DNA from: Antricoccus suffuscus
GTDB lineage: Bacteria; Actinomycetota; Actinomycetes; Mycobacteriales; Antricoccaceae
Direction: 5' to 3'
Assembly: GCF_003003235.1 (NCBI RefSeq)
Contig: NZ_PVUE01000013.1
Location: 1-64,000 of the forward strand
DNA length: 64,000 nucleotides
In this document: positions 1 through 64,000 of the stretch, piece by piece
How positions within the stretch are numbered: the stretch's first letter is position 1
Layout: each line of letters opens with the position of its first letter
Notes under the pieces: model-generated
Told to the model about the DNA's origin: nothing
Seen by the model: only the letters and a program-made list of their open reading frames with translations
Database searches by the model: none
Translations under genes and position numbers: made by a program

Positions 1-371
1 GGCGCCGAGCAGTTCATCGCCTCCGACGCGAGCGGGTTCTTGCCCAACTCGACGGCGATATATGCATAATCGAGGTTGGACAGACCCTCACCGGTATCTG
101 CATCAGGCAGGAAGAAGTTCCACAGCCCTTCCTCCTTAGCCTTATCCTTTGCCGTCTGCAGCACTTCGAGCTGTCCCGGCGCATACGTCCAGCGGTCGGC
201 GTGTCCCTCGCCTAGACGCACGAACTCCTCATACATCGGCTCCACGGTCTCGGCGATGAATTTCTTGACGTGCTCGAGCAGCGGTTGCGCCTTCTCGGAC
301 ATCCGCAGGTCGTTCATCGCATCAAATGGATCCATCGTGCCGATCGACGCGGACGTCGTAGTTTCGGTCAT
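1..371 (-). CDS. acyl-CoA dehydrogenase, N-terminal part (runs off the window)
   Basis: About 123 N-terminal codons of an acyl-CoA dehydrogenase are visible; the C-terminus lies beyond position 1. The start at 371 opens with a Thr/Ser-rich leader and then the helical N-terminal domain of the family (MSEKAQPLLEHVKKFI, then VEPMYEEF). Family members oxidise acyl-CoA at C2-C3 with FAD in the cytoplasm. It is the last visible gene of a minus-strand run that begins with the kinase at 4651, and a gap of 284 bases separates it from the next dehydrogenase, so it may have its own promoter. In Lva-type gene sets two such proteins are used, one as a dehydratase-like enzyme. Substrate cannot be told from this fragment. 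Confidence 0.85.
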   Translation of the reverse strand, partial: MTETTTSASIGTMDPFDAMNDLRMSEKAQPLLEHVKKFIAETVEPMYEEFVRLGEGHADRWTYAPGQLEVLQTAKDKAKEEGLWNFFLPDADTGEGLSNLDYAYIAVELGKNPLASEAMNCSA

Positions 372-655
372 CTTGTGCTCCGCTCTATCGTGCGTTGGGG
401 TCTGTTACTCGCCAAACTACATCCATAGCTCCATGAGCAGCCCAGTCAGGTGGAACGGTAATTTTGCCCAGATCGTAGCGCTACAAACATCGAACTCTCT
501 CTGGCACTGCAATTCCAGCGGCGTCCAGGAGCTACCCGAACTCCGGGCCGTGGATGTTGTGCTGAGGAGGTCGCTCAGGTGACCCTGAAATTTCTGCCCG
601 TCATCGCCACACTTGAGCGCCCGATCTCTTTAACGCAAAGTATCCGGACGTTCTG
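372..655. other. intergenic region between two acyl-CoA dehydrogenase genes
   Basis: No convincing coding sequence is present on either strand; open frames here lack family resemblance. A promoter for the gene starting at 371 is expected here but I see no clear -35/-10 pair. Confidence 0.4.
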
Positions 656-1927
656 TTAGCCGCTGATGCCGAACTTCTCACGCGCCGCCGCCGCAAGGTC
701 GTCGCGCATGTACGACGGGAACTTCGCGTCTGTCGCGGCGTACTCGCCGAGCACCTCGCGCGCGACGACGCCTTTGTGTACCTCGGTCGGCCCGTCCGCC
801 AGCCCGACGTGGAAAGAGTTGATCACCCACTCCGCGAACGGCATGTCATGGGTGATGCCGAGGGAACCGTGCAGGTGCAGCGCGCGAGAAGCGATACTCT
901 GCAGCAATCCCGGCATGATCGCCTTGACGGCGGACACGTTCTTGCGGATCGCCTTCCAGTCCTTGTTCTCATCGGCGAGCCACGCCGTCTCGAGGACCAG
1001 CAGCCGGAATTGCCGCAACTCAATCCAGCTGTCCGCGATCTGCTCCTGCACCATCTGCTTGCGGCCGAGGACCTCGCCCTTGGTGGTGCGCGAGTTGACT
1101 CGCTCGCACATCAGCTCAAACGCTCGAGTGGCTTGCGCGATGGTGCGCATCGCGTGATGCATCCGCCCGCCACTGAGGCGCGTCTGTGCGACGACGAACG
1201 CGTCGCCACGGCCGCCCAGCATGTTTTCCTCGGGCACCCGGACATCATTGAGCTTTAGGTGGGCATGCGTGTCATCGGGTTCGCCGTAGAACCCGTAGTT
1301 CTTGACGATCTCGATCCCCGGGGTCTCCGCCGGCAGGATGAACATCGACATCCGGCGATGCGGGTTAGGTTCGTCCGGTTCGGTCACGACCATCATGATG
1401 TAGAACGCCGCATAGCGCGCCTCCGAGGCAAACCACTTCTCGCCGTTGATGACCCACTCGTCGCCATCCTGAACAGCGGAGGTCGTAAACACGGTCGGAT
1501 CCGCGCCGCCCTGCGGCTCGGTCATCGAGAAGCAGGACACGATCTCGTTATCCAACAGCGGACGAAGGTAGCGCTCCTTCTGCTCCGCGGTCCCGTAATG
1601 CGCCAGGATCTCGGAGTTGCCGGTGTCCGGTGCCTGCGCACCAAACACAATCGGCCCGAAACGCGACATGCCGAACTTCTCGTTCATCAGTGCCAGCTTG
1701 ACCTGCCCGTAGCCCTGCCCACCTAACTCCGGCCCGAGATGGCACGCCCACAGCCCCCGTTCCTTCACCTGCTTTTGCAACGGGCGAACGAGACGCTCGA
1801 ATTCCGGATCGTGGATGTTGTGCTGGCTGCCCAGCACGTAGTCCAGTGGCTGCACCTCCTCCCGGACGAACGTGTCGATCCATTCGAGCTCTTTCTGAAA
1901 CTCCGGTTCAGTACCAAAACTCCACAT
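656..1927 (-). CDS. acyl-CoA dehydrogenase family protein
   Basis: A 423-residue FAD-dependent acyl-CoA dehydrogenase of normal length. The N-terminal helical domain comes first, then the flavin-contacting strand CFSMTEPQGGADPT, the middle beta domain with DEWVINGEKWFAS, and the C-terminal helical bundle ending near ADGPTEVHKGVVAREVL. That ending is the variant found in ACAD10/ACAD11-like and several mycobacterial FadE proteins, where it corresponds to the substrate/FAD-proximal loop. The gene starts 20 bases after the ligase gene stops (both read on the minus strand), so the two are likely co-transcribed. The neighbouring APH-like kinase fits the ACAD10/11 and LvaC setting, where a dehydrogenase-fold protein acts on a 4-phospho-acyl-CoA. 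Family certain, reaction inferred. Confidence 0.92.
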   Translation of the reverse strand: MWSFGTEPEFQKELEWIDTFVREEVQPLDYVLGSQHNIHDPEFERLVRPLQKQVKERGLWACHLGPELGGQGYGQVKLALMNEKFGMSRFGPIVFGAQAPDTGNSEILAHYGTAEQKERYLRPLLDNEIVSCFSMTEPQGGADPTVFTTSAVQDGDEWVINGEKWFASEARYAAFYIMMVVTEPDEPNPHRRMSMFILPAETPGIEIVKNYGFYGEPDDTHAHLKLNDVRVPEENMLGGRGDAFVVAQTRLSGGRMHHAMRTIAQATRAFELMCERVNSRTTKGEVLGRKQMVQEQIADSWIELRQFRLLVLETAWLADENKDWKAIRKNVSAVKAIMPGLLQSIASRALHLHGSLGITHDMPFAEWVINSFHVGLADGPTEVHKGVVAREVLGEYAATDAKFPSYMRDDLAAAAREKFGISG

Positions 1928-1946
1928 ATTGCTGCCCTTCGTACGG

Positions 1947-3530
1947 TTATTGATGGTCGTTGTCAGACTGCGTAAGAGCCGCGCGGAGGTCGAGGCGCCG
2001 CAGTTTGCCGCTCGCCGTACGCGGCAACTCGTCCCACACTTGGATCCGTCGGGGCGCTGCGTGGCGGCCTACCCGTTCGCTCACCCAGGCACGTAGTTCG
2101 TCGGCGAGGCCTTCTGGTTCGGGACCGTTGAGTACGACGTGCGCCGTGACGATCGAGCCCTTTACCGGATCGGGAAGGCCCGCACAGCCGGCATCATCGA
2201 TCAACGGATGCTCGAGGAGTGCGCTTTCGACCTCGGACGGGCCGACGTTCATGCCGGAGGCAACGATGACGTCGTCACTGCGCGACTCGAACCAGTACCG
2301 GCCGTCAGCATCACGTCGTACGACGTCCTCGGTGATGAACCAGTCACCATCGAAACGTGCCTTCCAGTCCGCTTCCCGGTTCCAGTAGCCGGCCGTCGCG
2401 AAGTATCCGTTCTGCCTAATCGCGAGCCTGCCGGATCCTTCGCCGTCGACGGTGGTGCCGTCCTCGGCGCGCAGCGCGACCTCCCAGCCCGGTACCGGCG
2501 TACCCATCGATCCGGGAATCGGCGGCTCTGCTGAGGTACGCAAATTGCCCACGACCATCGCGACTTCGGACAGCCCGTAACAGTCGTAGATCGTCACGCC
2601 TGCGTGTTGCTCGAACCAGCGCGCGATCGTGGCGTCGAGGGGTTCGCCGGCGCTGGACGCTCCCGTGAACACCGCGGGGATCTTGTCCGCCCCGGCAGCC
2701 GCCAATTGGCGAAATGCCGTGGGCGCGACGGCCATAACGCTCGCGCCGCTTTGCTCCATCGCGCGCCACCAGCCTTCTGGGCTGAACCGGCCCTCGAAGA
2801 TCACTCGCGGGTTCTTGCGCGAGAGCGGACCGACACCCGTTGTGAAAAGGCCGAATGACCAGCCGGCGTCGGATCCGGCGAACAGCACCTCGCCCTCGCC
2901 CAGCCCGAGACAATTATCCATATATGGCCGCAAGTTGGCGATGATCCGATGACTCATCATGCAGCCCTTCGGCTTCCCCGTCGTACCCGAGGTGTACATG
3001 ATCGTGGCGAGATCATCGACGTGTGAGTCGAAGGGCTGATAGCCCGCCGGGTCCTTCGTGAGATCGCCGAAAAGCTGTCCGCTTGGATCGACGACCACCA
3101 TCTTCAGGCCCGGAAACTCGTCCTTGACGGTGTCGAGACCAGACAGGTTCGCCCCATCGGTGACGACCGCGCTCGCGCCACTGTCCTGCATCCGGACCCG
3201 AATGCCGTCCCCGCTGAACCCAGAGAACAGCGGCACGTAGACGCCGCCGATGTACCACGTCGCGAGAGCCGCGGTGAACGACTCCGGGCGCTTGCTTAGC
3301 AGACCGGCCACACGATCCCCCGGCCGTACGCCGAGCCGCTCAAGCTCGGCGGCAAGCTGCATCACCTGCGCACGGACCTCCTTCTTGCTCAGCTCGATCA
3401 TCGAGCCGTCGTCCCGGCACCAGATCAGCGCGCGTTCTTCGGGCAGGTCGATCCCGGCAATATTAAACCGGCCGTTGGCGTCCACCCCGGCCTCGCGCGC
3501 GGCTTGGTCCCATGAAAACTGTTCAGGCAC
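1947..3530 (-). CDS. acyl-CoA synthetase (AMP-forming ligase)
   Basis: A 527-residue member of the ANL superfamily that activates a carboxylic acid with ATP to acyl-AMP and then acyl-CoA. The phosphate loop IMYTSGTTGKPKGCMMSH lies near residue 175, the adenine-binding YDCYGLSE near 320, the hinge region RYWFESRSDDVI near 410, and the catalytic lysine motif PRTASGKLRRLDL at the C-terminus. Sequence style is that of acetate/medium-chain/benzoate-type ligases rather than long-chain FadD. It sits between the APH-like kinase (111 bases upstream) and an acyl-CoA dehydrogenase (20 bases downstream), the place LvaE occupies in levulinate clusters. Substrate not determinable by reading. Confidence 0.92.
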   Translation of the reverse strand: MPEQFSWDQAAREAGVDANGRFNIAGIDLPEERALIWCRDDGSMIELSKKEVRAQVMQLAAELERLGVRPGDRVAGLLSKRPESFTAALATWYIGGVYVPLFSGFSGDGIRVRMQDSGASAVVTDGANLSGLDTVKDEFPGLKMVVVDPSGQLFGDLTKDPAGYQPFDSHVDDLATIMYTSGTTGKPKGCMMSHRIIANLRPYMDNCLGLGEGEVLFAGSDAGWSFGLFTTGVGPLSRKNPRVIFEGRFSPEGWWRAMEQSGASVMAVAPTAFRQLAAAGADKIPAVFTGASSAGEPLDATIARWFEQHAGVTIYDCYGLSEVAMVVGNLRTSAEPPIPGSMGTPVPGWEVALRAEDGTTVDGEGSGRLAIRQNGYFATAGYWNREADWKARFDGDWFITEDVVRRDADGRYWFESRSDDVIVASGMNVGPSEVESALLEHPLIDDAGCAGLPDPVKGSIVTAHVVLNGPEPEGLADELRAWVSERVGRHAAPRRIQVWDELPRTASGKLRRLDLRAALTQSDNDHQ

Positions 3531-3640
3531 TAACTCTCCTTCGTTCGGCGTAAGTGACGGACGCTCCGGGCGTCGTACTCAAGTAGACAAATCGCGTCTG
3601 CACGGCGGTCATCTCACCGCCGGTTGTCGGCTGTGAGCGT

Positions 3641-4651
3641 TCAGGAATCGACGACCTCGAGGCCGCGCTGGAACAACACCGGGACCGAACTGGCCATCGT
3701 CTCGTAGACCGGATCGGGTCGCCGCCCGGTGCGGTGCAGCCGCACGTTGTACGCCGCGATCGTGCCGAACCGGTACGCCGCATAGGCGCGGTACCAGCCA
3801 AAGTGCGGCAATTCGACCCCGGCGTACTGCTCGTACCAGCCGTGGATCAACGCCGGGTCAACATCGATCTGCACGACCTCCCGGTACTCCGGTCCCCAGA
3901 AGCTCTTGTCCAGCATGAACGACAGCCAGCCCACGTCCATCCCAGTGCGGCCGACGCCCGCGATCTCCCAGTCCACGATCGCCAGCACATCGCCGCTCGC
4001 GTCGTACAGCACGTTGTTGGGTTGGAAGTCGCCGTGGAACAGTCCCCGCCGATCGCCGGTTGGCTGCGACTCGATCAACTTCGCGCGCACCCGGCCGGCA
4101 AGCTCCAACACCTGCGGATCAGCGGCCTTGTCCAACAGCCGCTGCCAATAGGCCAGATCGTCCTCCACTGAAACCGGCGTACCCCAGCCCGGAAGCAACG
4201 CCTCCCAGTCCACCGCGTGCACGCGAGTCAACGCCTCGACCGCGCGTTCCACATAGTCGTCCGCGGTGCGACCGGGCGCCAGCGTCCCCACCGCATTCCG
4301 GCTCAGCGACCGGCCTTCAAGCCGCCGTTGGGCGATCGCATCCGTGCCGAACGGGCTGGACTCATCGCCATGCCACAGCAGCGGCGCGACCGGCACGTCG
4401 GTCTGGCCCAGCGCCTGCAACAGCGGCACCTGACGCAGTACGTCGGTATTGCCGCTGCGTCGTACCCCAGGCGGCGCCAACCGCACCACCACCGACTCGA
4501 GCACCGACTCGCCGGACGAGTAAATGTCGAATCCGAAGCTCAGCCCGGAGTTCCCAGGCATAGGTCCAAAGTTGCGTACGCCGGCGCCCTCGCCGTACCG
4601 CTGCGTGACCCACTGCTTGGCCCGGGCCTCGAAGTCAATCGGTTCATCCAT
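3641..4651 (-). CDS. APH-family phosphotransferase (ACAD10/LvaA-like kinase)
   Basis: The protein start is placed at 4651 (MDEPIDFEARAKQW), 336 residues, because an AGAGGA ribosome-binding site lies about 10 bases upstream; the open frame continues to 4777 but that extension looks non-coding. It shows the aminoglycoside-phosphotransferase kinase fold: an N-lobe glycine-rich stretch (GNSGLSFGFDIYS), the catalytic loop LFHGDFQPNNVLYD and the metal-binding IVDWEIAGVGRTGMDVGWL. Members beside acyl-CoA dehydrogenases are not antibiotic-resistance enzymes. LvaA of Pseudomonas putida and ACAD10/11 of animals phosphorylate the 4-hydroxyl of 4-hydroxyacyl-CoAs so that the phosphate can be eliminated. 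It is the first gene of the minus-strand operon running to position 1. Family sure, role inferred from context. Confidence 0.9.
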   Translation of the reverse strand: MDEPIDFEARAKQWVTQRYGEGAGVRNFGPMPGNSGLSFGFDIYSSGESVLESVVVRLAPPGVRRSGNTDVLRQVPLLQALGQTDVPVAPLLWHGDESSPFGTDAIAQRRLEGRSLSRNAVGTLAPGRTADDYVERAVEALTRVHAVDWEALLPGWGTPVSVEDDLAYWQRLLDKAADPQVLELAGRVRAKLIESQPTGDRRGLFHGDFQPNNVLYDASGDVLAIVDWEIAGVGRTGMDVGWLSFMLDKSFWGPEYREVVQIDVDPALIHGWYEQYAGVELPHFGWYRAYAAYRFGTIAAYNVRLHRTGRRPDPVYETMASSVPVLFQRGLEVVDS

Positions 4652-4866
4652 CGGTGGCGCGTTCCTCTCAGAGTGCTGCTCGTTATTGCTCAGTGGACTG
4701 CATGGGACCTGGGTCATTCCTGGGTCGCGTCCTCGATGCGGTCTCGAAGAATCAATGCACCTTCGATCCTCGGTCACATAGACGATCCCATTTTCTGCGG
4801 CACTCGGTATCGCCCGACGCGCGCTAAGAACGACAAGTTCTTCACAATCCTGCCCTTTTGCAGACA

Positions 4867-4882
4867 GTATCTGATCGGATAC
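4867..4882. promoter_or_regulatory. small inverted repeat, candidate operator of the antitoxin gene
   Basis: Perfect 5-base arms GTATC and GATAC separated by six bases, ending 9 bases before the ATG at 4892. XRE-type antitoxins usually bind a palindrome over their own promoter. No experimental support; the arms are short. Confidence 0.35.
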
Positions 4883-4891
4883 GATGGGGCG

Positions 4892-5413
4892 ATGGGTGCC
4901 AGACGTCTACTTGTGCAGGCCCGCGAGGCGGCGGGGCTGTCTCGGGCTGCCCTGGCTGTTGCTGCGGCGACGTCGCGGCCCACCTTGTCGGCCTACGAGC
5001 ACGGTCGTAAGTCGCCGACTCTGGATACCGCATCGCGGATCTTGCGGGCGGCGGGATACGAGCTGGCGTTGGCTCCGGCTGTGGAATTCGTCGAGATCGC
5101 GGCGGATCGGGGGAGGCGGATCGTGGTGCCTAAGGTGCTGCCACGGCTCCCGGTTGAGGATGCTTTGGCGACCGTGAAGTTGCCGGTGCATTTGAACTGG
5201 TCCGACCGTGGTCGACAGTTCGACATGCGTGACCGGCGCCAGCGTGCCCGGGTCTACGAGATCGTGCTCAGAGAGGGCGGACCTGAGGATGTGCTGCGGT
5301 ACGTCGACGGCGCGCTGTTGGTCGACCTGTGGGATGAATTGGTGCTTCCGGCGGCTGTCCGTAGCTCGTGGAACGCCGTGGTAAGCGGCGGAGCCGATAA
5401 GGTTGTGGCGTAG
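4892..5413 (+). CDS. XRE-family antitoxin of an AbiE-like module
   Basis: A 173-residue DNA-binding protein starting at the ATG at 4892. Residues 4-60 form a helix-turn-helix of the Cro/CI type (LLVQAREAAGLSRAALAVAA, then TSRPTLSAYEHGRKSPTL). The remaining part contains the segment DRRQRARVYEIVLREGGPED that is usual in antitoxins paired with nucleotidyl-transferase (AbiEii/AbiGii) toxins. Its TAG stop overlaps the GTG start of the next gene by one base, so the two are translationally coupled. It reads away from the kinase gene at 4651. It probably represses its own promoter. It looks intact although its partner is broken. Confidence 0.8.
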   Translation: MGARRLLVQAREAAGLSRAALAVAAATSRPTLSAYEHGRKSPTLDTASRILRAAGYELALAPAVEFVEIAADRGRRIVVPKVLPRLPVEDALATVKLPVHLNWSDRGRQFDMRDRRQRARVYEIVLREGGPEDVLRYVDGALLVDLWDELVLPAAVRSSWNAVVSGGADKVVA

Positions 5414-6059
5414 TGGAGGGCGAGAACCGTCCCACGACCTTCCAGGTCCACATCGGACGCATCTTCTTCGGCCTCAAAGACTCGCACGGGTTCCTTGTGG
5501 CTGGCGGTGCCGGACTCCTGGCATCGGCGCTGATCAGCCGCTCGACGCAAGACATCGACCTGTTCGCTTCGACTCCGGTGACGTCTGTGCTGAGGCGAAG
5601 ACGTCCTTCCTTCGCGCTTTGAAACGACGTGGCTATGACGTCGAGTTAATTCACGACAGCCCGACGTTCTGCCGCCTCCTCATCACCAATCGGGATGACC
5701 AACTCCTGATCGATCTGGAAATCGACTCGCCACCACACGATCTGCCGACTGTCACAGTGCTCGGGCCGACCATGGGACCGCGAGAACTTGCGGGGCGCAA
5801 ACTGCTGGCTTTGTTCGGCCGGGCAGAGGCGCGTGATTTCGCTGATGCGTATGTCCTGGCGCAAAGGTTCGGCAAAGACCTCCTGCTCGGTCAAGCGGCT
5901 GAGTTGGACGCGGGTTTTGACCGCGGTGTACTAGGACAGATGCTGGGAACTATCGGACGCTTCACCGACGACGAAATCCCACTCCCGGGTGCAGATGTGT
6001 CGGCGGCTCGCGCGTATTTCGCCGCCTGGGCAAGCGAGCTCCAAGAGTACGACGGATGA
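5413..6059 (+). pseudogene. AbiEii/AbiGii-type nucleotidyltransferase toxin, frameshifted
   Basis: Two overlapping frames together make one toxin. The first, from GTG 5413 to a stop near 5622, carries the nucleotidyltransferase signature VAGGAGLLASALISRSTQDIDLF (a GG..x9-13..DxD pattern). The second frame continues with AEAKTSFLRALKRRGYDVEL, the LIDLEIDSPP strand that supplies the third acidic residue, and KLLALFGRAEARDFADAYVL, the lysine/aspartate helix of the family. The switch must occur close to 5563-5580; one missing base there would restore a single frame of about 215 codons. No slippery heptamer is evident, so inactivation or a sequencing error is more likely than programmed frameshifting. 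In the AbiE family the toxin transfers nucleotides to RNA and aborts phage infection. Confidence 0.75.
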
Positions 6060-6152
6060 CCGCTTTCCCAACCATGCCTGAACTTTCGGGCATTTGAGGG
6101 CGACGTAGTTATCCAGGATCAGGTACATATCCAAGCCGTCGGGACGTGCGTG
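6060..6152 (-). pseudogene. remnant of an IS630-type transposase
   Basis: Thirty-one codons on the minus strand read HARPDGLDMYLILDNYVALK followed by CPKVQAWLGKR, matching the conserved IS630/Tc1-mariner transposase block in which LVLDNYxTHK...P.V..WL holds the second catalytic aspartate. Nothing recognisable continues on either side and no inverted repeats are seen. It starts directly after the toxin stop. A hairpin at 6074-6093 (8-base stem, 4-base loop) falls inside this remnant and may act as a terminator of the toxin gene. Confidence 0.6.
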
Positions 6153-6342
6153 GCACCTTTGTGCGGAGCTCGCAACAGCGATCGTGTGCTCACTGGGTTG
6201 CCGGATTGCCAACCGTCACAGTAGATTTCGCGGGGCAGGTCCGGACTCGAATGGTCCCACTGTCATTCGGAGCCGCGCACCAAGTCATCGTTGGCGTTTC
6301 ACCAGCCGCGACGTCAACGACCCACCTTGAAGGAGTACGACG

Positions 6343-7596
6343 ATGACGACCAGCACTCGAATCCCGATCGATCTGTGGCATTCCTCGTCGTACCGTCAGG
6401 GGCATCCCATCGACCAATATCATTGGCTTCTGGACAACGCGCCGGTCTACTGGCATGAGGCACCCGAGGAGATTGGCGGCGGCTTCTGGGCGGTCACCAG
6501 CCACAAGCTGGTCAAGGAGATCAGCCTGGACAACAAGCTGTTCTCCAGCTACGCCGCCGGCACCATGCTGTACGACATGCCTGAGGAGCACCTCGGCGCC
6601 GTACGGGCGATGATGCTCAACATGGATCCGCCGCAGCACAACCGCTATCGCAAGCTGGTCGGACCGCAGTTCCTGCCGAAACGGGCCGCCGAATGGCAGG
6701 CGGATATCGCACAGTTGGCGTCGCAAATTATCGACGAGGTGTCCGAGCGGGGCGAGTGCGATCTCGTGCGAGACATCGCCGGCAAGCTCCCGTCGTACGT
6801 CGTGGCGCAGCTGCTGGGCATACCGCTCGAGGTCGGCGTGCGCCTGTATGACCTGACCGAGGTCATGCACTCGGCGATGGACAGCGTCACCGACGAGCGG
6901 CGCGCCCAGGTCGCCAGCGACTATCAAGCATTCACCGCCGAGCTGCACGCCGAGAAAACCGCCAACCCCGGCAACGATCTGGCCTCCAGCCTCGCGCACG
7001 CCGAACTTGACGGACAGAAGCTGACCAGCCAGGAGTTCCAGGCCTTCATCACTCTGCTGGTCAATGCTGGCGGCGATACCACTCGGGGCTTGGTCGGGGG
7101 CGGCCTCGTTTCGCTCGTACAGCGCCCCGAGATCCTCGAACAGTTCAGGGCGAACGTCGATGAGCTCATGCCGACGGCTATCGACGAGTTGTTGCGGTTC
7201 CAAAGCCCCGTCGTACATATGCGCCGCACCGCGACCGAGGACACGACGATCGGCGATGTGAGCGTCCGCGCCGGAGACAAGGTGGGCATCTTTTATGCGG
7301 CCGCGAACCGGGACCCTGCGGTGTTTGACAACCCGGACGACATCATCCTCGACCGCAACCCCAACCCGCATGTCGCGTTCGGCGGCGGCGGTCCGCACTT
7401 CTGCCTCGGCTCGCACTTTGCCAGAATCGAGATCGACACGATATTCCGGCAAATCCTTACCCGCCTGCAAAACATTGAACTCACCGAAGAGCCGACCTGG
7501 GTCCCGTCCAACTTCACCTGCGGACCGCAACACGCTCCGATCCGGTTCACCCCATCACCCAAGGCCGCAGACCTGTCGCATGAGCCGTCACGCTGA
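6343..7596 (+). CDS. cytochrome P450
   Basis: A 417-residue soluble bacterial P450. The I-helix oxygen-activating motif is NAGGDTTRGL, the K-helix ExxR is in IDELLRF, and the haem loop is FGGGGPHFCLGSHFAR with the proximal cysteine at about residue 354. The start has a clear GGAG ribosome-binding site eight bases upstream. Such enzymes hydroxylate steroids, terpenes, fatty acids or aromatic compounds using electrons from a ferredoxin and reductase; neither partner gene lies nearby, so they must come from elsewhere. A VOC gene follows 41 bases later and may act on the product. The style (MLNMDPPQHNRYRKLV, HMRRTATEDTTIG) is that of actinobacterial CYP families near CYP125/CYP142/CYP124, but I cannot assign a subfamily. 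Confidence 0.95.
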   Translation: MTTSTRIPIDLWHSSSYRQGHPIDQYHWLLDNAPVYWHEAPEEIGGGFWAVTSHKLVKEISLDNKLFSSYAAGTMLYDMPEEHLGAVRAMMLNMDPPQHNRYRKLVGPQFLPKRAAEWQADIAQLASQIIDEVSERGECDLVRDIAGKLPSYVVAQLLGIPLEVGVRLYDLTEVMHSAMDSVTDERRAQVASDYQAFTAELHAEKTANPGNDLASSLAHAELDGQKLTSQEFQAFITLLVNAGGDTTRGLVGGGLVSLVQRPEILEQFRANVDELMPTAIDELLRFQSPVVHMRRTATEDTTIGDVSVRAGDKVGIFYAAANRDPAVFDNPDDIILDRNPNPHVAFGGGGPHFCLGSHFARIEIDTIFRQILTRLQNIELTEEPTWVPSNFTCGPQHAPIRFTPSPKAADLSHEPSR

Positions 7597-7637
7597 ATGC
7601 GGTAGTAAGTCTGAATTAACGAATGGAGCGCGATCGC

Positions 7638-8048
7638 ATGCCTGAATTCACTGGAGTTAGCCATCTCGAACTGTCGGTCACGAACGCCGAAAAGAGCGCG
7701 ACGTGGTACGCCGACGTACTTGGTCTCAAACGACTTCAACGTTCGGAATCAGAAAACTATGTCGTGGAGATGCTCTTTCACCCACCCACCAAAATGGTGA
7801 TCGGGCTACTTCAGCACAATAAACCAGCTTCCGACCGGTTCGATGAGAAGCAGCCCGGACTTGATCACGTCGGTTTCGCGGTCGCCGAGCGTGCGGAACT
7901 GGATGACTGGCAGCGGCGACTCGCCGAGCTCGGCGTGGAGCACTCGCCGGTGACCGATGCGCCGTCCGGATCCGGTACGGCGCTGGTCTTCCGGGACCCG
8001 GATAACATCCAGCTTGAGTTCTGGTGGACCGCCCCGCGGCAGAAGTAA
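7638..8048 (+). CDS. VOC-family (glyoxalase/dioxygenase fold) protein
   Basis: A 136-residue protein of the vicinal-oxygen-chelate superfamily. The start at 7638 (MPEFTGVSHLELSV) is chosen over the ATG at 7623 because a GGAG lies 9 bases before it. Two beta-alpha-beta-beta-beta units are visible: SHLELSVTNAEKSATWYADVLGL and LDHVGFAVAERAELDDWQRRL, ending with ALVFRDPDNIQLEFWW. The metal-ligand positions His (SHLEL), His (LDHVGF) and Glu (LEFWW) are present, so it can bind a divalent metal. It follows the P450 closely. Reaction unknown; candidates are a lyase, epimerase, dioxygenase or binding protein. Confidence 0.85.
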   Translation: MPEFTGVSHLELSVTNAEKSATWYADVLGLKRLQRSESENYVVEMLFHPPTKMVIGLLQHNKPASDRFDEKQPGLDHVGFAVAERAELDDWQRRLAELGVEHSPVTDAPSGSGTALVFRDPDNIQLEFWWTAPRQK

Positions 8049-8082
8049 CCCAGCCCGTAACTAGTCGCCTAGGCTGGACCGC

Positions 8083-8784
8083 ATGTCTGAGCCTGATGCA
8101 CCGCGTCCACCGGACGATCCCGATCGGCCACCGCCCGCAGCCCTACCCGCGGAATCGGAGCGTGCGGTTCGCCTGCGCGCCGGTGATGCCGAACGCCATC
8201 AAACCGCCGCGCTCCTGCAGGATGCCCTAGGCAAGGGGCAACTTTCGCTCGACGAGTTCGAGGAGCGTACGACGAGCGTCTGGTCAACGGTGTACCGCGA
8301 CGAGCTCGAGCCGCTGACCGCCGACTTGGTCGCACCGCCGGCCTCCACGCCTCGACCGGCCACGTCGCACGCGGTGGCGACGCCGGGCGCTCCCGCTGCC
8401 GCCGACCGAATCACAGGCGGTGAGGGGCCGACGTTCTCAATGGCGATCTGGTCGGGATTCACGCGCAAGGGCGCGTGGACTGTCCCAGCGAAGTTCACCG
8501 GGTTCGCGTGGATGGGCGGCGGGGAGCTCGACCTTCGTTACGCCAACTTCTCCCAGCGGGAGGTGACTATCACGGTCGTCGCCATCATGGGCGGGATCGA
8601 GATCGTCGTACCGGACGACGCCCACGTGAAGGTCAGCGGTATCGGTTTCATGGGTGCCTTCGAGGACAGCCGCAAATGGGACGACGGCCCGCAACCGACC
8701 CCGCCGCCGGATGCACCGGTCATCACGATTAATGGGCTGGCGCTGATGGCCGGGATCGCGGTCAGTCGCAAGCCGACCCGATAG
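8083..8784 (+). CDS. DUF1707 and LiaF-like C-terminal domain protein
   Basis: A 233-residue protein. Residues about 25-80 are the DUF1707 (SHOCT-like) domain (VRLRAGDAERHQTAALLQDA, LGKGQLSLDEFEERTT, then a conserved YRDEL), found almost only in Actinobacteria. The second half is a beta-rich domain of the cell-wall-active-antibiotics-response type (LDLRYANF, VTITVVAIMGGIEIVVPDD, VSGIGFMGAFEDS), as in LiaF. No transmembrane segment is seen. Members are suspected of sensing or buffering cell-envelope stress; function is not established. It stands alone between the VOC and hydrolase genes. Confidence 0.8.
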   Translation: MSEPDAPRPPDDPDRPPPAALPAESERAVRLRAGDAERHQTAALLQDALGKGQLSLDEFEERTTSVWSTVYRDELEPLTADLVAPPASTPRPATSHAVATPGAPAAADRITGGEGPTFSMAIWSGFTRKGAWTVPAKFTGFAWMGGGELDLRYANFSQREVTITVVAIMGGIEIVVPDDAHVKVSGIGFMGAFEDSRKWDDGPQPTPPPDAPVITINGLALMAGIAVSRKPTR

Positions 8785-8883
8785 CCACACGGGGTCGAGC
8801 CAAGTCGAGTCCCTTGTTCGCCCACGTGCCGCGTGATGTACTTGCGACAACTGTCAACTGCATCACACTTACGGGGGAATCCG

Positions 8884-9960
8884 ATGACCAATCCCGAATT
8901 GCCCGGACGTCTTGGCGACCCGGAGCGCACGCTCGCCACCGACCCTCGGATGGATCCGAGGCTGCTCGCGACGCTTGCCGCCTTCGGGCTGGACAACAAC
9001 GGTGAGCCGCCACCGCTCGGACCCGACGCGCCGACCGCCGACATCATCGCGTACGCCGACGCCGCCGAGGAGGGGTTCGGTCAGCTGTTTGCCGCGGCGT
9101 TCCAGAACGTGCCCGCGGTCGAAGGCATCACGCACGACACGCTGACGGTGCCGGGCGGGGATGACAACGAGATCACCCTCTACGTGCACCGGCCCACCAA
9201 CGCGACAGGCCCACTCCCCTGCGTCTACCACATCCACGGTGGCGGCATGGTGCTGCTTGCCGCGTCGAATCCGGAGTACGTTTGGTGGCGCGACCGCATG
9301 GCGGCCACCGGATTGGTCGTCGTCGGTGTCGAATACCGCAACGGCGCCGGCAAGTTGGGGCCCTACCCCTACCCGGCCGGATTGACTGATTGTGTCGCCG
9401 GGCTGCAATACGTCCTCGATCATGCCGACGATCTGGGCATCGGTCAGGTCGTCGTGTCCGGAGAATCCGGCGGCGGCAACCTCTCGCTGGCGACCACGCT
9501 GACCGCGAACCGACAGGGCTGGGTGCAGCGAATCGCCGGCGTCTACGCCGAATGCCCATATATATCCGGCATGTACGCCGATCCGCCGGCCGAGCTCACC
9601 TCCTTGCATGAGAACAACGGGTTCTTCCTACGCACCGACATGATGGGTCTGTTGGTGGCGGCGTACGACCCGGGCGGGAAGAACGCGACCGAGCCGACGG
9701 CCTGGCCGCTGCACGCATCGACCGAGGATCTGACCGGCTTCCCGCCGACCGTCATCTCGGTCAACGAGCTCGATCCGCTGCGCGATGAGGGTCTGCACTT
9801 CCTGCGGAAGCTCTGGGCCGCCGGAGTCAGGGCGCGGGGACGGATCACGCCGGGAACGACGCACGCCGGCGACATCCTGCTCGCGCCGGTCAACGCGCCC
9901 GAGGTGAACGACGCGACCGCCGAGGACATCCGCGCATTCTGCTACTCGTTATCGTCGTAG
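8884..9960 (+). CDS. alpha/beta hydrolase, hormone-sensitive-lipase family
   Basis: A 358-residue esterase/lipase-type hydrolase. The start at 8884 (MTNPELPGRLGDPE) has a GGGGGA site upstream; the longer frame from 8833 is less likely. The HSL-family oxyanion motif HGGG begins at about residue 118, the nucleophile elbow GESGGG puts Ser at about 195, Asp is at about 297 (ELDPLRDEG) and His at about 327 (TTHAGD), completing the triad. It cleaves a carboxylic ester; the natural substrate is unknown. A fragment of a closely related gene is found at 44795-44917. It converges on the thiol dioxygenase gene with about 100 bases between the stops. Confidence 0.92.
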   Translation: MTNPELPGRLGDPERTLATDPRMDPRLLATLAAFGLDNNGEPPPLGPDAPTADIIAYADAAEEGFGQLFAAAFQNVPAVEGITHDTLTVPGGDDNEITLYVHRPTNATGPLPCVYHIHGGGMVLLAASNPEYVWWRDRMAATGLVVVGVEYRNGAGKLGPYPYPAGLTDCVAGLQYVLDHADDLGIGQVVVSGESGGGNLSLATTLTANRQGWVQRIAGVYAECPYISGMYADPPAELTSLHENNGFFLRTDMMGLLVAAYDPGGKNATEPTAWPLHASTEDLTGFPPTVISVNELDPLRDEGLHFLRKLWAAGVRARGRITPGTTHAGDILLAPVNAPEVNDATAEDIRAFCYSLSS

Positions 9961-10063
9961 CGATCGTGTCGTAGACGGTGCAATCGCGTCGCCTGCGGCA
10001 CATCGACATCGATCACTGTCTGGACCTCGGCTACTTAGACCGACGCGTCACGACCAATAGCCG

Positions 10064-10606
10064 CTAGTCGGTATCGCCCCAGTTCGAAACAAACCAGTCA
10101 ACTCGACCGGTTTCGGGCTCATATGAGCGTCGTTCAATGGTCCCAATGTTGCCGCCGTAGATGTGAATGCCGATAACAGGTGCGTCACCTTCGCAGCGCA
10201 CTTGGTGTACGTCGTCGTCCGTGGTGCAACAGACGGTTACCTCGCCGGGTTTCCAAACGTGCTCTCCGTTAGCTATCAGCGGGACGTCCGGTACGGTCGG
10301 CTTAACGAAGCTGAGCTCGTGCTCTTGGCCTGAATAGATGCCGACCACTCCCCACGTTTCATGTCCGTGCACCGGGGTGCCCTGCCCGACGTCCCAGACT
10401 GCGGAGGCTATTGAAAAGCTTTCGTCGTCAGCGATGTAAAGCGGGTACATGACGTAGCGGTCGGGGTTCGGTCTCGTAGTTGCGGCGGGTAGGTCGAGGC
10501 CACGCGCCAGCGCTTCAGTGAGCGCCTCCGCCACTTTTGGCGTGAGCACGTGTTCGTCGGGGTAAGCCTCCACAATTCCGGCGACCCGGTCTATCAGATC
10601 CTGCAT
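10064..10606 (-). CDS. cysteine-dioxygenase-family thiol dioxygenase
   Basis: A 180-residue cupin of the cysteine dioxygenase family, which oxidises a thiol to a sulfinic acid with O2 and ferrous iron. Iron ligands are visible as HGH in GTPVHGHETWGVVGIYSG and a third His in DDDVHQV. The family's Ser-His-Tyr triad appears as GIHIYGG, so Ser is replaced by Gly. The substrate-binding Arg (cysteine dioxygenases) or Gln (3-mercaptopropionate dioxygenases) position reads Met in RYVMYPLY by eye alignment. It is therefore unlikely to be a plain cysteine dioxygenase. It is the last gene of the operon, 25 bases after the sulfite oxidase, and most likely attacks a thiol acid made or imported by the upstream gene products. 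Confidence 0.85.
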   Translation of the reverse strand: MQDLIDRVAGIVEAYPDEHVLTPKVAEALTEALARGLDLPAATTRPNPDRYVMYPLYIADDESFSIASAVWDVGQGTPVHGHETWGVVGIYSGQEHELSFVKPTVPDVPLIANGEHVWKPGEVTVCCTTDDDVHQVRCEGDAPVIGIHIYGGNIGTIERRSYEPETGRVDWFVSNWGDTD

Positions 10607-10631
10607 TTCGAAGCTCCTGCCTTTTCTCGAA

Positions 10632-11702
10632 CTACGCCTCGGCTGGTCGTGACGGCAGAAGTTCGATTTCGATAGTGTGAATTCCGTTGTTTCCGTAGCC
10701 CAATCGATTCATTGCCGGCTGCCAGGATTGAGTTCGTCCGTTTATGTCGGTCGCACGCACTGCCAGGCGGCGCCGACCTCGCGGAAGTCCGGTCGAAATA
10801 GCTGCCCTATAGCGTCCCCACGCAAAGGGTGTGGGCGCAGCTTCCACGACGGTCGCGCTGGTCCACGAGGCCCCGTCGTCGACCGTCAGTTCGACAGCGG
10901 CCACTGGAGTCTCGCCGGCCCACGCCAGAATGGACACCTCGGTGTCGTCAAAGACCTCGTCATTACTTTCCGGTGCGACTATCACGGCACGAGGTAGGTG
11001 CTCCGTAACCGGCGCAATGATTGTGCCGTCGGCTGTCTGGTACGTATAGCGTTCGTGCTGCCAAAACTCCTTGTAGGGCCTGTCTGTCAGCGCTAGCGAC
11101 TTGACCCATTTCGCCCACCAAATTCCATACCAGCCCGGCACAACCAGCCGGACCGGTGCGCCATGGTTCCGTGGCAGATCCTGTCCGTTCACCTGCCACG
11201 CCAGAATCGTGTCCGGGTGCAGGGCTTTGGACCGCACCAGGCCCTTGCCAAACTGAGCGTGGACGTTCTCCGGCATAGCAACGCCCTCGTCACTGGACTG
11301 GACAACAAGGGTCGTCCAGTCCTGCTGGCTGATGTCATCGTCGCGCAAGATGTCTCTCACCGACACGCCCCGCCACTTTGCCTGATGAAAGAGCCCGAGG
11401 CCGAACTGGTTTCCGGGCGCCCGCTGCGCAAGGAAACCGCGCCCATTGCCTGCGCATTCAAGGACAGCTGTCACTTCGCGCGTGGGCAGGCTCTTGATCG
11501 TCTCGATATCGATCGACCTGCTCGTGCCATCCAAGGACGTGACGACCAGCGTTTCCTGATCCGCTACCTCGGGTTGGTCATAGTGGTGCACGATGAACTG
11601 CGCCTCTGAAAGGCCGCCTCGGTGGGCAATTAGCGGGACCTCGGCCATCTGCAGCGCGCCTGACTTATCGTAACTGCGGGGGTGCAACGCAAGTCGTTCC
11701 AT
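10632..11702 (-). CDS. sulfite-oxidase-family molybdopterin enzyme
   Basis: A 356-residue molybdenum enzyme. The Moco domain contains the cysteine that ligates Mo in LECAGNGRGF (near residue 82), GVSVRDIL, and PVRLVVPGWYGIWWAKWV; the C-terminal part is the Ig-like Mo-co dimerisation domain (VSILAWAGETPVAAVELTVD). There is no cytochrome b5 domain and no twin-arginine or Sec signal, so it should act in the cytoplasm with another electron acceptor. Known family members oxidise sulfite to sulfate. Placed directly before a thiol dioxygenase, it would detoxify sulfite released from a sulfinate. It is 22 bases from the upstream crotonase gene, consistent with one transcript. Confidence 0.9.
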   Translation of the reverse strand: MERLALHPRSYDKSGALQMAEVPLIAHRGGLSEAQFIVHHYDQPEVADQETLVVTSLDGTSRSIDIETIKSLPTREVTAVLECAGNGRGFLAQRAPGNQFGLGLFHQAKWRGVSVRDILRDDDISQQDWTTLVVQSSDEGVAMPENVHAQFGKGLVRSKALHPDTILAWQVNGQDLPRNHGAPVRLVVPGWYGIWWAKWVKSLALTDRPYKEFWQHERYTYQTADGTIIAPVTEHLPRAVIVAPESNDEVFDDTEVSILAWAGETPVAAVELTVDDGASWTSATVVEAAPTPFAWGRYRAAISTGLPRGRRRLAVRATDINGRTQSWQPAMNRLGYGNNGIHTIEIELLPSRPAEA

Positions 11703-11724
11703 GTCCGTGACTCCTGTCCGTCGG

Positions 11725-12525
11725 TTAGAAGGTGGGTTTCGGTGCCGTTGGTACGTCGTCCGGTTTGGGTGGCTGCGGCCGAGCCGAGGCCGCGAATGCA
11801 GCGATGCGGTCTTTGATTCCTGGCCTGCCCGCGATAGATCTCACGAGATCGGCAAGCGCCCTTGCGTAGTCCAGGTGTCTTGCGGCCTCGCAAAGGTCAC
11901 GCGCGGTGTCAGCCGACAACGCCTCGATACCGGTTTGCAGTTCGGTGACGAGCGCCTCGATATCCGAGTTATTCGGCACCATTCGTACGACGCCGAGCCC
12001 GGCCGCCTCCGCGCACGGCAGGGTCGCGTTCGTGCTGACCAGGCGGAGTGCCTCAGACTCGCCGACCAGGCCGGTAAGTCTGAGGGTTCCCAGCACAACT
12101 CCAAAGCCCGCCCCCGGAAACCGGAAGGAGGCATGCGGCGTTCCGATCCGATGGTCACACGCCAGGGCGACGTCCGCGCCCGCCCCTACTGCCGCGCCTT
12201 CCATAACCGCGACCGTGAAGAAGGGCGCCCGAGAGATTTGCTCAAGCAGCAGCCCGATACGCGCAAAGCGCAGCAGTAGTGAAGCGTCGTTCTCGTGTTC
12301 CAAGGAGCCGAGGTCGAAGCCGCTACTGAACACGCGGGTGCAACTTCGTAGTACCACCAGTCGAACCCCGTCGATCTCCGCCTCGTGCAGTGCGATCAAA
12401 AGCCCGTCGACCAGTGCACCCGACAACGCATTGCGCGTGGCGCCCCGATTCAGCACCAGATCTCGACGGTCGCTCGAGACTCGGTCAATAAGGACAGGCG
12501 GATCAAGACTCACGACTCGGTCCAT
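11725..12525 (-). CDS. enoyl-CoA hydratase/isomerase-family protein
   Basis: A 266-residue crotonase-fold protein. The CoA-binding/oxyanion region VFSSGFDLGSL and the second oxyanion segment AVMEGAAVGAGADVALACDH are clear. In the usual PE-glutamate position it reads FRFPGAGFGVVLGTLRL, so the first catalytic Glu appears to be absent. It may therefore be a hydrolase, lyase or isomerase rather than a standard hydratase. The start at 12525 overlaps the preceding CoA-transferase by 16 bases. Within this operon a crotonase could cleave a C-S or C-C bond of the CoA-bound substrate; that is inference. Confidence 0.85.
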   Translation of the reverse strand: MDRVVSLDPPVLIDRVSSDRRDLVLNRGATRNALSGALVDGLLIALHEAEIDGVRLVVLRSCTRVFSSGFDLGSLEHENDASLLLRFARIGLLLEQISRAPFFTVAVMEGAAVGAGADVALACDHRIGTPHASFRFPGAGFGVVLGTLRLTGLVGESEALRLVSTNATLPCAEAAGLGVVRMVPNNSDIEALVTELQTGIEALSADTARDLCEAARHLDYARALADLVRSIAGRPGIKDRIAAFAASARPQPPKPDDVPTAPKPTF

Positions 12526-13718
12526 TCGCGAAAGACATCGTGGTTGTGTTCGCCAAGGCGCGGTGGCGCGTTGTAGATCTTCGATGGGTGCTCACCGATG
12601 CGCGCCGGAAACACGACCATCGGAGTCGGGCCAGCGACCGGTACGTCGACATCCTGCACGAGTTGGGTTGCGGTGATGTGCGAATCGGCCAAGATATCCC
12701 CGAATGAGTTCACCAGGCTTGCCGGTACGCCGCGCGCACTGAGTTCGGTTACCCACGCGGAGGCGGGCTTGTTGCTGAATCGCTCCTGCAGTACCTCTGC
12801 TAGGGCGACTTGATTCGCGGCGCGATGTTCTTGGTCTACGAACCGCGGGTCATCGGCCAGATGTTCCAGGTCCGTTACGTCGCACACGGCAAGCCATAGC
12901 TTGTGGCTGCCGGCCGCGACAATGAAGTCCCGGTCAGAAGCCTGGTAAGCCTGGTACGGCGCATTTCGAGGATGCGCCGATCCAAGTGGTAGGGGTTCTT
13001 TGTGACTCCCCCAGTACTCGCTGGTCTGAAGCGCCGACGCGCCGAGCAGACAGTCCAGCATTGGGCAGTCGATACGAGCCGAGTGACCGGACCCTCGGAC
13101 TTTGGGGAGCAGCGCGGCGATCGTGTATGCGCCGTACAGGCCGCTGATAAAGTCCGCCACCGGAACGCCCGCTTTCACGGGCTTTCCGCCCGGTTCACCA
13201 GTAATACTCATCAGACCGCTCATGCCTTGGATAACGACGTCGTAAGCACCGTTCGATACGTACGGACTATTGAGCCCGAAGCCCGAGATCGAGCAGTAGA
13301 CCATCCCCTTGTGACCGTGAGACACCGCGTCAAATCCAAGACCAAGGCGGTCCAAAGCGCCGGGCCGATAATTCTCGACGATCACGTCAGCCTCTCGGGT
13401 GAGCGCAAGGATTTCAGCAAACTCCTTGGGATCCTTCAAATTGGCCGTAACACTGCGCTTGTTGCGGTTCACCGAGGCGAAGTTGTGGCTAAACGTCTCC
13501 CGTTCGTCGCTTACGAGAGGCGGCCAGGATCGCATCTGGTCACCAGAAGGAGGCTCGACCTTGACCACATCGGCCCCAAGGTCTGCAAGAAGCGACGCGG
13601 CAAACGGGCCGGCGGCGACGTGGCCGAACTCAAGCACCCGGACACCGGTGAGCGGTCGCGATAGGTCCTCGTCCACGTCTGCAGACTCACCTGTCTTTTT
13701 CGACTTCACACCGCGCAT
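12510..13718 (-). CDS. type III (CaiB/BaiF) CoA-transferase
   Basis: A 402-residue family III CoA-transferase of full length. Visible landmarks are GVRVLEFGHVAAGPFAASLLADLGADV, KVEPPSGDQMRSWPP, RNKRSVTANLKDPK, VIVENYRPGALDRLGLGF, the catalytic aspartate in VKAGVPVADFISGLYG, and the C-terminal PRLGEHNHDVFREW. These enzymes move CoA between acids through an aspartyl-CoA anhydride intermediate. The start overlaps the end of the hydratase gene by 13 bases and the stop overlaps the next crotonase by 16, so translation is coupled. Donor and acceptor are unknown. Confidence 0.92.
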   Translation of the reverse strand: MRGVKSKKTGESADVDEDLSRPLTGVRVLEFGHVAAGPFAASLLADLGADVVKVEPPSGDQMRSWPPLVSDERETFSHNFASVNRNKRSVTANLKDPKEFAEILALTREADVIVENYRPGALDRLGLGFDAVSHGHKGMVYCSISGFGLNSPYVSNGAYDVVIQGMSGLMSITGEPGGKPVKAGVPVADFISGLYGAYTIAALLPKVRGSGHSARIDCPMLDCLLGASALQTSEYWGSHKEPLPLGSAHPRNAPYQAYQASDRDFIVAAGSHKLWLAVCDVTDLEHLADDPRFVDQEHRAANQVALAEVLQERFSNKPASAWVTELSARGVPASLVNSFGDILADSHITATQLVQDVDVPVAGPTPMVVFPARIGEHPSKIYNAPPRLGEHNHDVFREWTES

Positions 13719-14596
13719 TCAAAGGTCCCTTTCGACACGACCGTGACTCCGTCTCTGGGACGCAGAATCTCGTAGCTGCCCTTATCGGCTTCACGCCATA
13801 TCCGTGTGGTGAGATCGTCTCCGGGAAATACCGGAGCTGAAAGCTTCCCAGACAGGGCACGAAGTTTGCTCGCGTCGCCGCTGCACACCTCGTCGATCAG
13901 GTGCCGCGCGGCAAATCCGAGCGTGCAGCGCCCATGTAGCAAGGGCACCTGATAGCCCACTCGCCGAGAGACGGTCGGATCGGAGTGCAAGGGGTTTCGA
14001 CCGCTTGCGAGTCGGTACAGCAGGCACTGATTCTGCGCGATCGAAAACGCTACCGAGGCATCAGGCGCGCGGCTGGGCACGGCCGATCCTACCGGCGGTT
14101 TGCGCATAGCCGCGATTTCGCTGTCCGGGCGCGCGACGTGGACCAATGTTCGTGACCTGGTCGTAAACATCGGTCCGTGGTCGGCACCGTCAACAACCTC
14201 GTTCTCCACCGTCACCACGTAGCCACGCGGATGGTCAGCCACTGCCACGACCCGTCCCGTCGACTTCGCCGACCCGGTGGGCCGAATCGGCCTAGCGAGC
14301 CTTATGGACTCCTCCATCAGCAGGACATCCTGACCGCGCACGCCTAACGGCGCAAAAAGTCCAGGTCCGACAGTGCACAGCGTGATCCCGAACGTCGGTA
14401 TCACTTGCAGCGTCACGCCCTCGGAGTTCTCTGTGGTTAGGTTCAACTCTCGGCACGGGTCAGCATTTCCAGCACCGACACCGATGGCGTAGAGCATGCA
14501 GTCGTCCTCCGACCACGTGGCAGCGCCAGGATGAGGCTCGAGGGCTTCGAGTGAGTTGCGGTCAATGACAAGTGTGCTGGCTTCGTTGGTCTGCAT
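13706..14596 (-). CDS. MaoC/hydratase-2-type double hot-dog enoyl-CoA hydratase
   Basis: A 296-residue double hot-dog protein. The C-terminal hot dog has the hydratase-2 signature LYRLASGRNPLHSDPTVSRR followed by VGYQVPLLHGRCTLG, with the catalytic Asp/His pair (SDP and the preceding NPLH). The N-terminal hot dog (YAIGVGAGNADPCRELNLTTE) lacks catalytic residues, as usual. The family hydrates trans-2-enoyl-CoA to the (R)-3-hydroxy product. Start and the upstream stop share one base (TAATG). In this operon it would add water to, or remove it from, an unsaturated CoA intermediate. Confidence 0.88.
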   Translation of the reverse strand: MQTNEASTLVIDRNSLEALEPHPGAATWSEDDCMLYAIGVGAGNADPCRELNLTTENSEGVTLQVIPTFGITLCTVGPGLFAPLGVRGQDVLLMEESIRLARPIRPTGSAKSTGRVVAVADHPRGYVVTVENEVVDGADHGPMFTTRSRTLVHVARPDSEIAAMRKPPVGSAVPSRAPDASVAFSIAQNQCLLYRLASGRNPLHSDPTVSRRVGYQVPLLHGRCTLGFAARHLIDEVCSGDASKLRALSGKLSAPVFPGDDLTTRIWREADKGSYEILRPRDGVTVVSKGTFECAV

Positions 14597-15705
14597 TACG
14601 GCTTCCAGTTCTGGGCTTGCTTCTTGACCGCGTCGGCGTCGAACTTGTTAGCTTCCTTATTGAGACTTAGGTCCACGACCTTCTTCGAGTCAAGGCTCGC
14701 CTTCAGCACGCCGTACTTCACCATAAAGTCGATGCTGTCCTGCACGTCTTTCATCGGGACGTCGCCGATAAGACCAGACGGGCCAGGGACAGACCCGCTC
14801 TTGAAGCGCGACTCAACATTTGGCAGCACAGACTGGATCGCTTCCTCAGTCGACATCCCCTTCGGCTTTTGCTCGGGGTATTCGGCCCATTGGATCTGCT
14901 CGGCCGCACCAGGGTTCGTCGTACTGAAAATGTAACCCTTGTAGGTACCGAGCAAAAACTTGACGATTGCGCTCTTGTGCTCTTTGAGGAACTGTTCCGT
15001 AGTTGCGTAGCCAGACAGCCCAGAGACCTTGTCCAACGGGGTCGGCAGGTTGATCAGTTTCTTGCCCAGCACGCCCGAGACAACGCCGGTTGGTCCGTCG
15101 TATGACGCGTACGCCGCGACCGTCCCGTCCTTGATCGCCGCTGCAGCTTGACTTCCAACGCCAATGACTAACCACTTCACGTCCGAATCGGGATCGAGGC
15201 CCGAGGCTTGGACGGCGGCACGACCGAATAGGTACGACGCGGAGCTGAGCGACTGAGTGCCGATCGTCTTGCCCTTGAGGTCGTCGATCGATTTGATTTT
15301 GCTGTCCTCAGGCACCGCGATCTGCCAGAAGTTCTCCGCTTGCAGGCTCACAAGCCGGATCTTCGGATCGGCCGCGGCCGCTTGGTACAACGAAGAGGTG
15401 CCGCCCGCGATGATGTCGGCCTTGCCGGCAGTGAGCAGCTGAGCGGACGCCGTCGCGCCGGCGGTCGGCTGAATCTGCACGGTGAGCCCTTGGTCTTTCC
15501 AATATCCCATGGCTTTCGGTACGGACCCGTACGGCGCGGTGCTGTCGAGAAGGACGGGCGCACCAGTGGCAAAAACGATGCTGTCATCTTTTGACTTTGA
15601 ACTACCTGACGAGCTGTCAGATCCACACGCAGCTAGTCCGAGCACTGCGATTGCAACGGTCGCGATTGCGGACGTTGCTTTAATACCAGTAGTTTTCAGT
15701 GACAT
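14596..15705 (-). CDS. ABC transporter substrate-binding lipoprotein (NitT/TauT type)
   Basis: A 369-residue secreted lipoprotein. A hydrophobic signal peptide ends in the lipobox LGLAACGSDSSSG with the lipid-bearing cysteine near residue 27. The mature part resembles the NMT1/THI5-SsuA-TauA fold (PYGSVPKAMGYWKDQGLTVQ, TAGATASAQLLTAGKADIIAG, LKGKTIGTQSLSSASYLFGRA). Such proteins bind nitrate, sulfonates, taurine, pyrimidine precursors or aromatic acids. Together with the permease at 18809 and ATPase at 19678 it completes an importer. Linked to a thiol dioxygenase and sulfite oxidase, an organosulfur ligand is a reasonable guess. It is followed immediately by the hydratase gene. Confidence 0.9.
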   Translation of the reverse strand: MSLKTTGIKATSAIATVAIAVLGLAACGSDSSSGSSKSKDDSIVFATGAPVLLDSTAPYGSVPKAMGYWKDQGLTVQIQPTAGATASAQLLTAGKADIIAGGTSSLYQAAAADPKIRLVSLQAENFWQIAVPEDSKIKSIDDLKGKTIGTQSLSSASYLFGRAAVQASGLDPDSDVKWLVIGVGSQAAAAIKDGTVAAYASYDGPTGVVSGVLGKKLINLPTPLDKVSGLSGYATTEQFLKEHKSAIVKFLLGTYKGYIFSTTNPGAAEQIQWAEYPEQKPKGMSTEEAIQSVLPNVESRFKSGSVPGPSGLIGDVPMKDVQDSIDFMVKYGVLKASLDSKKVVDLSLNKEANKFDADAVKKQAQNWKP

Positions 15706-15732
15706 TTTGATATTCCCATCTAGTCCGGATTC

Positions 15733-16473
15733 TCAGATTCCTTGAAATGAGGGCTGCCGCTTTTCCAGGAACGCGGCCTTGCCTTCCTGTCCATCGCTGC
15801 TTCGGCTGACCTGTACCAACTGGCGACGAGCATGGGCCGCCTCTTCGGAAGGACTCAATGGAACAGTGCGATCCGCGAACTGTTTGATCGTCGACACCAC
15901 CAGCGGCGCACTCTGTGCGATGGTCTGCGCCATCTGAGTCGCCACCTCCAGTTGAGTTCCCAGCGGCACGACCTTGTTGACCATCCCCACCTCATAGGCG
16001 CGTTGCGCGGTCAGCGGCTCACCTAGCAGCAGGAATTCCATCGCAATCTTGTGGGGAACACGGACGGCCGCGCCCGAACACAGTCCCCCAGTGAATCCGA
16101 CTCGCGCCTCGGGATACATGAAGACGGTGTTGTCGGCGACGACCGCGAGATCACTGTGCTGACTAAGGATGTAACCGCCTCCCACGCAGTGCCCGAACAC
16201 CGCGGCGACAACCGGCTTGGTGACGGAAACCCCCACTCCGGGTACTGCTTCCCACATTTCCGCGGGCGGATCGCTCAGATCGGCTCCGACGCAGAATGCG
16301 CGGTCCCCTTCCGAGGTCAGTACTGCGGCACGGTCATCGCTTGCCTCAAACCGCATCCAAGCGTCGCGAAGTCCTTCCACGACATCGTTGTTGAGAGCGT
16401 TCAACTTGTTACCGCGACGGATCATGATGGTCGCGACGTCTTGGTGAGACTCGTATGTGACTGTTTCGTTCAT
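15733..16473 (-). CDS. enoyl-CoA hydratase/isomerase-family protein
   Basis: A 246-residue crotonase started at 16473 (MNETVTYESHQDVATIMI), where a GAAAGG site precedes the ATG; the longer frame to 16584 overlaps the upstream gene and is rejected. Conserved parts are KLNALNNDVVEGL, FCVGADLSDPPAEM, VFGHCVGGGYILSQHSDLAV and MYPEARVGFTGGLCSGAAV. The Glu of the PE motif is present here, unlike in the other crotonase of this operon. The protein sits between a CoA-transferase (43 bases upstream) and the substrate-binding protein (27 bases downstream). Likely a hydratase or lyase acting on the CoA-bound substrate. Confidence 0.88.
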   Translation of the reverse strand: MNETVTYESHQDVATIMIRRGNKLNALNNDVVEGLRDAWMRFEASDDRAAVLTSEGDRAFCVGADLSDPPAEMWEAVPGVGVSVTKPVVAAVFGHCVGGGYILSQHSDLAVVADNTVFMYPEARVGFTGGLCSGAAVRVPHKIAMEFLLLGEPLTAQRAYEVGMVNKVVPLGTQLEVATQMAQTIAQSAPLVVSTIKQFADRTVPLSPSEEAAHARRQLVQVSRSSDGQEGKAAFLEKRQPSFQGI

Positions 16474-16516
16474 GGGGTGCCTTTCGTTTGACGGATGGTC
16501 GGATATGGGTCGTGCG

Positions 16517-17776
16517 CTACTGGTCGAGAAGGCCGAGCACGCCCCGGCGTCCGAGGTCGATGATCTGCTGGTCGCTGAGGCCAACTACCTTCGTCATCAC
16601 GGCCGCAGTGTCTTCCTTAAATCTGGGCGCGGGCGTACGCGTCCCGATGCGTTCGCCATCGATGCAGATGGGCAGCCCCGGGTAGCTGTGCGTCCCGACG
16701 CTCTCCAGCTGCAGTTCCTTGAAATACGCGGAGTGCGCAAGTTGCGGATCCGCGCAGATCGCCTTTGCCCCTTGCATCGGGGCAGCGGGGACGCCTAACG
16801 TCTGCAGATCCTGAGCGCCGGCTGCTGCATCAGCGATTGCTGCCGCGTAGGTCCGCAGCGCGTCATCGATCTGCCTCGCTGCACCCTCACGTTCGCGAAG
16901 AGTCTCAATGCCGGCGAGGTTCGCGTCAACGTCCACCAGGACCTCGCGTAGCTTGCGCCACTGCGCGTCGCTGGTAGCGGCGATCGCAAGCCATCCACCG
17001 TCTCCCGTGCGATAGAGCCCATGTGGCACGAAGCGGCGGTCAGCGTTAATTTCCTCGCGGATCGACTCTCCGACGCTCTCGGCGAGGTAATACTCACCGA
17101 GCAGAGGCATCATCGCCTCAGACTGCGCGAGAACGATGTGTCCCGGCGCGCCGGTACGGTTCCGGCGAAGTAGAGCGGTCACGACGGCGTTCCCGGCCAT
17201 CAATCCCGCAGCCGGGTCCCCGATTGCATAGCCGGTCAACAGCGGACCATCCTGACCACCTGTGAGTGTCGCGGCACCTGATTGCGCATCAAACTGCGCA
17301 CCAAACGCAGGCGCTGCAGCCTGAGGGCTGTCGGCGGTGTATCCCGGCATCTCGACCAGCACAATCTTCGGGTTGATGACCTTGAGCTCATCGAACCCGA
17401 GTCCCATCCGGTCCAGGACTCCCGGTCGATAGTTGGCGATCACCACATCGCTGGTGGCAACGAGTTGGCGCGCGATGTCCATGCCCTCGGCTGTTTTGAG
17501 GTCGACAACAACGCCCTTCTTATCGACGTTCTGGGTGTTGTACCAGGCATTGCGGTTGATCGAGTCCTCGCCGGGTGTGAGGTTTGGATATCTCAGCGCG
17601 ACATCCGTCTTGTTGCCGCGTAGCGCGTCTGGCTTATTGGGGCTCTCGAGCTTGATCACCTCGGCGCCCAGTCCGGCAAGCACCCGCGTCGCCATGGGGC
17701 CGGACCACACATGCGTCATATCCATGATCCGGACGCCGGTGAGCGGCAGCTTGTCGGGGCTCATTCTTTTGATCAC
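16517..17776 (-). CDS. type III CoA-transferase, larger member of a coupled pair
   Basis: A 419-residue CaiB/BaiF protein with VRIMDMTHVWSGPMATRVLAGLGAEV, KLESPNKPDALRG, VVVDLKTAEGMDIA, VVIANYRPGVLDRMGLGF and the catalytic-region aspartate in TGYAIGDPAAGLMAG. A GTG start at 17776 overlaps the TGA stop of the upstream gene (GTGA) and has GAGG seven bases before it; an ATG at 17764 is possible. The immediate coupling to another, shorter family III protein resembles BbsE/BbsF, where two such subunits form one succinyl-CoA-dependent transferase. Substrate unknown. Confidence 0.92.
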   Translation of the reverse strand: MIKRMSPDKLPLTGVRIMDMTHVWSGPMATRVLAGLGAEVIKLESPNKPDALRGNKTDVALRYPNLTPGEDSINRNAWYNTQNVDKKGVVVDLKTAEGMDIARQLVATSDVVIANYRPGVLDRMGLGFDELKVINPKIVLVEMPGYTADSPQAAAPAFGAQFDAQSGAATLTGGQDGPLLTGYAIGDPAAGLMAGNAVVTALLRRNRTGAPGHIVLAQSEAMMPLLGEYYLAESVGESIREEINADRRFVPHGLYRTGDGGWLAIAATSDAQWRKLREVLVDVDANLAGIETLREREGAARQIDDALRTYAAAIADAAAGAQDLQTLGVPAAPMQGAKAICADPQLAHSAYFKELQLESVGTHSYPGLPICIDGERIGTRTPAPRFKEDTAAVMTKVVGLSDQQIIDLGRRGVLGLLDQ

Positions 17777-18795
17777 GCGACGACCTCGCTCGCAGAGATG
17801 TGAGGACGGCCGCCGTCCACGGTGTACGGCGCCGCCGGGACTCGCCCTTGCCGACCATCCATTTCGACGTCACACCATGCACCCCGTTGCGAGAGTGACT
17901 CGTCGCCGAGAGCAGCCTCAGGCGAACGGATGTCGGTAATCGCGACGTTGTACTGCGCACCAGCGCGGCAGGCTTCGGCGACAGTCTTGTTCGAGGCCCA
18001 CTCATCCAGAACTATCCCCAGTGTCGCCATGTTCTCGAATCGAGCGCTGTTGTCGACGAACCGTGGATCCTCGAGAAGGTCCAGGCGGTCCAGAGTTTTC
18101 GCGATCGGCTCCCACGCGAACCCGGCGTACGACACGATGAATCCATCAGTACACCGGCTAACAAACCGTGGCCCGCTTTGCTCTTTCGTCGACTCGACCT
18201 TGTTGTACTCGTATTGCGTGGTGAGGTACGGAAGCAGCGAGACCACGGACTCAAAATTCGACACTCTGACCCTCGGGGTGGTGTACGACTCTTCGAGCGG
18301 CCCGTTCAAGTCGGCCTGCAACAGGCACGAGCACAGTGACTGGTAGAGGTACATTCCGGCCAGGTATTGAAACCTGTCGCCGTACCCGTAGACCGGCTCA
18401 TCGTCCCGCGTGAAGGTGTACCCGGTAGCACCGCCGAGTGTCGCGTAGACGAGTTCGGTTCCGCGCCAGCCTGCGTATGGTCCGTCTGTCGCGAATGCGT
18501 CAACCGTGCCAGTGACGGCAGACACGGCTGCATACAGCGTCCAGTCGATATTCGAGTCACCGATGACAACGTCGGCGCCGGCAACCATCTCCTGAAAACC
18601 AGTTTTGCTCAGCGTTTCGCTGTCCTGCACGACCTTGTGTGTGTTGAGGTAGGCATCACTCCATTTGTCGGTGCGTCCTGACGGCGTGCGCTGCCCGAGC
18701 CGCGTGACTGCGGCCCCGTTCATCGCGAAGATCCAGCCACAGAAACGCACCGCCGGCTCGTCGCCGACTTCCAATACTGTTATGCCTTCAAGCAT
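17773..18795 (-). CDS. divergent, short type III CoA-transferase-like protein
   Basis: A 340-residue protein, shorter than the usual 390-420. It keeps the family outline: ITVLEVGDEPAVRFCGWIFAMNGAAV, a reduced VIGDSNIDWT segment where partners have ENYRPG, the aspartate region VYGYGDRFQYLAGMYLYQSL, and LEDPRFVDNSARFENMATLG. Several normally conserved CoA-binding stretches are altered, so on its own it may be inactive. It is probably the second subunit of a heteromeric enzyme with the overlapping downstream gene. It lies 13 bases after the ABC permease. Confidence 0.78.
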   Translation of the reverse strand: MLEGITVLEVGDEPAVRFCGWIFAMNGAAVTRLGQRTPSGRTDKWSDAYLNTHKVVQDSETLSKTGFQEMVAGADVVIGDSNIDWTLYAAVSAVTGTVDAFATDGPYAGWRGTELVYATLGGATGYTFTRDDEPVYGYGDRFQYLAGMYLYQSLCSCLLQADLNGPLEESYTTPRVRVSNFESVVSLLPYLTTQYEYNKVESTKEQSGPRFVSRCTDGFIVSYAGFAWEPIAKTLDRLDLLEDPRFVDNSARFENMATLGIVLDEWASNKTVAEACRAGAQYNVAITDIRSPEAALGDESLSQRGAWCDVEMDGRQGRVPAAPYTVDGGRPHISASEVVA

Positions 18796-18808
18796 GATGT
18801 CCTCTCGC

Positions 18809-19681
18809 CTACTTGTTTTCTGATTTGGGTACGACGCTCATCGGCAGCAGTCTGCGAACGAGCGTGATCACGGTGTGCATCAACGCGCCGAGAATGGCGA
18901 GCAGGATCAGTACGCCGTACATTCCCGCGACATCGCCGTATGCCTGTCCCTGCGAGAGCACGTATCCGAGGCCCCCTTGAGCGCCGATCAATTCTGCTGC
19001 GACAGCGCCGAGCAGCGCGCCGATGAGAGCGACGTCGAGCGATGGAAATACGTACGACATGGCATTAGGTATCCGTAGGTAGCGCAATTCGTCCAATTTG
19101 CTGGCACCCATTGCCTTCATGAGGTTGAGTTCGTCCGGGTTGACCTCACCGAGGCCGGCGGTCGCGCTGGTCATTACCGGGAAGAAGGCCAGCATTGTCG
19201 CGATGATGACCTTGGGAGTCAGGTCATAGCCAAAGGCGACAATCAAGAGAGGAGCGATCGCGATCTTCGGGAAGCTCATCAGCGCAATCACGTAGGGATA
19301 GAACGCCGTATGCAGCGGCTTAACAAATGCGAACAACGCTCCGACTATCAGCCCAAGTGCGACACCGATGACAAATCCGAGCGCGGTCTCCTGCATCGTG
19401 ATGCCGATGTGCGGCCACCACTGCCCCTGGATCAGCCCCGCTTCGAAGGCATCAAGAACCGCGCTGAACTTCGGAAGCAGAAGCGGTGTAACCCACTCGT
19501 TTTGCGCCGCGACAATCCACACGCCGATGACGACGACGAGAACCCCAACCTGCATCGAGAGATTCCGGATCCGGCTATGGCGTCGGGCCGTTCTCCGCTG
19601 GGCCGCCGCGATCGTCGCGTACTCTTCTTCAGTCCGGTCCGGCGTTGTCATCGTGAGATGCTCCGCTGCTGTGGTCGTCAT
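18809..19681 (-). CDS. ABC transporter permease (SsuC/TauC type)
   Basis: A 290-residue inner-membrane protein, started at 19681 (MTTTAAEHLTMTTPD) where ATGA overlaps the ATPase stop; the longer frame is not supported. About six membrane segments are seen, beginning at VGVLVVVIGVWIVAA. The BPD_transp_1 coupling loop is FFPVMTSATAGLGEVNPDEL followed by NLMKAMGASKLDELRYLRIP, the EAA motif that docks on the ATPase. It forms the channel of the importer with the ATPase at 19678 and the lipoprotein at 14596. Only one permease gene is present, so the channel should be a homodimer. Confidence 0.93.
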   Translation of the reverse strand: MTTTAAEHLTMTTPDRTEEEYATIAAAQRRTARRHSRIRNLSMQVGVLVVVIGVWIVAAQNEWVTPLLLPKFSAVLDAFEAGLIQGQWWPHIGITMQETALGFVIGVALGLIVGALFAFVKPLHTAFYPYVIALMSFPKIAIAPLLIVAFGYDLTPKVIIATMLAFFPVMTSATAGLGEVNPDELNLMKAMGASKLDELRYLRIPNAMSYVFPSLDVALIGALLGAVAAELIGAQGGLGYVLSQGQAYGDVAGMYGVLILLAILGALMHTVITLVRRLLPMSVVPKSENK

Positions 19682-20472
19682 GCGGCACCTACGCGCGACT
19701 CGGTCTCCTCGTGCATGGGCCCGATAAGCCCCCGCACTCGCCTGACGATGTCGTAGAACGCGGCATCGGTGCGCAACTCCGGTGACCGCGGGCGCGCGAG
19801 CTTCACCTCGACGATCTCCTTGAGCCGGCCTGGTTTCGTGTTCATGACCCCGATTCGATCGGAGAGGTACACCGCCTCGGTGATGTTGTGCGTGATAAAT
19901 AGGACCGTCTTCGGACGCTCGGTCCACAACCGCAGCAACTCGTCGTTGAGAGTCTCCCGAGTAAACTCGTCAAGTGCGGAGAACGGTTCATCCATCAGCA
20001 AGACTGTTGGGTTGTTGACGAGCGCCCGCACGATGGCCGCACGTTGTTGCATTCCACCGGAGAGCTCGGATGGATAACGATCTTTGAAATCGCTCAATCC
20101 CGTAAGTTGCAGCAGATGATCGGCCATGTCCCGCGTCGATGTGCTGATCGCGTTCGCGACCTTTGCTGGTAGGAGTACGTTTTCGTAAACGGTGAGCCAT
20201 CGAAGGAGCGTTGCCTTCTGAAACACGATGCCGGTGCTTGGGTTGGGTCCGGTCACCGGGCTTCCGGCGATCCGGAGCGATCCGCTTGTCGAGTCAAGCA
20301 AACCAGCGACCATGTTCAGGATGGTTGATTTGCCGCATCCGGACGGCCCAACGAGCGAGAAGAACTCGCCCTCGTTAAGAGTCAGGTCGGTGTGCGTCAA
20401 GGCTTTAACCGGCGGAGCGCCGGGACGGTCGTAGGTCTTCGATACGCCGTCGATCTCGATACTTACGCTCAT
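19678..20472 (-). CDS. ABC transporter ATP-binding protein (SsuB/TauB type)
   Basis: A 264-residue ATPase. Walker A is GPSGCGKST near residue 40, the Q-loop VFQKATLLRWLTV, the signature LSGGMQQRAAIVRALVNNP, Walker B LLMDEPFSALD and the switch histidine in LFITHNITEAVYLSDR. This sequence style belongs to the nitrate/sulfonate/taurine group. A GAAAGGAA site precedes the ATG. It is the first gene after iclR, 100 bases away; that gap contains a short inverted repeat (CCCCA, GCAC, TGGGG near 20504-20517) but no evident terminator, so the operon may be transcribed from here or read through from iclR. Confidence 0.94.
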   Translation of the reverse strand: MSVSIEIDGVSKTYDRPGAPPVKALTHTDLTLNEGEFFSLVGPSGCGKSTILNMVAGLLDSTSGSLRIAGSPVTGPNPSTGIVFQKATLLRWLTVYENVLLPAKVANAISTSTRDMADHLLQLTGLSDFKDRYPSELSGGMQQRAAIVRALVNNPTVLLMDEPFSALDEFTRETLNDELLRLWTERPKTVLFITHNITEAVYLSDRIGVMNTKPGRLKEIVEVKLARPRSPELRTDAAFYDIVRRVRGLIGPMHEETESRVGAA

Positions 20473-20572
20473 GGAGTGTTCCTTTCGGAGCAGCTGTACC
20501 CCAGCACTGGGGCTAAGGGTGTTGTGGTTCGCAGTTCAGCAGTGAGTCACGGAGCCGGCAGCGAAGTGTGGG

Positions 20573-21334
20573 TCAACGTGTGGATGTGGCCTTCTTGAGT
20601 GCTTCTAGGAGCTCGGCAAACTTGTTTTGGATACGTTCGAGCGGACCAGAGAAGCCAATCGCGGCGATAACGTCTCCGAGCGGTGAACGAATTGGCACCG
20701 CGATTCCTCCGACTTCGGCGCGATACTCACCGCTGTTTACGGCGTGCCCTTCATTCCGGATCTTCGCGAGTTCGTCGCGCAGCTCAGAGGGCTCGGTCAT
20801 CGTGGTCGCGGTGAACTTTGTGAGGTCACCGTGGATGAGCCGGGTGATCTCCTCGGCCGGTCGGGCCGCGAGCAGCACTTTTCCGGTAGCCACGCAGTAC
20901 GCCGGCGAGCGCCCCCCAAGCTTCGTGTAGCTACGAATAGGGTGCCAACCGTCGTGTTTCCCTATATATACGGAAAACCCTTGGTCATAAACCGCAAGAT
21001 GGACGGTTTCACCGGTCTGGTCGCCGAGGCGATTTACCGTTTCCGCCCAAATTTCGCGCAGGTCTGTGGCTTCATGTGAACGAACGCCGATCCCCCACAA
21101 GCGCGTAGTGAGCCCGTACGTGTCATCGGATTGGCGGCGTTCGAGCCATCCCAGGAGGTCCATCGTGTGGACGATCCGGTAGGCCGTTTGCCGCGGTAGG
21201 CCAAGAGCATCGGCCAACTGCCGCAATGTGAGCCGCCCATCCGCGAGAACTTCAACCGCACCAAGCCCGTTGGACAGAGTATTCAAAAAGGCTGAGTCGT
21301 TGGCAATTATTGCTGCGTCGGCTCGGCAATACAC
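20573..21334 (-). CDS. IclR-family transcriptional regulator
   Basis: A 253-residue regulator. Residues about 20-80 are the winged helix-turn-helix (LTLRQLADALGLPRQTAYRI, VHTMDLLGWLERR) and the rest is the IclR effector domain (GDQTGETVHLAVYDQGFSVY, AYCVATGKVLLAARP, GGIAVPIRSPLGDVIAAIGF). The GTG at 21334 is the first possible start; an in-frame stop lies just upstream. A palindrome overlapping this start (21325-21347) is repeated upstream of the divergent CoA-transferase, so it probably controls itself and that gene, and may control the operon below it. The effector is presumably the operon's substrate or a CoA-free intermediate. Confidence 0.92.
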   Translation of the reverse strand: MYCRADAAIIANDSAFLNTLSNGLGAVEVLADGRLTLRQLADALGLPRQTAYRIVHTMDLLGWLERRQSDDTYGLTTRLWGIGVRSHEATDLREIWAETVNRLGDQTGETVHLAVYDQGFSVYIGKHDGWHPIRSYTKLGGRSPAYCVATGKVLLAARPAEEITRLIHGDLTKFTATTMTEPSELRDELAKIRNEGHAVNSGEYRAEVGGIAVPIRSPLGDVIAAIGFSGPLERIQNKFAELLEALKKATSTR

Positions 21335-21347
21335 TATTTGTATTCAC
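21325..21347. promoter_or_regulatory. candidate IclR operator at the iclR start
   Basis: Arms GGCAATAC and GTATTCAC separated by seven bases; six of eight positions pair. The left arm is identical to that of the perfect palindrome at 21626-21648, and the spacer is the same length. It overlaps the GTG start codon of the regulator, as expected of an autoregulatory roadblock or of a start lying slightly further downstream. Confidence 0.6.
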
Positions 21348-21568
21348 CACCTCGAGTAATGTATGAACATACTGCGGGCGGCTAAACGCGAATGTCAAGA
21401 GATTCGACAAAATTCGCAATTATCAAGCTTCCGAATCCAAGCCCCATCTCACGCGGCTTCATCTTCGTCCTAACTTTCCTACCATAGCGGCGATCGCGTG
21501 CTGTTCGTCGATCCCCCATCTGAAGCCACTGACCCAATGGCAAAATGCGGCGTCTTCGCGAATGCGTC
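21348..21568. other. intergenic region between iclR and the divergent CoA-transferase
   Basis: The whole interval from 21335 to 21711 lacks a credible gene. This part holds a short perfect inverted repeat (GTATG, two bases, CATAC at 21361-21372) and, read on the minus strand, a TTGACA box at 21398-21393 that could be the -35 of iclR, although no good -10 follows at standard spacing. The stretch is visibly more AT-rich than its surroundings. Confidence 0.4.
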
Positions 21569-21597
21569 TTGACACCGCTCGAAAGACACGGCATATT
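21569..21597 (+). promoter_or_regulatory. candidate promoter of the divergent CoA-transferase
   Basis: A perfect TTGACA at 21569-21574 and CATATT at 21592-21597 with 17 bases between them. Transcription would begin near 21604, just upstream of the palindrome at 21626-21648, which places the operator in a position suited to repression. Confidence 0.5.
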
Positions 21598-21625
21598 ACG
21601 ACCGGACTAATCGTTAAACGCTTTG

Positions 21626-21648
21626 GGCAATACGCATATTGTATTGCC
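21626..21648. promoter_or_regulatory. candidate IclR operator, perfect palindrome
   Basis: Perfect 8-base arms GGCAATAC and GTATTGCC separated by seven bases, 63 bases before the ATG at 21712. A second site with the same left arm and spacer overlaps the iclR start at 21325-21347. Length and symmetry suit an IclR dimer. Confidence 0.65.
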
Positions 21649-21711
21649 GCACGATGGTTGGGTGGCCTATTTAACGGGCGCCGAACAATCGATTCGGAAA
21701 AGAGGCTTCGA

Positions 21712-22984
21712 ATGCTGCCCGATTTCTCGGCGCGCGCAACAGCTCAACAGAATCAGATCGAAGATCATCAGCCATTCGCGGGCATCCGCATCTTGGACTT
21801 CACTCGCTATTTCGCTGGACCGTTTGGCACATTTCAGGTCGGCATGCTCGGTGCCGACGTCGTCAAGATCGAGACAGCCGAGGGTGACGAAAGCAGATAC
21901 TCGTACTCAGCTGCAAGCTCGGACGATCGCTGGGCCACCGCTGGTATTTCGCCAAGTTTCATGGCCCTGAACGTCAACAAAAGGAGCATCGCGTTGGACC
22001 TGAAGCAGCCAGGCGCGATGGAAGTAATCAAGCGGCTGGCTCGCGATGCAGATGTCGTGTGGGAAAACTTCCGACCCGGTGTTATGGATCGCCTCGGAAT
22101 CGGCTACGACGCTCTCGCGCAGATCAACCCCCAGCTGATCTACTGCTCGGTCTCGGGTTTCGGCAACAACGGTCCGGAGCGGAACACGGCGAGCTTCGAC
22201 GGGAAGATTCAAGCTATGTCCGGCATCATGAAAATTAATGGTGACCCTGGAGGCGGTCCGATGCGCGCCGGGATTGCCCTTGCCGACGCCACCGCGGGCC
22301 TCACCGCCGCCTTCGCCGTGGCCAGCGCCCTATATCAACGCACGGTCACTGGCCGCGGACAGTTTGTCGATGTCGCGATGTATGACTCGATGCTGAGCTT
22401 GATGGCTGATCAAGTCGCGAACTACACCGTGCTCGGCCAGCTAAGTCCCCAAGCCGGAAACCAAGCGGTGTCGGGCAAGCCGACTGGACACCGATTCCGG
22501 TGCGGAAACGGTTACGTCGTCTTGGCCGTCGTAACCGAGCGCCAGTTTGAGTCCTTGGTCCGGACACTGGGACGTCCCGAGATACTCGACGATCCGAGAT
22601 TTGCGACATGGGGCCGCACGCGGCGAAAACCGCGAAGAACTCCGAGTGTTGATTGAGTCCGCGATGGAGACGGGCGATCCATACGACTGGGAGCAACGCT
22701 TCGGCGCGGAGGGTGTCCCGTGCGGTGCTGTGCGTTCACTCGCCGAGGCACTACAGCATCCCCAACTCGCCCACCGAAACCTGCTCCAGGACGTCGAGAC
22801 TCCACTAGGAACGGTCCCATTAGCCGGAATCGGATTCGAGCTTGCGCACGGAAGCGCGGCCGTGACTCGGCCGGCACCTCTGGTAGGTCAGCACACCGAA
22901 GAAGTCCTCCTTGAGGCCGGATACAGCCGGGAGGCGATCGCCAACCTCCAATCTCAGAAGACAGTCACTCTCGCGACTATCTAA
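21712..22984 (+). pseudogene. type III CoA-transferase with a frameshift
   Basis: The start at 21712 (MLPDFSARATAQQNQ) has AGAGG seven bases upstream. The first frame carries the family landmarks IRILDFTRYFAGPFGTFQVG, VVWENFRPGVMDRLGIGYDA and the aspartate in RAGIALADATAGLTA, but ends at 22656 after DDPRFATWGR. The C-terminal part (GAARGENREELRVLIESA, VPCGAVRSLAEALQHPQL, VGQHTEEVLLEAGYS) is in the next frame and ends at 22984. One surplus base in the TGGGG run around 22607-22612 explains it; removing it gives an unbroken protein of about 423 residues. Either a recent mutation or a sequencing error. It is transcribed away from iclR and shares its operator type. Confidence 0.8.
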
Positions 22985-23102
22985 ACCCCAACGCGCAGTG
23001 TAAACAGTACAAAATACGCCGTAGCGTCTCTGGAAGGTATGAGTGACGCGTACACCAGTTATCACGGTCCGAGCGCGATCATTGCGCTGAAGGCCCGCTG
23101 GT

Positions 23103-23810
23103 CTAGATTCCCAGGTAGGCGTGCACCACCCGGTCATCGGACAGCACCGCGTCCGGCGAACCACCAAGTGAAATCGCGCCTTCCTCGATAACGACGATTC
23201 GGCTAGCGCAGATCGACGGAATGGTGAGGTTCTGTTCGACGACCAAGATCGTGGTGGTCCTCGCGATTTCGTTAATCGTCTCGGCAAGTTGATCGATGAT
23301 AATCGGCGCCAAACCCTGTGATGGCTCGTCCAGCATGAGTACCGAGGGCTCGGTGAGCATTGCGCGCGCGATCGCCAACATCTGACGTTCGCCACCTGAC
23401 AGCGTGCCTGCCGCCTGGTTCCTCCGCTCTCCCAAGCGCGGGAACAAGTCGATGACAGCAGCAATCCTGTCCGTGGTGTCAGTCGCCGACTTCGCCCGGA
23501 CACGAGCGCCAAGCTCAAGGTTCTCGAACACCGACATCGCCGGAAACGACTGCTGTCCCTCGGGGACGAGCACCAATCCTTGCTGCACTCGCCTATGGGC
23601 GCGGGTACGAGTGATATCGCGTCCTTCGAACCGGATCTGCCCTGATGTCGCCGGCTGTAGTCCGGCAAGTGTGCGCAACAAGGTCGACTTGCCGACGCCG
23701 TTCGTGCCGAGCACGGCTACTACCTCGCCTTGCTCGACCTCCAAGTCGATGCCGTGGATGATCGTCCGTTCGCCATAGCCCGCGACGAGTTGCTTCACAA
23801 CCAGGCTCAT
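23103..23810 (-). CDS. livF: HAAT-family ABC transporter ATPase (LivF-like)
   Basis: A 235-residue ATPase with Walker A GTNGVGKST, signature LSGGERQMLAIARAMLTEP, Walker B VLMLDEPSQGLAP and the short LivF-style C-terminus. It is the last gene of a five-gene importer operon, overlapping livG by four bases. The system imports amino acids, amides, urea or aromatic acids in various bacteria; the ligand here is unknown. Downstream the convergent CoA-transferase ends at 22984; a weak hairpin (AGCGC, seven bases, GCGCT at 23072-23088) lies between the two. Confidence 0.92.
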   Translation of the reverse strand: MSLVVKQLVAGYGERTIIHGIDLEVEQGEVVAVLGTNGVGKSTLLRTLAGLQPATSGQIRFEGRDITRTRAHRRVQQGLVLVPEGQQSFPAMSVFENLELGARVRAKSATDTTDRIAAVIDLFPRLGERRNQAAGTLSGGERQMLAIARAMLTEPSVLMLDEPSQGLAPIIIDQLAETINEIARTTTILVVEQNLTIPSICASRIVVIEEGAISLGGSPDAVLSDDRVVHAYLGI

Positions 23811-24532
23811 TCGTGGCTCCCTAAATAGGCGGCAAGCACGCGTTGATCACGTTGTATCTCCTCAGGCGAGCCCTCTGCGATGACCATTCCACCCTCAAGC
23901 ACGACAACGGAGTCGACGGTGTTCATCAAGAACCGCATGTTGTGGTCCACCAGCACAACGCCCGTACCGTCATCGCGAATACCGCGAATCAGGTTCGCGA
24001 GCATCGTCAGATCGTGACCGGTTAGCCCGGCTCCCGGTTCGTCGAGCAGGATGACTTTAGGTGCGGTAGACAGAGCGATGGCAACGCCCAATCTCCGCAA
24101 CTCACCGAACGACAGGCTCCCTGCAACTTCGTGGGCTCGTCCGCCCAGGTCCACTCGATCGAGGATCTGATGTGGATCAACAGGCCTCTTCGAATTGAGT
24201 CCTCCGATCGAGACATTCTCAACGACGGAAAACTCGCGGAACACCGTGGAAGCTTGGAATGTTCGCGCTACCCCGGATCGCGCGGCCTTGCCGAGGGTCC
24301 AACTTCGGTGCACGCCATCGAAGCGTATTCGCCCGCTGGTTGGCTGGATCAAACCACTCAGTACATTGACGAGCGTTGTCTTCCCTGCCCCGTTGGGACC
24401 GATGAGTCCGAGTACGCTGCCGCGACGTACGGCGAGGTCGACATCCTTCAGCGCCACGATACCGCCAAAACGAGCAGTGATCTTCTCGGCGGCGAGGACA
24501 ACAGTTTTGTCAATTGTCTCGGTCATTGCCAT
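23807..24532 (-). CDS. livG: HAAT-family ABC transporter ATPase (LivG-like)
   Basis: A 241-residue ATPase with Walker A GPNGAGKT, the LivG-typical FQASTVFREFSVVENV, signature LSFGELRRLGVAIALS and Walker B VILLDEPGAGL. The ABC signature is LSFGE rather than LSGGE, a common LivG variant. It overlaps livM by 23 bases and livF by four, so all are translated together. It energises the LivH/LivM channel with LivF. Confidence 0.92.
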   Translation of the reverse strand: MAMTETIDKTVVLAAEKITARFGGIVALKDVDLAVRRGSVLGLIGPNGAGKTTLVNVLSGLIQPTSGRIRFDGVHRSWTLGKAARSGVARTFQASTVFREFSVVENVSIGGLNSKRPVDPHQILDRVDLGGRAHEVAGSLSFGELRRLGVAIALSTAPKVILLDEPGAGLTGHDLTMLANLIRGIRDDGTGVVLVDHNMRFLMNTVDSVVVLEGGMVIAEGSPEEIQRDQRVLAAYLGSHE

Positions 24533-25637
24533 CCTTTGTTTGGCTCGTGTCCGCAGGCCGACGAAAACGCCGCACCGCCCATCGCCATCCTTGTTTGAAA
24601 AGGCCCCCGATCCCGCTAGGCATCAAAAGCATGACGAACAGCAGCAGTGCGCCGTACGCGAGTGTCGACAGGCTCTGCAGGCCGCGAAACATCTCGGGCA
24701 GCCCCGCTACGACGACCGCGCCGATGACCGGTCCGGCAATCGACCCGCTGCCACCGATCACTACCATGGCGAGTGGTCCGAAGGATGCGGTCGCAAAGGA
24801 GAAATTCTCCGGAAGCACATAACCGAGCCAGTGACCGTAAATAACACCGACCAGCGCCACGAGAACTGACGCCAGGACGAAAGCGATCCGTTTCCCTTTC
24901 GCAACGCCGATTCCGACGCTCGCGGCCAGGGTCTCATCTTCGCGAATGGCCAACCACGAGGCGCCAGTTTTCCGCCGTAGAATTACAGTGGTGGCCAGCA
25001 GCACGAGGGCCAACACGACTGTCCCGAGGACCAGGTAGCTCTGATCTTCATCGATTGTGAACGGCCACAGCCGAAACGGTTTCGCCGCTCCACCGAGCGC
25101 TATCGGTCCAGAGGTGGACACCCCGGCCGTGCCTCCAGTGACAGACGTCCACACCTCGGCGACCTCGTACGCGACGAGGGCGAGACCCGTGGTGAGTAGT
25201 GCAAAATACAGTCCACGGGCGCGAAAGATCACCATGCCCAACAACAGTGTGATGATCGCGGCGGCTGTTCCGGCGACCGCCAAGGACACCCAGCCGCTCC
25301 AGTCAAACCGACCGGTTCCGATGACGCCGATATAGGCCCCTAGTGCGAGAAAAGCGCCCTGCCCCAGCGCAAGTTGGCCCGCCAGTCCGAACACAATGTT
25401 CAAGCAGGCAGCCACCAGCGCCCACATCACGATGACCGTGATCAGATAAATCTCGTGACTTGACGACTGCGCTCCGACCGCGATCGTCAGAGCAGAGCAC
25501 ACGAGTGCAATCAGCAGACGCCACCGCATTCGCAGCCCAAAGTCATCCCAGATGAGACTTCGCCGAGCTGATGACCCTGTTCCCGCCGGGGACCCGTTCT
25601 CGCTAGCCACGCGACCTTCGCGCACGGTTTGTGTCAT
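24510..25637 (-). CDS. livM: HAAT-family ABC transporter permease (LivM-like)
   Basis: A 375-residue membrane protein with about nine to ten hydrophobic segments. The family signature GLAGQLALGQGAFLALGAYI and the coupling-loop region KTGASWLAIREDETLAASVGI and GVAKGKRIAF are clear. The roughly 30-residue N-terminal extension is hydrophilic. It overlaps livH by four bases (ATGA) and livG by 23. It pairs with LivH to form the channel. Confidence 0.92.
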   Translation of the reverse strand: MTQTVREGRVASENGSPAGTGSSARRSLIWDDFGLRMRWRLLIALVCSALTIAVGAQSSSHEIYLITVIVMWALVAACLNIVFGLAGQLALGQGAFLALGAYIGVIGTGRFDWSGWVSLAVAGTAAAIITLLLGMVIFRARGLYFALLTTGLALVAYEVAEVWTSVTGGTAGVSTSGPIALGGAAKPFRLWPFTIDEDQSYLVLGTVVLALVLLATTVILRRKTGASWLAIREDETLAASVGIGVAKGKRIAFVLASVLVALVGVIYGHWLGYVLPENFSFATASFGPLAMVVIGGSGSIAGPVIGAVVVAGLPEMFRGLQSLSTLAYGALLLFVMLLMPSGIGGLFKQGWRWAVRRFRRPADTSQTKDGNDRDN

Positions 25638-26515
25638 AACGTCACCTTCTGCACCCCACCCTGACGGATGGCCCCTTCAGGTCGGACCGACAAGAACACG
25701 ACCAGTAGCGCGAATACCACGATGCCCTGCGCAACATGGGAGATATAGCTTCCCGCCAGCACCTCGATCGCCGCGATCAAGAAACCACCGAGGACGATCG
25801 ACAACATGCGGCCTCCCCCGCCGACCACGACCAGGATCATGAACGCGACGAGCGTCGGGTGAAATCCCATCCGCGGCTCAATGGCGACCGTCGGTGCGAG
25901 CAGCGCACCAGCGATCCCGGCGAGCCCCGCTCCTAGCGCAAATGTGATGGTGCCGATGCCACCCACGTTGATTGCGGTCATCTCCGCGATCTCGCGGTTC
26001 TGCGCCAGAGCCCGTACCTGACGCCCGTACGACGTCCGATACACCAGCCATCCAGCGATCGCGGCCACGACCATCACCACGACGATAATCAGCAGTCGGT
26101 AGGTCGTGATCCTGATCCCGCCGATCTGAACCATTCCCTGCATCGGCGCCGGGACGGCGAGAACGTCTTTACCCCAGACCATCACGAGTAGTTCCTGGAT
26201 CACGATGGACAACGCCAACGAACCCACTAGAACGGTGATGAGGGTGCGGCTGGCGAGCCGTCGAAAGACGCTAATCTCCAGCAGCGCACCGATGACTGCG
26301 ACGCCGACGGCGCTCAACGCGACGCCGACGAAGAAGTTCATCCCGAGCCCGACGACCAAGGTGTATTGCAGGAAGGCGCCCAGCGCATACATTTCACCGT
26401 GGGCGAAGTTCGGTATGTGCAGAGCGGTGAAAACGAGGAACAGTCCGAGTGCGATGAGGACATAAGCCCCACCGAGGACGAGTCCGTTGACAATCTGTTG
26501 CAGGAGCAAGGACAT
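25634..26515 (-). CDS. livH: HAAT-family ABC transporter permease (LivH-like)
   Basis: A 293-residue membrane protein with eight or so hydrophobic segments. Landmarks are LLLQQIVNGLVLGGAYVLIA at the N-terminus, NFAHGEMYALGAFLQY, and YGRQVRALAQNREIAEMTAI, NVGGIGTITFALGAGLAGIA, the coupling region of LivH. It lies 54 bases after the binding-protein gene and overlaps livM. Confidence 0.93.
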   Translation of the reverse strand: MSLLLQQIVNGLVLGGAYVLIALGLFLVFTALHIPNFAHGEMYALGAFLQYTLVVGLGMNFFVGVALSAVGVAVIGALLEISVFRRLASRTLITVLVGSLALSIVIQELLVMVWGKDVLAVPAPMQGMVQIGGIRITTYRLLIIVVVMVVAAIAGWLVYRTSYGRQVRALAQNREIAEMTAINVGGIGTITFALGAGLAGIAGALLAPTVAIEPRMGFHPTLVAFMILVVVGGGGRMLSIVLGGFLIAAIEVLAGSYISHVAQGIVVFALLVVFLSVRPEGAIRQGGVQKVTL

Positions 26516-26569
26516 CCCTGGGTCTCTCCTATCTACCTGATTCGAGTCTGGATCCGACTTCTCGGCGTC

Positions 26570-27769
26570 TTACTTGGTGTCTTTGACAACGACCCAACCC
26601 GTTCCCATCTGCCAGACAGCGGTTATGGCAGGCACGCTCACGCGGCGGTCCTTGAAGACAAGTCCCTTGGCTTGTGGGGTGAACTGGTTCAAGGTGGTCT
26701 TGTCGAGCTCGTCGGCCTTGAGGCCCGCAAGCGCCTTGGACAAGGACTCTTTATCTACCCCGTCGGACTTCTCGAGTGCCGCGATGACGGTCATCATGGC
26801 GTCGTAGGCGAAGGCGCTGTAGCCACCTGCCTTGTCACCCAGCGCCTTGTTCAGCGCGACGGCGGTCGGATTACCGTCCGCGACGAACGTGTCCAAGCTG
26901 TACGCCGGGGAGGACCGCGTCACGTTGGTCATGTAGTCCTCGCCGCCCATGATCTTCAATTGTTGGGCGTTGGTCAGCGTGGCGACCCACATGATCTCCA
27001 TCGTGCCGCCCAATTGGCGCATCTGCTTCGTGATGAGCGCGGCTTCGGTCGGATTCGCCCGCAGGATGTACAGATCGGCCTTGGCACTGATAACTTCCGA
27101 GACCTGTGAATTGAAGTCGGTGTCACCCAACTTCTCGGCCTGGTCGGCGACAATCTCCCGGCCTGCGCCCTTGATCTGCTTGATCAGCTCGTCGTGCGAC
27201 CCCATGAGCGCCGTGTGCGTCTGGTCGGTGATCACAGCGATCCGCTTCAGATCAGGATGCGCGTCGAGATAGTCCACAAGCCCCTTGTTCGCCGCATCTT
27301 GGTCCCCCGCCGTCTGGAAGACATTCGGGTTGGCGGTAGCGCCCTCGACGGTGGCGGAGTAGAGCAGCCAGGCTGCATCCGACTTCCCCATCGATGGCTG
27401 AACTGCCGAGGTCGATCCAGAGTTGAACGGGCCAAGAATGATTGAGTTTCCGTCGTCGAGTGCCTCGTGGCTGACCGCTACGGCTCCCTGCGCCTTGCCT
27501 TCGTCGTTGTAAACGCTCAGCTTCAGCTTTCGCTTCTTACCGGTTACCTCGACCCCGCCATCTTTGTTGACCTTATCGACAACGTGCTGGAACGTCGCCA
27601 CGACTGTCTCGCCGTATACGGCCGACGGTCCGGTCATCGGCGCGATAGAAGCGATCTTGATTGGCCCATCGTCGTCACTGCCCGAACTTCCTGAGCAGCC
27701 CGTGAGGGCAAGAGCAAAGGCGCATGCGACAGCGATCAGCATTCCTGTGCGTGATCGAGATTTCGACAT
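26570..27769 (-). CDS. HAAT-family substrate-binding lipoprotein
   Basis: A 399-residue periplasmic-binding-fold lipoprotein. The start at 27769 (MSKSRSRTGMLIAVACAF) has an AAAGGAAG site; the open frame to 27892 is rejected. The lipobox LALTGCSGSSG places the lipidated cysteine near residue 24. Mature sequence matches the Leu/Ile/Val-binding (Peripla_BP_6) family: IKIASIAPMTGPSAVYGETV, LGPFNSGSTSAVQPSMGKSD, AFAYDAMMTVIAAL. First gene of the importer operon, read away from the acyl-CoA synthetase at 28003. The cluster has no enzyme of its own, so neighbours may supply the ligand's catabolism. Confidence 0.92.
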   Translation of the reverse strand: MSKSRSRTGMLIAVACAFALALTGCSGSSGSDDDGPIKIASIAPMTGPSAVYGETVVATFQHVVDKVNKDGGVEVTGKKRKLKLSVYNDEGKAQGAVAVSHEALDDGNSIILGPFNSGSTSAVQPSMGKSDAAWLLYSATVEGATANPNVFQTAGDQDAANKGLVDYLDAHPDLKRIAVITDQTHTALMGSHDELIKQIKGAGREIVADQAEKLGDTDFNSQVSEVISAKADLYILRANPTEAALITKQMRQLGGTMEIMWVATLTNAQQLKIMGGEDYMTNVTRSSPAYSLDTFVADGNPTAVALNKALGDKAGGYSAFAYDAMMTVIAALEKSDGVDKESLSKALAGLKADELDKTTLNQFTPQAKGLVFKDRRVSVPAITAVWQMGTGWVVVKDTK

Positions 27770-28002
27770 CGATCTTCCTTTCAAGAACCCGGCTAGGTGC
27801 GCCGCGCGCGCTCGTTTCGTGTCCGGGGTTGCGATCAATGTAGAGCAAACCTTACAGTGGAGTAAAGTCCGGAATGAGAAACTTTCCAACAATCATTTAT
27901 CGTTATGATGCGCTTGAACCGCACAGCCCATGGTGCGCGCGCAGACTGCACGTCGTCACCGGCGTACGCCGTTACCCATCTATGTAAGGGATCTATAGCT
28001 CA

Positions 28003-29613
28003 ATGTGTGAGTTGCCACCGATTTCTAAGCGAACCCTCAGCAGTGCATTCGACAAGGCCCTGAAGACGTGCCCGGACAATATTGCGCACGTCGCGGGTGG
28101 TGACGCATGGACGTTTGCGCAAAGCTACGAGCATGCAATGCGGATCGCCGGCGGGCTCCATCAGCTCGGCGCGCAACGTCAGCAGACGATCGCCCTCATG
28201 CTGGACAACTCAATGGACGCCATGCACGTGTGGACCGGCATCACCCTCGGCGGCGCTATCGAGGTGCCCATCAACACGGCGCACAAAGGCCATTTCCTGA
28301 GCCACGTGCTGAACGATGCACAGACCTCGATTGCGATCGTGGAAGACACGTATGCCGAACGCGTCGAACGAGTCGCCGAAGAGCTGACAAATCTTCGCAC
28401 GTTGGTCGTGCGCGGTGACATCTCCGCGGCAGATCGGCTGCGCGAACGCTTCAGAGTCATCGGTCTCGATGAGGTCGTCAGCGCCGACCCGCTGGAATCT
28501 CGGCCGAACCGGCATGATGACCTCATCGCGTACATGTACACCTCGGGCACGACCGGGATGTCCAAAGGCGTCGAGATCTCCCATGTGCACGCCTATACCT
28601 ACTCATCACGAGAAGATGGGCCGCGGGGACCGAGCCCGTCTGATCGGGTCCTCGTGACCCTTCCGATGTTTCATCTCGCTGGACAGTGGGTCGGGTGCTA
28701 TCAGTCGTTGATCCACCAAAACACCTGCGTCATCGAGCCGGGCTTCTCGGCGAGCAAATTCTGGTCCGTCGTACGCGAAAACAAGATCACCTACACCACG
28801 CTGCTCGGCGCCATGGCGGAGATATTGCAGCAGCAACCCCCGCAGGCCGACGACGCGGACAATCCCCTGAAGTACGCCACGATGCACCCGCTCGCGTCCG
28901 ACGTCTTGGGGTTTGCCGAGCGGTTCGGCATCGAGATCGGCACGGGCTATGGGATGAGCGAGATCGGCGGGGTGATGACCGGTTCGTGGGAGTCCCTGCA
29001 GCCGGGCGAGGCCGGGCGGGCCCGTGACGGGTATCAACTGAGGGTCGTCGACCCCGCTGGCGCCGACGTACAGCCAGACGAGGTCGGCGAACTGTGGGTG
29101 AAGCCCGACGACCCGCTGATGGTCATGAACGGATATCACAACCTCCCGGACAAGACCGCTGACACGATCGTGGATGGATGGGTCCACACCGGTGACGCCT
29201 TCAAGACCGACGACGACGGACACTTCTACTTCGTCGACCGGATGAAAGACGCGCTGCGCCGGCGGGGCGAGAACATTTCCAGTTTCGAGGTCGAGAAGGT
29301 CATCAACGAATACCCGCAGGTGTATGAGAGCGCGGTCGTCGCCGTACCGTCGGACCTCACCGAGGATGACATCAAGGCCGTCATCGTCACCCGAGAAGGA
29401 CAGTCAATCGATCCGGTCGAGCTCATTGAGTTCCTCGTCGATCGGATGCCGTACTTCATGGTGCCGAGATATCTGCAATTTGCCTCGTCCCTGCCGCGTA
29501 CGCCGACACAGAAGGTCCAGAAGCACCTCCTCAGGGACGCCGACGCCAATCAGGACGTGTGGGACCGGGAAGCGGCCGGCATCACGATCACGCGGGAGGG
29601 TCGTCGTGCATAA
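28003..29613 (+). CDS. acyl-CoA synthetase (AMP-forming ligase)
   Basis: A 536-residue ANL-superfamily ligase resembling crotonobetaine/carnitine-CoA ligases. Motifs are AYMYTSGTTGMSKGVEISH near residue 185, GTGYGMSEIGGVMTG, HFYFVDRMKDALRRRGENIS and the C-terminal lysine motif PRTPTQKVQKHLLR. Its end overlaps the GTG start of the carboxylase gene by eight bases, so acid activation and carboxylation of the resulting acyl-CoA are probably consecutive. Divergent from the importer at 27769, which may deliver its acid. A 233-base intergenic region separates the two starts. Confidence 0.93.
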   Translation: MCELPPISKRTLSSAFDKALKTCPDNIAHVAGGDAWTFAQSYEHAMRIAGGLHQLGAQRQQTIALMLDNSMDAMHVWTGITLGGAIEVPINTAHKGHFLSHVLNDAQTSIAIVEDTYAERVERVAEELTNLRTLVVRGDISAADRLRERFRVIGLDEVVSADPLESRPNRHDDLIAYMYTSGTTGMSKGVEISHVHAYTYSSREDGPRGPSPSDRVLVTLPMFHLAGQWVGCYQSLIHQNTCVIEPGFSASKFWSVVRENKITYTTLLGAMAEILQQQPPQADDADNPLKYATMHPLASDVLGFAERFGIEIGTGYGMSEIGGVMTGSWESLQPGEAGRARDGYQLRVVDPAGADVQPDEVGELWVKPDDPLMVMNGYHNLPDKTADTIVDGWVHTGDAFKTDDDGHFYFVDRMKDALRRRGENISSFEVEKVINEYPQVYESAVVAVPSDLTEDDIKAVIVTREGQSIDPVELIEFLVDRMPYFMVPRYLQFASSLPRTPTQKVQKHLLRDADANQDVWDREAAGITITREGRRA

Positions 29614-32600
29614 GCTCCTGATTGCCAATCGCGGCGAGATCGCCGTCCGCGTCATCGAATCGGCCGCCGCGATGGGAATCGCCACGGTCGCGATCGCACC
29701 CGAGGATGATGCCAGTTGCCTTCACGCTGACCGTGGCGACGAGTTCGTGCAGCTCCGAGGGTCCGGCGCATCGGCGTACCTGGATATCGAGGCAATCACG
29801 CGGGTGGCTGTTGAGATGTCCTGCGATGCAGTGCATCCGGGGTATGGATTTCTGTCCGAGAACCCCGACTTCGTGCGAAGCCTGGACCGCGCCGGGATCG
29901 GGTTTGTCGGCCCGTCGGTCGACGCCCTCGAACGGTTCGGCGACAAGTCGAGCGCCCTCGCGGTGGCGCGCGAGCTCGGCGTACCGGTCCTCGCCGGTAC
30001 GACGGGCGCCACCACACTAAGCGAGGCCGAGGACTTCATCCGCCGGCTTGGACCCGACGCCACCGTCATGGTCAAAGCCTTGGCTGGCGGTGGCGGCCGA
30101 GGAATGGCGCCGGTCCTGCAACCGGGCGACCTCGAGGGCACGTACGCCCGGTGCTCCGCCGAGGCCACCATGGCCTTTGGGCGCGCCGATCTGTACGTCG
30201 AGCAGCTCCTCAACCGTGCCCGTCATATCGAGGTCCAAGTGCTCGCCGACGGCCAGGGCGGCGTCGTCGTGCTGGGCGACCGTGACTGCAGTGTCCAGCG
30301 CCGGCGCCAGAAACTCATTGAGGTCGCGCCTGCCGTCTGGACAAGTGCCGCTACGCGCGGGCGCCTGCACGAGGCGGCGATCCGCATGATCGGCTCGGGC
30401 AATTACTCCGGGCTCGCGACCGTGGAGTTCCTCGTGCAGGACGATGACTATTTCTTCCTCGAGGTGAACCCGCGGATACAGGTCGAGCACACCGTCACCG
30501 AAGCAACCACCGGGCTGGACCTGGTACAGGCGGCGCTGCGGATCTCAGACGGCGAATCCCTCGCGTCCCTCGGTCTAGACGAGACACCGCCTGCAACGGG
30601 GGTGGCGATTCAGGCCCGAGTGAACGCCGAAGTCCTGCGTCCCGATGGCACCGTGCATGCCGGCACCGGCCAGCTGACGACGTTTCAGCCGCCGCTCGGT
30701 CGCAACGTCCGCGTCGATACGCATGGCCAACCCGGATCCGTGGTTAGTCCGCGATACGACTCACTGCTCGCGAAGGTGATCGTCACCGAACGCGACATCG
30801 CTGCAGCCCGCGACAAACTCGCCCGCGCGCTTGCCGATTTCAAGATCCGCGGCGTACCGGCAAACCTTCCGGTGTTGCAGGCGCTGCTCGCCGGCGAGCA
30901 GTTCGTCACCGGCCAGATCACCACGTCCTACGTCGACGACCAACTCAAGGAAATCCTCGAGGGACTCCCGCCGAGCCAGTCCGAACCGGACGAGCGCGGG
31001 CAAAGTGCTGCCCCGGCAGCCGAGTTCACGGTGGACGTCCCACCGGACGCCTTCGGGCCTGGATCGCACCTGCAGGGCGTTATCGTCGAGATACCGGTCC
31101 GCGAGGGCGACGACGTCGGCGTCGGCACCGAGCTGTGCATCCTGGAAGCAATGAAGATGCAGCACGTGATTACCGCCGACCGAGGTGGCGTCGTCACCGC
31201 GATCACCCGCGAGATCGGCGATCTCATCGATATCGACGACGTCGTGGTGTGGCTGCTTCCCGGCACCGACGAGATCGGCGCACAGAGTGTGGCTGCCGAG
31301 ATTGACCTCGAGACGATCCGGCCGGATCTCGCCGAGTCGATCGAGCGTCACCGGATCGGGCTCGACGAGGGACGACCGACCGTCGTCGACTCTCGACACC
31401 GGCAAGGGCGACGTACCGCCCGCGAAAACATCGACGCCCTAGTCGATCCCGGATCGTTTGTGGAATACGGGTCATTGGCAATCGCCGCGCAACGCCGCCG
31501 GCGTACCGAACAGGACTTGATCGAACGGACCCCCGCGGACGGCATCGTGCTAGGCACCGCCATGGTCAGCGGTACTCCGATCGCCGTCTTTGCCTACGAC
31601 TACACCGTGCTTGCCGGGACGCAGGGTTACACGAACCACCGCAAGATGGACCGGCTGTTCAGGGTCGCAGACCAGCTCAAGCTGCCGATCGTCATCTTCG
31701 CCGAAGGCGGTGGCGGACGACCCGGGGACACCGACAAACCGAACGGGCCGGGCTTGATCGGCGAGACGTTTCTGCTGCTCGCCGCGATGGTCGGCAAAGT
31801 CCCCATCGTGGGCGTCGTCGCCGGCTACAGCTTCGCCGGCAATGCCGCGCTCGTCGGCTCCTGCGACGTTGTGATCGCCACGAAGGACAGCAGCATCGGC
31901 ATGGGCGGTCCGGCGATGATCGAGGGCGGCGGGCTCGGCGTACACGATCCCCGCGACATCGGGCCGATGCGGGTGCAATACCCCAACGGTGTGGTCGACA
32001 TCGTCGTCGACGACGAAGTGCAGGCCGTACGACGCTGCCGTCAAGTGCTGCAGCATCTGACCTCATCGCGGCTGGATGAGGCGTCCGGCGAATCGCCGGC
32101 CGATCAGCGAACACTGCGGCATTTTGTGCCCGAGAACCGCTTACGTAGCTACGACATGCGTCCGATAATCGACACGCTGGTCGATCCGGGTTCGCTGATC
32201 GAGCTGCGGCAAGGGTTCGGGGTAGGGATGATTACCTCGCTGGCTCGGGTAGACGGCACGACCATCGGGATCCTCGCGAACAATCCGCACCATCTTGGCG
32301 GTGCGATTGACGCGCAGGGGGCGGACAAGGCGACTCGTTTTCTCACCATGTGCCAAGACATGAAGATCCCGCTGCTGAGTTTGTGTGACACGCCAGGGTT
32401 CATGGTCGGGCCCGACTCGGAGCGTGACGCGACGGTCCGGCGGTTCGGGGCGTTCTTTGTCGCGGGCGCGCGGCTGACCACGCCTAAGATCATGGTCGTG
32501 ACACGTAAGGGATATGGATTAGGCGCGATGGCGATGGCTGGCGGCAGTCTTCTGACGCCGCTGTTCACGGTCGCGTGGCCGACAGGAGAATTTGGCGGGA

Positions 32601-32818
32601 TGGGACTGGAGGGCGCCGTACGCCTCGGGTTCCGAAAGGAGCTGGAAGCGATCACCGATCCACAGCGGCAGGCACAACGCTACAACGAACTACTCGAGGA
32701 CATGTATCAGACCGGCAAAGCGACGAACATCGCCGCTGTCTATGAGATCGATGACGTGATCGATCCGGCCGACACCAGGGCGTTGATATCTCAGTCGTTG
32801 AAGATCGCCCTCAAATGA
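29606..32818 (+). CDS. single-chain biotin-dependent acyl-CoA carboxylase
   Basis: A 1070-residue fusion starting at GTG 29606 with GGGAGGG five bases before it. Residues 1-450 are biotin carboxylase (KLLIANRGEIAVRVIESA, HPGYGFLSENPDF, KALAGGGGRGMA, EVNPRIQVEHTVTE). A biotinyl domain follows with the biotin lysine near 517 in CILEAMKMQHV. The last 500 residues are both halves of the carboxyltransferase (GYTNHRKMDRLFRVADQ, AGYSFAGNAAL, GILANNPHHLGGAIDAQGAD, LCDTPGFMVGPDSE, KGYGLGAMAMAGGS). The enzyme carboxylates an acyl-CoA using bicarbonate and ATP. Most actinobacterial carboxylases split these parts over two or three genes, as the second set at 45078-48271 does. Acyl substrate (acetyl, propionyl or a branched acyl-CoA) not determinable. 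Confidence 0.93.
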   Translation: MHKLLIANRGEIAVRVIESAAAMGIATVAIAPEDDASCLHADRGDEFVQLRGSGASAYLDIEAITRVAVEMSCDAVHPGYGFLSENPDFVRSLDRAGIGFVGPSVDALERFGDKSSALAVARELGVPVLAGTTGATTLSEAEDFIRRLGPDATVMVKALAGGGGRGMAPVLQPGDLEGTYARCSAEATMAFGRADLYVEQLLNRARHIEVQVLADGQGGVVVLGDRDCSVQRRRQKLIEVAPAVWTSAATRGRLHEAAIRMIGSGNYSGLATVEFLVQDDDYFFLEVNPRIQVEHTVTEATTGLDLVQAALRISDGESLASLGLDETPPATGVAIQARVNAEVLRPDGTVHAGTGQLTTFQPPLGRNVRVDTHGQPGSVVSPRYDSLLAKVIVTERDIAAARDKLARALADFKIRGVPANLPVLQALLAGEQFVTGQITTSYVDDQLKEILEGLPPSQSEPDERGQSAAPAAEFTVDVPPDAFGPGSHLQGVIVEIPVREGDDVGVGTELCILEAMKMQHVITADRGGVVTAITREIGDLIDIDDVVVWLLPGTDEIGAQSVAAEIDLETIRPDLAESIERHRIGLDEGRPTVVDSRHRQGRRTARENIDALVDPGSFVEYGSLAIAAQRRRRTEQDLIERTPADGIVLGTAMVSGTPIAVFAYDYTVLAGTQGYTNHRKMDRLFRVADQLKLPIVIFAEGGGGRPGDTDKPNGPGLIGETFLLLAAMVGKVPIVGVVAGYSFAGNAALVGSCDVVIATKDSSIGMGGPAMIEGGGLGVHDPRDIGPMRVQYPNGVVDIVVDDEVQAVRRCRQVLQHLTSSRLDEASGESPADQRTLRHFVPENRLRSYDMRPIIDTLVDPGSLIELRQGFGVGMITSLARVDGTTIGILANNPHHLGGAIDAQGADKATRFLTMCQDMKIPLLSLCDTPGFMVGPDSERDATVRRFGAFFVAGARLTTPKIMVVTRKGYGLGAMAMAGGSLLTPLFTVAWPTGEFGGMGLEGAVRLGFRKELEAITDPQRQAQRYNELLEDMYQTGKATNIAAVYEIDDVIDPADTRALISQSLKIALK

Positions 32819-33375
32819 AGGACCGGCGACGGTCGATCGCGGAGGCCGCGGAACAGGTGTTCGCCGTACTGGGGTATGCGCAGACCAGTATCGGCGCGAT
32901 CGCCGAGGCCTCGGGCGTGACTCGCCCGACTGTCTATTCCTACTTCGACTCCAAGTACGAAATCTTCAGGACCGTCGCCGAGTCCGTGCGGGACGAAGTC
33001 CTTGCCACACAAGAGAACGCAGGCGATGATCCCCGCACCATCCTGCAGCGCACAACTAGTGAGTATCTCAATCAGTGGGTTCGTCATTACGGCGTACTCA
33101 CCGTCATCGCGCACGAAGCGCTCAGCGACCCACAGTTCGCGAAACTCCTCGACGACGTACTCGGCCGGCCCGGCAACCGCCATAGGAAATTCATCGAGCG
33201 TCTGGCCGCCGAGGGGCGAGCGAGCCCGCGGTTGTCGGCGCAGGAGATCGTTCACTTGCACGTAGGCGCCACAATGCGCATGGCTCAAGTGGTAGTGCGT
33301 AACCCCAACCGCGAGAAGGAATGCGCCAAGACCCTATTCAATGCGCTGCTGATCATGATCAACCTGCACGACTGA
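32815..33375 (+). CDS. TetR-family regulator
   Basis: A 186-residue regulator whose ATG overlaps the carboxylase TGA by four bases. The helix-turn-helix is SIGAIAEASGVTRPTVYSYF near residue 24-43, followed by DSKYEIFRTVAES; the remainder is a helical ligand domain. Being the third gene of the acyl-CoA synthetase/carboxylase operon, it most likely represses that operon in response to an acyl-CoA. No operator was identified with confidence upstream of 28003. Confidence 0.88.
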   Translation: MKDRRRSIAEAAEQVFAVLGYAQTSIGAIAEASGVTRPTVYSYFDSKYEIFRTVAESVRDEVLATQENAGDDPRTILQRTTSEYLNQWVRHYGVLTVIAHEALSDPQFAKLLDDVLGRPGNRHRKFIERLAAEGRASPRLSAQEIVHLHVGATMRMAQVVVRNPNREKECAKTLFNALLIMINLHD

Positions 33376-33435
33376 CGAGTCGACTCAAATCGGGTTTCTT
33401 ACAGCTCGGGTGCTTTGGGTCTTTGCATCGGCGAC

Positions 33436-34068
33436 CTATTTGGTGTCGGTAACGACGACCGTCTGACCGATGAAGGTTCCTTCCACCGCGGCGCGCAGGA
33501 GGAAATCGGCGACGTTTGCGCGAGATGTGGTGGGGTAAATCGGCAACTTTGTCACCTTCTCGAGCGCAACCGCGGCGTAACGGCCGCTGTCTCGGTTGTT
33601 CAACGCCCCGGGGTATTCGAGCGTCCATTTCAGATCGCTGGCCTTCAAGAGCACTTCGGACGCGGCCTTGTCTGCGTAGACCTTCCGAAGCAGGGTGCGA
33701 AATATGGGGCTCACGAGGAATGAGGCTTTGGCGAGGGAGTCGCCGACTCCGAACGCAGACAGGACAACGAAACGGTCAACACCTGACGTCTTCGCCGATG
33801 CGATGACTGCACGAACGGTGTCGGTGATCAGCGTGGGCGTTTCGCGGGCACTTTTCACCCCAAGCGTGCTGATGATCGCGTCGTGTCCGCGGGCTGCGTC
33901 CGCGATCACGGCGGCGTCGGTGACATCGCCGCTGACGATTTGAGCGCGCGGATCGACGGTGGCGTCGGCCCTTCGAACGAGCGCGGTGACCTGGTGTCCC
34001 TGGTCGAGTGCTTTTTGGATGAGGAGTATGCCGGTGCGGCCGGTGGCTCCGAGGACAAGAAACTTCAT
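33436..34068 (-). CDS. NAD(P)-binding Rossmann protein (NmrA/atypical SDR)
   Basis: A 210-residue single-domain atypical short-chain dehydrogenase. The N-terminal nucleotide-binding motif is FLVLGATGRTGILLIQKALD, with an NADP-type Arg after the second strand (LVRRAD); GDVTDAAVIADAARGHDAII and LEYPGALN follow as in NmrA-like and flavin-reductase-type proteins. A classical YxxxK active site is not evident. Function is probably redox sensing or quinone/flavin reduction. A MarR-type operator lies about 240 bases upstream, suggesting control by the MarR regulator at 34419. Confidence 0.85.
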   Translation of the reverse strand: MKFLVLGATGRTGILLIQKALDQGHQVTALVRRADATVDPRAQIVSGDVTDAAVIADAARGHDAIISTLGVKSARETPTLITDTVRAVIASAKTSGVDRFVVLSAFGVGDSLAKASFLVSPIFRTLLRKVYADKAASEVLLKASDLKWTLEYPGALNNRDSGRYAAVALEKVTKLPIYPTTSRANVADFLLRAAVEGTFIGQTVVVTDTK

Positions 34069-34418
34069 GATCTTTCGCCTTCTATCGAGGGATGAATGGG
34101 GGTGTTGGTGTCGCGACCGTGGGCACGGTGCCCGACTAGTGGCGCGACTCGGTGAGGCCGTTAGGAGCGGCGTACGCGCGGCGGTGCATCGGGATTGAGT
34201 ACCAGGCGCGTGTGGCGAGCCGACTATCAGGCTTCGAACTTGTGGTAGCGCGACTCCTCCCGCGGCACTCGCCCGCCTCGGAAGTTCTCCGGGACCATTG
34301 CTTGAATATTAGTCAATAATGTTGACTATGTCAATTCGGCCGTCGCGTGCTGACGAACGCCGAATTCGAAGGCACCACCAAACGGGACTCAGGGGGCGCG
34401 CGACTCGGCGCGACCGGT
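34069..34418. other. intergenic region upstream of the NAD(P)-binding protein
   Basis: About 350 bases with no convincing gene. It contains the palindrome at 34310-34328. The stretch nearest the downstream gene shows nothing recognisable apart from expected promoter function. Confidence 0.4.
34310..34328. promoter_or_regulatory. candidate MarR operator
   Basis: Perfect 7-base arms TAGTCAA and TTGACTA separated by five bases. A degenerate copy with the same right arm and spacing lies at 35057-35075 upstream of the MarR gene. Length and symmetry fit MarR dimers. Confidence 0.55.
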
Positions 34419-34862
34419 CTATCGACCGTAGGGATCGGTGATCTCGCGGAGCTGATCCAGGATCTGGTGCAATAATGTGAAGTTGCGGGTGCCCAGATAG
34501 GCCTCCCATTCCACGAGGATCTCGTCGAGAGTCGCCTTGGCCACCTTGACCGCCCGCAGACCACGTTTTTCGAACACGATCAGCCGGGCGCGGCCATCCA
34601 TTGGATCGGCGACCCGACGGACGTAACGCAGACGCTGCAGTTGATCGACGAGTACGCCGGCGCTCTGCTTACTCATTTGTGCCTGGTCAGCGAGGTCTGT
34701 GAGGCGCGATCCGTCGGGGGCGATGCGCTGGAACACCCGACACTGAGCAAGGGTCCAGTCGTCGAACCCGGCATCCTGGAGGGCCCGAAAAATTCGGTCC
34801 TCGGTGTATCGGTACGGGATGAACAACGCCACCCCTAGATCGATCCGATGCTCGTCGTCCAT
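34419..34862 (-). CDS. MarR-family regulator
   Basis: A 147-residue winged-helix regulator started at 34862 (MDDEHRIDLGVALFI) where a GAGAG site precedes the ATG; the longer frame to 35066 has an implausible N-terminus. The recognition region is LTDLADQAQMSKQSAGVLVD followed by RRVADPMDGRARLIVFEKRG, the MarR wing with its Asp-x-Arg pair. Such regulators respond to phenolic compounds, thiols or oxidants. It probably represses itself and the NAD(P)-binding protein, since both have similar palindromes upstream. Confidence 0.9.
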   Translation of the reverse strand: MDDEHRIDLGVALFIPYRYTEDRIFRALQDAGFDDWTLAQCRVFQRIAPDGSRLTDLADQAQMSKQSAGVLVDQLQRLRYVRRVADPMDGRARLIVFEKRGLRAVKVAKATLDEILVEWEAYLGTRNFTLLHQILDQLREITDPYGR

Positions 34863-35256
34863 GCCGCTCTCAGCTCCATTCGCCCACCCGATCCCACAAG
34901 ACTTACACGCTACGTCGGTGCTGCCGAGCCAATCCGCTGCCGACCCGGGCGCAGACTGACACACAGTTTCCGCTGCTCGGCGCGTTCCGCTCGCACCGTC
35001 GCCCTTAAACGGCTTGGCCCGCTTGCTGCTACTTCGGTGCAATCGCATTTCTACAGTACTAAACATATTTGACTAATTGGAACAATGAGCGGACGCGCAG
35101 TCCTGCTAGGACCGGTCGAGGACTACGTGCATGGTCAGGCTGACTCCCCGCGCCTGACACTCGCCCTCTCGTCGGCCCGTTCGCGTAGATATCATCGGCG
35201 TGAGCCGCAAAGTGGAAGCCGATGCTGATCTGTTAACGGAAGACGAAGGAGCGCAG
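34863..35256. other. intergenic region between the divergent MarR and PAS genes
   Basis: About 394 bases. Contains the degenerate MarR operator at 35057-35075 and a small hairpin (GTCCT, three bases, AGGAC) near 35100. No coding region with family resemblance is seen; the open frames that extend both genes into this region look non-coding. Confidence 0.4.
35057..35075. promoter_or_regulatory. second, imperfect MarR operator candidate
   Basis: Right arm TTGACTA is identical to that of the site at 34310-34328; the left arm TACTAAA matches TAGTCAA at five of seven positions; the spacer is again five bases. It lies about 200 bases upstream of the MarR start. Confidence 0.4.
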
Positions 35257-35679
35257 ATGACCGACGCTAACGAGTTACCGGCGATCGAGATCCTTGCCGC
35301 GATCGCCGACGCGGTCATTTATGCCGATCGGGACGGCACCATCCGCCTGTGGAACGAGGGTGCGACGGCGGTCTTCGGCTTCTCCGGTGAGGACGCGATC
35401 GGCCAGAACTTGGACCTGATCATTCCCGAGAAGCTGCGCCCGGCGCACTGGAAGGGGTTCAACGCCGCGATCGAGCGTGGCGCGACCACCGGCGGACGAC
35501 GCGCCCGGTTGACCCGCGGACTGCACAAAGAACCCGACCGCCCCTTGTACGTCGAGATGTCGTTTGCCGTCGTGACCGGATCCGACGGCTCGACCGCCGG
35601 GTCGGTGGCGATCGCCCGCGACATCACCGAGCGCCACCTCAAAGCCCGCGAAGAACGCAAACGCGCCGCCCAGGCCTGA
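35257..35679 (+). CDS. stand-alone PAS-domain protein
   Basis: A 140-residue protein consisting of one PAS domain (IADAVIYADRDGTIRLWNEG, ATAVFGFSGEDAIGQNLDLI, IPEKLRPAHWKGFNAAIERG, then GSVAIARDITERHLKAREE). The start at 35257 is supported by GAAGGAG five bases upstream. No kinase, cyclase or DNA-binding output domain is attached. Bacterial proteins of this design are thought to sense redox, ligands or light, or to pass signals by dimerisation. It faces the MarR gene and converges with the long-chain ligase. Confidence 0.88.
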   Translation: MTDANELPAIEILAAIADAVIYADRDGTIRLWNEGATAVFGFSGEDAIGQNLDLIIPEKLRPAHWKGFNAAIERGATTGGRRARLTRGLHKEPDRPLYVEMSFAVVTGSDGSTAGSVAIARDITERHLKAREERKRAAQA

Positions 35680-35691
35680 GCCTGAGCCAAC

Positions 35692-37476
35692 CTACCGACC
35701 CGCGGCGTACATCGCCTCGATCTGGTCGGCGTACTTCTGCGAGATCGGGCGGCGGCGCAGCTTCATCGTCGGGGTCAGCTCGTCACCGGAGGGCTCCCAC
35801 TCGTGCGGCAACACCGTGTACTTCTTGATCTGCTCCACGCGAGCTAGCCGCTCGTTCGCGTCGTGTACCGCCGTATCGATCGCGGCCAGCAGCCGTTCGT
35901 CCTTGGCGAGCTCCTCCGGGGTGGAGGCGTCGATCCCCTCCGCGGTCGCCCACACCGGCAGGGACTCCGGATCGAGCACGATCAACGCGGTGTTGTACGG
36001 CCGGTTGTCACCAATCGCGACGGCCTGACCGATCAGCGGTGACGCGGCCTTGAGCCGGGACTCGATCAATGCCGGGGACATGTTCTTGCCCATCGCGTTG
36101 ATGATGAGCTCCTTCTTGCGGTCGACGATCGTGATGTACCCGTCGTCGTCGATCGTCGCTATATCCCCAGTGTGCAGCCAACCGTCCACGAGCGTGTCGC
36201 GGTTCTGTTCGGGTCGGTTGCGGTAGCCGAGCATGATCGCGTCGCCACGCACCAGCAGTTCACCGTCCTCTCCGAGCTTGGCCTCGATACCGTTAGGCGC
36301 CGTACCGACCGTCCCGACGCGGATATCCTCCGGCGGGTTCGATGCACCGACGCCAGCTGTTTCACTCATCCCCCAGATCTCGCCGAGTGGTACGCCGATC
36401 GCGAGGAAGAATTCGATCACCTCGGGCGGCACGGGCGAGGCTCCGACGTTCGCTACCTCGACCGCGTCCAGCCCGATGCGCGCACGCAGGCCGGCGAACA
36501 GCGCGGCGTCGGCCTTCTCGACCGCTGCCGCGAGCCCGGCTGGCACCGGTTGCTTGGCTTGCTCGAGCCTGACCTTCTGGATGCCGGCCTGCACCGCGGC
36601 ACGGGCCTGCTCACCCTGCTCGCCCGGGATCGCGGCCAGTGCCGCCTCGAGAGCGGACTTCATCTTCTCCCACACACGCGGTACGGCGAAGAACCACGTC
36701 GGGCGCACTAGCGGCAGGTATTCGCCGACCAGCCGCGGATCCGGGCAGGTGGTCACTTCCGAGCCGAACTTCAGTGGCAGATAGTGATGCGCCATCCGCT
36801 CGGCGACATGCGCCGCCGGAAGCCAGCTGATCAGCCGGGACGGGTCCGGGAATACGGTGCGGCCCTCGGTCGCGCGGAACGCCGCAGTCACGTTCCCGTG
36901 CGTGAGCTGCACGCCCTTGGGATCGCCGGTCGTACCCGAGGTATAGATGAGGGTGAGGACGGTGCCTACATCCAGGGCCGCGACGGACGCGTCGAGATCA
37001 AAGTCGCTATGGCGCCCCCGCTCACGTACCTCGTCGAGGCTCAGTACGCCGTCGGGCGCCTCGCCATCGATCACGATCACGTGCTGGATCGACGGAACGT
37101 TCGCGCGGACCTGCTGGATGACCGGCAAAAAAGCCTGTTCGGTGAACACGACTTTGACCTCAGCGTCGTTCATGACGTACTCGATCTGCTCTGGCGCGAG
37201 CGTGACGTAGATCGAGGTCGTCGCGGCCCCGAGCATCACTCCGGCGAGGTCACATAGGTGAAACTCGGGCCGATTGAGCAGCATCAGCGCGACGACGTCA
37301 CCGGGTGCCACGCCGAGTTCATGAAGTCCCTTGGCGAGTACGTCGACCTCCTGGCGCAGTTCGCCCCAGGTGTAGGCGAGTCCTTCCTGACCGTCGCGGG
37401 GCAATGAGCGAAACGCGACCTGGTCGAGGCGCTGCGCGGCGGTGGCACGGAACAGGTCGGCAATGGTGTCGGGCAT
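35692..37476 (-). CDS. long-chain acyl-CoA synthetase (FadD15-like)
   Basis: A 594-residue long-chain fatty-acid ligase. The ATP loop is LIYTSGTTGDPKGVQLTHGN, the A5 region IWGMSETAGVGASNPPEDIR, and the FadD15/ACSL-typical ITIVDRKKELIINAMGKNMS. The final segment TMKLRRRPISQKYADQIEAM has the catalytic Lys in the usual place. It activates fatty acids to CoA thioesters for beta-oxidation or lipid synthesis. A single gene, divergent from the MFS transporter at 37613 with 136 bases between. Confidence 0.94.
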   Translation of the reverse strand: MPDTIADLFRATAAQRLDQVAFRSLPRDGQEGLAYTWGELRQEVDVLAKGLHELGVAPGDVVALMLLNRPEFHLCDLAGVMLGAATTSIYVTLAPEQIEYVMNDAEVKVVFTEQAFLPVIQQVRANVPSIQHVIVIDGEAPDGVLSLDEVRERGRHSDFDLDASVAALDVGTVLTLIYTSGTTGDPKGVQLTHGNVTAAFRATEGRTVFPDPSRLISWLPAAHVAERMAHHYLPLKFGSEVTTCPDPRLVGEYLPLVRPTWFFAVPRVWEKMKSALEAALAAIPGEQGEQARAAVQAGIQKVRLEQAKQPVPAGLAAAVEKADAALFAGLRARIGLDAVEVANVGASPVPPEVIEFFLAIGVPLGEIWGMSETAGVGASNPPEDIRVGTVGTAPNGIEAKLGEDGELLVRGDAIMLGYRNRPEQNRDTLVDGWLHTGDIATIDDDGYITIVDRKKELIINAMGKNMSPALIESRLKAASPLIGQAVAIGDNRPYNTALIVLDPESLPVWATAEGIDASTPEELAKDERLLAAIDTAVHDANERLARVEQIKKYTVLPHEWEPSGDELTPTMKLRRRPISQKYADQIEAMYAAGR

Positions 37477-37612
37477 GGCGGGCTCCCCCTGGGCTCGGCG
37501 ACTAGTGCACCTAAGTTACTTCACTCACACTCCCGTCGGCTATTGCAACACCTAGCAACGTCCTAGCCCGGGTGACCGCGAGACGCGGAAAAGTGTTTCG
37601 TACTGTTAAGCA

Positions 37613-38830
37613 ATGGCATTCGACGGTTACCGGCATGGCGAGGCCGGCTTCCGGCGTGTGTCACTCGCGCTGTTCGCCGGCTCCCTCGCATCCTTCGGTC
37701 TGCTGTACTGCCTGCAGCCGCTGCTGCCGGAGTTCACCCGCGCCTTCGACATCACCCCCGCCCAGTCGACGCTGAGCATCTCGATGTGCACGGCCGGCCT
37801 CGGGGTCGGTCTGGTGTTTCTGGGCCCGCTGTCCGATTCCATCGGCCGCACGAGAGTCATCCGGTGGGCCCTGATCGGGTCCTCACTGCTGACCGCGTTA
37901 TGCGCCGTCGCACCGAACTGGACGTTCGTGCTGATCATGCGGGCCCTGACCGGCGTCGCCCTTGCCGGCTTCCCCGCCGTCGCGATGGCCTACCTACGTG
38001 AAGAAGTACACGCCGGATCCCATGCGCGCGCCACCGGACTGTACGTCGGCGGCAACGCGCTCGGCGGACTCAGCGGGCGGCTGATCACCGGCGGCCTGGC
38101 CCAGCTCGGCGACTGGCACTTAGCCCTGATCGGCACCGCAGTATTCACCCTGGCGTGCGCGGTCCTGGTCGTCGTCGTACTCCCCGCCTCCCGCAACTTC
38201 CACTCCACCAGCCGAGGACTGACCGAATCAGCGCGCGCCTACAAAATCGTCCTACGCGACCCGGTGCTCCTCGGCTACAACGCGATCTCCTTCACCGTGA
38301 TGGGGGCATTCGTCGCGATGTTCAACATCACCGGCTTCCGGCTCGAAAGCGCGCCGTACCTCCTGCCGGTCGGCCTCGCCGGCCTCATCTACCTGACCTA
38401 CCCGATCGGCTCAGTGGCCTCCGCCCTCGCCGGACGATGGTCCGACCGCATCGGCGCCCACTCCATCATCCCGATCGGCGCCATCATCGCCATCATCGGC
38501 ACCACACTGAGCTTCGCCGCCCCACTGTGGATCTTCGTCATCGCGGTGACCGTGGTCGTGATCGGCTTCTTCGTCGTACACGCCGCCGCCTCCGGCGCCG
38601 TAGCGAAACGGGCACACACCAATGCAATGCCCGTCGGATCAGCATCCGCGGCATACCTATTCAGCTACTACCTCGGCTCATCAGTGTTCGGTACGACGGC
38701 CGGAACCGCCTGGCATGCCGGAGGCTGGAGTGCCGTGGGCTGGATGAACCTCGCCCTGCTCGTTGTCTGCCTCAGCATCGCGATCCTGATCCGGCTTCGC
38801 GCCCGAGAACCCGCACAGTTGTCCTCCTGA
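37613..38830 (+). CDS. MFS transporter
   Basis: A 405-residue major-facilitator protein with twelve predicted membrane segments. The loop 2-3 motif is FLGPLSDSIGRTRVIRWALI and a second, in the C-half, is LAGRWSDRIGAHSIIPI. It resembles YnfM/CynX-like drug and small-molecule exporters. The last third of this gene is repeated twice further along: a 354-base copy at 44439-44792 and a 126-base copy at 58545-58670, both ending at the stop codon. The reading frame here is intact, so this is the functional copy. Substrate unknown. Confidence 0.92.
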   Translation: MAFDGYRHGEAGFRRVSLALFAGSLASFGLLYCLQPLLPEFTRAFDITPAQSTLSISMCTAGLGVGLVFLGPLSDSIGRTRVIRWALIGSSLLTALCAVAPNWTFVLIMRALTGVALAGFPAVAMAYLREEVHAGSHARATGLYVGGNALGGLSGRLITGGLAQLGDWHLALIGTAVFTLACAVLVVVVLPASRNFHSTSRGLTESARAYKIVLRDPVLLGYNAISFTVMGAFVAMFNITGFRLESAPYLLPVGLAGLIYLTYPIGSVASALAGRWSDRIGAHSIIPIGAIIAIIGTTLSFAAPLWIFVIAVTVVVIGFFVVHAAASGAVAKRAHTNAMPVGSASAAYLFSYYLGSSVFGTTAGTAWHAGGWSAVGWMNLALLVVCLSIAILIRLRAREPAQLSS

Positions 38831-38938
38831 TCGCTGCCGCCGTTTACATCGACAGGTGCGGCTCAAAAAGGGCGCCGACGACGTTGACGTACTCGCGATC
38901 ATCATCGCCTCAAGGCATTAGACCCGGGATCCGCAGCA

Positions 38939-40582
38939 TTAGCCGCAGATCCGGCCGCGCTGCCCCGCGAGCTCGGCTTCGGCCACGACCTTCGCGGTCT
39001 TGTGGTCGGCTTTGCCGTTGGGCGCCCGAGGCACATCGCCGACAAACACGACATGTCGCGGCGCCTTGTATCCGGCGAGCTCCTTCTTGACGAAGCCGAC
39101 GATGTCTTCGCGGGATACCACGGCGCCGTCCTCTACGGCGACGACCGCGCTCACGGCTTGACCGAACGATTCGTCGGCAACGCCAACCACGAGGCAGTCG
39201 CGTACGCCCGGGACGCGCTTGACGGCCTCTTCGACCTCCTCACGGAACACCTTCTCGCCGCCGGTGTTGATCACCTGGCTGCCGCGACCGAGCAACGTGA
39301 TCGTGCCGTCCGCCTCGATCGTGGCCATGTCACCGGGGAACGAGTAGCGCTCGCCATCGATCTCCCGGAAGGTTTCGGCCGTCTTGACCGGGTCCTTGTA
39401 GTAACCGACCGGGACACGGCCCCCGGCTGCCAGCAGGCCGACCTCGCCCGATCCGGGAACGACCTCGCGATTGTCATCGGTGAAGACCTTGGTAGTCGGG
39501 TTCGGGATGAACCGTGCCGTCGCGGCCCCACCCTCCCCGGTCGTCACCTGGGTCGCCATCGCGCCCTCACTGGCGTTCATGATGTCGGTCAGCGCGATGT
39601 GCGGCATCCGCTGCAATAGCGCCTGCTTGACCTCGGACGACCACATTGTGCCCGACGAGTAGATATTGCGCAGGCTGGACAAGTCGTACGCGCGACCGTC
39701 TGCGCCCTCATCGATCGCCCGAATGATCGGCTTGGACAATACGTCCCCGACGATCGACATGGTGGTTACCCGATTAGCCTCGACCGCGCGCAGCAGCTCG
39801 TGCCCGTCCAGCGAGCGATTAGTCAACGTGACCACAGCGGCACCAAGCGTCTGAGGCAGCAGCGCGCCGTAGGTCAGACCGGTGCCGTGCATCAGCGGTA
39901 CGGCGGGCAACGTAGCGAGCCGCTCCTCGGGCTCCATCGAGGCCACCACCGACGCCAGCTTGTCCAGCGGGGTCTCCGGGTCGCGACCGGCCAGCATTAG
40001 CGCTGCCACCGGGAACGTCTCGGCCCACGAGCTGAGCGCAAACATCACGCCCTTGGGCAGCCCCGTCGTCCCGCCGGTGTACAGCAAGAAGATGTCGTCA
40101 CCGGAACGGTGGATGCGCGGCATCGGCTCGTACGCCGCGGCGAAGCTCTCGTAGTCCACCGCGCCGTCCAGCAGCGGTGTGTCGTCGTCCGGGACCTGAA
40201 CGAAGACCTTCATTCTGGTCATCCGCTCGCGCACTTGATCGACGGTAGCCGCGAGCGACGAGTGGAAGAACAGCGCCTCAGCATCGGAGTTGTCCAGCAA
40301 ATAGGCGAGTTCGGCGTCGCGGTAGCGATAGTTGATATTGACCGGCACGAACCGCGCCTTCATCGCGGCAAGTTGCGCTTCGACGTACTGCGGCCCGTTG
40401 TACAGGAAGAACGCGACCTTCGACTGCACGCCGAGACCGGCAGAGCTCAAGCCCGCAGCGATCTGCGCTGAACGTCGATCCAGCTCGGACCACGTCCGGG
40501 TGAGCTCGCCGTGCACGAGGGCTGGTCGGTCGCCGACGGCGTCCGCGATCGACTCGTAGATGTTAGCCAGGTGTGGTTCCAT
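38939..40582 (-). CDS. acyl-CoA synthetase (AMP-forming ligase)
   Basis: A 547-residue ANL ligase started at 40582 (MEPHLANIYESIADAVG) behind a GGAG site; the extra 25 codons up to 40657 are doubtful. The ATP loop is FLLYTGGTTGLPKGVMF, with Gly for the usual Ser, as in several actinobacterial FadD paralogues (FadD3/FadD19 style). MNASEGAMATQVTT, ITLLGRGSQVINTGGEKVF and the lysine motif PRAPNGKADHKTAKV follow. Steroid side-chain and ring-degradation ligases share these features, but the substrate is not proven. The promoter region is shared with the SMP-30 gene (40868). Confidence 0.93.
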   Translation of the reverse strand: MEPHLANIYESIADAVGDRPALVHGELTRTWSELDRRSAQIAAGLSSAGLGVQSKVAFFLYNGPQYVEAQLAAMKARFVPVNINYRYRDAELAYLLDNSDAEALFFHSSLAATVDQVRERMTRMKVFVQVPDDDTPLLDGAVDYESFAAAYEPMPRIHRSGDDIFLLYTGGTTGLPKGVMFALSSWAETFPVAALMLAGRDPETPLDKLASVVASMEPEERLATLPAVPLMHGTGLTYGALLPQTLGAAVVTLTNRSLDGHELLRAVEANRVTTMSIVGDVLSKPIIRAIDEGADGRAYDLSSLRNIYSSGTMWSSEVKQALLQRMPHIALTDIMNASEGAMATQVTTGEGGAATARFIPNPTTKVFTDDNREVVPGSGEVGLLAAGGRVPVGYYKDPVKTAETFREIDGERYSFPGDMATIEADGTITLLGRGSQVINTGGEKVFREEVEEAVKRVPGVRDCLVVGVADESFGQAVSAVVAVEDGAVVSREDIVGFVKKELAGYKAPRHVVFVGDVPRAPNGKADHKTAKVVAEAELAGQRGRICG

Positions 40583-40867
40583 GCTCGTCTCCGTTTGTCG
40601 TAGTGAACGCCCGCTAAATTTATCGCCGCCACGCCAGGCGTCAGCGTCACCAGCCACCTTGCGCCGCGATGAAATCCGGAACTAGTTCCCGACACAGCGC
40701 GGTATCGCAACGATTCGCCGATGTTGACTGAGCGCCCGTTCAGCCCTAACGTGCAGTTACTCGCTCCAGCATTCATACGCCAAGGTCGCGGATCGATCGA
40801 TAGGTGGGAGGCGCAGCACTGGACACTCAGCCGAGTCGCCCCAGTCGTTAAGGACAAGGAGCACAGA

Positions 40868-41791
40868 GTGAGTCAATTCGAACTAGTTACAGACAACCTG
40901 AATTTCCCTGAAGGCCCGATCGCCACCGAGAACGGTGATGTGATCGTCGTTGAAATCAAAAGCGGAACTCTCGCCCGCATCTCCCCAGCCGGCGAGGTGA
41001 CCCGTATAGCCGACTGCGGCGGCGGACCAAACGGCGCCGCGATCGGCCCGGACGGGATGATCTACGTGTGTAACAACGGCGGGTTCCAGTGGCATGAGAT
41101 CGGCGAGATGAGCGCGCCTGGCCAGCAACCCGATGATTACATCGGCGGGCGGATTCAGCGGGTTAATCCGAACACCGGGAAGGTCGTCACTCTCTACGAC
41201 CGAGTTGGTGATCACCCGTTGCTGGGACCGAACGACATCGTTTTCGACCAGCATGGCGGTTTCTGGTTCACCGATCTAGGAAAGACTCGCGACCGGGACA
41301 TGGACCGAGGCGGGCTCTACTACGCCAAAGCAGACGGTAGCCAGATCCAAGAAGTGGTTTACCCGCTCATGACCCCCAACGGCGTGGGTCTGTCCCCGGA
41401 CGGGGATCGCGTCTATGTATCCGAGACTCACACCGGGCGCGTCTGGTCGTGGGATGTACCTCAACCCGGCCAGGCAACTGGCACCGGAATTGGACCTTCC
41501 GGCGCGACGCTCCTCTGGGGCTTCGACAAGTTCCAATTGCTGGATTCGCTGGGAGTGGACGGCGATGGCAACGTCTGCGTCGCAACGCTAATCACGTCCG
41601 CTATCAGCGTCATCAGTCCCGCAGGCGAACTTCTCGAGCAGGTCGTCGTACCGGGCGCGGACCCATTTGTCACAAACATTTGCTTCGGCGGCCCTGATCT
41701 GCGTACGGCGTACGTGACTTCGTCGGGTTACGGTCGTCTCTACAAAGTCCAGTGGCCGCGCCCCGGTCTGCAACTGGCCCACAATCTTTAA
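40868..41791 (+). CDS. SMP-30/gluconolactonase/LRE-family protein
   Basis: A 307-residue six-bladed beta-propeller lactonase-like protein. The GTG at 40868 (VSQFELVTDNLNFPEGP) is chosen because AAGGAG lies six bases upstream; the frame extends to 40721. Metal-site residues are seen as the Glu in FPEGPIA, Asn in GPNDIVFDQHGGFWFTDLG and Asp in GLSPDGDRVYVSE. Members hydrolyse sugar or other lactones, or esters. It stands alone between a ligase and a dehydrogenase, so a lactone intermediate of the same pathway is a plausible substrate. Confidence 0.88.
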   Translation: MSQFELVTDNLNFPEGPIATENGDVIVVEIKSGTLARISPAGEVTRIADCGGGPNGAAIGPDGMIYVCNNGGFQWHEIGEMSAPGQQPDDYIGGRIQRVNPNTGKVVTLYDRVGDHPLLGPNDIVFDQHGGFWFTDLGKTRDRDMDRGGLYYAKADGSQIQEVVYPLMTPNGVGLSPDGDRVYVSETHTGRVWSWDVPQPGQATGTGIGPSGATLLWGFDKFQLLDSLGVDGDGNVCVATLITSAISVISPAGELLEQVVVPGADPFVTNICFGGPDLRTAYVTSSGYGRLYKVQWPRPGLQLAHNL

Positions 41792-41899
41792 ATATTCCGC
41801 AGATACATTCGGTCATTCGCGACGTGCCGTCGCAGACACCGCGGTTCGGCCCGGGTCATTTTCGCCGTACTGTCAGACCCGGGCCGTTCCGGTCCCGGG

Positions 41900-43168
41900 C
41901 TAGCCGGTGACGCCCTTAGGTGCCTGCTGCTTCATAAAGCCGAACATATAGCCGGCGACGCGACGCATCTGGATCTCCTCCGCGCCTTCGGTGATCCGGT
42001 AGCGACGGTGGTGACGATAGATGTGCTCGAACGGCTTGTACCGCGAGTAGCCCATGCCACCGTGCACCTGCATCGCACGATCGGCGGCCTCGCACACCAG
42101 GCGGTTCGCCCAGTAGTTACACATCGAGACCTTGTCCGACACGCTGAACGCGCCATCCTTGTCCATCGCCCACGCGGTCTTGTGAATCAACGCGCGCAGC
42201 ATCTCGCATTGCGTCTGCAGCTCCACCAACGGGAACTGGATGGCCTGGTTGGTCGCCAGCGGCTTACCGAACGGCTTACGCTCCTTGGCATACTGCACCG
42301 ACTCATTGATGCAGTACTGCGCGGCGCCGAGGCTGGATGCCGCCTGACGAATCCGATTCTCGTTGAAGAAGTGCTGCACGACCTGCAGACCCTTGCCCTC
42401 GCCGCCGAAGATTGACGAGTGCGGCACCCGAATGTCCTTGAACGAGACATGCGCGTGATCGGTCGGCATGTTGAAGGTCCAGAGGTACTCCTCGACCTTG
42501 AACCCCGCGGAGTTGGTCGGCACCAAGAACGCGGTGATGCCGTCGCCGTCACCAGCCTTGCCCGACGTACGGGCCATGATCATGTCGTACTGCGCCTTGT
42601 GGATGCCGGTGTTCCAGGTCTTCTCACCGTTAATCACCCACTCGTCACCATCGCGCACGGCGGTGGTCTCCATGTGGGTGGCATCTGAGCCGTGGTTCGG
42701 CTCGGTGATGCCGAAGGCGAAGCCCCGCTTGCCGGTCGCCAACAGCTCGACCCACTCCTCCTTCTGCTCCTCGGTGCCGTAGTTCAGCATCAGCAGCAGT
42801 CCAACGTTGTTACCGACGATGGAGTGCTCGTTCTGCAGGTCGTTGTGCAGACCCAGCCCCTGGCTGGCGAAATGCTCGCGAATGATCGCCATGCCCAGGT
42901 TCGTGCCGTCCTGCCCGCCGTACTGCTTGGGCAGCGGGTACCGCAGGTGACCGGCAGCATCCGCGCGGCGCTTCGCCTCGGCCAGCAGCTGCTCCCACTC
43001 CTCGTTCGGCAGGCCGTCGCGATCCCAGTCAGTGCGCGCGTCCTCGCGACGGTGATCGAAGAAGCGATTGTTGTCGTCCTGCTCCTGCAGCGGCTTGATC
43101 TCCTTCTCAATGAAGTCATCAAGCACACCCAGATAGTCCTGCAGTTCCTTCGGGATATCGAAATCCAT
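41900..43168 (-). CDS. acyl-CoA dehydrogenase family protein
   Basis: A 422-residue dehydrogenase started at 43168 (MDFDIPKELQDYLGVLDDFI), preceded by AGGAG; the longer frame to 43261 is not supported. Landmarks are FAFGITEPNHGSDATHMETT, DEWVINGEKTWNTGIHKAQY, VPHSSIFGGEGKGLQVVQHF, and CEAADRAMQVHGGMGYSRYK with the C-terminal RITEGAEEIQMRRVAGYMF. It oxidises an acyl-CoA with FAD and passes electrons to ETF. Its promoter region is shared with the TetR gene at 43581, where two similar half-site elements occur. Confidence 0.93.
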   Translation of the reverse strand: MDFDIPKELQDYLGVLDDFIEKEIKPLQEQDDNNRFFDHRREDARTDWDRDGLPNEEWEQLLAEAKRRADAAGHLRYPLPKQYGGQDGTNLGMAIIREHFASQGLGLHNDLQNEHSIVGNNVGLLLMLNYGTEEQKEEWVELLATGKRGFAFGITEPNHGSDATHMETTAVRDGDEWVINGEKTWNTGIHKAQYDMIMARTSGKAGDGDGITAFLVPTNSAGFKVEEYLWTFNMPTDHAHVSFKDIRVPHSSIFGGEGKGLQVVQHFFNENRIRQAASSLGAAQYCINESVQYAKERKPFGKPLATNQAIQFPLVELQTQCEMLRALIHKTAWAMDKDGAFSVSDKVSMCNYWANRLVCEAADRAMQVHGGMGYSRYKPFEHIYRHHRRYRITEGAEEIQMRRVAGYMFGFMKQQAPKGVTG

Positions 43169-43447
43169 TAGTAGCTCCTGTGTTAGTAGGTGGAAGTTAG
43201 CGAGAATTTGCCAATAGCCCGCAGGTGATGTGCACATCTTCGAAACGTCAGAACAGGCCATTGCGGAGCCTTCGTAGCGCAGCGCGCTAGGAACGCTTCG
43301 TGCGGCATTCGCCGGGACACCACCATCGTTTCGATAGCCAGCATCTATCTCCCTCCAGGCCCTCGCTACGCGAGTTTCGTTTCGCGGCAGCGACGGTCTC
43401 CTTACCGGCGCGCACTCATCAGCTCGACACGATGACCGGCTTCACGA

Positions 43448-43460
43448 AATGAACGTTTGG
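43448..43460 (-). promoter_or_regulatory. TetR-type operator candidate, copy 1
   Basis: Read on the minus strand it is CCAAACGTTCATT, matching 12 of 13 bases of the element at 43553-43565 on the plus strand. ACGTTC-containing sites are common for actinobacterial TetR regulators of fatty-acid and steroid genes. Confidence 0.4.
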
Positions 43461-43552
43461 TCAGACTGTAACGGATCTTCCGCTCAGCCGACAATACTCA
43501 GATATATCGAGATTATCTTACTATTCGAGAGTCACGGCTTGATGTGTCATGA

Positions 43553-43565
43553 CCCAACGTTCATT
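43553..43565 (+). promoter_or_regulatory. TetR-type operator candidate, copy 2
   Basis: CCCAACGTTCATT, sixteen bases before the TetR ATG. Opposite in orientation to the copy at 43448-43460, about 93 bases away. Confidence 0.4.
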
Positions 43566-43580
43566 GGCCGATCGGATGAC

Positions 43581-44175
43581 ATGAAAGAACCCACTGCCCG
43601 GGCCACTGTCGCATACGGCAGACTCCCGCCGGCAACGTGTTCTCTCGAACGCTCCGACGACAGGCCCAACGTCGGGAAGATCCTCGAAGCCGCCATCGTG
43701 GTGATCGCGCGGTTTGGATACCACGGAACATCCATTCGAGACATCGCGAAGGCCGCCGAAATTAGTCCTGGCACTATCTACAACCATTTCGAATCGAAGC
43801 ACGAACTGCTCGTCGCGATCATCAGCCGCGGCAGAGCAAGCCTGCTGGAAGCTACAGAACAAGCACTATTCGAGACGCCCAAACATCCTGCTGCCCAGTT
43901 CAGGGCGATCGTGGGAGACCATGTCCGCCGACACGCAACATATCCGCTCGAGAGCCTGATCGGGAACTCTGAGCTGTGGAGCCTCGACCGAACATCGCGA
44001 AGACTTGTCGTTTCGTTGCGCGACGGTCAACAGCGGATGTTCGAACGCGTCGTCAGCGATGGGATATCACAAGGGTCGTTTCCCATAGACGGACCAATCG
44101 AAGCGGCAAATCATCGAGCGGTATCAGCGTCTTGCTTTGGACCTCGTCGGATACAAGGAGCAGGGTCGCGTCTAG
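43581..44175 (+). pseudogene. TetR-family regulator with damaged C-terminus
   Basis: From ATG 43581 the frame encodes an intact N-terminal DNA-binding domain (ILEAAIVVIARFGYHGTSIR, DIAKAAEISPGTIYNHFESK) and most of the ligand domain up to GSFPIDGPIEA near 44104. The frame then runs into a meaningless tail ending at 44207. The proper family ending, RQIIERYQRLALDLVGYKE, is present in the next frame from 44104 to the stop at 44175. Compared with KstR2-like relatives, about 25 residues of the last helices are missing between the two parts. A deletion that is not a multiple of three is the simplest explanation. DNA binding may persist, ligand response probably not. Confidence 0.72.
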
Positions 44176-44438
44176 GCTCCACCCGCCCGCAAGGCGCCAG
44201 CAGATGACCAACCGCAATCGGACATTGCGGAGTTACTTCTACCGGCCCACCCTCGATGTCGGCGATCAAGACTTCGCAGAACAGTTCTTTACTTCTACAC
44301 TCCGGCGGTATCGCGGCGCCCGCACGCGAAGTCAAACGATGACCTCTCAATATGCCAAGGCGACAGGTGTCGGAATTTGAGCGTGCAATCCGAATGGCCC
44401 GCTTGGTGAATCTGGCGCTGGCGAGGACTGACCGATTC
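44176..44438. other. degenerate stretch before the MFS fragment
   Basis: About 263 bases with no gene I recognise. The open frame through 44352-44438 (RQVSEFERAIRMARLVNLAL) looks protein-like but matches no family I can name and runs straight into the MFS fragment; it may be the torn edge of another gene. Confidence 0.4.
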
Positions 44439-44792
44439 GGCGCCATCATCGCCATCATCGGCACCACACTGAGCTTCGCCGCCCCACTGTGGATCTTCGT
44501 CATCGCAGTAACCATGGTCGTGATCGGCTTCTTCGTCGTACACGCCGCCGCCTCCGGCGCCGTAGCGAAACGGGCACACACCAACGCAATGCCCGTCGGA
44601 TCAGCATCCGCGGCGTACCTATTCAGCTACTACCTCGGCTCATCAGTGTTCGGCACGACGGCCGGCACCGCGTGGCACGCCGGAGGCTGGAACGGCGTGG
44701 CCTGGATGAACCTCGCACTGCTCGTTGTCTGCCTCAGCATCGCGATCCTGATCCGGATCCGCGCCCGCGAACCCGCACAATTGGTCCCTTGA
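44439..44792 (+). pseudogene. 3'-terminal fragment of an MFS transporter gene (copy 2)
   Basis: 354 bases that align without gaps to 38477-38830, the last third of the intact MFS gene, with roughly twenty differences by eye. It begins abruptly at GGCGCCATC and keeps the reading frame to the stop codon. The encoded part is the last three or four membrane segments (AIIAIIGTTLSFAAPLWIFV through AWHAGGWNGVAWMNLALLVV). Differences are mostly in third codon positions, so it derives from a related functional gene rather than from a very recent copy. It has no start of its own. Confidence 0.88.
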
Positions 44793-44794
44793 GG

Positions 44795-44917
44795 TGGCTT
44801 CAGCGGATCACAGGCATCTACGCCAATTGCCCGTACATGGTGGACAGATACGCCGATCCATCGACCGAACCCACGTCACCGTACGAGAACAATCGCCACC
44901 TTCCGGCGCCGACATGA
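44795..44917 (+). pseudogene. fragment of an HSL-type alpha/beta hydrolase
   Basis: Forty codons directly after the MFS fragment read WLQRITGIYANCPYMVDRYA followed by DPSTEPTSPYENN, which matches VQRIAGVYAECPYISGMYAD in the intact hydrolase at 8884-9960. The nucleophile and the rest of the triad are absent. The junction with the MFS stop codon is within a few bases. Confidence 0.65.
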
Positions 44918-45077
44918 CTACGCTGCTTCTGGAGGCCTGCTTACCGCGGCAGCTAGGTTTGACCGGAGCGAAATATGTAAACCGGGCCGAGTTGCTGCCC
45001 GCTGCACGCTTCGACCGACGGTCTGACCGCTTTTCCCCATGCGCCAGCCAGAACGCAAGACCCGTCTACGCATTGGG
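44918..45077. other. non-coding remainder of the junction region
   Basis: No gene or repeat recognised between the hydrolase fragment and the end of the biotinyl-protein gene. Confidence 0.35.
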
Positions 45078-45290
45078 CTACTTGATGACAGCCAAGACAT
45101 CGCCCTCGGCCACCGACTGGCCCTCGACTACCTCGAGTGCGCTAATTACGCCAGTCTCCTCGGCGACTACAGGTATCTCCATTTTCATCGATTCGAGGAT
45201 GATCAATTCGCTGCCCATTTCCACCTCCTCCCCCGGTGCGACCAGGACCTTCCACACGTTTGCCGTCATCTCTGCCCGTACTTCAATCAC
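45078..45290 (-). CDS. biotin/lipoyl-attachment protein (small BCCP)
   Basis: A 70-residue protein that is just one biotinyl domain. The biotin-accepting lysine is in ILESMKMEIPV, and the hammerhead strands VWKVLVAPGEEVEMGSEL and VVEGQSVAEGDVLAVI flank it. It carries carboxybiotin between the biotin carboxylase (28 bases upstream) and the carboxyltransferase at 46718. Such 70-residue versions are typical of actinobacterial three-gene carboxylases. Confidence 0.92.
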   Translation of the reverse strand: MIEVRAEMTANVWKVLVAPGEEVEMGSELIILESMKMEIPVVAEETGVISALEVVEGQSVAEGDVLAVIK

Positions 45291-45318
45291 CGTTCGATCC
45301 TCACATTTCCCGTGTTGG

Positions 45319-46662
45319 TCACTGCTGGATTTGAGTCAGCAGCGAAGTGTCATAGTTGCCTGTATAGAAATCGTCGGTGCCTAAGATCTCGGTCACCAAC
45401 GGCAAGTTGTGTCCGAGTCCCCCTATTCGGAACTGACGCGCCGCGGAGAGCAACTGGAACATCGCCTCGGCACGGTCTCGGCCCCAGACGACGATCTTGG
45501 CGAGCAACTGGTCGTAATCGGCCGTTACCGCGTCCCCTGCCTCGTAGCCGGAGTCGACCCTGATCCCACCCGCCGCAGGCTCGATCCATTCTCGAATCCT
45601 TTCGGGTCTGGGGCCGAGGTAGATAGGTTCTTCCGCATAGATTCGGAACTCCATTGAGTGGCCGCTGGGTCTAGTCGGTACCAGTACGCCGACCGAAGGA
45701 GGCTCTCCAGACGCGAGCAGGAGTTGCTCGTGAACAAGGTCGAGTCCGGTCACCATCTCGGTGATCGGATGTTCCACCTGCAATCGGGTATTCATTTCAA
45801 GGAAATAGAACTCGCGGGACTCCACATTAAGGATGAATTCCACCGTTCCAATACCTCGGTAGTCGACCGCGCGCGCGACACGAACGGCGGTCTCGTACAG
45901 CCAATCACGCTGCGTGTCCTCGAGCCTCGGCGCCGGAGTCTCTCCCAATACTTTCTGATGCTGGCGCTGAACTGAACAGTCGCGTTCGCCCAATGCCACA
46001 GTGTGCCCGGAGCGCAGCCCGACGATTTGAACTTCGATGTGCCTGGCGTGTTCGAAATATTTCTCCGCGATTATAGGGTCCGAAGTCGACATCCGTGACC
46101 GGTCGGCACGTGCGGCTACAAGGGCAAAATCCAGATCGCGTGCAGACCTTGCAATCTTCGTGCCTCTGGGGCCCCGTCCCGCCTTTACGACGAGCGGATA
46201 GCCGATGTCGCCGCAGTCGGGCGCCCGGGCGGAAGAATCACCCGACGGCAACTTCCGCCCCGGTACAGCCCGAACGCCAGCAGCCTCCATCAATGCCCGT
46301 GCACGAATCCTGTCTCGCAACGTCTCAATTACGTCCGGCGATGGCCCCACCCATGTCAAGCCGCTTCGGATAACGTCACGCGCGAACTGGGGATCCTCCG
46401 ACAGGAACCCGTATCCGGGATGGACCGCATCCGCGCCGGAGTCAATAGCCGCGGCCAACACACGTTGACGATTCATGTAGGAATCTCCGGGGTCGGCGGA
46501 CCCCACACATATCGCGATGTCGGCCATCCGCACGTGCTTCGACTCGGCTTCAGCCGCCGAATACACCGCTACAGTGCCGATGCCGAGCTTCCGGCACGAT
46601 TCAAATATGCGGCACGCGATCTCGCCTCTATCGGCAACGATCAATCTTGTCGGCAGGTTCAT
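45319..46662 (-). CDS. biotin carboxylase subunit
   Basis: A 447-residue biotin carboxylase. Landmarks are LIVADRGEIACRIFESCRKL, HPGYGFLSEDPQFARDVIRS, LVVKAGRGPRGTKIARSA, ARHIEVQIVGLRSGHTVAL and the active-site EMNTRLQVEHPITEMVTGLD. The ATP-grasp glycine loop reads GRGPRGTK instead of the usual GGGGKGMR, an unusual change in the lid that closes over ATP. The first residue after VAD also departs from the usual ANRGEI. It carboxylates biotin on the small protein encoded next. Middle gene of a three-gene operon. The protein ends without a fused biotinyl domain. Confidence 0.9.
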   Translation of the reverse strand: MNLPTRLIVADRGEIACRIFESCRKLGIGTVAVYSAAEAESKHVRMADIAICVGSADPGDSYMNRQRVLAAAIDSGADAVHPGYGFLSEDPQFARDVIRSGLTWVGPSPDVIETLRDRIRARALMEAAGVRAVPGRKLPSGDSSARAPDCGDIGYPLVVKAGRGPRGTKIARSARDLDFALVAARADRSRMSTSDPIIAEKYFEHARHIEVQIVGLRSGHTVALGERDCSVQRQHQKVLGETPAPRLEDTQRDWLYETAVRVARAVDYRGIGTVEFILNVESREFYFLEMNTRLQVEHPITEMVTGLDLVHEQLLLASGEPPSVGVLVPTRPSGHSMEFRIYAEEPIYLGPRPERIREWIEPAAGGIRVDSGYEAGDAVTADYDQLLAKIVVWGRDRAEAMFQLLSAARQFRIGGLGHNLPLVTEILGTDDFYTGNYDTSLLTQIQQ

Positions 46663-46717
46663 TCCCGCAGACCCAGGTCAACTCTCGGAATACGACGAGT
46701 AGGGCTTGAATCGGTAC

Positions 46718-48271
46718 TCACGGCCGGAAAGGCATTGCGGGAACGCCGACCTGCGTTGCGAGAACCCGTTGCGCATCGCGAACGAACTCAACCAGACGTT
46801 CCCGAGTCTCTGCCGGATCGATCAAGTCTTGGCCGGTTGCCTCCGCGGTACGGAACGGCGACGCGATGCCTTGAAGTTCCGCCTCAAGCTCCCGCAGTTT
46901 CGCCTCCGGGTCGGCGGCCTGGGCGATCGTACGTTTGAACGCCGCTGCCGTACCACCCGAGATATGCATCGATCCCCAGCGAGCGCTTGGCCACGCGTAC
47001 CTCCGGTACATGCCGGACGGCCGGTGGTGGCACTGGCCGGCGACGCCGTACAACCTCCGTATGACGAACGTGATCCAGGGCATTCGGCTGCTGACCGTCG
47101 TCCACACAAGCTGCGCTCCCGCGGTCTCAATACCCTCTAGCTCCACCGCGGGCCCGACCATGAAGCCGGGCTCATCGGCAAGGGACACAAGCGGCAGGTG
47201 GAACAGGTCGCACAACTGGATCAGCCGCATCGCTTTCTTGCCGGCAGCGACGTCGGTTGAACCTCCCAAGTGCTTAGGGTTGTTGGCCATAAGGCCAACT
47301 GGGTAGCCGTCCACCCGAGCAAGTCCTACGACTCGTGATCGGCCGTAATCGGGCGAAATCTCAAAGAAGGATTCCTCGTCGACGACCGCGTCGATGAGCG
47401 TCCGAACGTCGAACGGGCGGCGTGGGTCATCGGGTACGAGACCCCGTAGATCAGTCGCGGCACGCCGCGGTGCGACCGACGATGACCGAGTCGGCATCTC
47501 ATAGACGTTGGATGGCAGGTAAGAGAGAAACGTGCGGATTTGCTGTAGCGCATCTTTCTCGCTGTTCGCGACGTTGTTCACGACGCCACTGCGCCGGGTA
47601 TGCAGGTCCGAACCTCCGAGCTGCTCTTTGTGGATATCGATTCCCAGCGCAGCTTTCACCACCGGCGGGCCCCCCGGGAACAGTTGGGCGGTCCCCCGAA
47701 GCATCACATTGAAATGCGATAAACACGCGTTGATCGCCGGTAGACCCGCAACCGAGCCCATCACTGCGGAGACCACGGGAACATGTTGCAGCAGCTCGAC
47801 CTCCGTGGCAGTCCATGTATTTCCATCCGGGAGATATGTGCGACCCATCTCCAGAAAACTACTCACGCTACCGCCGCTCGCGTCGAGAAGCCGAACGAAT
47901 GGAAGCCGCCATTCGAGTGCGCGCTGCGCGACTCGGAGTTCGGTACCAAGTCCTCCATGGATACCGGCGGCCGAGCCGCCCCGGACTGTGAAGTCTCCGG
48001 CGCTGACAAACACCCGACGACCATCGATCTCGCAACTACCATTGACTTCGCCTTTGGGCACAAATGAGGCAAGCCGTGCGCCGTCGTACGTTGCATTTCC
48101 CTCAAGGTATCCAGTCTCGCGGAATGTTCCATTGTCGGCGAAGATCTCGATACGCTCCCTCACCGTCAGTTTGCCGTTATCGTGCTGACGTTTGATCCCT
48201 TCGGGACCCCCCATGCCTTCGGCGAGTCTGCGCCGACGCGCAATTTCTTCGATGTCGTCCTGGCCGTTCAT
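46718..48271 (-). CDS. acyl-CoA carboxylase, carboxyltransferase subunit
   Basis: A 517-residue carboxyltransferase of the PccB/AccD type, started at 48271 (MNGQDDIEEIARRRRLAEGM); the frame to 48463 is rejected because its leader looks non-coding. The N-half has RQHDNGKLTVRERIEIFADN, FVSAGDFTVRGGSAAGIHGG and VVSAVMGSVAGLPAINACLS. The C-half has LMANNPKHLGGSTDVAAGKK, LADEPGFMVGPAVE and GVAGQCHHRPSGMYRRYAWP. It moves the carboxyl group from biotin to an acyl-CoA. The ending SGMYRRYAWPSARWGSMHI is a variant seen in carboxylases of unknown substrate. First gene of the operon, divergent from a CoA-transferase. Confidence 0.92.
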   Translation of the reverse strand: MNGQDDIEEIARRRRLAEGMGGPEGIKRQHDNGKLTVRERIEIFADNGTFRETGYLEGNATYDGARLASFVPKGEVNGSCEIDGRRVFVSAGDFTVRGGSAAGIHGGLGTELRVAQRALEWRLPFVRLLDASGGSVSSFLEMGRTYLPDGNTWTATEVELLQHVPVVSAVMGSVAGLPAINACLSHFNVMLRGTAQLFPGGPPVVKAALGIDIHKEQLGGSDLHTRRSGVVNNVANSEKDALQQIRTFLSYLPSNVYEMPTRSSSVAPRRAATDLRGLVPDDPRRPFDVRTLIDAVVDEESFFEISPDYGRSRVVGLARVDGYPVGLMANNPKHLGGSTDVAAGKKAMRLIQLCDLFHLPLVSLADEPGFMVGPAVELEGIETAGAQLVWTTVSSRMPWITFVIRRLYGVAGQCHHRPSGMYRRYAWPSARWGSMHISGGTAAAFKRTIAQAADPEAKLRELEAELQGIASPFRTAEATGQDLIDPAETRERLVEFVRDAQRVLATQVGVPAMPFRP

Positions 48272-48684
48272 CAACAAAGCACACCTTCCGGAAAAGCCAA
48301 TCGTGCGCCGACGCACGCCAATCCTGGCTATCGATTGAGTTGACGCTATGCCCAGATGCGCTCCCAATAAAAGACGCCGGCTCCCTATTGGCATCAACTC
48401 AGTCCCTTGTTCTAGACATGCCCGAGCACCGCTGGGTGCGTACTTATGCCTGCGCAGCGACAAGCAGCATCTGGAAATAGGGTTGCACTTCCGCTGCAGG
48501 GAGATCCCTAATCCTCACCCCGAGGTGTCACTTGGGGGAGCTTCCCTCTATCGGGGTAAACCCAGCCGCCGATAGCGTCCGGGCTACGCCGATCCCAAGC
48601 GAATTGGACCCGACGGCACCGCGCAGAGGCCACGAGACATGCACGGGCCGCAACGTGCACAACGAAGGTAGTGAGGACGAAAGC
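48272..48684. other. divergent promoter region, carboxylase operon and CoA-transferase operon
   Basis: About 413 bases without a gene. It contains nested inverted repeats between 48336 and 48401, listed separately. No typical -35/-10 pair stands out. Confidence 0.4.
48336..48401. repeat. nested inverted repeats in the divergent promoter region
   Basis: Outer perfect arms TGAGTTGA (48336-48343) and TCAACTCA (48394-48401); inner perfect arms CCAATA (48364-48369) and TATTGG (48386-48391). The right outer and inner arms are only two bases apart. It could be a regulator site or an RNA hairpin in a long leader. Confidence 0.35.
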
Positions 48685-49845
48685 GTGAGCGCTCATTCCA
48701 GTTTGGCCGGAACCCGAGTCATCGAATTGACTCATGCAATCTCCGGTCCGCAGTGCGGACAGATCCTCGCCGACCACGGCGCGGATGTCATCAAAGTCGA
48801 GCCGCCGGGTGGAGAACTTGCCCGAGAGGCGTACCCGCAACTAAACAGCGAGAGCGTCTACTTCTCCTGCCATAACCGCGGCAAACGCAGCATCGTCCTC
48901 GACCTGAAGACACCGGGCGACCTCCAGATCCTGCACGATCTGGTGAAGAGCGCTGACGCGGTCCTGACCAACTACACGGTCGACGTCCCGCGCCGCCTCG
49001 GTTGGGGATTCGAGGTCCTTAAGGAACTCAACCCGTCAATCGTAATGGCTCACATCACCGGATTTGGGTCCACCGGCCCAGACCGCGACCTGCGCGCGCT
49101 CGACGGCATCATCCAGGCGATGAGCGGTGTGCCGTCGTTCTCCGGGACACGGGAGTCCGGCCCCATCCTGGCGGCGGCCTTCGTCGCCGACCACGTGGCC
49201 AGTTACCACGCCGCGCTCGGCCTGATGTTCGCCCTCTATCGCCAAAAGGCGACCGGCGAGGGTGGATTCGTCGACATCAGCATGCTCAATTCCTACGCTT
49301 CTGTGTCCGCGCACGCGATTGGGACATCAGTCGCGGGCGAACCGCCCGAGCCCTTGGGAAACCGAATCGCCTCTTCTTTCGGCAATACATTCCAGGCGAG
49401 CGACGGAATCGTATTCCTCTCACCAATCGGGACCGTGAAATGGGAGAAGTTCTGCCATGCGATCGGCCGCCAGGACTGGGCCTCTGACGTCTCATACGAA
49501 TCAGCAATATACGAGATGCGCGACTATGTAGAGCGCGAGATCAACCAGTGGTGCGCAATCCGAAGCCGGCTGGAAATTAAGGAAGTTCTCGCTGAGTACG
49601 GTATCCCGTGCGGTCCGGTCCAGTCCCCAGCCGAATACGCGAATCACGCAATCGAGACCGACTCCGGTGGCGTCGTAGAGGTTCGATCCCCTGCCGGCCA
49701 GACGTTCTTAGTCCCCGGACCAGTGGCTCCCGTCGGGTTGACCGACGATCCGAACCGATTCGTCGTCCCACAGATAGGCGAGCACACCGCGGAGGTCCTC
49801 GCCGAATTAGGTATCACTCGTGAGCAAACTGTCCACGATGGCTGA
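48685..49845 (+). CDS. type III (CaiB/BaiF) CoA-transferase
   Basis: A 386-residue family III CoA-transferase starting at GTG 48685 with GAGG eight bases upstream; the frame to 48532 is unsupported. Landmarks are TRVIELTHAISGPQCGQILA, DHGADVIKVEPPGGELARE, CHNRGKRSIVLDLKTPGD, the catalytic-region aspartate in LAAAFVADHVASYHAALGLM and GEGGFVDISMLNSY. It shares a few bases with oppD, so it heads the importer operon: transport and CoA activation of the same compound are likely coupled. Divergent from the three-gene carboxylase, which may take the next step. Confidence 0.92.
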   Translation: MSAHSSLAGTRVIELTHAISGPQCGQILADHGADVIKVEPPGGELAREAYPQLNSESVYFSCHNRGKRSIVLDLKTPGDLQILHDLVKSADAVLTNYTVDVPRRLGWGFEVLKELNPSIVMAHITGFGSTGPDRDLRALDGIIQAMSGVPSFSGTRESGPILAAAFVADHVASYHAALGLMFALYRQKATGEGGFVDISMLNSYASVSAHAIGTSVAGEPPEPLGNRIASSFGNTFQASDGIVFLSPIGTVKWEKFCHAIGRQDWASDVSYESAIYEMRDYVEREINQWCAIRSRLEIKEVLAEYGIPCGPVQSPAEYANHAIETDSGGVVEVRSPAGQTFLVPGPVAPVGLTDDPNRFVVPQIGEHTAEVLAELGITREQTVHDG

Positions 49846-50896
49846 TGCCCACGCGCCAACCTCTACATCCACGGTCCCGCTGCTGGAGGTCACCGACCTG
49901 GGCGTCTACTTCGTCCGTGACGGTGAGGAGTCGCGCGCCGTCGAGAACGTTTCGTTCTCAATGACAGAGGGCGAAATCGTCGGGCTTGTGGGCGAGAGCG
50001 GGAGCGGAAAATCGGTCACCGGACTGGCACTTCTCGGACTACTCCCCGAAAAATCTAGCCGGGTCACGGGAACCGCACGAATCGCCGGGACCGACTTACT
50101 CGCCGCCGAACCCGCCCAGCTGCGGAGGTTGCGCGGCAACGAGATCTCGATGATCTTCCAAGACTCGCTCACTGCCCTCGACCCTGTGTTTCCTATCGGC
50201 AATCAAATATCGGAGACGATCCGCACCCACCGAGAAGTGAGTAGGTCTGCCGCTAAAAAGCAGGCGACAGATCTGCTGGAGAGCGTGGGTATCCCTGAAC
50301 CTTCGAAGCGATATCGCGACTACCCGCACCAACTGTCCGGTGGAATGCGGCAGCGAGTCATGATCGCGATCGCGCTCGCCTGTGAACCCCGGTTACTCAT
50401 CGCCGACGAGCCGACAACCGCCCTCGACGTGACTATCCAGGCCCAGATCCTCGACCTCATTCGCGATATTTCGAAGGACCACGGCACCGCGGTCATGTTC
50501 ATCTCACATGACCTGGGCGTGGTGTCCGAGTTGTGCAGCCGAGTGATGACTATGTACGCCGGCGAGATCGTCGAGATGTCAGCCGTCGATGACGTTCTTG
50601 AACGGCCGCTCCACCCCTACACGTCCGGACTCATCCAGGCCATTCCAAGTACGAACCCGGTGCGACGACGTCTCCAGAGCGTCCCGGGACGAGTACCGTC
50701 ACCCGACGAGCTACCTGCCGGCTGCCTGTTCGAGCCGCGGTGCTCCTTCGCCGAGGATGCGTGTCGTGCAGTGCACCCACCGCTGCGCGATTACCCCGCA
50801 GATCGGCTCGTGCGCTGCATTCGTGCCGACGACCTCAATCTGACCGGAGCCGTTCTTCCAACCGAAGCAGTAGAGAGCGGGGGCCAACGTGGTTGA
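49820..50896 (+). CDS. oppD: dipeptide/oligopeptide-type ABC ATPase (OppD/DppD-like)
   Basis: A 358-residue ATPase. Walker A is GESGSGKSV, signature LSGGMRQRVMIAIALACEP, Walker B LLIADEPTTALDV, and the Opp/Dpp-specific C-terminal domain has a cysteine cluster (CLFEPRCSFAEDACRAV) typical of the iron-sulfur-like or structural Cys motif. The GTG at 49820 overlaps the transferase end; an ATG at 49838 is an alternative. It pairs with the next ATPase. The HAAT importer earlier in the window is unrelated. Confidence 0.92.
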   Translation: MSKLSTMADAHAPTSTSTVPLLEVTDLGVYFVRDGEESRAVENVSFSMTEGEIVGLVGESGSGKSVTGLALLGLLPEKSSRVTGTARIAGTDLLAAEPAQLRRLRGNEISMIFQDSLTALDPVFPIGNQISETIRTHREVSRSAAKKQATDLLESVGIPEPSKRYRDYPHQLSGGMRQRVMIAIALACEPRLLIADEPTTALDVTIQAQILDLIRDISKDHGTAVMFISHDLGVVSELCSRVMTMYAGEIVEMSAVDDVLERPLHPYTSGLIQAIPSTNPVRRRLQSVPGRVPSPDELPAGCLFEPRCSFAEDACRAVHPPLRDYPADRLVRCIRADDLNLTGAVLPTEAVESGGQRG

Positions 50897-51905
50897 TCTG
50901 CTTGATACCCGCGGAGTGAGCGTCCAGTTCACTATGAGCGGCAAGCGAGTGCTACGCGCCGTAGACGACATCTCCATCGAACTGCAGCCCGGAAAGACAC
51001 TCGGCATCATTGGCGAGTCCGGCTCAGGAAAGTCCACGCTGGGCCGGGCCATCATCGGACTAGCGCCGGTGCACACCGGAGAGATCCACCTTGATGGGAC
51101 GAGAATCGACACACTGTCGTCACGGCAGCGTCGGCGTATCGCCAGCCAGATACAAATGATCTTCCAGGACCCAATGGAGGCCCTGGATCCGCGACTTAGC
51201 GTAAGCGCATCCATCGCGGAACCGCTGATTGTCCGGGGCGGATTATCCCGCCGTGAGATCCAGCGCCGCGTGGACGAACTGCTCGACCTGACTGGGCTGA
51301 GCCCCCGCCAGGGCTCTCGCCGGCCCCACGAACTGTCCGGCGGTCAACGGCAGCGGGTAAATATCGCCCGCGCTCTCACCCTTGACCCACGGATACTGAT
51401 CTGTGACGAGGCTGTCTCTGCTCTCGATGTATCGATCCAAGCGGACATTCTGAACCTGCTGGTGGATATCCAAGAACAGCGCGGACTCGCGTACCTGTTT
51501 ATCTCACACGACATCGGCGTGGTCGCACGAGTCTGCGACCGCATCGGCGTTATGTACCTGGGCCAACTCGTCGAGTACGGCGACACTGCCGACGTGATCG
51601 GCAAACCGCTACATCCCTACACCGAGGCATTGCTGTCGGCCGAGCCACAAGCCCTGCCGTCCCGCCTGCGGACCACCGAGCGGATCGTGCTCAGTGGTGA
51701 GTTACCTAGCCCGCTGCATCCTCCCGAAGGCTGTCGCTTCCGCACCCGATGTCGCTACGCCACCGAGATCTGCTCCACCCCACCGCCGGCAGTTCAGCCG
51801 GGCTCACCCGGTCATTCGGCCGTTTGCCATTTCGCGCGCGAGCTCGAGCTCGTCGGCGCCAAGCACGCGAACTCCACCCAAGCTTCACCCAGACAAAGGG
51901 GATAA
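50889..51905 (+). CDS. oppF: dipeptide/oligopeptide-type ABC ATPase (OppF/DppF-like)
   Basis: A 338-residue ATPase starting at GTG 50889, eight bases inside the end of oppD. Walker A is GESGSGKST, signature LSGGQRQRVNIARALTLDP, Walker B LICDEAVSALDV, and the C-terminal oligopeptide domain PPEGCRFRTRCRYATEIC carries the cysteine motif. Walker B has DEAVSALD, the usual variant of OppF. Energises the same channel as OppD. Confidence 0.92.
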   Translation: MVDLLDTRGVSVQFTMSGKRVLRAVDDISIELQPGKTLGIIGESGSGKSTLGRAIIGLAPVHTGEIHLDGTRIDTLSSRQRRRIASQIQMIFQDPMEALDPRLSVSASIAEPLIVRGGLSRREIQRRVDELLDLTGLSPRQGSRRPHELSGGQRQRVNIARALTLDPRILICDEAVSALDVSIQADILNLLVDIQEQRGLAYLFISHDIGVVARVCDRIGVMYLGQLVEYGDTADVIGKPLHPYTEALLSAEPQALPSRLRTTERIVLSGELPSPLHPPEGCRFRTRCRYATEICSTPPPAVQPGSPGHSAVCHFARELELVGAKHANSTQASPRQRG

Positions 51906-51907
51906 CT

Positions 51908-53491
51908 GTGACAACAATCAGATTTGGGGTCTTCAGGAAGGCTCAAATTCCCGCATTAATGGCGATCGTCGCGATGGGCCTCGCCGCGTGCGGCGGCGGC
52001 AGCAGCTCTAACGAAGGTGCTAGCGCCTCGACGTCGTACGGCAAGCCGACCCCCGGAGGCGACCTGACCGTCGCGTTCTCGGCGTCACCAACATCGCTGG
52101 ATCCGATCTCGGGCGGCTCCGGGCTCGATCACTCCTCGCTCTACCCGATCTACTCACGCCTCGTAAACTTCACCCCGGACCTGCAGGCGAAGCCCGGCCT
52201 TGCCAAGTCATGGGAATACCCGGATCCGCTCACGCTCGTCCTCACACTTCAGCCAAACGTCAAGTTCCAGGACGGCACCGCGATGGATGCGGCGGCGGTC
52301 AAGTTCAACATCGATCGCGCCAGGACGCTGCCAACCTCGACGGTGAAGACAAACCTGGCGACTGTCGCGAGCGTCGACGCGACATCCCCTGACACGGTGA
52401 CCATTCACCTGACCGAGCCCGACACGTCGTTGCCGCTAATTTTCGCCGATCGGGCCGGCATGATGGTCTCGCCGACCGCGGTGCAGAGCGAGGGTGCCGA
52501 CTTCGCGTCCCATCCCGTGGGTGCGGGCCCGTACAAGTTTGTCAGTTTTGCGCCGGGCGATTCGCTGGTTCTGACTAAGAACACCGACTACTGGGAACCA
52601 GGTAAGCCGTATCTGGACAACCTGACCATCAAGTACATCGCAAATGGTCAGACGGCCAACAACGCACTGGTCGACAAGCAGATCGACTTCGTCAATGGCG
52701 TCAGCCCCCAGCTCGTGGCGAGCCTCAAGGCGAAACCGGGCATCGTGGCGAACAGTTCCTCATCTGTCTCGATGAACGGCTGTTACTTCAACTTCAGGAA
52801 GCCGCCGTTCAACGAACTCAAGGCCCGCCAGGCCATCGCTTATGCGCTGGACAACGGGGCACTCAACAAGGCGCTCAACTTCGGTCAAGGCGGCGAGGCT
52901 GCGACTCAGCTGTTCCCCTCGAGCTACTGGGCGTACAACAAAGACCTCAAATACCCGTACAAGCACGACGTAAAGAAGGCGAAGCAACTCTGGTCAGAAG
53001 CTGGCATGGACGGCGTCACGGTTCAAGCAATTGGCTACAACGCACCTGGACAGCAGCGGAAGCTCGAGATCATTCAATCTGAGCTCAAAGAAGCGGGTAT
53101 CACAATGACCGTGGATATAAAGGATGTCAGCGCTGCGAACCAAGAGATGTACGTCGATGGGGGCCCCGCAACACTCTACTGTTCCGGCTGGAGCGGCCGA
53201 CCTGATCCCAATGACACCTTCACCAGCCTCACCTCGCCGAAGTCCTTCTACAACCCTGGCGGATTTGCAGCGCCAAACGTGGAAGAACTGATTGCCGCAG
53301 GAAAGAAGGAGTCGGACACGGCCGCTCGTGCCAAGGCCTACCAACCGCTGGCGAAACTCGTCCAAGACTACGTCATCTGGCTGCCGATCAACTTCAACCC
53401 GCTGATCGTCGCGTACCAAAGCAAGGTCAAAGGCTACGTGCCCGATCTATACGGGAAGCCGGACGTCAGCTTCCTGTGGATCACCAAGTAA
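51908..53491 (+). CDS. dipeptide/oligopeptide-type substrate-binding lipoprotein
   Basis: A 527-residue solute-binding protein of the SBP_bac_5 family. GTG 51908 is preceded by AAAGGGG and lies two bases after the oppF stop. The signal peptide ends in MGLAACGGGSSSN with the lipidated cysteine near residue 24. Typical blocks are YPIYSRLVNFTPDLQAKPGL, AKSWEYPDPLTLVLTLQPNV, FQDGTAMDAAAVKFNIDRA and PVGAGPYKFVSFAPGDSLVL. The family binds peptides but also opines, glutathione, nickel and plant-derived compounds. Linkage to a CoA-transferase suggests a non-peptide carboxylic acid. Confidence 0.92.
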   Translation: MTTIRFGVFRKAQIPALMAIVAMGLAACGGGSSSNEGASASTSYGKPTPGGDLTVAFSASPTSLDPISGGSGLDHSSLYPIYSRLVNFTPDLQAKPGLAKSWEYPDPLTLVLTLQPNVKFQDGTAMDAAAVKFNIDRARTLPTSTVKTNLATVASVDATSPDTVTIHLTEPDTSLPLIFADRAGMMVSPTAVQSEGADFASHPVGAGPYKFVSFAPGDSLVLTKNTDYWEPGKPYLDNLTIKYIANGQTANNALVDKQIDFVNGVSPQLVASLKAKPGIVANSSSSVSMNGCYFNFRKPPFNELKARQAIAYALDNGALNKALNFGQGGEAATQLFPSSYWAYNKDLKYPYKHDVKKAKQLWSEAGMDGVTVQAIGYNAPGQQRKLEIIQSELKEAGITMTVDIKDVSAANQEMYVDGGPATLYCSGWSGRPDPNDTFTSLTSPKSFYNPGGFAAPNVEELIAAGKKESDTAARAKAYQPLAKLVQDYVIWLPINFNPLIVAYQSKVKGYVPDLYGKPDVSFLWITK

Positions 53492-53528
53492 GGGGTCCGA
53501 GAGGTATGTATGAGGGCGACACGAGAAG

Positions 53529-54467
53529 ATGTTCGGTTCGATAATTCTGCGGCGCCTCGGGGCAGTCATCCCGACGCTGCTGATCGCGAGCCTGGTCGTG
53601 TTCATGCTCGTCCAGATGATTCCGGGCGACCCGGCGATTACGATCGCCGGGGAGTCCGCGACTCCCGAGCAGCTTCAGGCCATTCGCCAGAGCCTGGGTT
53701 TGAACGATTCGCTGCCGGTGCAGTTCTGGAACTGGCTGACGAACCTCGTGCACGGGGACCTTGGCCGTTCGCTGATCAACGGCGAACCGGTGCGATCTGC
53801 GTTGATGCGCACCACCGGGGTGACTCTGACGATCGTCGCTACCGCGATGCTCATCGCGCTCGTAATTGGACTCGCCGCAGGAATCGTGGCCGCGCTTCAC
53901 GCCAACGGCCTGGTCGACAGGGCCGTAACGGCGCTGGTTTCCCTGGGGGTCGCAATGCCGGGTTTCTGGATCGGGCTCATCCTCGTGATCGTCTTCGCCC
54001 TCGGGCTCGGGTGGTTCCCAGCGACTGGCGGCATGAGCTTCTTCGCCGACCCCGTGACAGCGCTTCAGCACGCCGTTCTTCCGGGCCTCGCCATGGGGAT
54101 CGTCGGTGCTGCCGAAATCGCCCGGCAGACCCGCGGGGCGATGATCCAGGCCATGTCTGCCGATAGCGTGCGAACCCACCGAGCCAAAGGATTATCCGAA
54201 CGCGCGATCGTCTGGCGGGCGCTGAAGAATTGCTCCGTGCCCATCCTGACCATCGCGGGGCTCCAGCTGAATTCCTACCTGGGCGCCACCGTCGTGATCG
54301 AAGCAGTATTCGCGATACCCGGTCTGGGCGGGCTGATCCTGAATGCAACGCTTCAAAAGGATTACCCGATCATCCAAGGCGTCGTACTTGTCATGGCGCT
54401 GATCGTTATCACGGTGAATTTGCTCGTGGACATTGCGTACCGCATCGTCGACCCGAGGATTCGATGA
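53529..54467 (+). CDS. dppB: dipeptide/oligopeptide-type ABC permease (DppB-like)
   Basis: A 312-residue membrane protein with six membrane segments. Typical start SIILRRLGAVIPTLLIASLV, then QSLGLNDSLPVQFWNWLTNL followed by VHGDLGRS and the coupling loop DSVRTHRAKGLSERAIVWRA. It forms the channel with the permease encoded next. It lies 37 bases after the binding-protein gene and two bases before its partner. Confidence 0.93.
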   Translation: MFGSIILRRLGAVIPTLLIASLVVFMLVQMIPGDPAITIAGESATPEQLQAIRQSLGLNDSLPVQFWNWLTNLVHGDLGRSLINGEPVRSALMRTTGVTLTIVATAMLIALVIGLAAGIVAALHANGLVDRAVTALVSLGVAMPGFWIGLILVIVFALGLGWFPATGGMSFFADPVTALQHAVLPGLAMGIVGAAEIARQTRGAMIQAMSADSVRTHRAKGLSERAIVWRALKNCSVPILTIAGLQLNSYLGATVVIEAVFAIPGLGGLILNATLQKDYPIIQGVVLVMALIVITVNLLVDIAYRIVDPRIR

Positions 54468-54468
54468 C

Positions 54469-55389
54469 ATGACTGACAAAGTTACGAACAAAGTGCGCAC
54501 ACCGGATACGACCGTGACGCAAACTCCACGGCAACGACGCTGGTTACGGCTGCTTCTGGCCGACAAGGTGTCGCTAGTCGCCGCTGTTGTGATTGTGCTG
54601 ATCATCCTGGCGGCGATCCTCGCGCCACTTCTCGCTCCGTACAGCCCATCTGACCAAGACCTCAACAGCATCCTTTCCGGGCCGTCTGGTGCCCATCTGC
54701 TTGGGACTGACGACCTCGGCCGGGATTTGCTCAGCAGGCTCATCTACGGCGCGCGAGTCTCTCTGGAAGCCTCAGTGATCGCCGTAGGGGTGGGGCTACT
54801 GATTGGCGTGCCGGTCGGTCTTGCGGCCGGATACTTCGGACGCTGGATCGACGCGATCCTGATGCGCATCGTCGACACGCTCCTCGCGTTCCCCGCGCTA
54901 GTGCTCGCCATCGGGGTCGGTGCTGCACTCGGTCGAGGCCTTGTACAGGCCATGATCGCGGTCGGAATCGTGTTTGCACCGATCCTTGCGCGCCTCGTTC
55001 GCGGCCAAGTTCTCACCTTACGCAAGCGCCTCTTCATCGAGGTCGCAACGACGTACGGCACCTCGACAGGCAGAATGATCCGGCGGCACGTAATACCTAA
55101 CGTGATGCGTCCGGTTATCGTTCAGGCCACATTCCTCCTTGCGATCGGTCTACTCGCAGAAGCGAGTCTGAGTTTCCTCGGCTTAGGTGTCCAGCCTCCG
55201 ACGGCGAGTTGGGGAACGATGCTCCAAAGCTCATTTCAGTTCATCACCGTTGCCCCAAGCCAGATATTCGCGCCCGGCATAGCTATTGCGATAACCGTCT
55301 TGTCATTCAATCTCCTCGGCGATTTCCTGAACGACGTACTGGATCCCAACACACCACTACGGCCCCGGAGGAAGCGACGCCGGGCGTAG
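54469..55389 (+). CDS. dppC: dipeptide/oligopeptide-type ABC permease (DppC-like)
   Basis: A 306-residue membrane protein starting at 54469 (MTDKVTNKVRTPDTTV), one base after the dppB stop. The DppC N-terminal block LLLADKVSLVAAVVIVLIIL, the HLLGTDDLGRDLLSRLIYG motif, the coupling loop VATTYGTSTGRMIRRHVIPN and the ending SLSFLGLGVQPPTASWGTML are all present. Completes the importer. Confidence 0.93.
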   Translation: MTDKVTNKVRTPDTTVTQTPRQRRWLRLLLADKVSLVAAVVIVLIILAAILAPLLAPYSPSDQDLNSILSGPSGAHLLGTDDLGRDLLSRLIYGARVSLEASVIAVGVGLLIGVPVGLAAGYFGRWIDAILMRIVDTLLAFPALVLAIGVGAALGRGLVQAMIAVGIVFAPILARLVRGQVLTLRKRLFIEVATTYGTSTGRMIRRHVIPNVMRPVIVQATFLLAIGLLAEASLSFLGLGVQPPTASWGTMLQSSFQFITVAPSQIFAPGIAIAITVLSFNLLGDFLNDVLDPNTPLRPRRKRRRA

Positions 55390-55410
55390 GTCGAACATCC
55401 AGCCGACATG

Positions 55411-55456
55411 GTCGCCGTATAGCCACCGTGCTGCCGCCGTATAGTCGCCGTACAGC
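55411..55456. repeat. three direct repeats upstream of the LuxR-type regulator
   Basis: The 12-base unit GYCGCCGTAYAG occurs at 55411-55422, 55433-55444 and 55445-55456. Spacing from the first to the second is 22 bases (about two helical turns) and from the second to the third 12 bases. It lies in the 127 bases between dppC and the regulator gene and could be a binding site for that regulator or another activator. Confidence 0.45.
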
Positions 55457-55516
55457 GAAAGGTGATACGGGGTCAGACACTGCGATCTCGCACTTGGAAA
55501 GTTGGCACGACAGCGA

Positions 55517-58357
55517 ATGGCGAATATTTCCGGCGGGCAGGAGCTCTCCGGACGCACCGGGGAGCTAACCGCCCTGATTGGACTCCTGGATCGCCTGCAG
55601 AACGACGGCGCGACCTGCTGCATTGTGACCGGTGATGCTGGCATGGGTAAGACGATGCTCACTAGGCAACTAGCGCAGATCGCAAGGACTCGTGGGTATC
55701 TCACGCTTGAAGGGCGTGCGCAAGAGTACGACCGAAGCCATGCCTATTCCACGCTCAAGGACACCTTGTCCTCGGTCCAGGAGACAGACCTCGCGACGGA
55801 ATCCGCCAAGTATCTAAAGCTAGTCGGACAGGCGATCGCAGAACCGCACTTCTCTCCGGTCGAAAGCTCGCCGAACGCACCCTCCGAACAGTCGACACTC
55901 GCCCGCCTTACCCAATTTCTCCGCTCAGCAACGGTCGATCAACCATGCGTCCTCATTATCGATGATGCTCACGCGTCGGACGACGAGACACTTCAGACCC
56001 TGTCTTTGGCGTTCCGCTATCTTTCCGTGCGTCCGATCCTCCTAGCCTGCGCCGTGCGAAGTGACAAGTGGCTCGCAGATAGCAGCTTCGCCACCACGAT
56101 CGGACGGCTCACGGAGCACAGTCAGCACTCCATTATCGACCTGAGCGCCCTCGACGACCTTGCGCTAGAGCGCCTGGTCCAGGACGTGACCGGAGGGACC
56201 CCCGACAGTCACCTGCTGGCCTACATCCAAAGGCAGAGCGCGGGGAACCCGTTGTTCGCTAAGGAAGCGCTCCTTTCCCTACAGGCCCAGGGAGCGCTGC
56301 GTATCAGCGGCGAGACGGTGGTCCTTCCGGAAGCTCCACCGAACATAAGGGTTAGCCGTCGCGGCGCCCTCCTCCAGCGGATCTTCCGACAGGACCAGCA
56401 CTGCCTAGAACTGGCAAGACTGTTATCCGCGTTTGGCGAGGTCCACCTGGACCAGTTTTCCCTGATCGCCGATCTAACGGGCTTTAGCCAGCCGTTTCTC
56501 GAATCGGCGTTCGACAGTCTCGTAGAGGCGGGAATTCTCGTCCTCGGCTCGAGGAACGTCTACCAATTCGCTCATCCTCTAATGGCCGAGGTGCTCTACG
56601 AAGATCTAGGGCCTACAAAGCGACGACGGATTCACTATGCGATCGCGAGCCGGTTACCGGCGGACGCGCCGCAGATGGGACGGACTCGCCGAGCCACACA
56701 TCTGGTCGAGTCGGCTGAGATCGGCGATCTGTCCGCGATAAATGCGGCGATCGAGGTCGCTGAGACGATTCGCCACTCTGCTCCGCTGTCTGCCGCCGTT
56801 TGGTACGAGCGGGCGCTCAACCTCGTCGGACCCACTGACCCCGACCTGGCCGTGTCAACGCTCGCTGCCAGGGCATTAGCTCTATGGAAGGGAGCGCGAC
56901 CTGAACTCGCAATTCGGGACGGACTTCAAGCGCTGTCCAGCCTTCCTCCTGGCAAGCTGCGCGACCGCACACTGGCCGTCATCGTCAACGCCATGTACGC
57001 GACGAGCCGGCTGGATGAGGCACTGGAGCTACTGGACGGCATGACGGTGAACGCCAGCTTAAGCATCCCTTTTCGCTCTTTACGCCCGGTAATTCTCGCC
57101 CAGGTCGGTCACCCGACAGAGGCCATCGAGGCTCTCGATGAAATCACCAAGGTGGTCGAGGACCACGGAGATAGTACCGATGTCGTCACCTTCACCCACC
57201 TCGGTCAGGCTGCAGGAACCCTCGGGGTCTGGAAGGAAGCAGAGGAATGGATCCATCGCCTAACCGACATTGGCTTGGACGGGTCGGACCAATACTCCAG
57301 CGAAATGCGCGTCGGCGCGCTCGAATCAGCTGCCTATCTCCTCAGTGAAGCGGGCTTCGTGATGCGATCGAGCACGGCAATTGCTGAGGCATTCACAGTC
57401 GCCACCGGACCCCTGCGAAACTCTGGTGGCCAGACGGAGCACCACCAGATCATCAACTATTTCTTCCGCGGCGAATGGACGCGTGCCCTCGAGACCCTTC
57501 GCACCACCTCGGTGCGGCTCGAATTCTCTGGGATGACTGCCATTTTAGGACGCCTACAACTTATCGAGGGCGAGATTCTCCTTGGGCAGGCGCGCTACTC
57601 TGAGGCTGGTCAACTGCTTTCCGCGTTCCCCAGGTTCTCGACCGACGACCGCATCAGTTGCGAACGAGAAATCCTCCGATCGCGAATTGAACTCGGCCAC
57701 GGCCAATTCGACTCTGCCTTGGAAGGTCTGAAATCACAGCTCAAACGTCTTAATAACCGAGGCTGGCTCCGCACCGAGGCCCGATTGCTAGAGGCGCTCT
57801 TCGAGACCTATGTCGGCTTACAGGATTTCGCATCGGCGCGCGTAGCGGGTGACCGGCTCAGGGACCTGGCAGAGCACACCGATATTCCCCGCTTCCGATG
57901 GACTGCGGACCTTGCGGCAGTCGTCATTAATGACGATGTTGCGCTCGCCGAAACGCTAATAAGGGAAGCCGACTCTGAAGGAGCCGGCTTCATCGTCGCT
58001 CGCGCCGAATTCGCCCTGGGCGTGGCTAAAGGGAACGACCCTGACCCGCTGCGACGTGCATTGATCCGTTTTGATGCGATGGGAGCTCGATCGTGGCGCG
58101 AGCGAGTGCTCTTGCACTTGAATAGTTCGCCGATCAGCCCGGCCGTGGAATCGACTGACCCGCGATATCTCGATCTAACGGATGTCGAAAGGCGGCTTGT
58201 AACTCTAGTTCGCGATGGGCTCAACAATCGCGAGATCGCAGACGAGCTCCATTACAGTCGGAAAACGATTGAGGCATACCTGAGCCGACTGTATCGGAAG
58301 TTCGATTGCCACTCGCGGGTTGGCCTCATCGTCGCTCTTGAGGAAGACGGTGGATAG
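55517..58357 (+). CDS. large ATP-binding LuxR-family (LAL) regulator
   Basis: A 946-residue transcription activator. Residues about 10-300 are an AAA ATPase with Walker A VTGDAGMGKTMLTR and Walker B CVLIIDDAHASDDE. The middle 500 residues are helical repeats of the TPR-like type that bind inducers. The C-terminal LuxR helix-turn-helix is LTDVERRLVTLVRDGLNNRE, IADELHYSRKTIEAYLSRLY. Start assigned to ATG 55517; a TTG at 55502 is also open. No clear ribosome-binding site for either. LAL proteins (MalT-like) activate catabolic operons, and this one lies just after a complete importer operon in the same orientation, its likely target. Confidence 0.9.
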   Translation: MANISGGQELSGRTGELTALIGLLDRLQNDGATCCIVTGDAGMGKTMLTRQLAQIARTRGYLTLEGRAQEYDRSHAYSTLKDTLSSVQETDLATESAKYLKLVGQAIAEPHFSPVESSPNAPSEQSTLARLTQFLRSATVDQPCVLIIDDAHASDDETLQTLSLAFRYLSVRPILLACAVRSDKWLADSSFATTIGRLTEHSQHSIIDLSALDDLALERLVQDVTGGTPDSHLLAYIQRQSAGNPLFAKEALLSLQAQGALRISGETVVLPEAPPNIRVSRRGALLQRIFRQDQHCLELARLLSAFGEVHLDQFSLIADLTGFSQPFLESAFDSLVEAGILVLGSRNVYQFAHPLMAEVLYEDLGPTKRRRIHYAIASRLPADAPQMGRTRRATHLVESAEIGDLSAINAAIEVAETIRHSAPLSAAVWYERALNLVGPTDPDLAVSTLAARALALWKGARPELAIRDGLQALSSLPPGKLRDRTLAVIVNAMYATSRLDEALELLDGMTVNASLSIPFRSLRPVILAQVGHPTEAIEALDEITKVVEDHGDSTDVVTFTHLGQAAGTLGVWKEAEEWIHRLTDIGLDGSDQYSSEMRVGALESAAYLLSEAGFVMRSSTAIAEAFTVATGPLRNSGGQTEHHQIINYFFRGEWTRALETLRTTSVRLEFSGMTAILGRLQLIEGEILLGQARYSEAGQLLSAFPRFSTDDRISCEREILRSRIELGHGQFDSALEGLKSQLKRLNNRGWLRTEARLLEALFETYVGLQDFASARVAGDRLRDLAEHTDIPRFRWTADLAAVVINDDVALAETLIREADSEGAGFIVARAEFALGVAKGNDPDPLRRALIRFDAMGARSWRERVLLHLNSSPISPAVESTDPRYLDLTDVERRLVTLVRDGLNNREIADELHYSRKTIEAYLSRLYRKFDCHSRVGLIVALEEDGG

Positions 58358-58375
58358 CGCGGGTCCGTCCGCGCT
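58356..58375 (+). terminator. hairpin at the end of the LAL regulator gene
   Basis: Perfect 7-base arms AGCGCGG and CCGCGCT with a six-base loop, overlapping the stop codon. It is followed by a run of six A rather than T, so on the plus strand it lacks the uridine tract; actinobacterial terminators often do. Confidence 0.4.
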
Positions 58376-58811
58376 AAAAAACCGACCTTTAACGTTGTAG
58401 CGGCTGCCACCCGAGCGTCATGACCCGAACACGTTACCAGCGAGTGAACGCGTCCGTGATTCGAGGGCCAAGCAGTGAAAGCCCTGCGGAGGTCCTCGTA
58501 TCGGGTTCGCACCAGTTGAATCGTCGATTCTCTAAAATAAATGAACCGCGTGGCATGCCGGCGGCTGGAGTGCCGTGGGCTGGATGAACCTCGCACTACT
58601 CACCATCTGCCTCACCGTCGCGATCCTCATCCGGATCCGCGCACGCGAGCCCGCACCATTTGCTTCCTGACGGCCGACCCTCACCATCTTGCAGCACTCG
58701 AGGTATCGACCTAGCGGTCAGTGTCGCCGGACTGCGTTACCTAGCGAGTATCGGCGGCACCAGCGGAACGCCTTGCTAATTCAATACCTGGTCAGTTGAT
58801 ACGGTTTGCGC
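58376..58811. other. intergenic region holding the third MFS fragment
   Basis: About 436 bases without an intact gene. The only recognisable content is the MFS gene end at 58545-58670; the flanks show nothing. Confidence 0.45.
58545..58670 (+). pseudogene. 3'-terminal fragment of an MFS transporter gene (copy 3)
   Basis: Forty-one codons and a stop encode TAWHAGGWSAVGWMNLALLT, ICLTVAILIRIRAREPAP, matching the end of the intact gene at 37613-38830 and of the second copy at 44439-44792. It begins abruptly at ACCGCGTGGCATG and stays in frame to the stop. It differs from both others near the end (LTICLTV and FAS), so it comes from yet another homologue. Confidence 0.82.
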
Positions 58812-59132
58812 GTGATCAAAGAATCCGTGACCGACACACTTCGGACAGTCGTCGAGGAGCGCGACTGGGCACAGTTCCACACACCCGAGAACCTCGCCAA
58901 GAGCATTGCGATCGAGGCGGGCGAACTACTTGAGTGTTATCAGTGGAGTGCCGATACCGATCCTGAGCGCACAAGAGACGAGCTCGCTGACGTACTGACA
59001 TATTGCCTGCTGCTCGCCGACAGGCTGGACTTGGACGCTAACCAAATCATTCTCGAGAAACTGGCAACGACACGGGCGAAGTACCCCGTCGAGAGAGCCC
59101 GCGGCCGAAGCACCAAGTATGACCAACTTTGA
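58812..59132 (+). CDS. MazG-like nucleotide pyrophosphohydrolase
   Basis: A 106-residue single-domain MazG-type protein. Acidic metal-binding residues appear as EAGELLECYQW and, on the next helix, DELADVLTYCLLLAD, the ExxE...ExxD pattern. The GTG at 58812 is taken as start; a TTG at 58806 is possible. It hydrolyses nucleoside triphosphates to monophosphates and pyrophosphate. Its last 14 bases overlap the next gene, so the two products are probably partners. Single-domain forms of this kind occur both in housekeeping and in defence loci; the neighbour suggests the latter. Confidence 0.88.
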   Translation: MIKESVTDTLRTVVEERDWAQFHTPENLAKSIAIEAGELLECYQWSADTDPERTRDELADVLTYCLLLADRLDLDANQIILEKLATTRAKYPVERARGRSTKYDQL

Positions 59133-60825
59133 GATCGAGCAACTGCGGTTCTCACAAGTAGACGTCAAAGGTTGGGCCACCCTCAGCAATCGACACACCA
59201 ACTGGCCGGTTGTCTACAGCCTCGACGACGGGAGCGACATCTACGTCGGGGAATCCCTCAACGTCGCAGCCCGCTTGCTTCAGCATCTCGAGTCCCCTGA
59301 TAAGAAGCATCTTCGGCGGATTCGGGTTGTCATCGACGGCACATTTAACAAGTCCACGTGTCTGGATCTCGAATCATTTTTAATCCGGCTGCTTGCCGGA
59401 GACGGTCGCTACCAAGTTTTGAACCGTAACGCCGGCATCACCGACGCGGACTACTTCAGTCGGAACCAATACCAACAAACCTTCGAGGAGGTATTCGCAG
59501 AGCTCCTTGCAGCGGGGGTGTTCACGCGCACCATTCCACAGATAGAGAACAGCGACCTGTTCAAGCTGTCCCCGTTCAAGGCCCTCAACAACGACCAGGC
59601 AATCGCAGTTGAGGACATCCTCGAGGGTCTGTTCGAAGACCTCGCCTCCGGCGATCGCAGCACTGTCGTCGTACAAGGCGACCCCGGCACCGGAAAGACC
59701 ATTGTCGCCATCTACCTCATGAAACTGCTTCGAGATATCGCAAGGTCCATGCCAGGCGAAGAAGTGGACAGCGATTCGATCTTCTCCGAATTCTTCGCCG
59801 AGGGCTACCGCGAACTTCTCGAAAACGTGCGCATCGGACTTGTCATCCCCCAGCAGTCACTGCGTTCTTCGATCGAGAAGGTGTTCTCTAAGACTCCCGG
59901 ACTCAGCAAAGGAATGGTCTTCACTCCGTTCCAAGTTGGCGAGAGCGAAGAGAGATTCGACTTACTCATCGTTGACGAGACACACAGACTCAACCAGCGT
60001 GCCAACCAGCCTTCTGCGATCCAAAATCGCCGATTTGCCGAGATCAACAAACGACTATTTGGTGTTGACGACAGTTCGAAAACGCAACTTGACTGGATTC
60101 AGACGCAAAGCAATCATCAAATCTTCCTCCTCGACTCGGCTCAGAGCGTACGGCCAGCCGATCTGCCTTCTGCAAGCCTCGAACGCCTCGCCGCGACGGA
60201 CCGTTGCTACCCCCTGACCTCCCAGATGCGAGTCCGCGGAGGTTCGGACTACATCTCATACGTACGGCAGATACTGAGTCCATTACCGCCGACCCGGGAG
60301 CTCTTTCGGGACTACGAGTTCCGGATGTTTGATGATCTGGAGCAGATGCGCGACCAAATCCGGCGGAAAGATTCCGAGGAGGGCTTGTGCCGCCTCGTCG
60401 CAGGGTACGCCTGCCCATGGAAAAGTAAGAAGGACCCAACGGCGTACGACATCGAGCTTGACGGAGTTCAACTGCGATGGAATAGGACGGATAAGGACTG
60501 GATTAACTCCGCTAACTCAGTGGATGAGGTCGGATCAATCCACACAGTACAAGGCTATGACCTCAACTTCGCTGGCGTGATTATCGGACCCGATCTTCGT
60601 TACGATGCCTCGAATAGCCAGCTAGTCTTCGATCGAGCGAACTACTTCGACAAAAAGGGTAAAGAGAACAATCCACGCCTTGGCATTACCTACAGCGACG
60701 ACGATCTGCTCCGGTTTGTCGTCAACGTCTATAGCGTGCTACTTACCCGTGGGATACGAGGAACTTACGTCTACGCGTGTGATCCAGCGCTTCGCACCTA
60801 CTTGCAGCGATTCATCTCGATCTAA
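59119..60825 (+). CDS. GIY-YIG nuclease and DUF2075 ATPase fusion
   Basis: A 568-residue protein. Residues about 25-110 resemble a GIY-YIG nuclease (VVYSLDDGSDIYVGESLNVA, ARLLQHLES), with Val-Tyr and Tyr-Val-Gly standing for the GIY and YIG triplets. From about 160 on is a DUF2075 helicase-like ATPase: Walker A VVQGDPGTGKTIVAIYL, Walker B LLIVDETHRLNQRANQ, the arginine-bearing SQMRVRGGSDYISYVRQIL, and EVGSIHTVQGYDLNFAGVII with LLTRGIRGTYVYACDPALR. The combination suggests a nucleic-acid-processing motor. Translation is coupled with the MazG-like gene. DUF2075 proteins cluster in defence islands; an antiphage role is inferred. Confidence 0.88.
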   Translation: MTNFEIEQLRFSQVDVKGWATLSNRHTNWPVVYSLDDGSDIYVGESLNVAARLLQHLESPDKKHLRRIRVVIDGTFNKSTCLDLESFLIRLLAGDGRYQVLNRNAGITDADYFSRNQYQQTFEEVFAELLAAGVFTRTIPQIENSDLFKLSPFKALNNDQAIAVEDILEGLFEDLASGDRSTVVVQGDPGTGKTIVAIYLMKLLRDIARSMPGEEVDSDSIFSEFFAEGYRELLENVRIGLVIPQQSLRSSIEKVFSKTPGLSKGMVFTPFQVGESEERFDLLIVDETHRLNQRANQPSAIQNRRFAEINKRLFGVDDSSKTQLDWIQTQSNHQIFLLDSAQSVRPADLPSASLERLAATDRCYPLTSQMRVRGGSDYISYVRQILSPLPPTRELFRDYEFRMFDDLEQMRDQIRRKDSEEGLCRLVAGYACPWKSKKDPTAYDIELDGVQLRWNRTDKDWINSANSVDEVGSIHTVQGYDLNFAGVIIGPDLRYDASNSQLVFDRANYFDKKGKENNPRLGITYSDDDLLRFVVNVYSVLLTRGIRGTYVYACDPALRTYLQRFISI

Positions 60826-60875
60826 CTAGAGCCGGCTACGACCTGGCGCCAGGATGGGCAGTGGGTTTACGCGCT

Positions 60876-60909
60876 GGTCGGTGCCTAGTCGCGACTGGCG
60901 CGGCCGACC
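60876..60909 (+). terminator. candidate terminator after the DUF2075 gene
   Basis: Outer arms GGTCGG and CCGACC enclose an inner palindromic AGTCGCGACT flanked by GCC/GGC. A short CTTT follows. A separate 10-base palindrome CTGGCGCCAG lies at 60843-60852. Both lie in the 280-base gap before the nuclease gene. Confidence 0.4.
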
Positions 60910-61105
60910 CTTTCGCCGCGCCCCCGTGACCCAGACCCGACGACCTGTCCGATAGCCGGGATCTGCGCTTTAGTCGGCCCACTTACCCCCTGCTGCTTGG
61001 TTGCGCAATGCCGCTAAACTGTGGCTCGTCGGGGCTCGCTGGCCACTGCCATCCGTGGGCCGATTTCTTGTGGGGTAACTGTAGTGATTGTCGGGGGACG
61101 CTTGT

Positions 61106-62233
61106 ATGTCTGCGCCTGTTGAGAGTTCGTCAGGTAATAAACCGTGGTATTTGCAGCGGTGGAGTTTGGCCCTTGCGCTCATTCTGATCATTGGCATTAT
61201 CGGCTCATTATCGAAGTCAGGTACCGATAACGATGCGGCGTCGACTGTTGCACCGTCGTCGTCGGCCTCGCCGACATCGTCACCGACCAAGTCGACGCCC
61301 GCAGCGTCGTCGTCAGTCGAGGCCCTTACTGCGAATTTCGCTGCCGCGCAGGCCGCGTCACCTGATATTACGGCGTTGTTAGAGACGTTGCCGGTGAAGG
61401 GCCGCTCGCCGGAGACAGGATACGACCGAGACTTGTTCGGGTCGTCCTGGACGGACGATGTGATGGTTGACGGCGGGCACAATGGTTGCGATACCCGCAA
61501 CGACATCCTGCGACGTGATCTGGTCGAGATCACGTTAAAACCGGGCTCAAACGGCTGCACAGTGTTGTCGGGCACGTTGAATGATCCGTATACGGGGACC
61601 GCGATCCCGTTTGTGCGGGGCGAGGGCACGTCAACTGCGATCCAAATAGATCACGTTGTGGCGCTTTTGGATGCATGGCAGAAAGGTGCGCAGCAGTTGT
61701 CTGCACAGCAGAGGACTGATTTGGCGAACGATCCAATGAATTTGCAGGCGGTCGATGGTCCGACGAATGAGGCTAAGGGTGATGGGGATGCCGCGACATG
61801 GTTGCCTCCGGACAAGTCGTATCGCTGCACATACGTGAGTCGGCAAGTGCAGGTCAAAGCGAAGTATGGGTTGTGGGTGACCACCGCTGAACGGGACGCG
61901 ATTGTGAAGATTCTTGGAAATTGCGATGCACCGGCGGCGGCCTCGGTTGTTCCCGTGCCTGCACCGGTCACCACGACGACCGCGCCTCCACCGGTGACCA
62001 CGACGGCCGCGCCTCCACCGATTACTACGACTCAGGCACCCGCGCCGGCGCCGGTCCCCGCGCCCAAGGTGGCACCTGCTCCTGCTCCACCTCCTGCGCC
62101 GCCGGCGCAGACGAACGTCTACTACCAGAATTGTGCGGCGGCCAAGGCCGCAGGGGCCGCGCCGATATACGCCGGTCAGCCCGGGTATCGGTCGGCGCTC
62201 GATAGGGATAAGGATGGCGTGGCCTGCGAGTAG
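61106..62233 (+). CDS. membrane-anchored DUF1524 HNH nuclease with Excalibur domain
   Basis: A 375-residue exported protein starting at 61106 behind GGGGGA. One membrane segment (LALALILIIGIIGSL) near residue 20 anchors it, followed by a Ser/Thr/Ala-rich linker. Residues about 105-275 are a GmrSD-type HNH (DUF1524) nuclease: RDLFGSSWTDDVMVDGGHNG, CDTRNDILRRDL, IDHVVALLDAW, DPMNLQAVDGPTNEAKGDGD. A Pro/Ala/Thr-rich stretch leads to a C-terminal Excalibur calcium-binding domain (YYQNCAAAKAAGAAPIYAGQ, then DRDKDGVACE). It probably degrades DNA outside the cell for nutrients, competence or defence. It stands alone. Confidence 0.9.
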   Translation: MSAPVESSSGNKPWYLQRWSLALALILIIGIIGSLSKSGTDNDAASTVAPSSSASPTSSPTKSTPAASSSVEALTANFAAAQAASPDITALLETLPVKGRSPETGYDRDLFGSSWTDDVMVDGGHNGCDTRNDILRRDLVEITLKPGSNGCTVLSGTLNDPYTGTAIPFVRGEGTSTAIQIDHVVALLDAWQKGAQQLSAQQRTDLANDPMNLQAVDGPTNEAKGDGDAATWLPPDKSYRCTYVSRQVQVKAKYGLWVTTAERDAIVKILGNCDAPAAASVVPVPAPVTTTTAPPPVTTTAAPPPITTTQAPAPAPVPAPKVAPAPAPPPAPPAQTNVYYQNCAAAKAAGAAPIYAGQPGYRSALDRDKDGVACE

Positions 62234-62266
62234 CCTATGAAGTCACGGCTTCGAATAGTCCGTCAA

Positions 62267-62281
62267 CGCCAGCTACTGGCG
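62267..62281 (+). terminator. small hairpin after the nuclease gene
   Basis: Arms CGCCAG and CTGGCG with a three-base loop, 34 bases past the stop codon. No U-tract. May end transcripts from one or both sides, since the next genes are on the other strand. Confidence 0.3.
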
Positions 62282-62342
62282 ACTAGTTCACAGACGTGTT
62301 GCGACACCCCCTGACCCCACAGCCAGTCGCCACCGGAGCAGG

Positions 62343-62432
62343 TCAGTTCACGGCGAGAGCAAACACGATGCACGCGAATAGGATCAGCACGGTGACGGTC
62401 ACCGCCGCCCGCTGGGTGAGTTGGTGTCGCAT
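62343..62432 (-). CDS. 29-residue membrane peptide
   Basis: A short frame on the minus strand encodes MRHQLTQRAAVTVTVLILFA followed by CIVFALAVN and a TGA stop. After a basic head it is almost entirely hydrophobic, one membrane span. A TAGGA site lies seven or eight bases before the ATG. It begins 31 bases after the ferric-reductase-like gene ends, in the same direction, so it may be a small subunit or modulator of that enzyme. No family recognised; short hydrophobic frames can occur by chance. Confidence 0.5.
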   Translation of the reverse strand: MRHQLTQRAAVTVTVLILFACIVFALAVN

Positions 62433-62462
62433 CTCAGATCCTACTTTCGCGCGAGGCTCTGG

Positions 62463-63872
62463 CTAGACAAAATTGAAGCGTTCGGTGTGGACCTTGTCTC
62501 CGGGAACACCCAGAGCCGCGAGAGCATCCTCCAGCGCGTCCTGCATGGCACCCGGCCCGCAAATGAAGTACTGCAACGCCTCTCGCCTGTCGACGGGCAG
62601 ATGCCGGTGCAGCATGTCGGCGTCGAGGCGGCCGCTCTCGCCCATCCAATCGCCGGGTGGATCCGACAGCGTGAGTACAACGGTCAGGTCAAGAGACTCA
62701 GCGAGGTCGACCATTTCGTCGTAGTACGCCGCGTCCTCGATTCGCTTCGTGCCGTAGAACAGGTGGCACGGTCGGCGGTCGCCGCGAGCGTCGAGGGTGC
62801 GCAGCATGCTCCTGATCGGCCCGATCCCGACACCCCCGGCGAGGAACACGAATCCTGGCCCTTCGTCGAAGTCGGGCGAGAACACGCCGTGTGGGCCGTC
62901 AAGGTAGGCAACAGTGCCCGCTTGTAGGGCACCGATTGCGGAGGTGAAGTCGCCAAGGTCCTTAATGCTCATCTGCAGCCGTGCGGGGTCGTCACCGTTA
63001 GACGAGAACGAAAACGGGTGTTGGGTCACCGCAAACGGCGATCGATGAATCGACAGCCACCCGAACTGTCCTGGCGCGAAGGTGAATCCGGCGTGCCCTG
63101 CTGGCGTCAGAGTAACCGTGTTGACCCCGCCGGGTTCTGGTGCTACCGACTCGACCGTCCACGGCCTGCGCATGCGAAGGATCGGTCTGAGAATCCGCAC
63201 CCAGATAAATATTACGACGAAGCCCAACGTCATCACGGTCCATAACACCCGCTTCCACGGCTGATTCACGTAGTGGCCGATCAGCTCGACATGCACCAGC
63301 GCTGCCGCGATTGCGACCGTCGAAAGCACGAGGTGCGTTGCCTGCCAGACCTCATAGGAAATGCGTAACGCTGAACGCCAGGCCGATGTGACGATGAGGA
63401 TCAGCAGGCACAGAATCGCGAACGTACCGAATCGTCCGGCCCAAGGCGCGGTGAACGGGTTGACCCGTTCGATGTAGCTCCGGTCAACCAAAACGATCAG
63501 CATGATCGGGTGAGCAAAGATAAATAACGTTCCCACATAACCCATATAGCGATGAAAATGCACCAATGCGTCTTCGCCGAATGGTTCGGCCACCGTGCGA
63601 ATCCGGGCTACGAGGACGAACTGCGCGCCCATCATTGACAGGCCGACGAACCCTAGCGCGACAGCGCACTCCCGCCAGAATCCTCGGTGCGCGTCGGTGA
63701 CACCCAGGGCGGCGAAAACCAACGGAATCACGATTACCGCAACGTACGCACCGAACCAGATCGTGGAACGAACCGCCATGCGCATCCGGTGGCTCCAATC
63801 TTCCGCCCGACAACCATGACGTCGGATATCGAGGCGGGCCGTCGAACGCGTGGAGGGCTCAAGACTGTCCAT
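62463..63872 (-). CDS. ferric-reductase-like transmembrane flavoprotein
   Basis: A 469-residue membrane oxidoreductase. The N-terminal 220 residues have six hydrophobic segments with histidines in LVHFHRYMGYVGTLFIFAHP and VWQATHLVLSTVAIAAALVH that could hold two haems, as in ferric reductases and NADPH oxidases. The C-terminal half is a ferredoxin-reductase module: FAD motif QHPFSFSSNGDD, NAD(P)-binding GGVGIGPIRSMLRTLD, and the terminal ICGPGAMQDALEDAL. It probably transfers electrons from NAD(P)H across the membrane to iron or oxygen. The start at 63872 is the longest; an ATG at about 63788 (MRMAVRSTIWFGAY) is plausible. The remaining 128 bases to the window end show no gene. Confidence 0.9.
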   Translation of the reverse strand: MDSLEPSTRSTARLDIRRHGCRAEDWSHRMRMAVRSTIWFGAYVAVIVIPLVFAALGVTDAHRGFWRECAVALGFVGLSMMGAQFVLVARIRTVAEPFGEDALVHFHRYMGYVGTLFIFAHPIMLIVLVDRSYIERVNPFTAPWAGRFGTFAILCLLILIVTSAWRSALRISYEVWQATHLVLSTVAIAAALVHVELIGHYVNQPWKRVLWTVMTLGFVVIFIWVRILRPILRMRRPWTVESVAPEPGGVNTVTLTPAGHAGFTFAPGQFGWLSIHRSPFAVTQHPFSFSSNGDDPARLQMSIKDLGDFTSAIGALQAGTVAYLDGPHGVFSPDFDEGPGFVFLAGGVGIGPIRSMLRTLDARGDRRPCHLFYGTKRIEDAAYYDEMVDLAESLDLTVVLTLSDPPGDWMGESGRLDADMLHRHLPVDRREALQYFICGPGAMQDALEDALAALGVPGDKVHTERFNFV

Positions 63873-64000
63873 CCGACGGCGTCGGATTTTGGGCGGCCGA
63901 CCGCCTCACTTTGTCACACCCAGAACGATTCCCGCCAGCCTTCGCCTATCGACGATCTGGGCGCCGCTACTAGCGGTGAACTTGCGGATGAGACCCCAGT

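Follow-up and report, generated by a model that had tools for sequence, protein, structure and literature searches.

The gene pair and its predicted proteins

Within the window, by which we mean the whole 64,000-nucleotide stretch of Antricoccus suffuscus DNA that was analysed, we identified two complete open reading frames on the forward strand that are read in different frames and share 14 bases. This confirms the arrangement described in the initial annotation, in which a MazG-like gene overlapped a gene for a GIY-YIG/DUF2075 ATPase. The region contains the following features.

58812–59132, + strand: gene for a MazG-like (DCTPP1/iMazG-type) nucleotide pyrophosphohydrolase, 106 residues (PF12643, solved relative, invariant residues)
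59119–60825, + strand: gene for a GIY-YIG nuclease and SLFN-g3 (DUF2075) SF1 helicase fusion, 568 residues, ATG start (PF09848, conserved residues, model)
59119–59132, + strand: overlap of the two frames, 14 bases, different frames, both genes complete
59200–59448, + strand: GIY-YIG nuclease domain, approximately residues 28–110 of the fusion (invariant residues; Pfam match under the cut-off)
59581–60816, + strand: SF1 helicase domain of the SLFN-g3 family, approximately residues 155–566 of the fusion (Pfam, conserved residues, model)

For the MazG gene, the GTG at 58812 was preferred over the possible alternative start at TTG 58806 because the relatives begin at the same alignment column. The GC content of the pair is 55.0%, compared with 61.4% for the window. 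Scans for promoters and terminators gave matches at chance level only, and an Rfam search returned zero matches.

The MazG protein matched the Pfam MazG-like family (PF12643; 2.1e-17, 63.6 bits against a cut-off of 27), and its closest solved structure is DCTPP1/RS21-C6 (PDB 2a3q and 6sqw; 2.4e-19). In an alignment of 20 rows, residues E35, E38 and E57 are invariant, so that the E-x-x-E / E-x-x-D metal-binding motif is present; D60 is conserved in at least 90% of the rows (a glycine in L023), Y64 is likewise near-invariant, and W19, H23 and W45 are found in all 20. In common with the DCTPP1/RS21-C6/iMazG branch of all-alpha NTP pyrophosphohydrolases, the protein has RDW-x-QFH and QW stretches besides the E-x-x-E ... 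E-x-x-D pattern. Unlike the members of that branch, the window MazG has a nuclease-helicase as its constant gene partner; its substrate is a prediction. Published reports describe a high affinity of DCTPP1 for dCTP and modified dCTP (PMC7162842) and name RS21-C6/DCTPP1 as 5-methyl-dCTP hydrolases (PMC10742078). Based on this analogy, the MazG step would most probably act on cytidine deoxynucleotides, with dCTP or modified dCTP as the likely substrate. No model in the PADLOC library matched the MazG protein.

The fusion protein matched the Pfam SLFN-g3_helicase family (PF09848; 6.9e-65, 220 bits against a cut-off of 24, profile positions 2–354 of 354), which we take to be the family formerly named DUF2075, in agreement with the product names of relatives. 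The positions typical of SF1 helicases (Walker A, VDE, QGYD and R544) are invariant in all 12 aligned rows, and a model built from this 12-row alignment contains an SF1 core (mean pLDDT 83.2, pTM 0.82). Its fold matches were UvrD (Z 18.0), SLFN11 (16.5), Dda (16.4), SLFN14 (15.8) and RecD2 (15.7), where rows up to 1 Z apart count as tied. The VIA-align list contains no GIY-YIG structure, but it spans residues 104–568 and is thus uninformative about the N-terminus.

The N-terminus of the fusion scored 20.6 bits against the Pfam GIY-YIG family (PF01541), below the cut-off of 22.6. Residues Y33, Y42, G44, R52, H56, E85 and N102 are invariant in all 12 aligned proteins and presumably represent the catalytic-type positions of GIY-YIG nucleases (Tyr, Arg, His/Tyr, Glu, Asn). 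Among the relatives, L029 (22.9 bits), L063 (27.4) and L118 (23.9) exceeded the Pfam cut-off, the match of L033 fell under it, and L002 and L116 gave none. We base the assignment of the window protein on the invariant catalytic-type residues together with the three relatives that pass. Given the conserved MazG, GIY-YIG and SF1 residues and the SF1-core model, both proteins are likely to be catalytically competent.

Linkage and co-occurrence of the two genes

From the overlap, the initial annotation had proposed that the two products cooperate. Comparison with other genomes reveals a linkage far stronger than could be judged from the window alone. A helicase-only scan of GTDB species identified 11 loci, all of them with an adjoining MazG gene. 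Together with L002, L033, L034 and L116, the last being an unverified ‘Bacteriophage sp.’ record that carries the GIY-YIG pair, this gives 15 of 15 distinct relatives of at least 38% identity in which the MazG gene is adjacent, a repetition that argues for more than chance pairing. In the band of 34–37% identity, four of five distinct loci are paired (L036, L037, L038 and L041, not L035). The frames overlap in 13 of the 15 relatives, as they do in the window: the overlap measures 14 bases in nine (L021–L026, L028, L031 and L033) and 20 bases in four (L002, L027, L034 and L116). The two genes are separated by a 1-base gap in L029 (Erysipelotrichaceae) and lie tail to tail in L030 (Bacteriovorax).

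We also compared the occurrence of the two genes across 296 genomes of the window’s phylum, the named relatives being Actinomycetota, with thresholds of E ≤ 1e-8 for MazG and E ≤ 1e-20 for the helicase family. Only some of the candidates from the first look were scored, which may make the counts too low. MazG was present in 25 genomes (alone in 8) and the helicase family in 27 (alone in 10), and 17 genomes carried both, compared with 2.3 expected (Fisher p 3.8e-15). The genes are adjacent in 13 of these 17; in the other four they occupy different contigs (G164 and G216) or lie about 21 kb (G237) and 29 kb (G226) apart. A set of 30 helicase-bearing genomes, consisting of 26 of the 28 from a helicase search plus four known to be paired, so that adjacency was largely known beforehand, contained the MazG type in 24, at one copy each and adjacent in 21. 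An exception to the single-copy state is G450 (Bacteriovorax), which has two MazG copies. The MazG and helicase distances are correlated (Mantel r 0.61, 38 pairs, 0 of 2000 permutations), a result that shared host ancestry would also yield and that is thus not proof of coupling.

These comparisons show that the genes for the predicted MazG-type enzyme and the putative nuclease-helicase have been conserved together in evolution and that both proteins carry the catalytic residues expected of them. Coupling of the pyrophosphohydrolase to the nuclease-helicase is strongly supported at the level of sequence by the conserved overlap, the co-occurrence and a linkage kept across several orientations and phyla.

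A third conserved gene was not identified in nine loci, where the upstream proteins are of seven kinds or unmatched (own open reading frame calls, L023 left out). The DUF1524 nuclease that had been pointed out as a neighbour is indeed encoded at 61088–62233, as a GmrSD_C (DUF1524 HNH) and Excalibur protein with an apparently hydrophobic N-terminal stretch, but it does not belong to the unit. In a tblastn comparison with all loci, several of which have short downstream flanks, this gene was present in the window’s own genome alone, the sole outside match being a 40-residue Excalibur-like piece in L010; an earlier comparison had covered 12 other loci.

The wider helicase family and its genomic setting

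Most helicase loci of the wider family carry a different, PD-(D/E)XK-like N-terminus in place of GIY-YIG. An alignment of 16 such proteins features invariant E37, D76 and E95-L-K97, an arrangement that we take to be the PD-(D/E)XK nuclease pattern. The model of L100 (mean pLDDT 80.1, 7 alignment rows) contains a helix (35–54), strands at 61–67, 74–82 and 89–97, a hairpin, a helix (125–144) and a strand (150–156), and this predicted order of elements is as expected of a PD-(D/E)XK fold; the fold search of the same model returned helicases, leaving the PD-(D/E)XK fold without confirmation by a structure match. The alignments show that the predicted nuclease half of the fusion can be GIY-YIG or PD-(D/E)XK-like.

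PD-type helicases also adjoin the same type of MazG, which either shares their strand, on one side or the other, or is divergently oriented. MazG was found at seven of 18 wider loci (L003–L020, in short stretches), leaving 11 without it nearby, and at 17 of 27 distinct helicase loci (L033–L059), leaving 10. On plasmids, MazG is absent within 8 kb of the helicase in L062, L064–L066, L068, L069, L117 and L121; the plasmid of L062 carries a MazG about 10 kb away. The hosts of the wider family include the archaeon Halalkalicoccus as well as Halomonas, the latter detected by profile search. When viral contigs were scanned with the GIY-YIG alignment, none of the 85 pattern matches was a relative; the corresponding scan for the PD type gave eight loci, five of them with MazG near.

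The genome of the window itself encodes a second, PD-type SLFN-g3 helicase (L019/L084, contig C5, about 22.2–23.3 kb) in a stretch without MazG, and the copy in the window is the only match to the MazG type in this genome. In L050, a PD-type SLFN-g3 helicase at 937–1500 (− strand) carries a C-terminal Peptidase_S24 (LexA-like) domain (9.9e-12), which hints that control of the DNA-damage or phage-repressor kind may be involved.

The distribution of the family is patchy. The search for relatives returned matches in 18 of 61 genomes, with the window’s close form in G000 and G049 only, and in seven genera (g3, g5, g14, g17, g22, g25 and g27) some genomes match and others do not. Relatives were also found on 39 plasmid records. 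Thirteen of these neighbourhoods, chosen by hand, were inspected; one was unannotated, and the remaining 12 were scored by hand over 8 kb on each side for annotations of restriction enzyme, DNA methylase, Cas, ABC-three-component, DUF262 and E2/JAB. Such defence-type annotations occur near eight of the 12 plasmid relatives (L064, L065, L066, L069, L117, L118, L119 and L121), compared with one of 12 control stretches taken from other parts of these plasmids (a Cas3 annotation in L130; p 0.005). The word list for this comparison was fixed with the focal regions already known, the PLSDB gene tables are incomplete, two controls are shorter, and one lies a quarter of a plasmid away instead of half. 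When a HEPN/nucleotidyltransferase pair in L129 is counted, the controls rise to two of 12 (p 0.018).

The surroundings of the window subfamily differ. A PADLOC search at 1e-15 of 87 neighbour proteins from 10 of its loci identified two families only, mads_3 (three members) and mads_8 (two members). Compared with Pfam, ten neighbours (nine upstream and one downstream) correspond to dehydrogenases, a transporter ATPase, a purine enzyme, a methionine enzyme, oxidoreductases and a UvrA-like ATPase, or are unmatched. With so few PADLOC families and neighbours of metabolic type, the window subfamily looks like a free-standing insertion outside recognisable defence islands. The initial annotation had raised a possible antiphage system. 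This reading is supported in part and indirectly: the wider family is patchy and often plasmid-borne near restriction, CRISPR or CBASS-like genes, whereas the window subfamily has no such surroundings.

Upstream of the pair, the window encodes a large AAA_16 and LuxR-type regulator (55502–58357) following an opp transporter set. None of three oppB relatives (L113–L115) has the MazG-helicase pair. In two of the three (L114 and L115), a LuxR-type gene of 29–30% identity likewise follows the related opp genes, and for this reason an exact empty insertion site cannot be drawn.

Three plasmid neighbourhoods have features of their own. The Lactiplantibacillus plasmid of L063 carries at 4249–14672, in a single direction throughout, genes for an NTP pyrophosphohydrolase, a DEAD/DEAH helicase, MazG, a GIY-YIG/SLFN-g3 helicase, two hypothetical proteins and a DUF2357 and PDDEXK_7 protein, an array that may be a larger system. 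On the Fructilactobacillus plasmid of L117 (4627–9590), in a stretch without MazG, a GIY-YIG/SLFN-g3 helicase adjoins the cytosine deaminase gene codA and a cytosine permease gene, a further tie to cytosine metabolism that is perhaps due to chance. On the Hymenobacter plasmid of L066, genes for a restriction endonuclease and a DNA methyltransferase are followed by two PD-type SLFN-g3 helicase genes in tandem (7221–11207).

Known systems and candidate functions of the pair

The window protein shares its helicase family (Pfam) with AbiO and other PF09848 proteins; unlike these, it features a GIY-YIG domain and is paired with a MazG. Identity with AbiO was rejected, since the PADLOC match (4.8e-07) covers residues 156–205 alone, against positions 179–217 of the 468 in the model. 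Similarly, PDC-S41 (C-terminal helicase parts, 2.7e-08), PDC-S14 (GIY-YIG part, 1.4e-07) and Nhi (ATPase part, 1.6e-06, model positions 183–316 of 470) were rejected as partial and weak PADLOC matches. The human Schlafen helicases SLFN11 and SLFN14 have the helicase fold (Z 16.5 and 15.8) and the Pfam family name in common with the window protein, but UvrD, Dda and RecD2 match it about equally well. The Schlafen core RNase domain is absent from its Pfam matches at 0.1, and GIY-YIG occupies that place. Dna2-type nuclease-helicase fusions, with Dna2 among the fold matches, also combine an SF1 motor with a nuclease, whereas the window protein has its nuclease, a GIY-YIG domain, at the N-terminus and is linked to a nucleotide hydrolase.

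In PMC10121019, PF09848 serves as an Abi marker family. MazG is named as a predicted, unvalidated and uncharacterised defence domain by DefensePredictor in PMC13092281, where Burroughs 2015 is the source given for several domains of this kind. The main text of that report, by which the systems were compared, does not use the terms helicase, GIY-YIG, Schlafen or DUF2075; its MazG-containing system may or may not be the same pair. In their accessible portions, PMC12839542 and PMC3710099 mention Schlafen and not MazG, DUF2075 or GIY-YIG. A description of the pair was not found among the titles and abstract openings searched, and this absence applies to that literature, which includes few subscription papers and no bioRxiv preprints. 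Burroughs 2015 and Makarova 2011 are the works most likely to have anticipated the pair.

The conservation of the pair, the mostly single-copy state of the MazG, the exchangeable nuclease and a distribution that is patchy and mobile together point to an accessory conflict module. We consider that the two genes form a horizontally moving accessory module that is most likely an immune system, directed against phages or plasmids, and assign this reading a probability of roughly 45%; an antiphage role in particular is plausible from the sequence comparisons. In its favour we count the adjacency, the overlap, the co-occurrence, the nuclease swap, the patchiness, the presence on plasmids, the low GC content and the defence-type plasmid neighbours, as well as the use of PF09848 as an Abi marker, the prediction of MazG as a defence domain and the closeness to DCTPP1. 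Against it stand the metabolic neighbours of the window subfamily, the weak and partial PADLOC matches, and the existence of unpaired helicases and MazGs.

In such an immune module, the helicase would move on single-stranded or forked nucleic acid arising from foreign replication and bring the nuclease domain to this nucleic acid, which the nuclease would then cut. The DCTPP1-like MazG would convert dCTP, 5-modified dCTP or both to the monophosphate and pyrophosphate. Hydrolysis of dCTP might starve foreign DNA synthesis, so that stalled forks become substrates; alternatively, removal of modified cytosine precursors might leave foreign DNA unable to hide from the nuclease.

The strongest rival, though a somewhat unlikely one, is a module for DNA repair and pool cleaning, in which MazG would clear a damaged or modified cytidine nucleotide and the nuclease-helicase would excise the same lesion or resolve a stalled fork, comparable to UvrC with UvrD. 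UvrC nucleases have the GIY-YIG fold, and the helicase finds its best fold match in UvrD (Z 18.0). The cleaning of nucleotide pools by DCTPP1-type enzymes, described in PMC7162842 and PMC10742078, is consistent with this rival, as are the hint of DNA-damage control in the Peptidase_S24 domain of the PD-type L050 and the position of the window subfamily outside defence islands. A repair role fits less well with a family that is patchy within genera, often lies on plasmids near restriction or CRISPR genes and has its nuclease type swapped.

A toxin-antitoxin-like unit, in which the nuclease-helicase would be harmful alone and the small upstream MazG would keep it in check, either through binding or through removal of a nucleotide that activates it, is improbable: the small gene does come first, the frames overlap and the distribution is mobile, but MazG keeps its catalytic residues, the gene order varies in the wider family, where MazG can also be divergent or lie downstream, and many helicases have no close MazG. 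Slightly less probable still is that the helicase serves an RNA-cutting effector, as in Schlafen proteins, with MazG as a helper adjusting the nucleotide pool. By sequence the helicase is a member of Schlafen group 3, and SLFN11 and SLFN14 are among its best fold matches; but these rows equal or fall below UvrD and are on a par with Dda, the N-terminus is GIY-YIG rather than a Schlafen core, and GIY-YIG and PD-(D/E)XK domains mostly cut DNA.

The immune reading could be carried further, to an undescribed and widespread class of immune systems composed of a constant dCTP-type MazG and a Schlafen-type helicase with interchangeable GIY-YIG and PD-(D/E)XK nucleases. MazG would withdraw modified cytosine nucleotides, leaving foreign DNA unprotected, and the nuclease-helicase would destroy it. 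We regard this extension as unlikely, placing it below the repair alternative and just above the toxin-antitoxin one.

The pair ties an enzyme of the nucleotide pool to a nuclease-helicase, and in helicase-bearing genomes of the window’s phylum the MazG type, where found, is single-copy and usually located beside the helicase. This makes it testable whether pool cleaning of the DCTPP1 kind can serve as immunity. For the poorly characterised DUF2075/SLFN-g3 helicases it supplies a partner as well as nucleases of two kinds, and the pair offers a bacterial setting for studying the Schlafen helicase domain.
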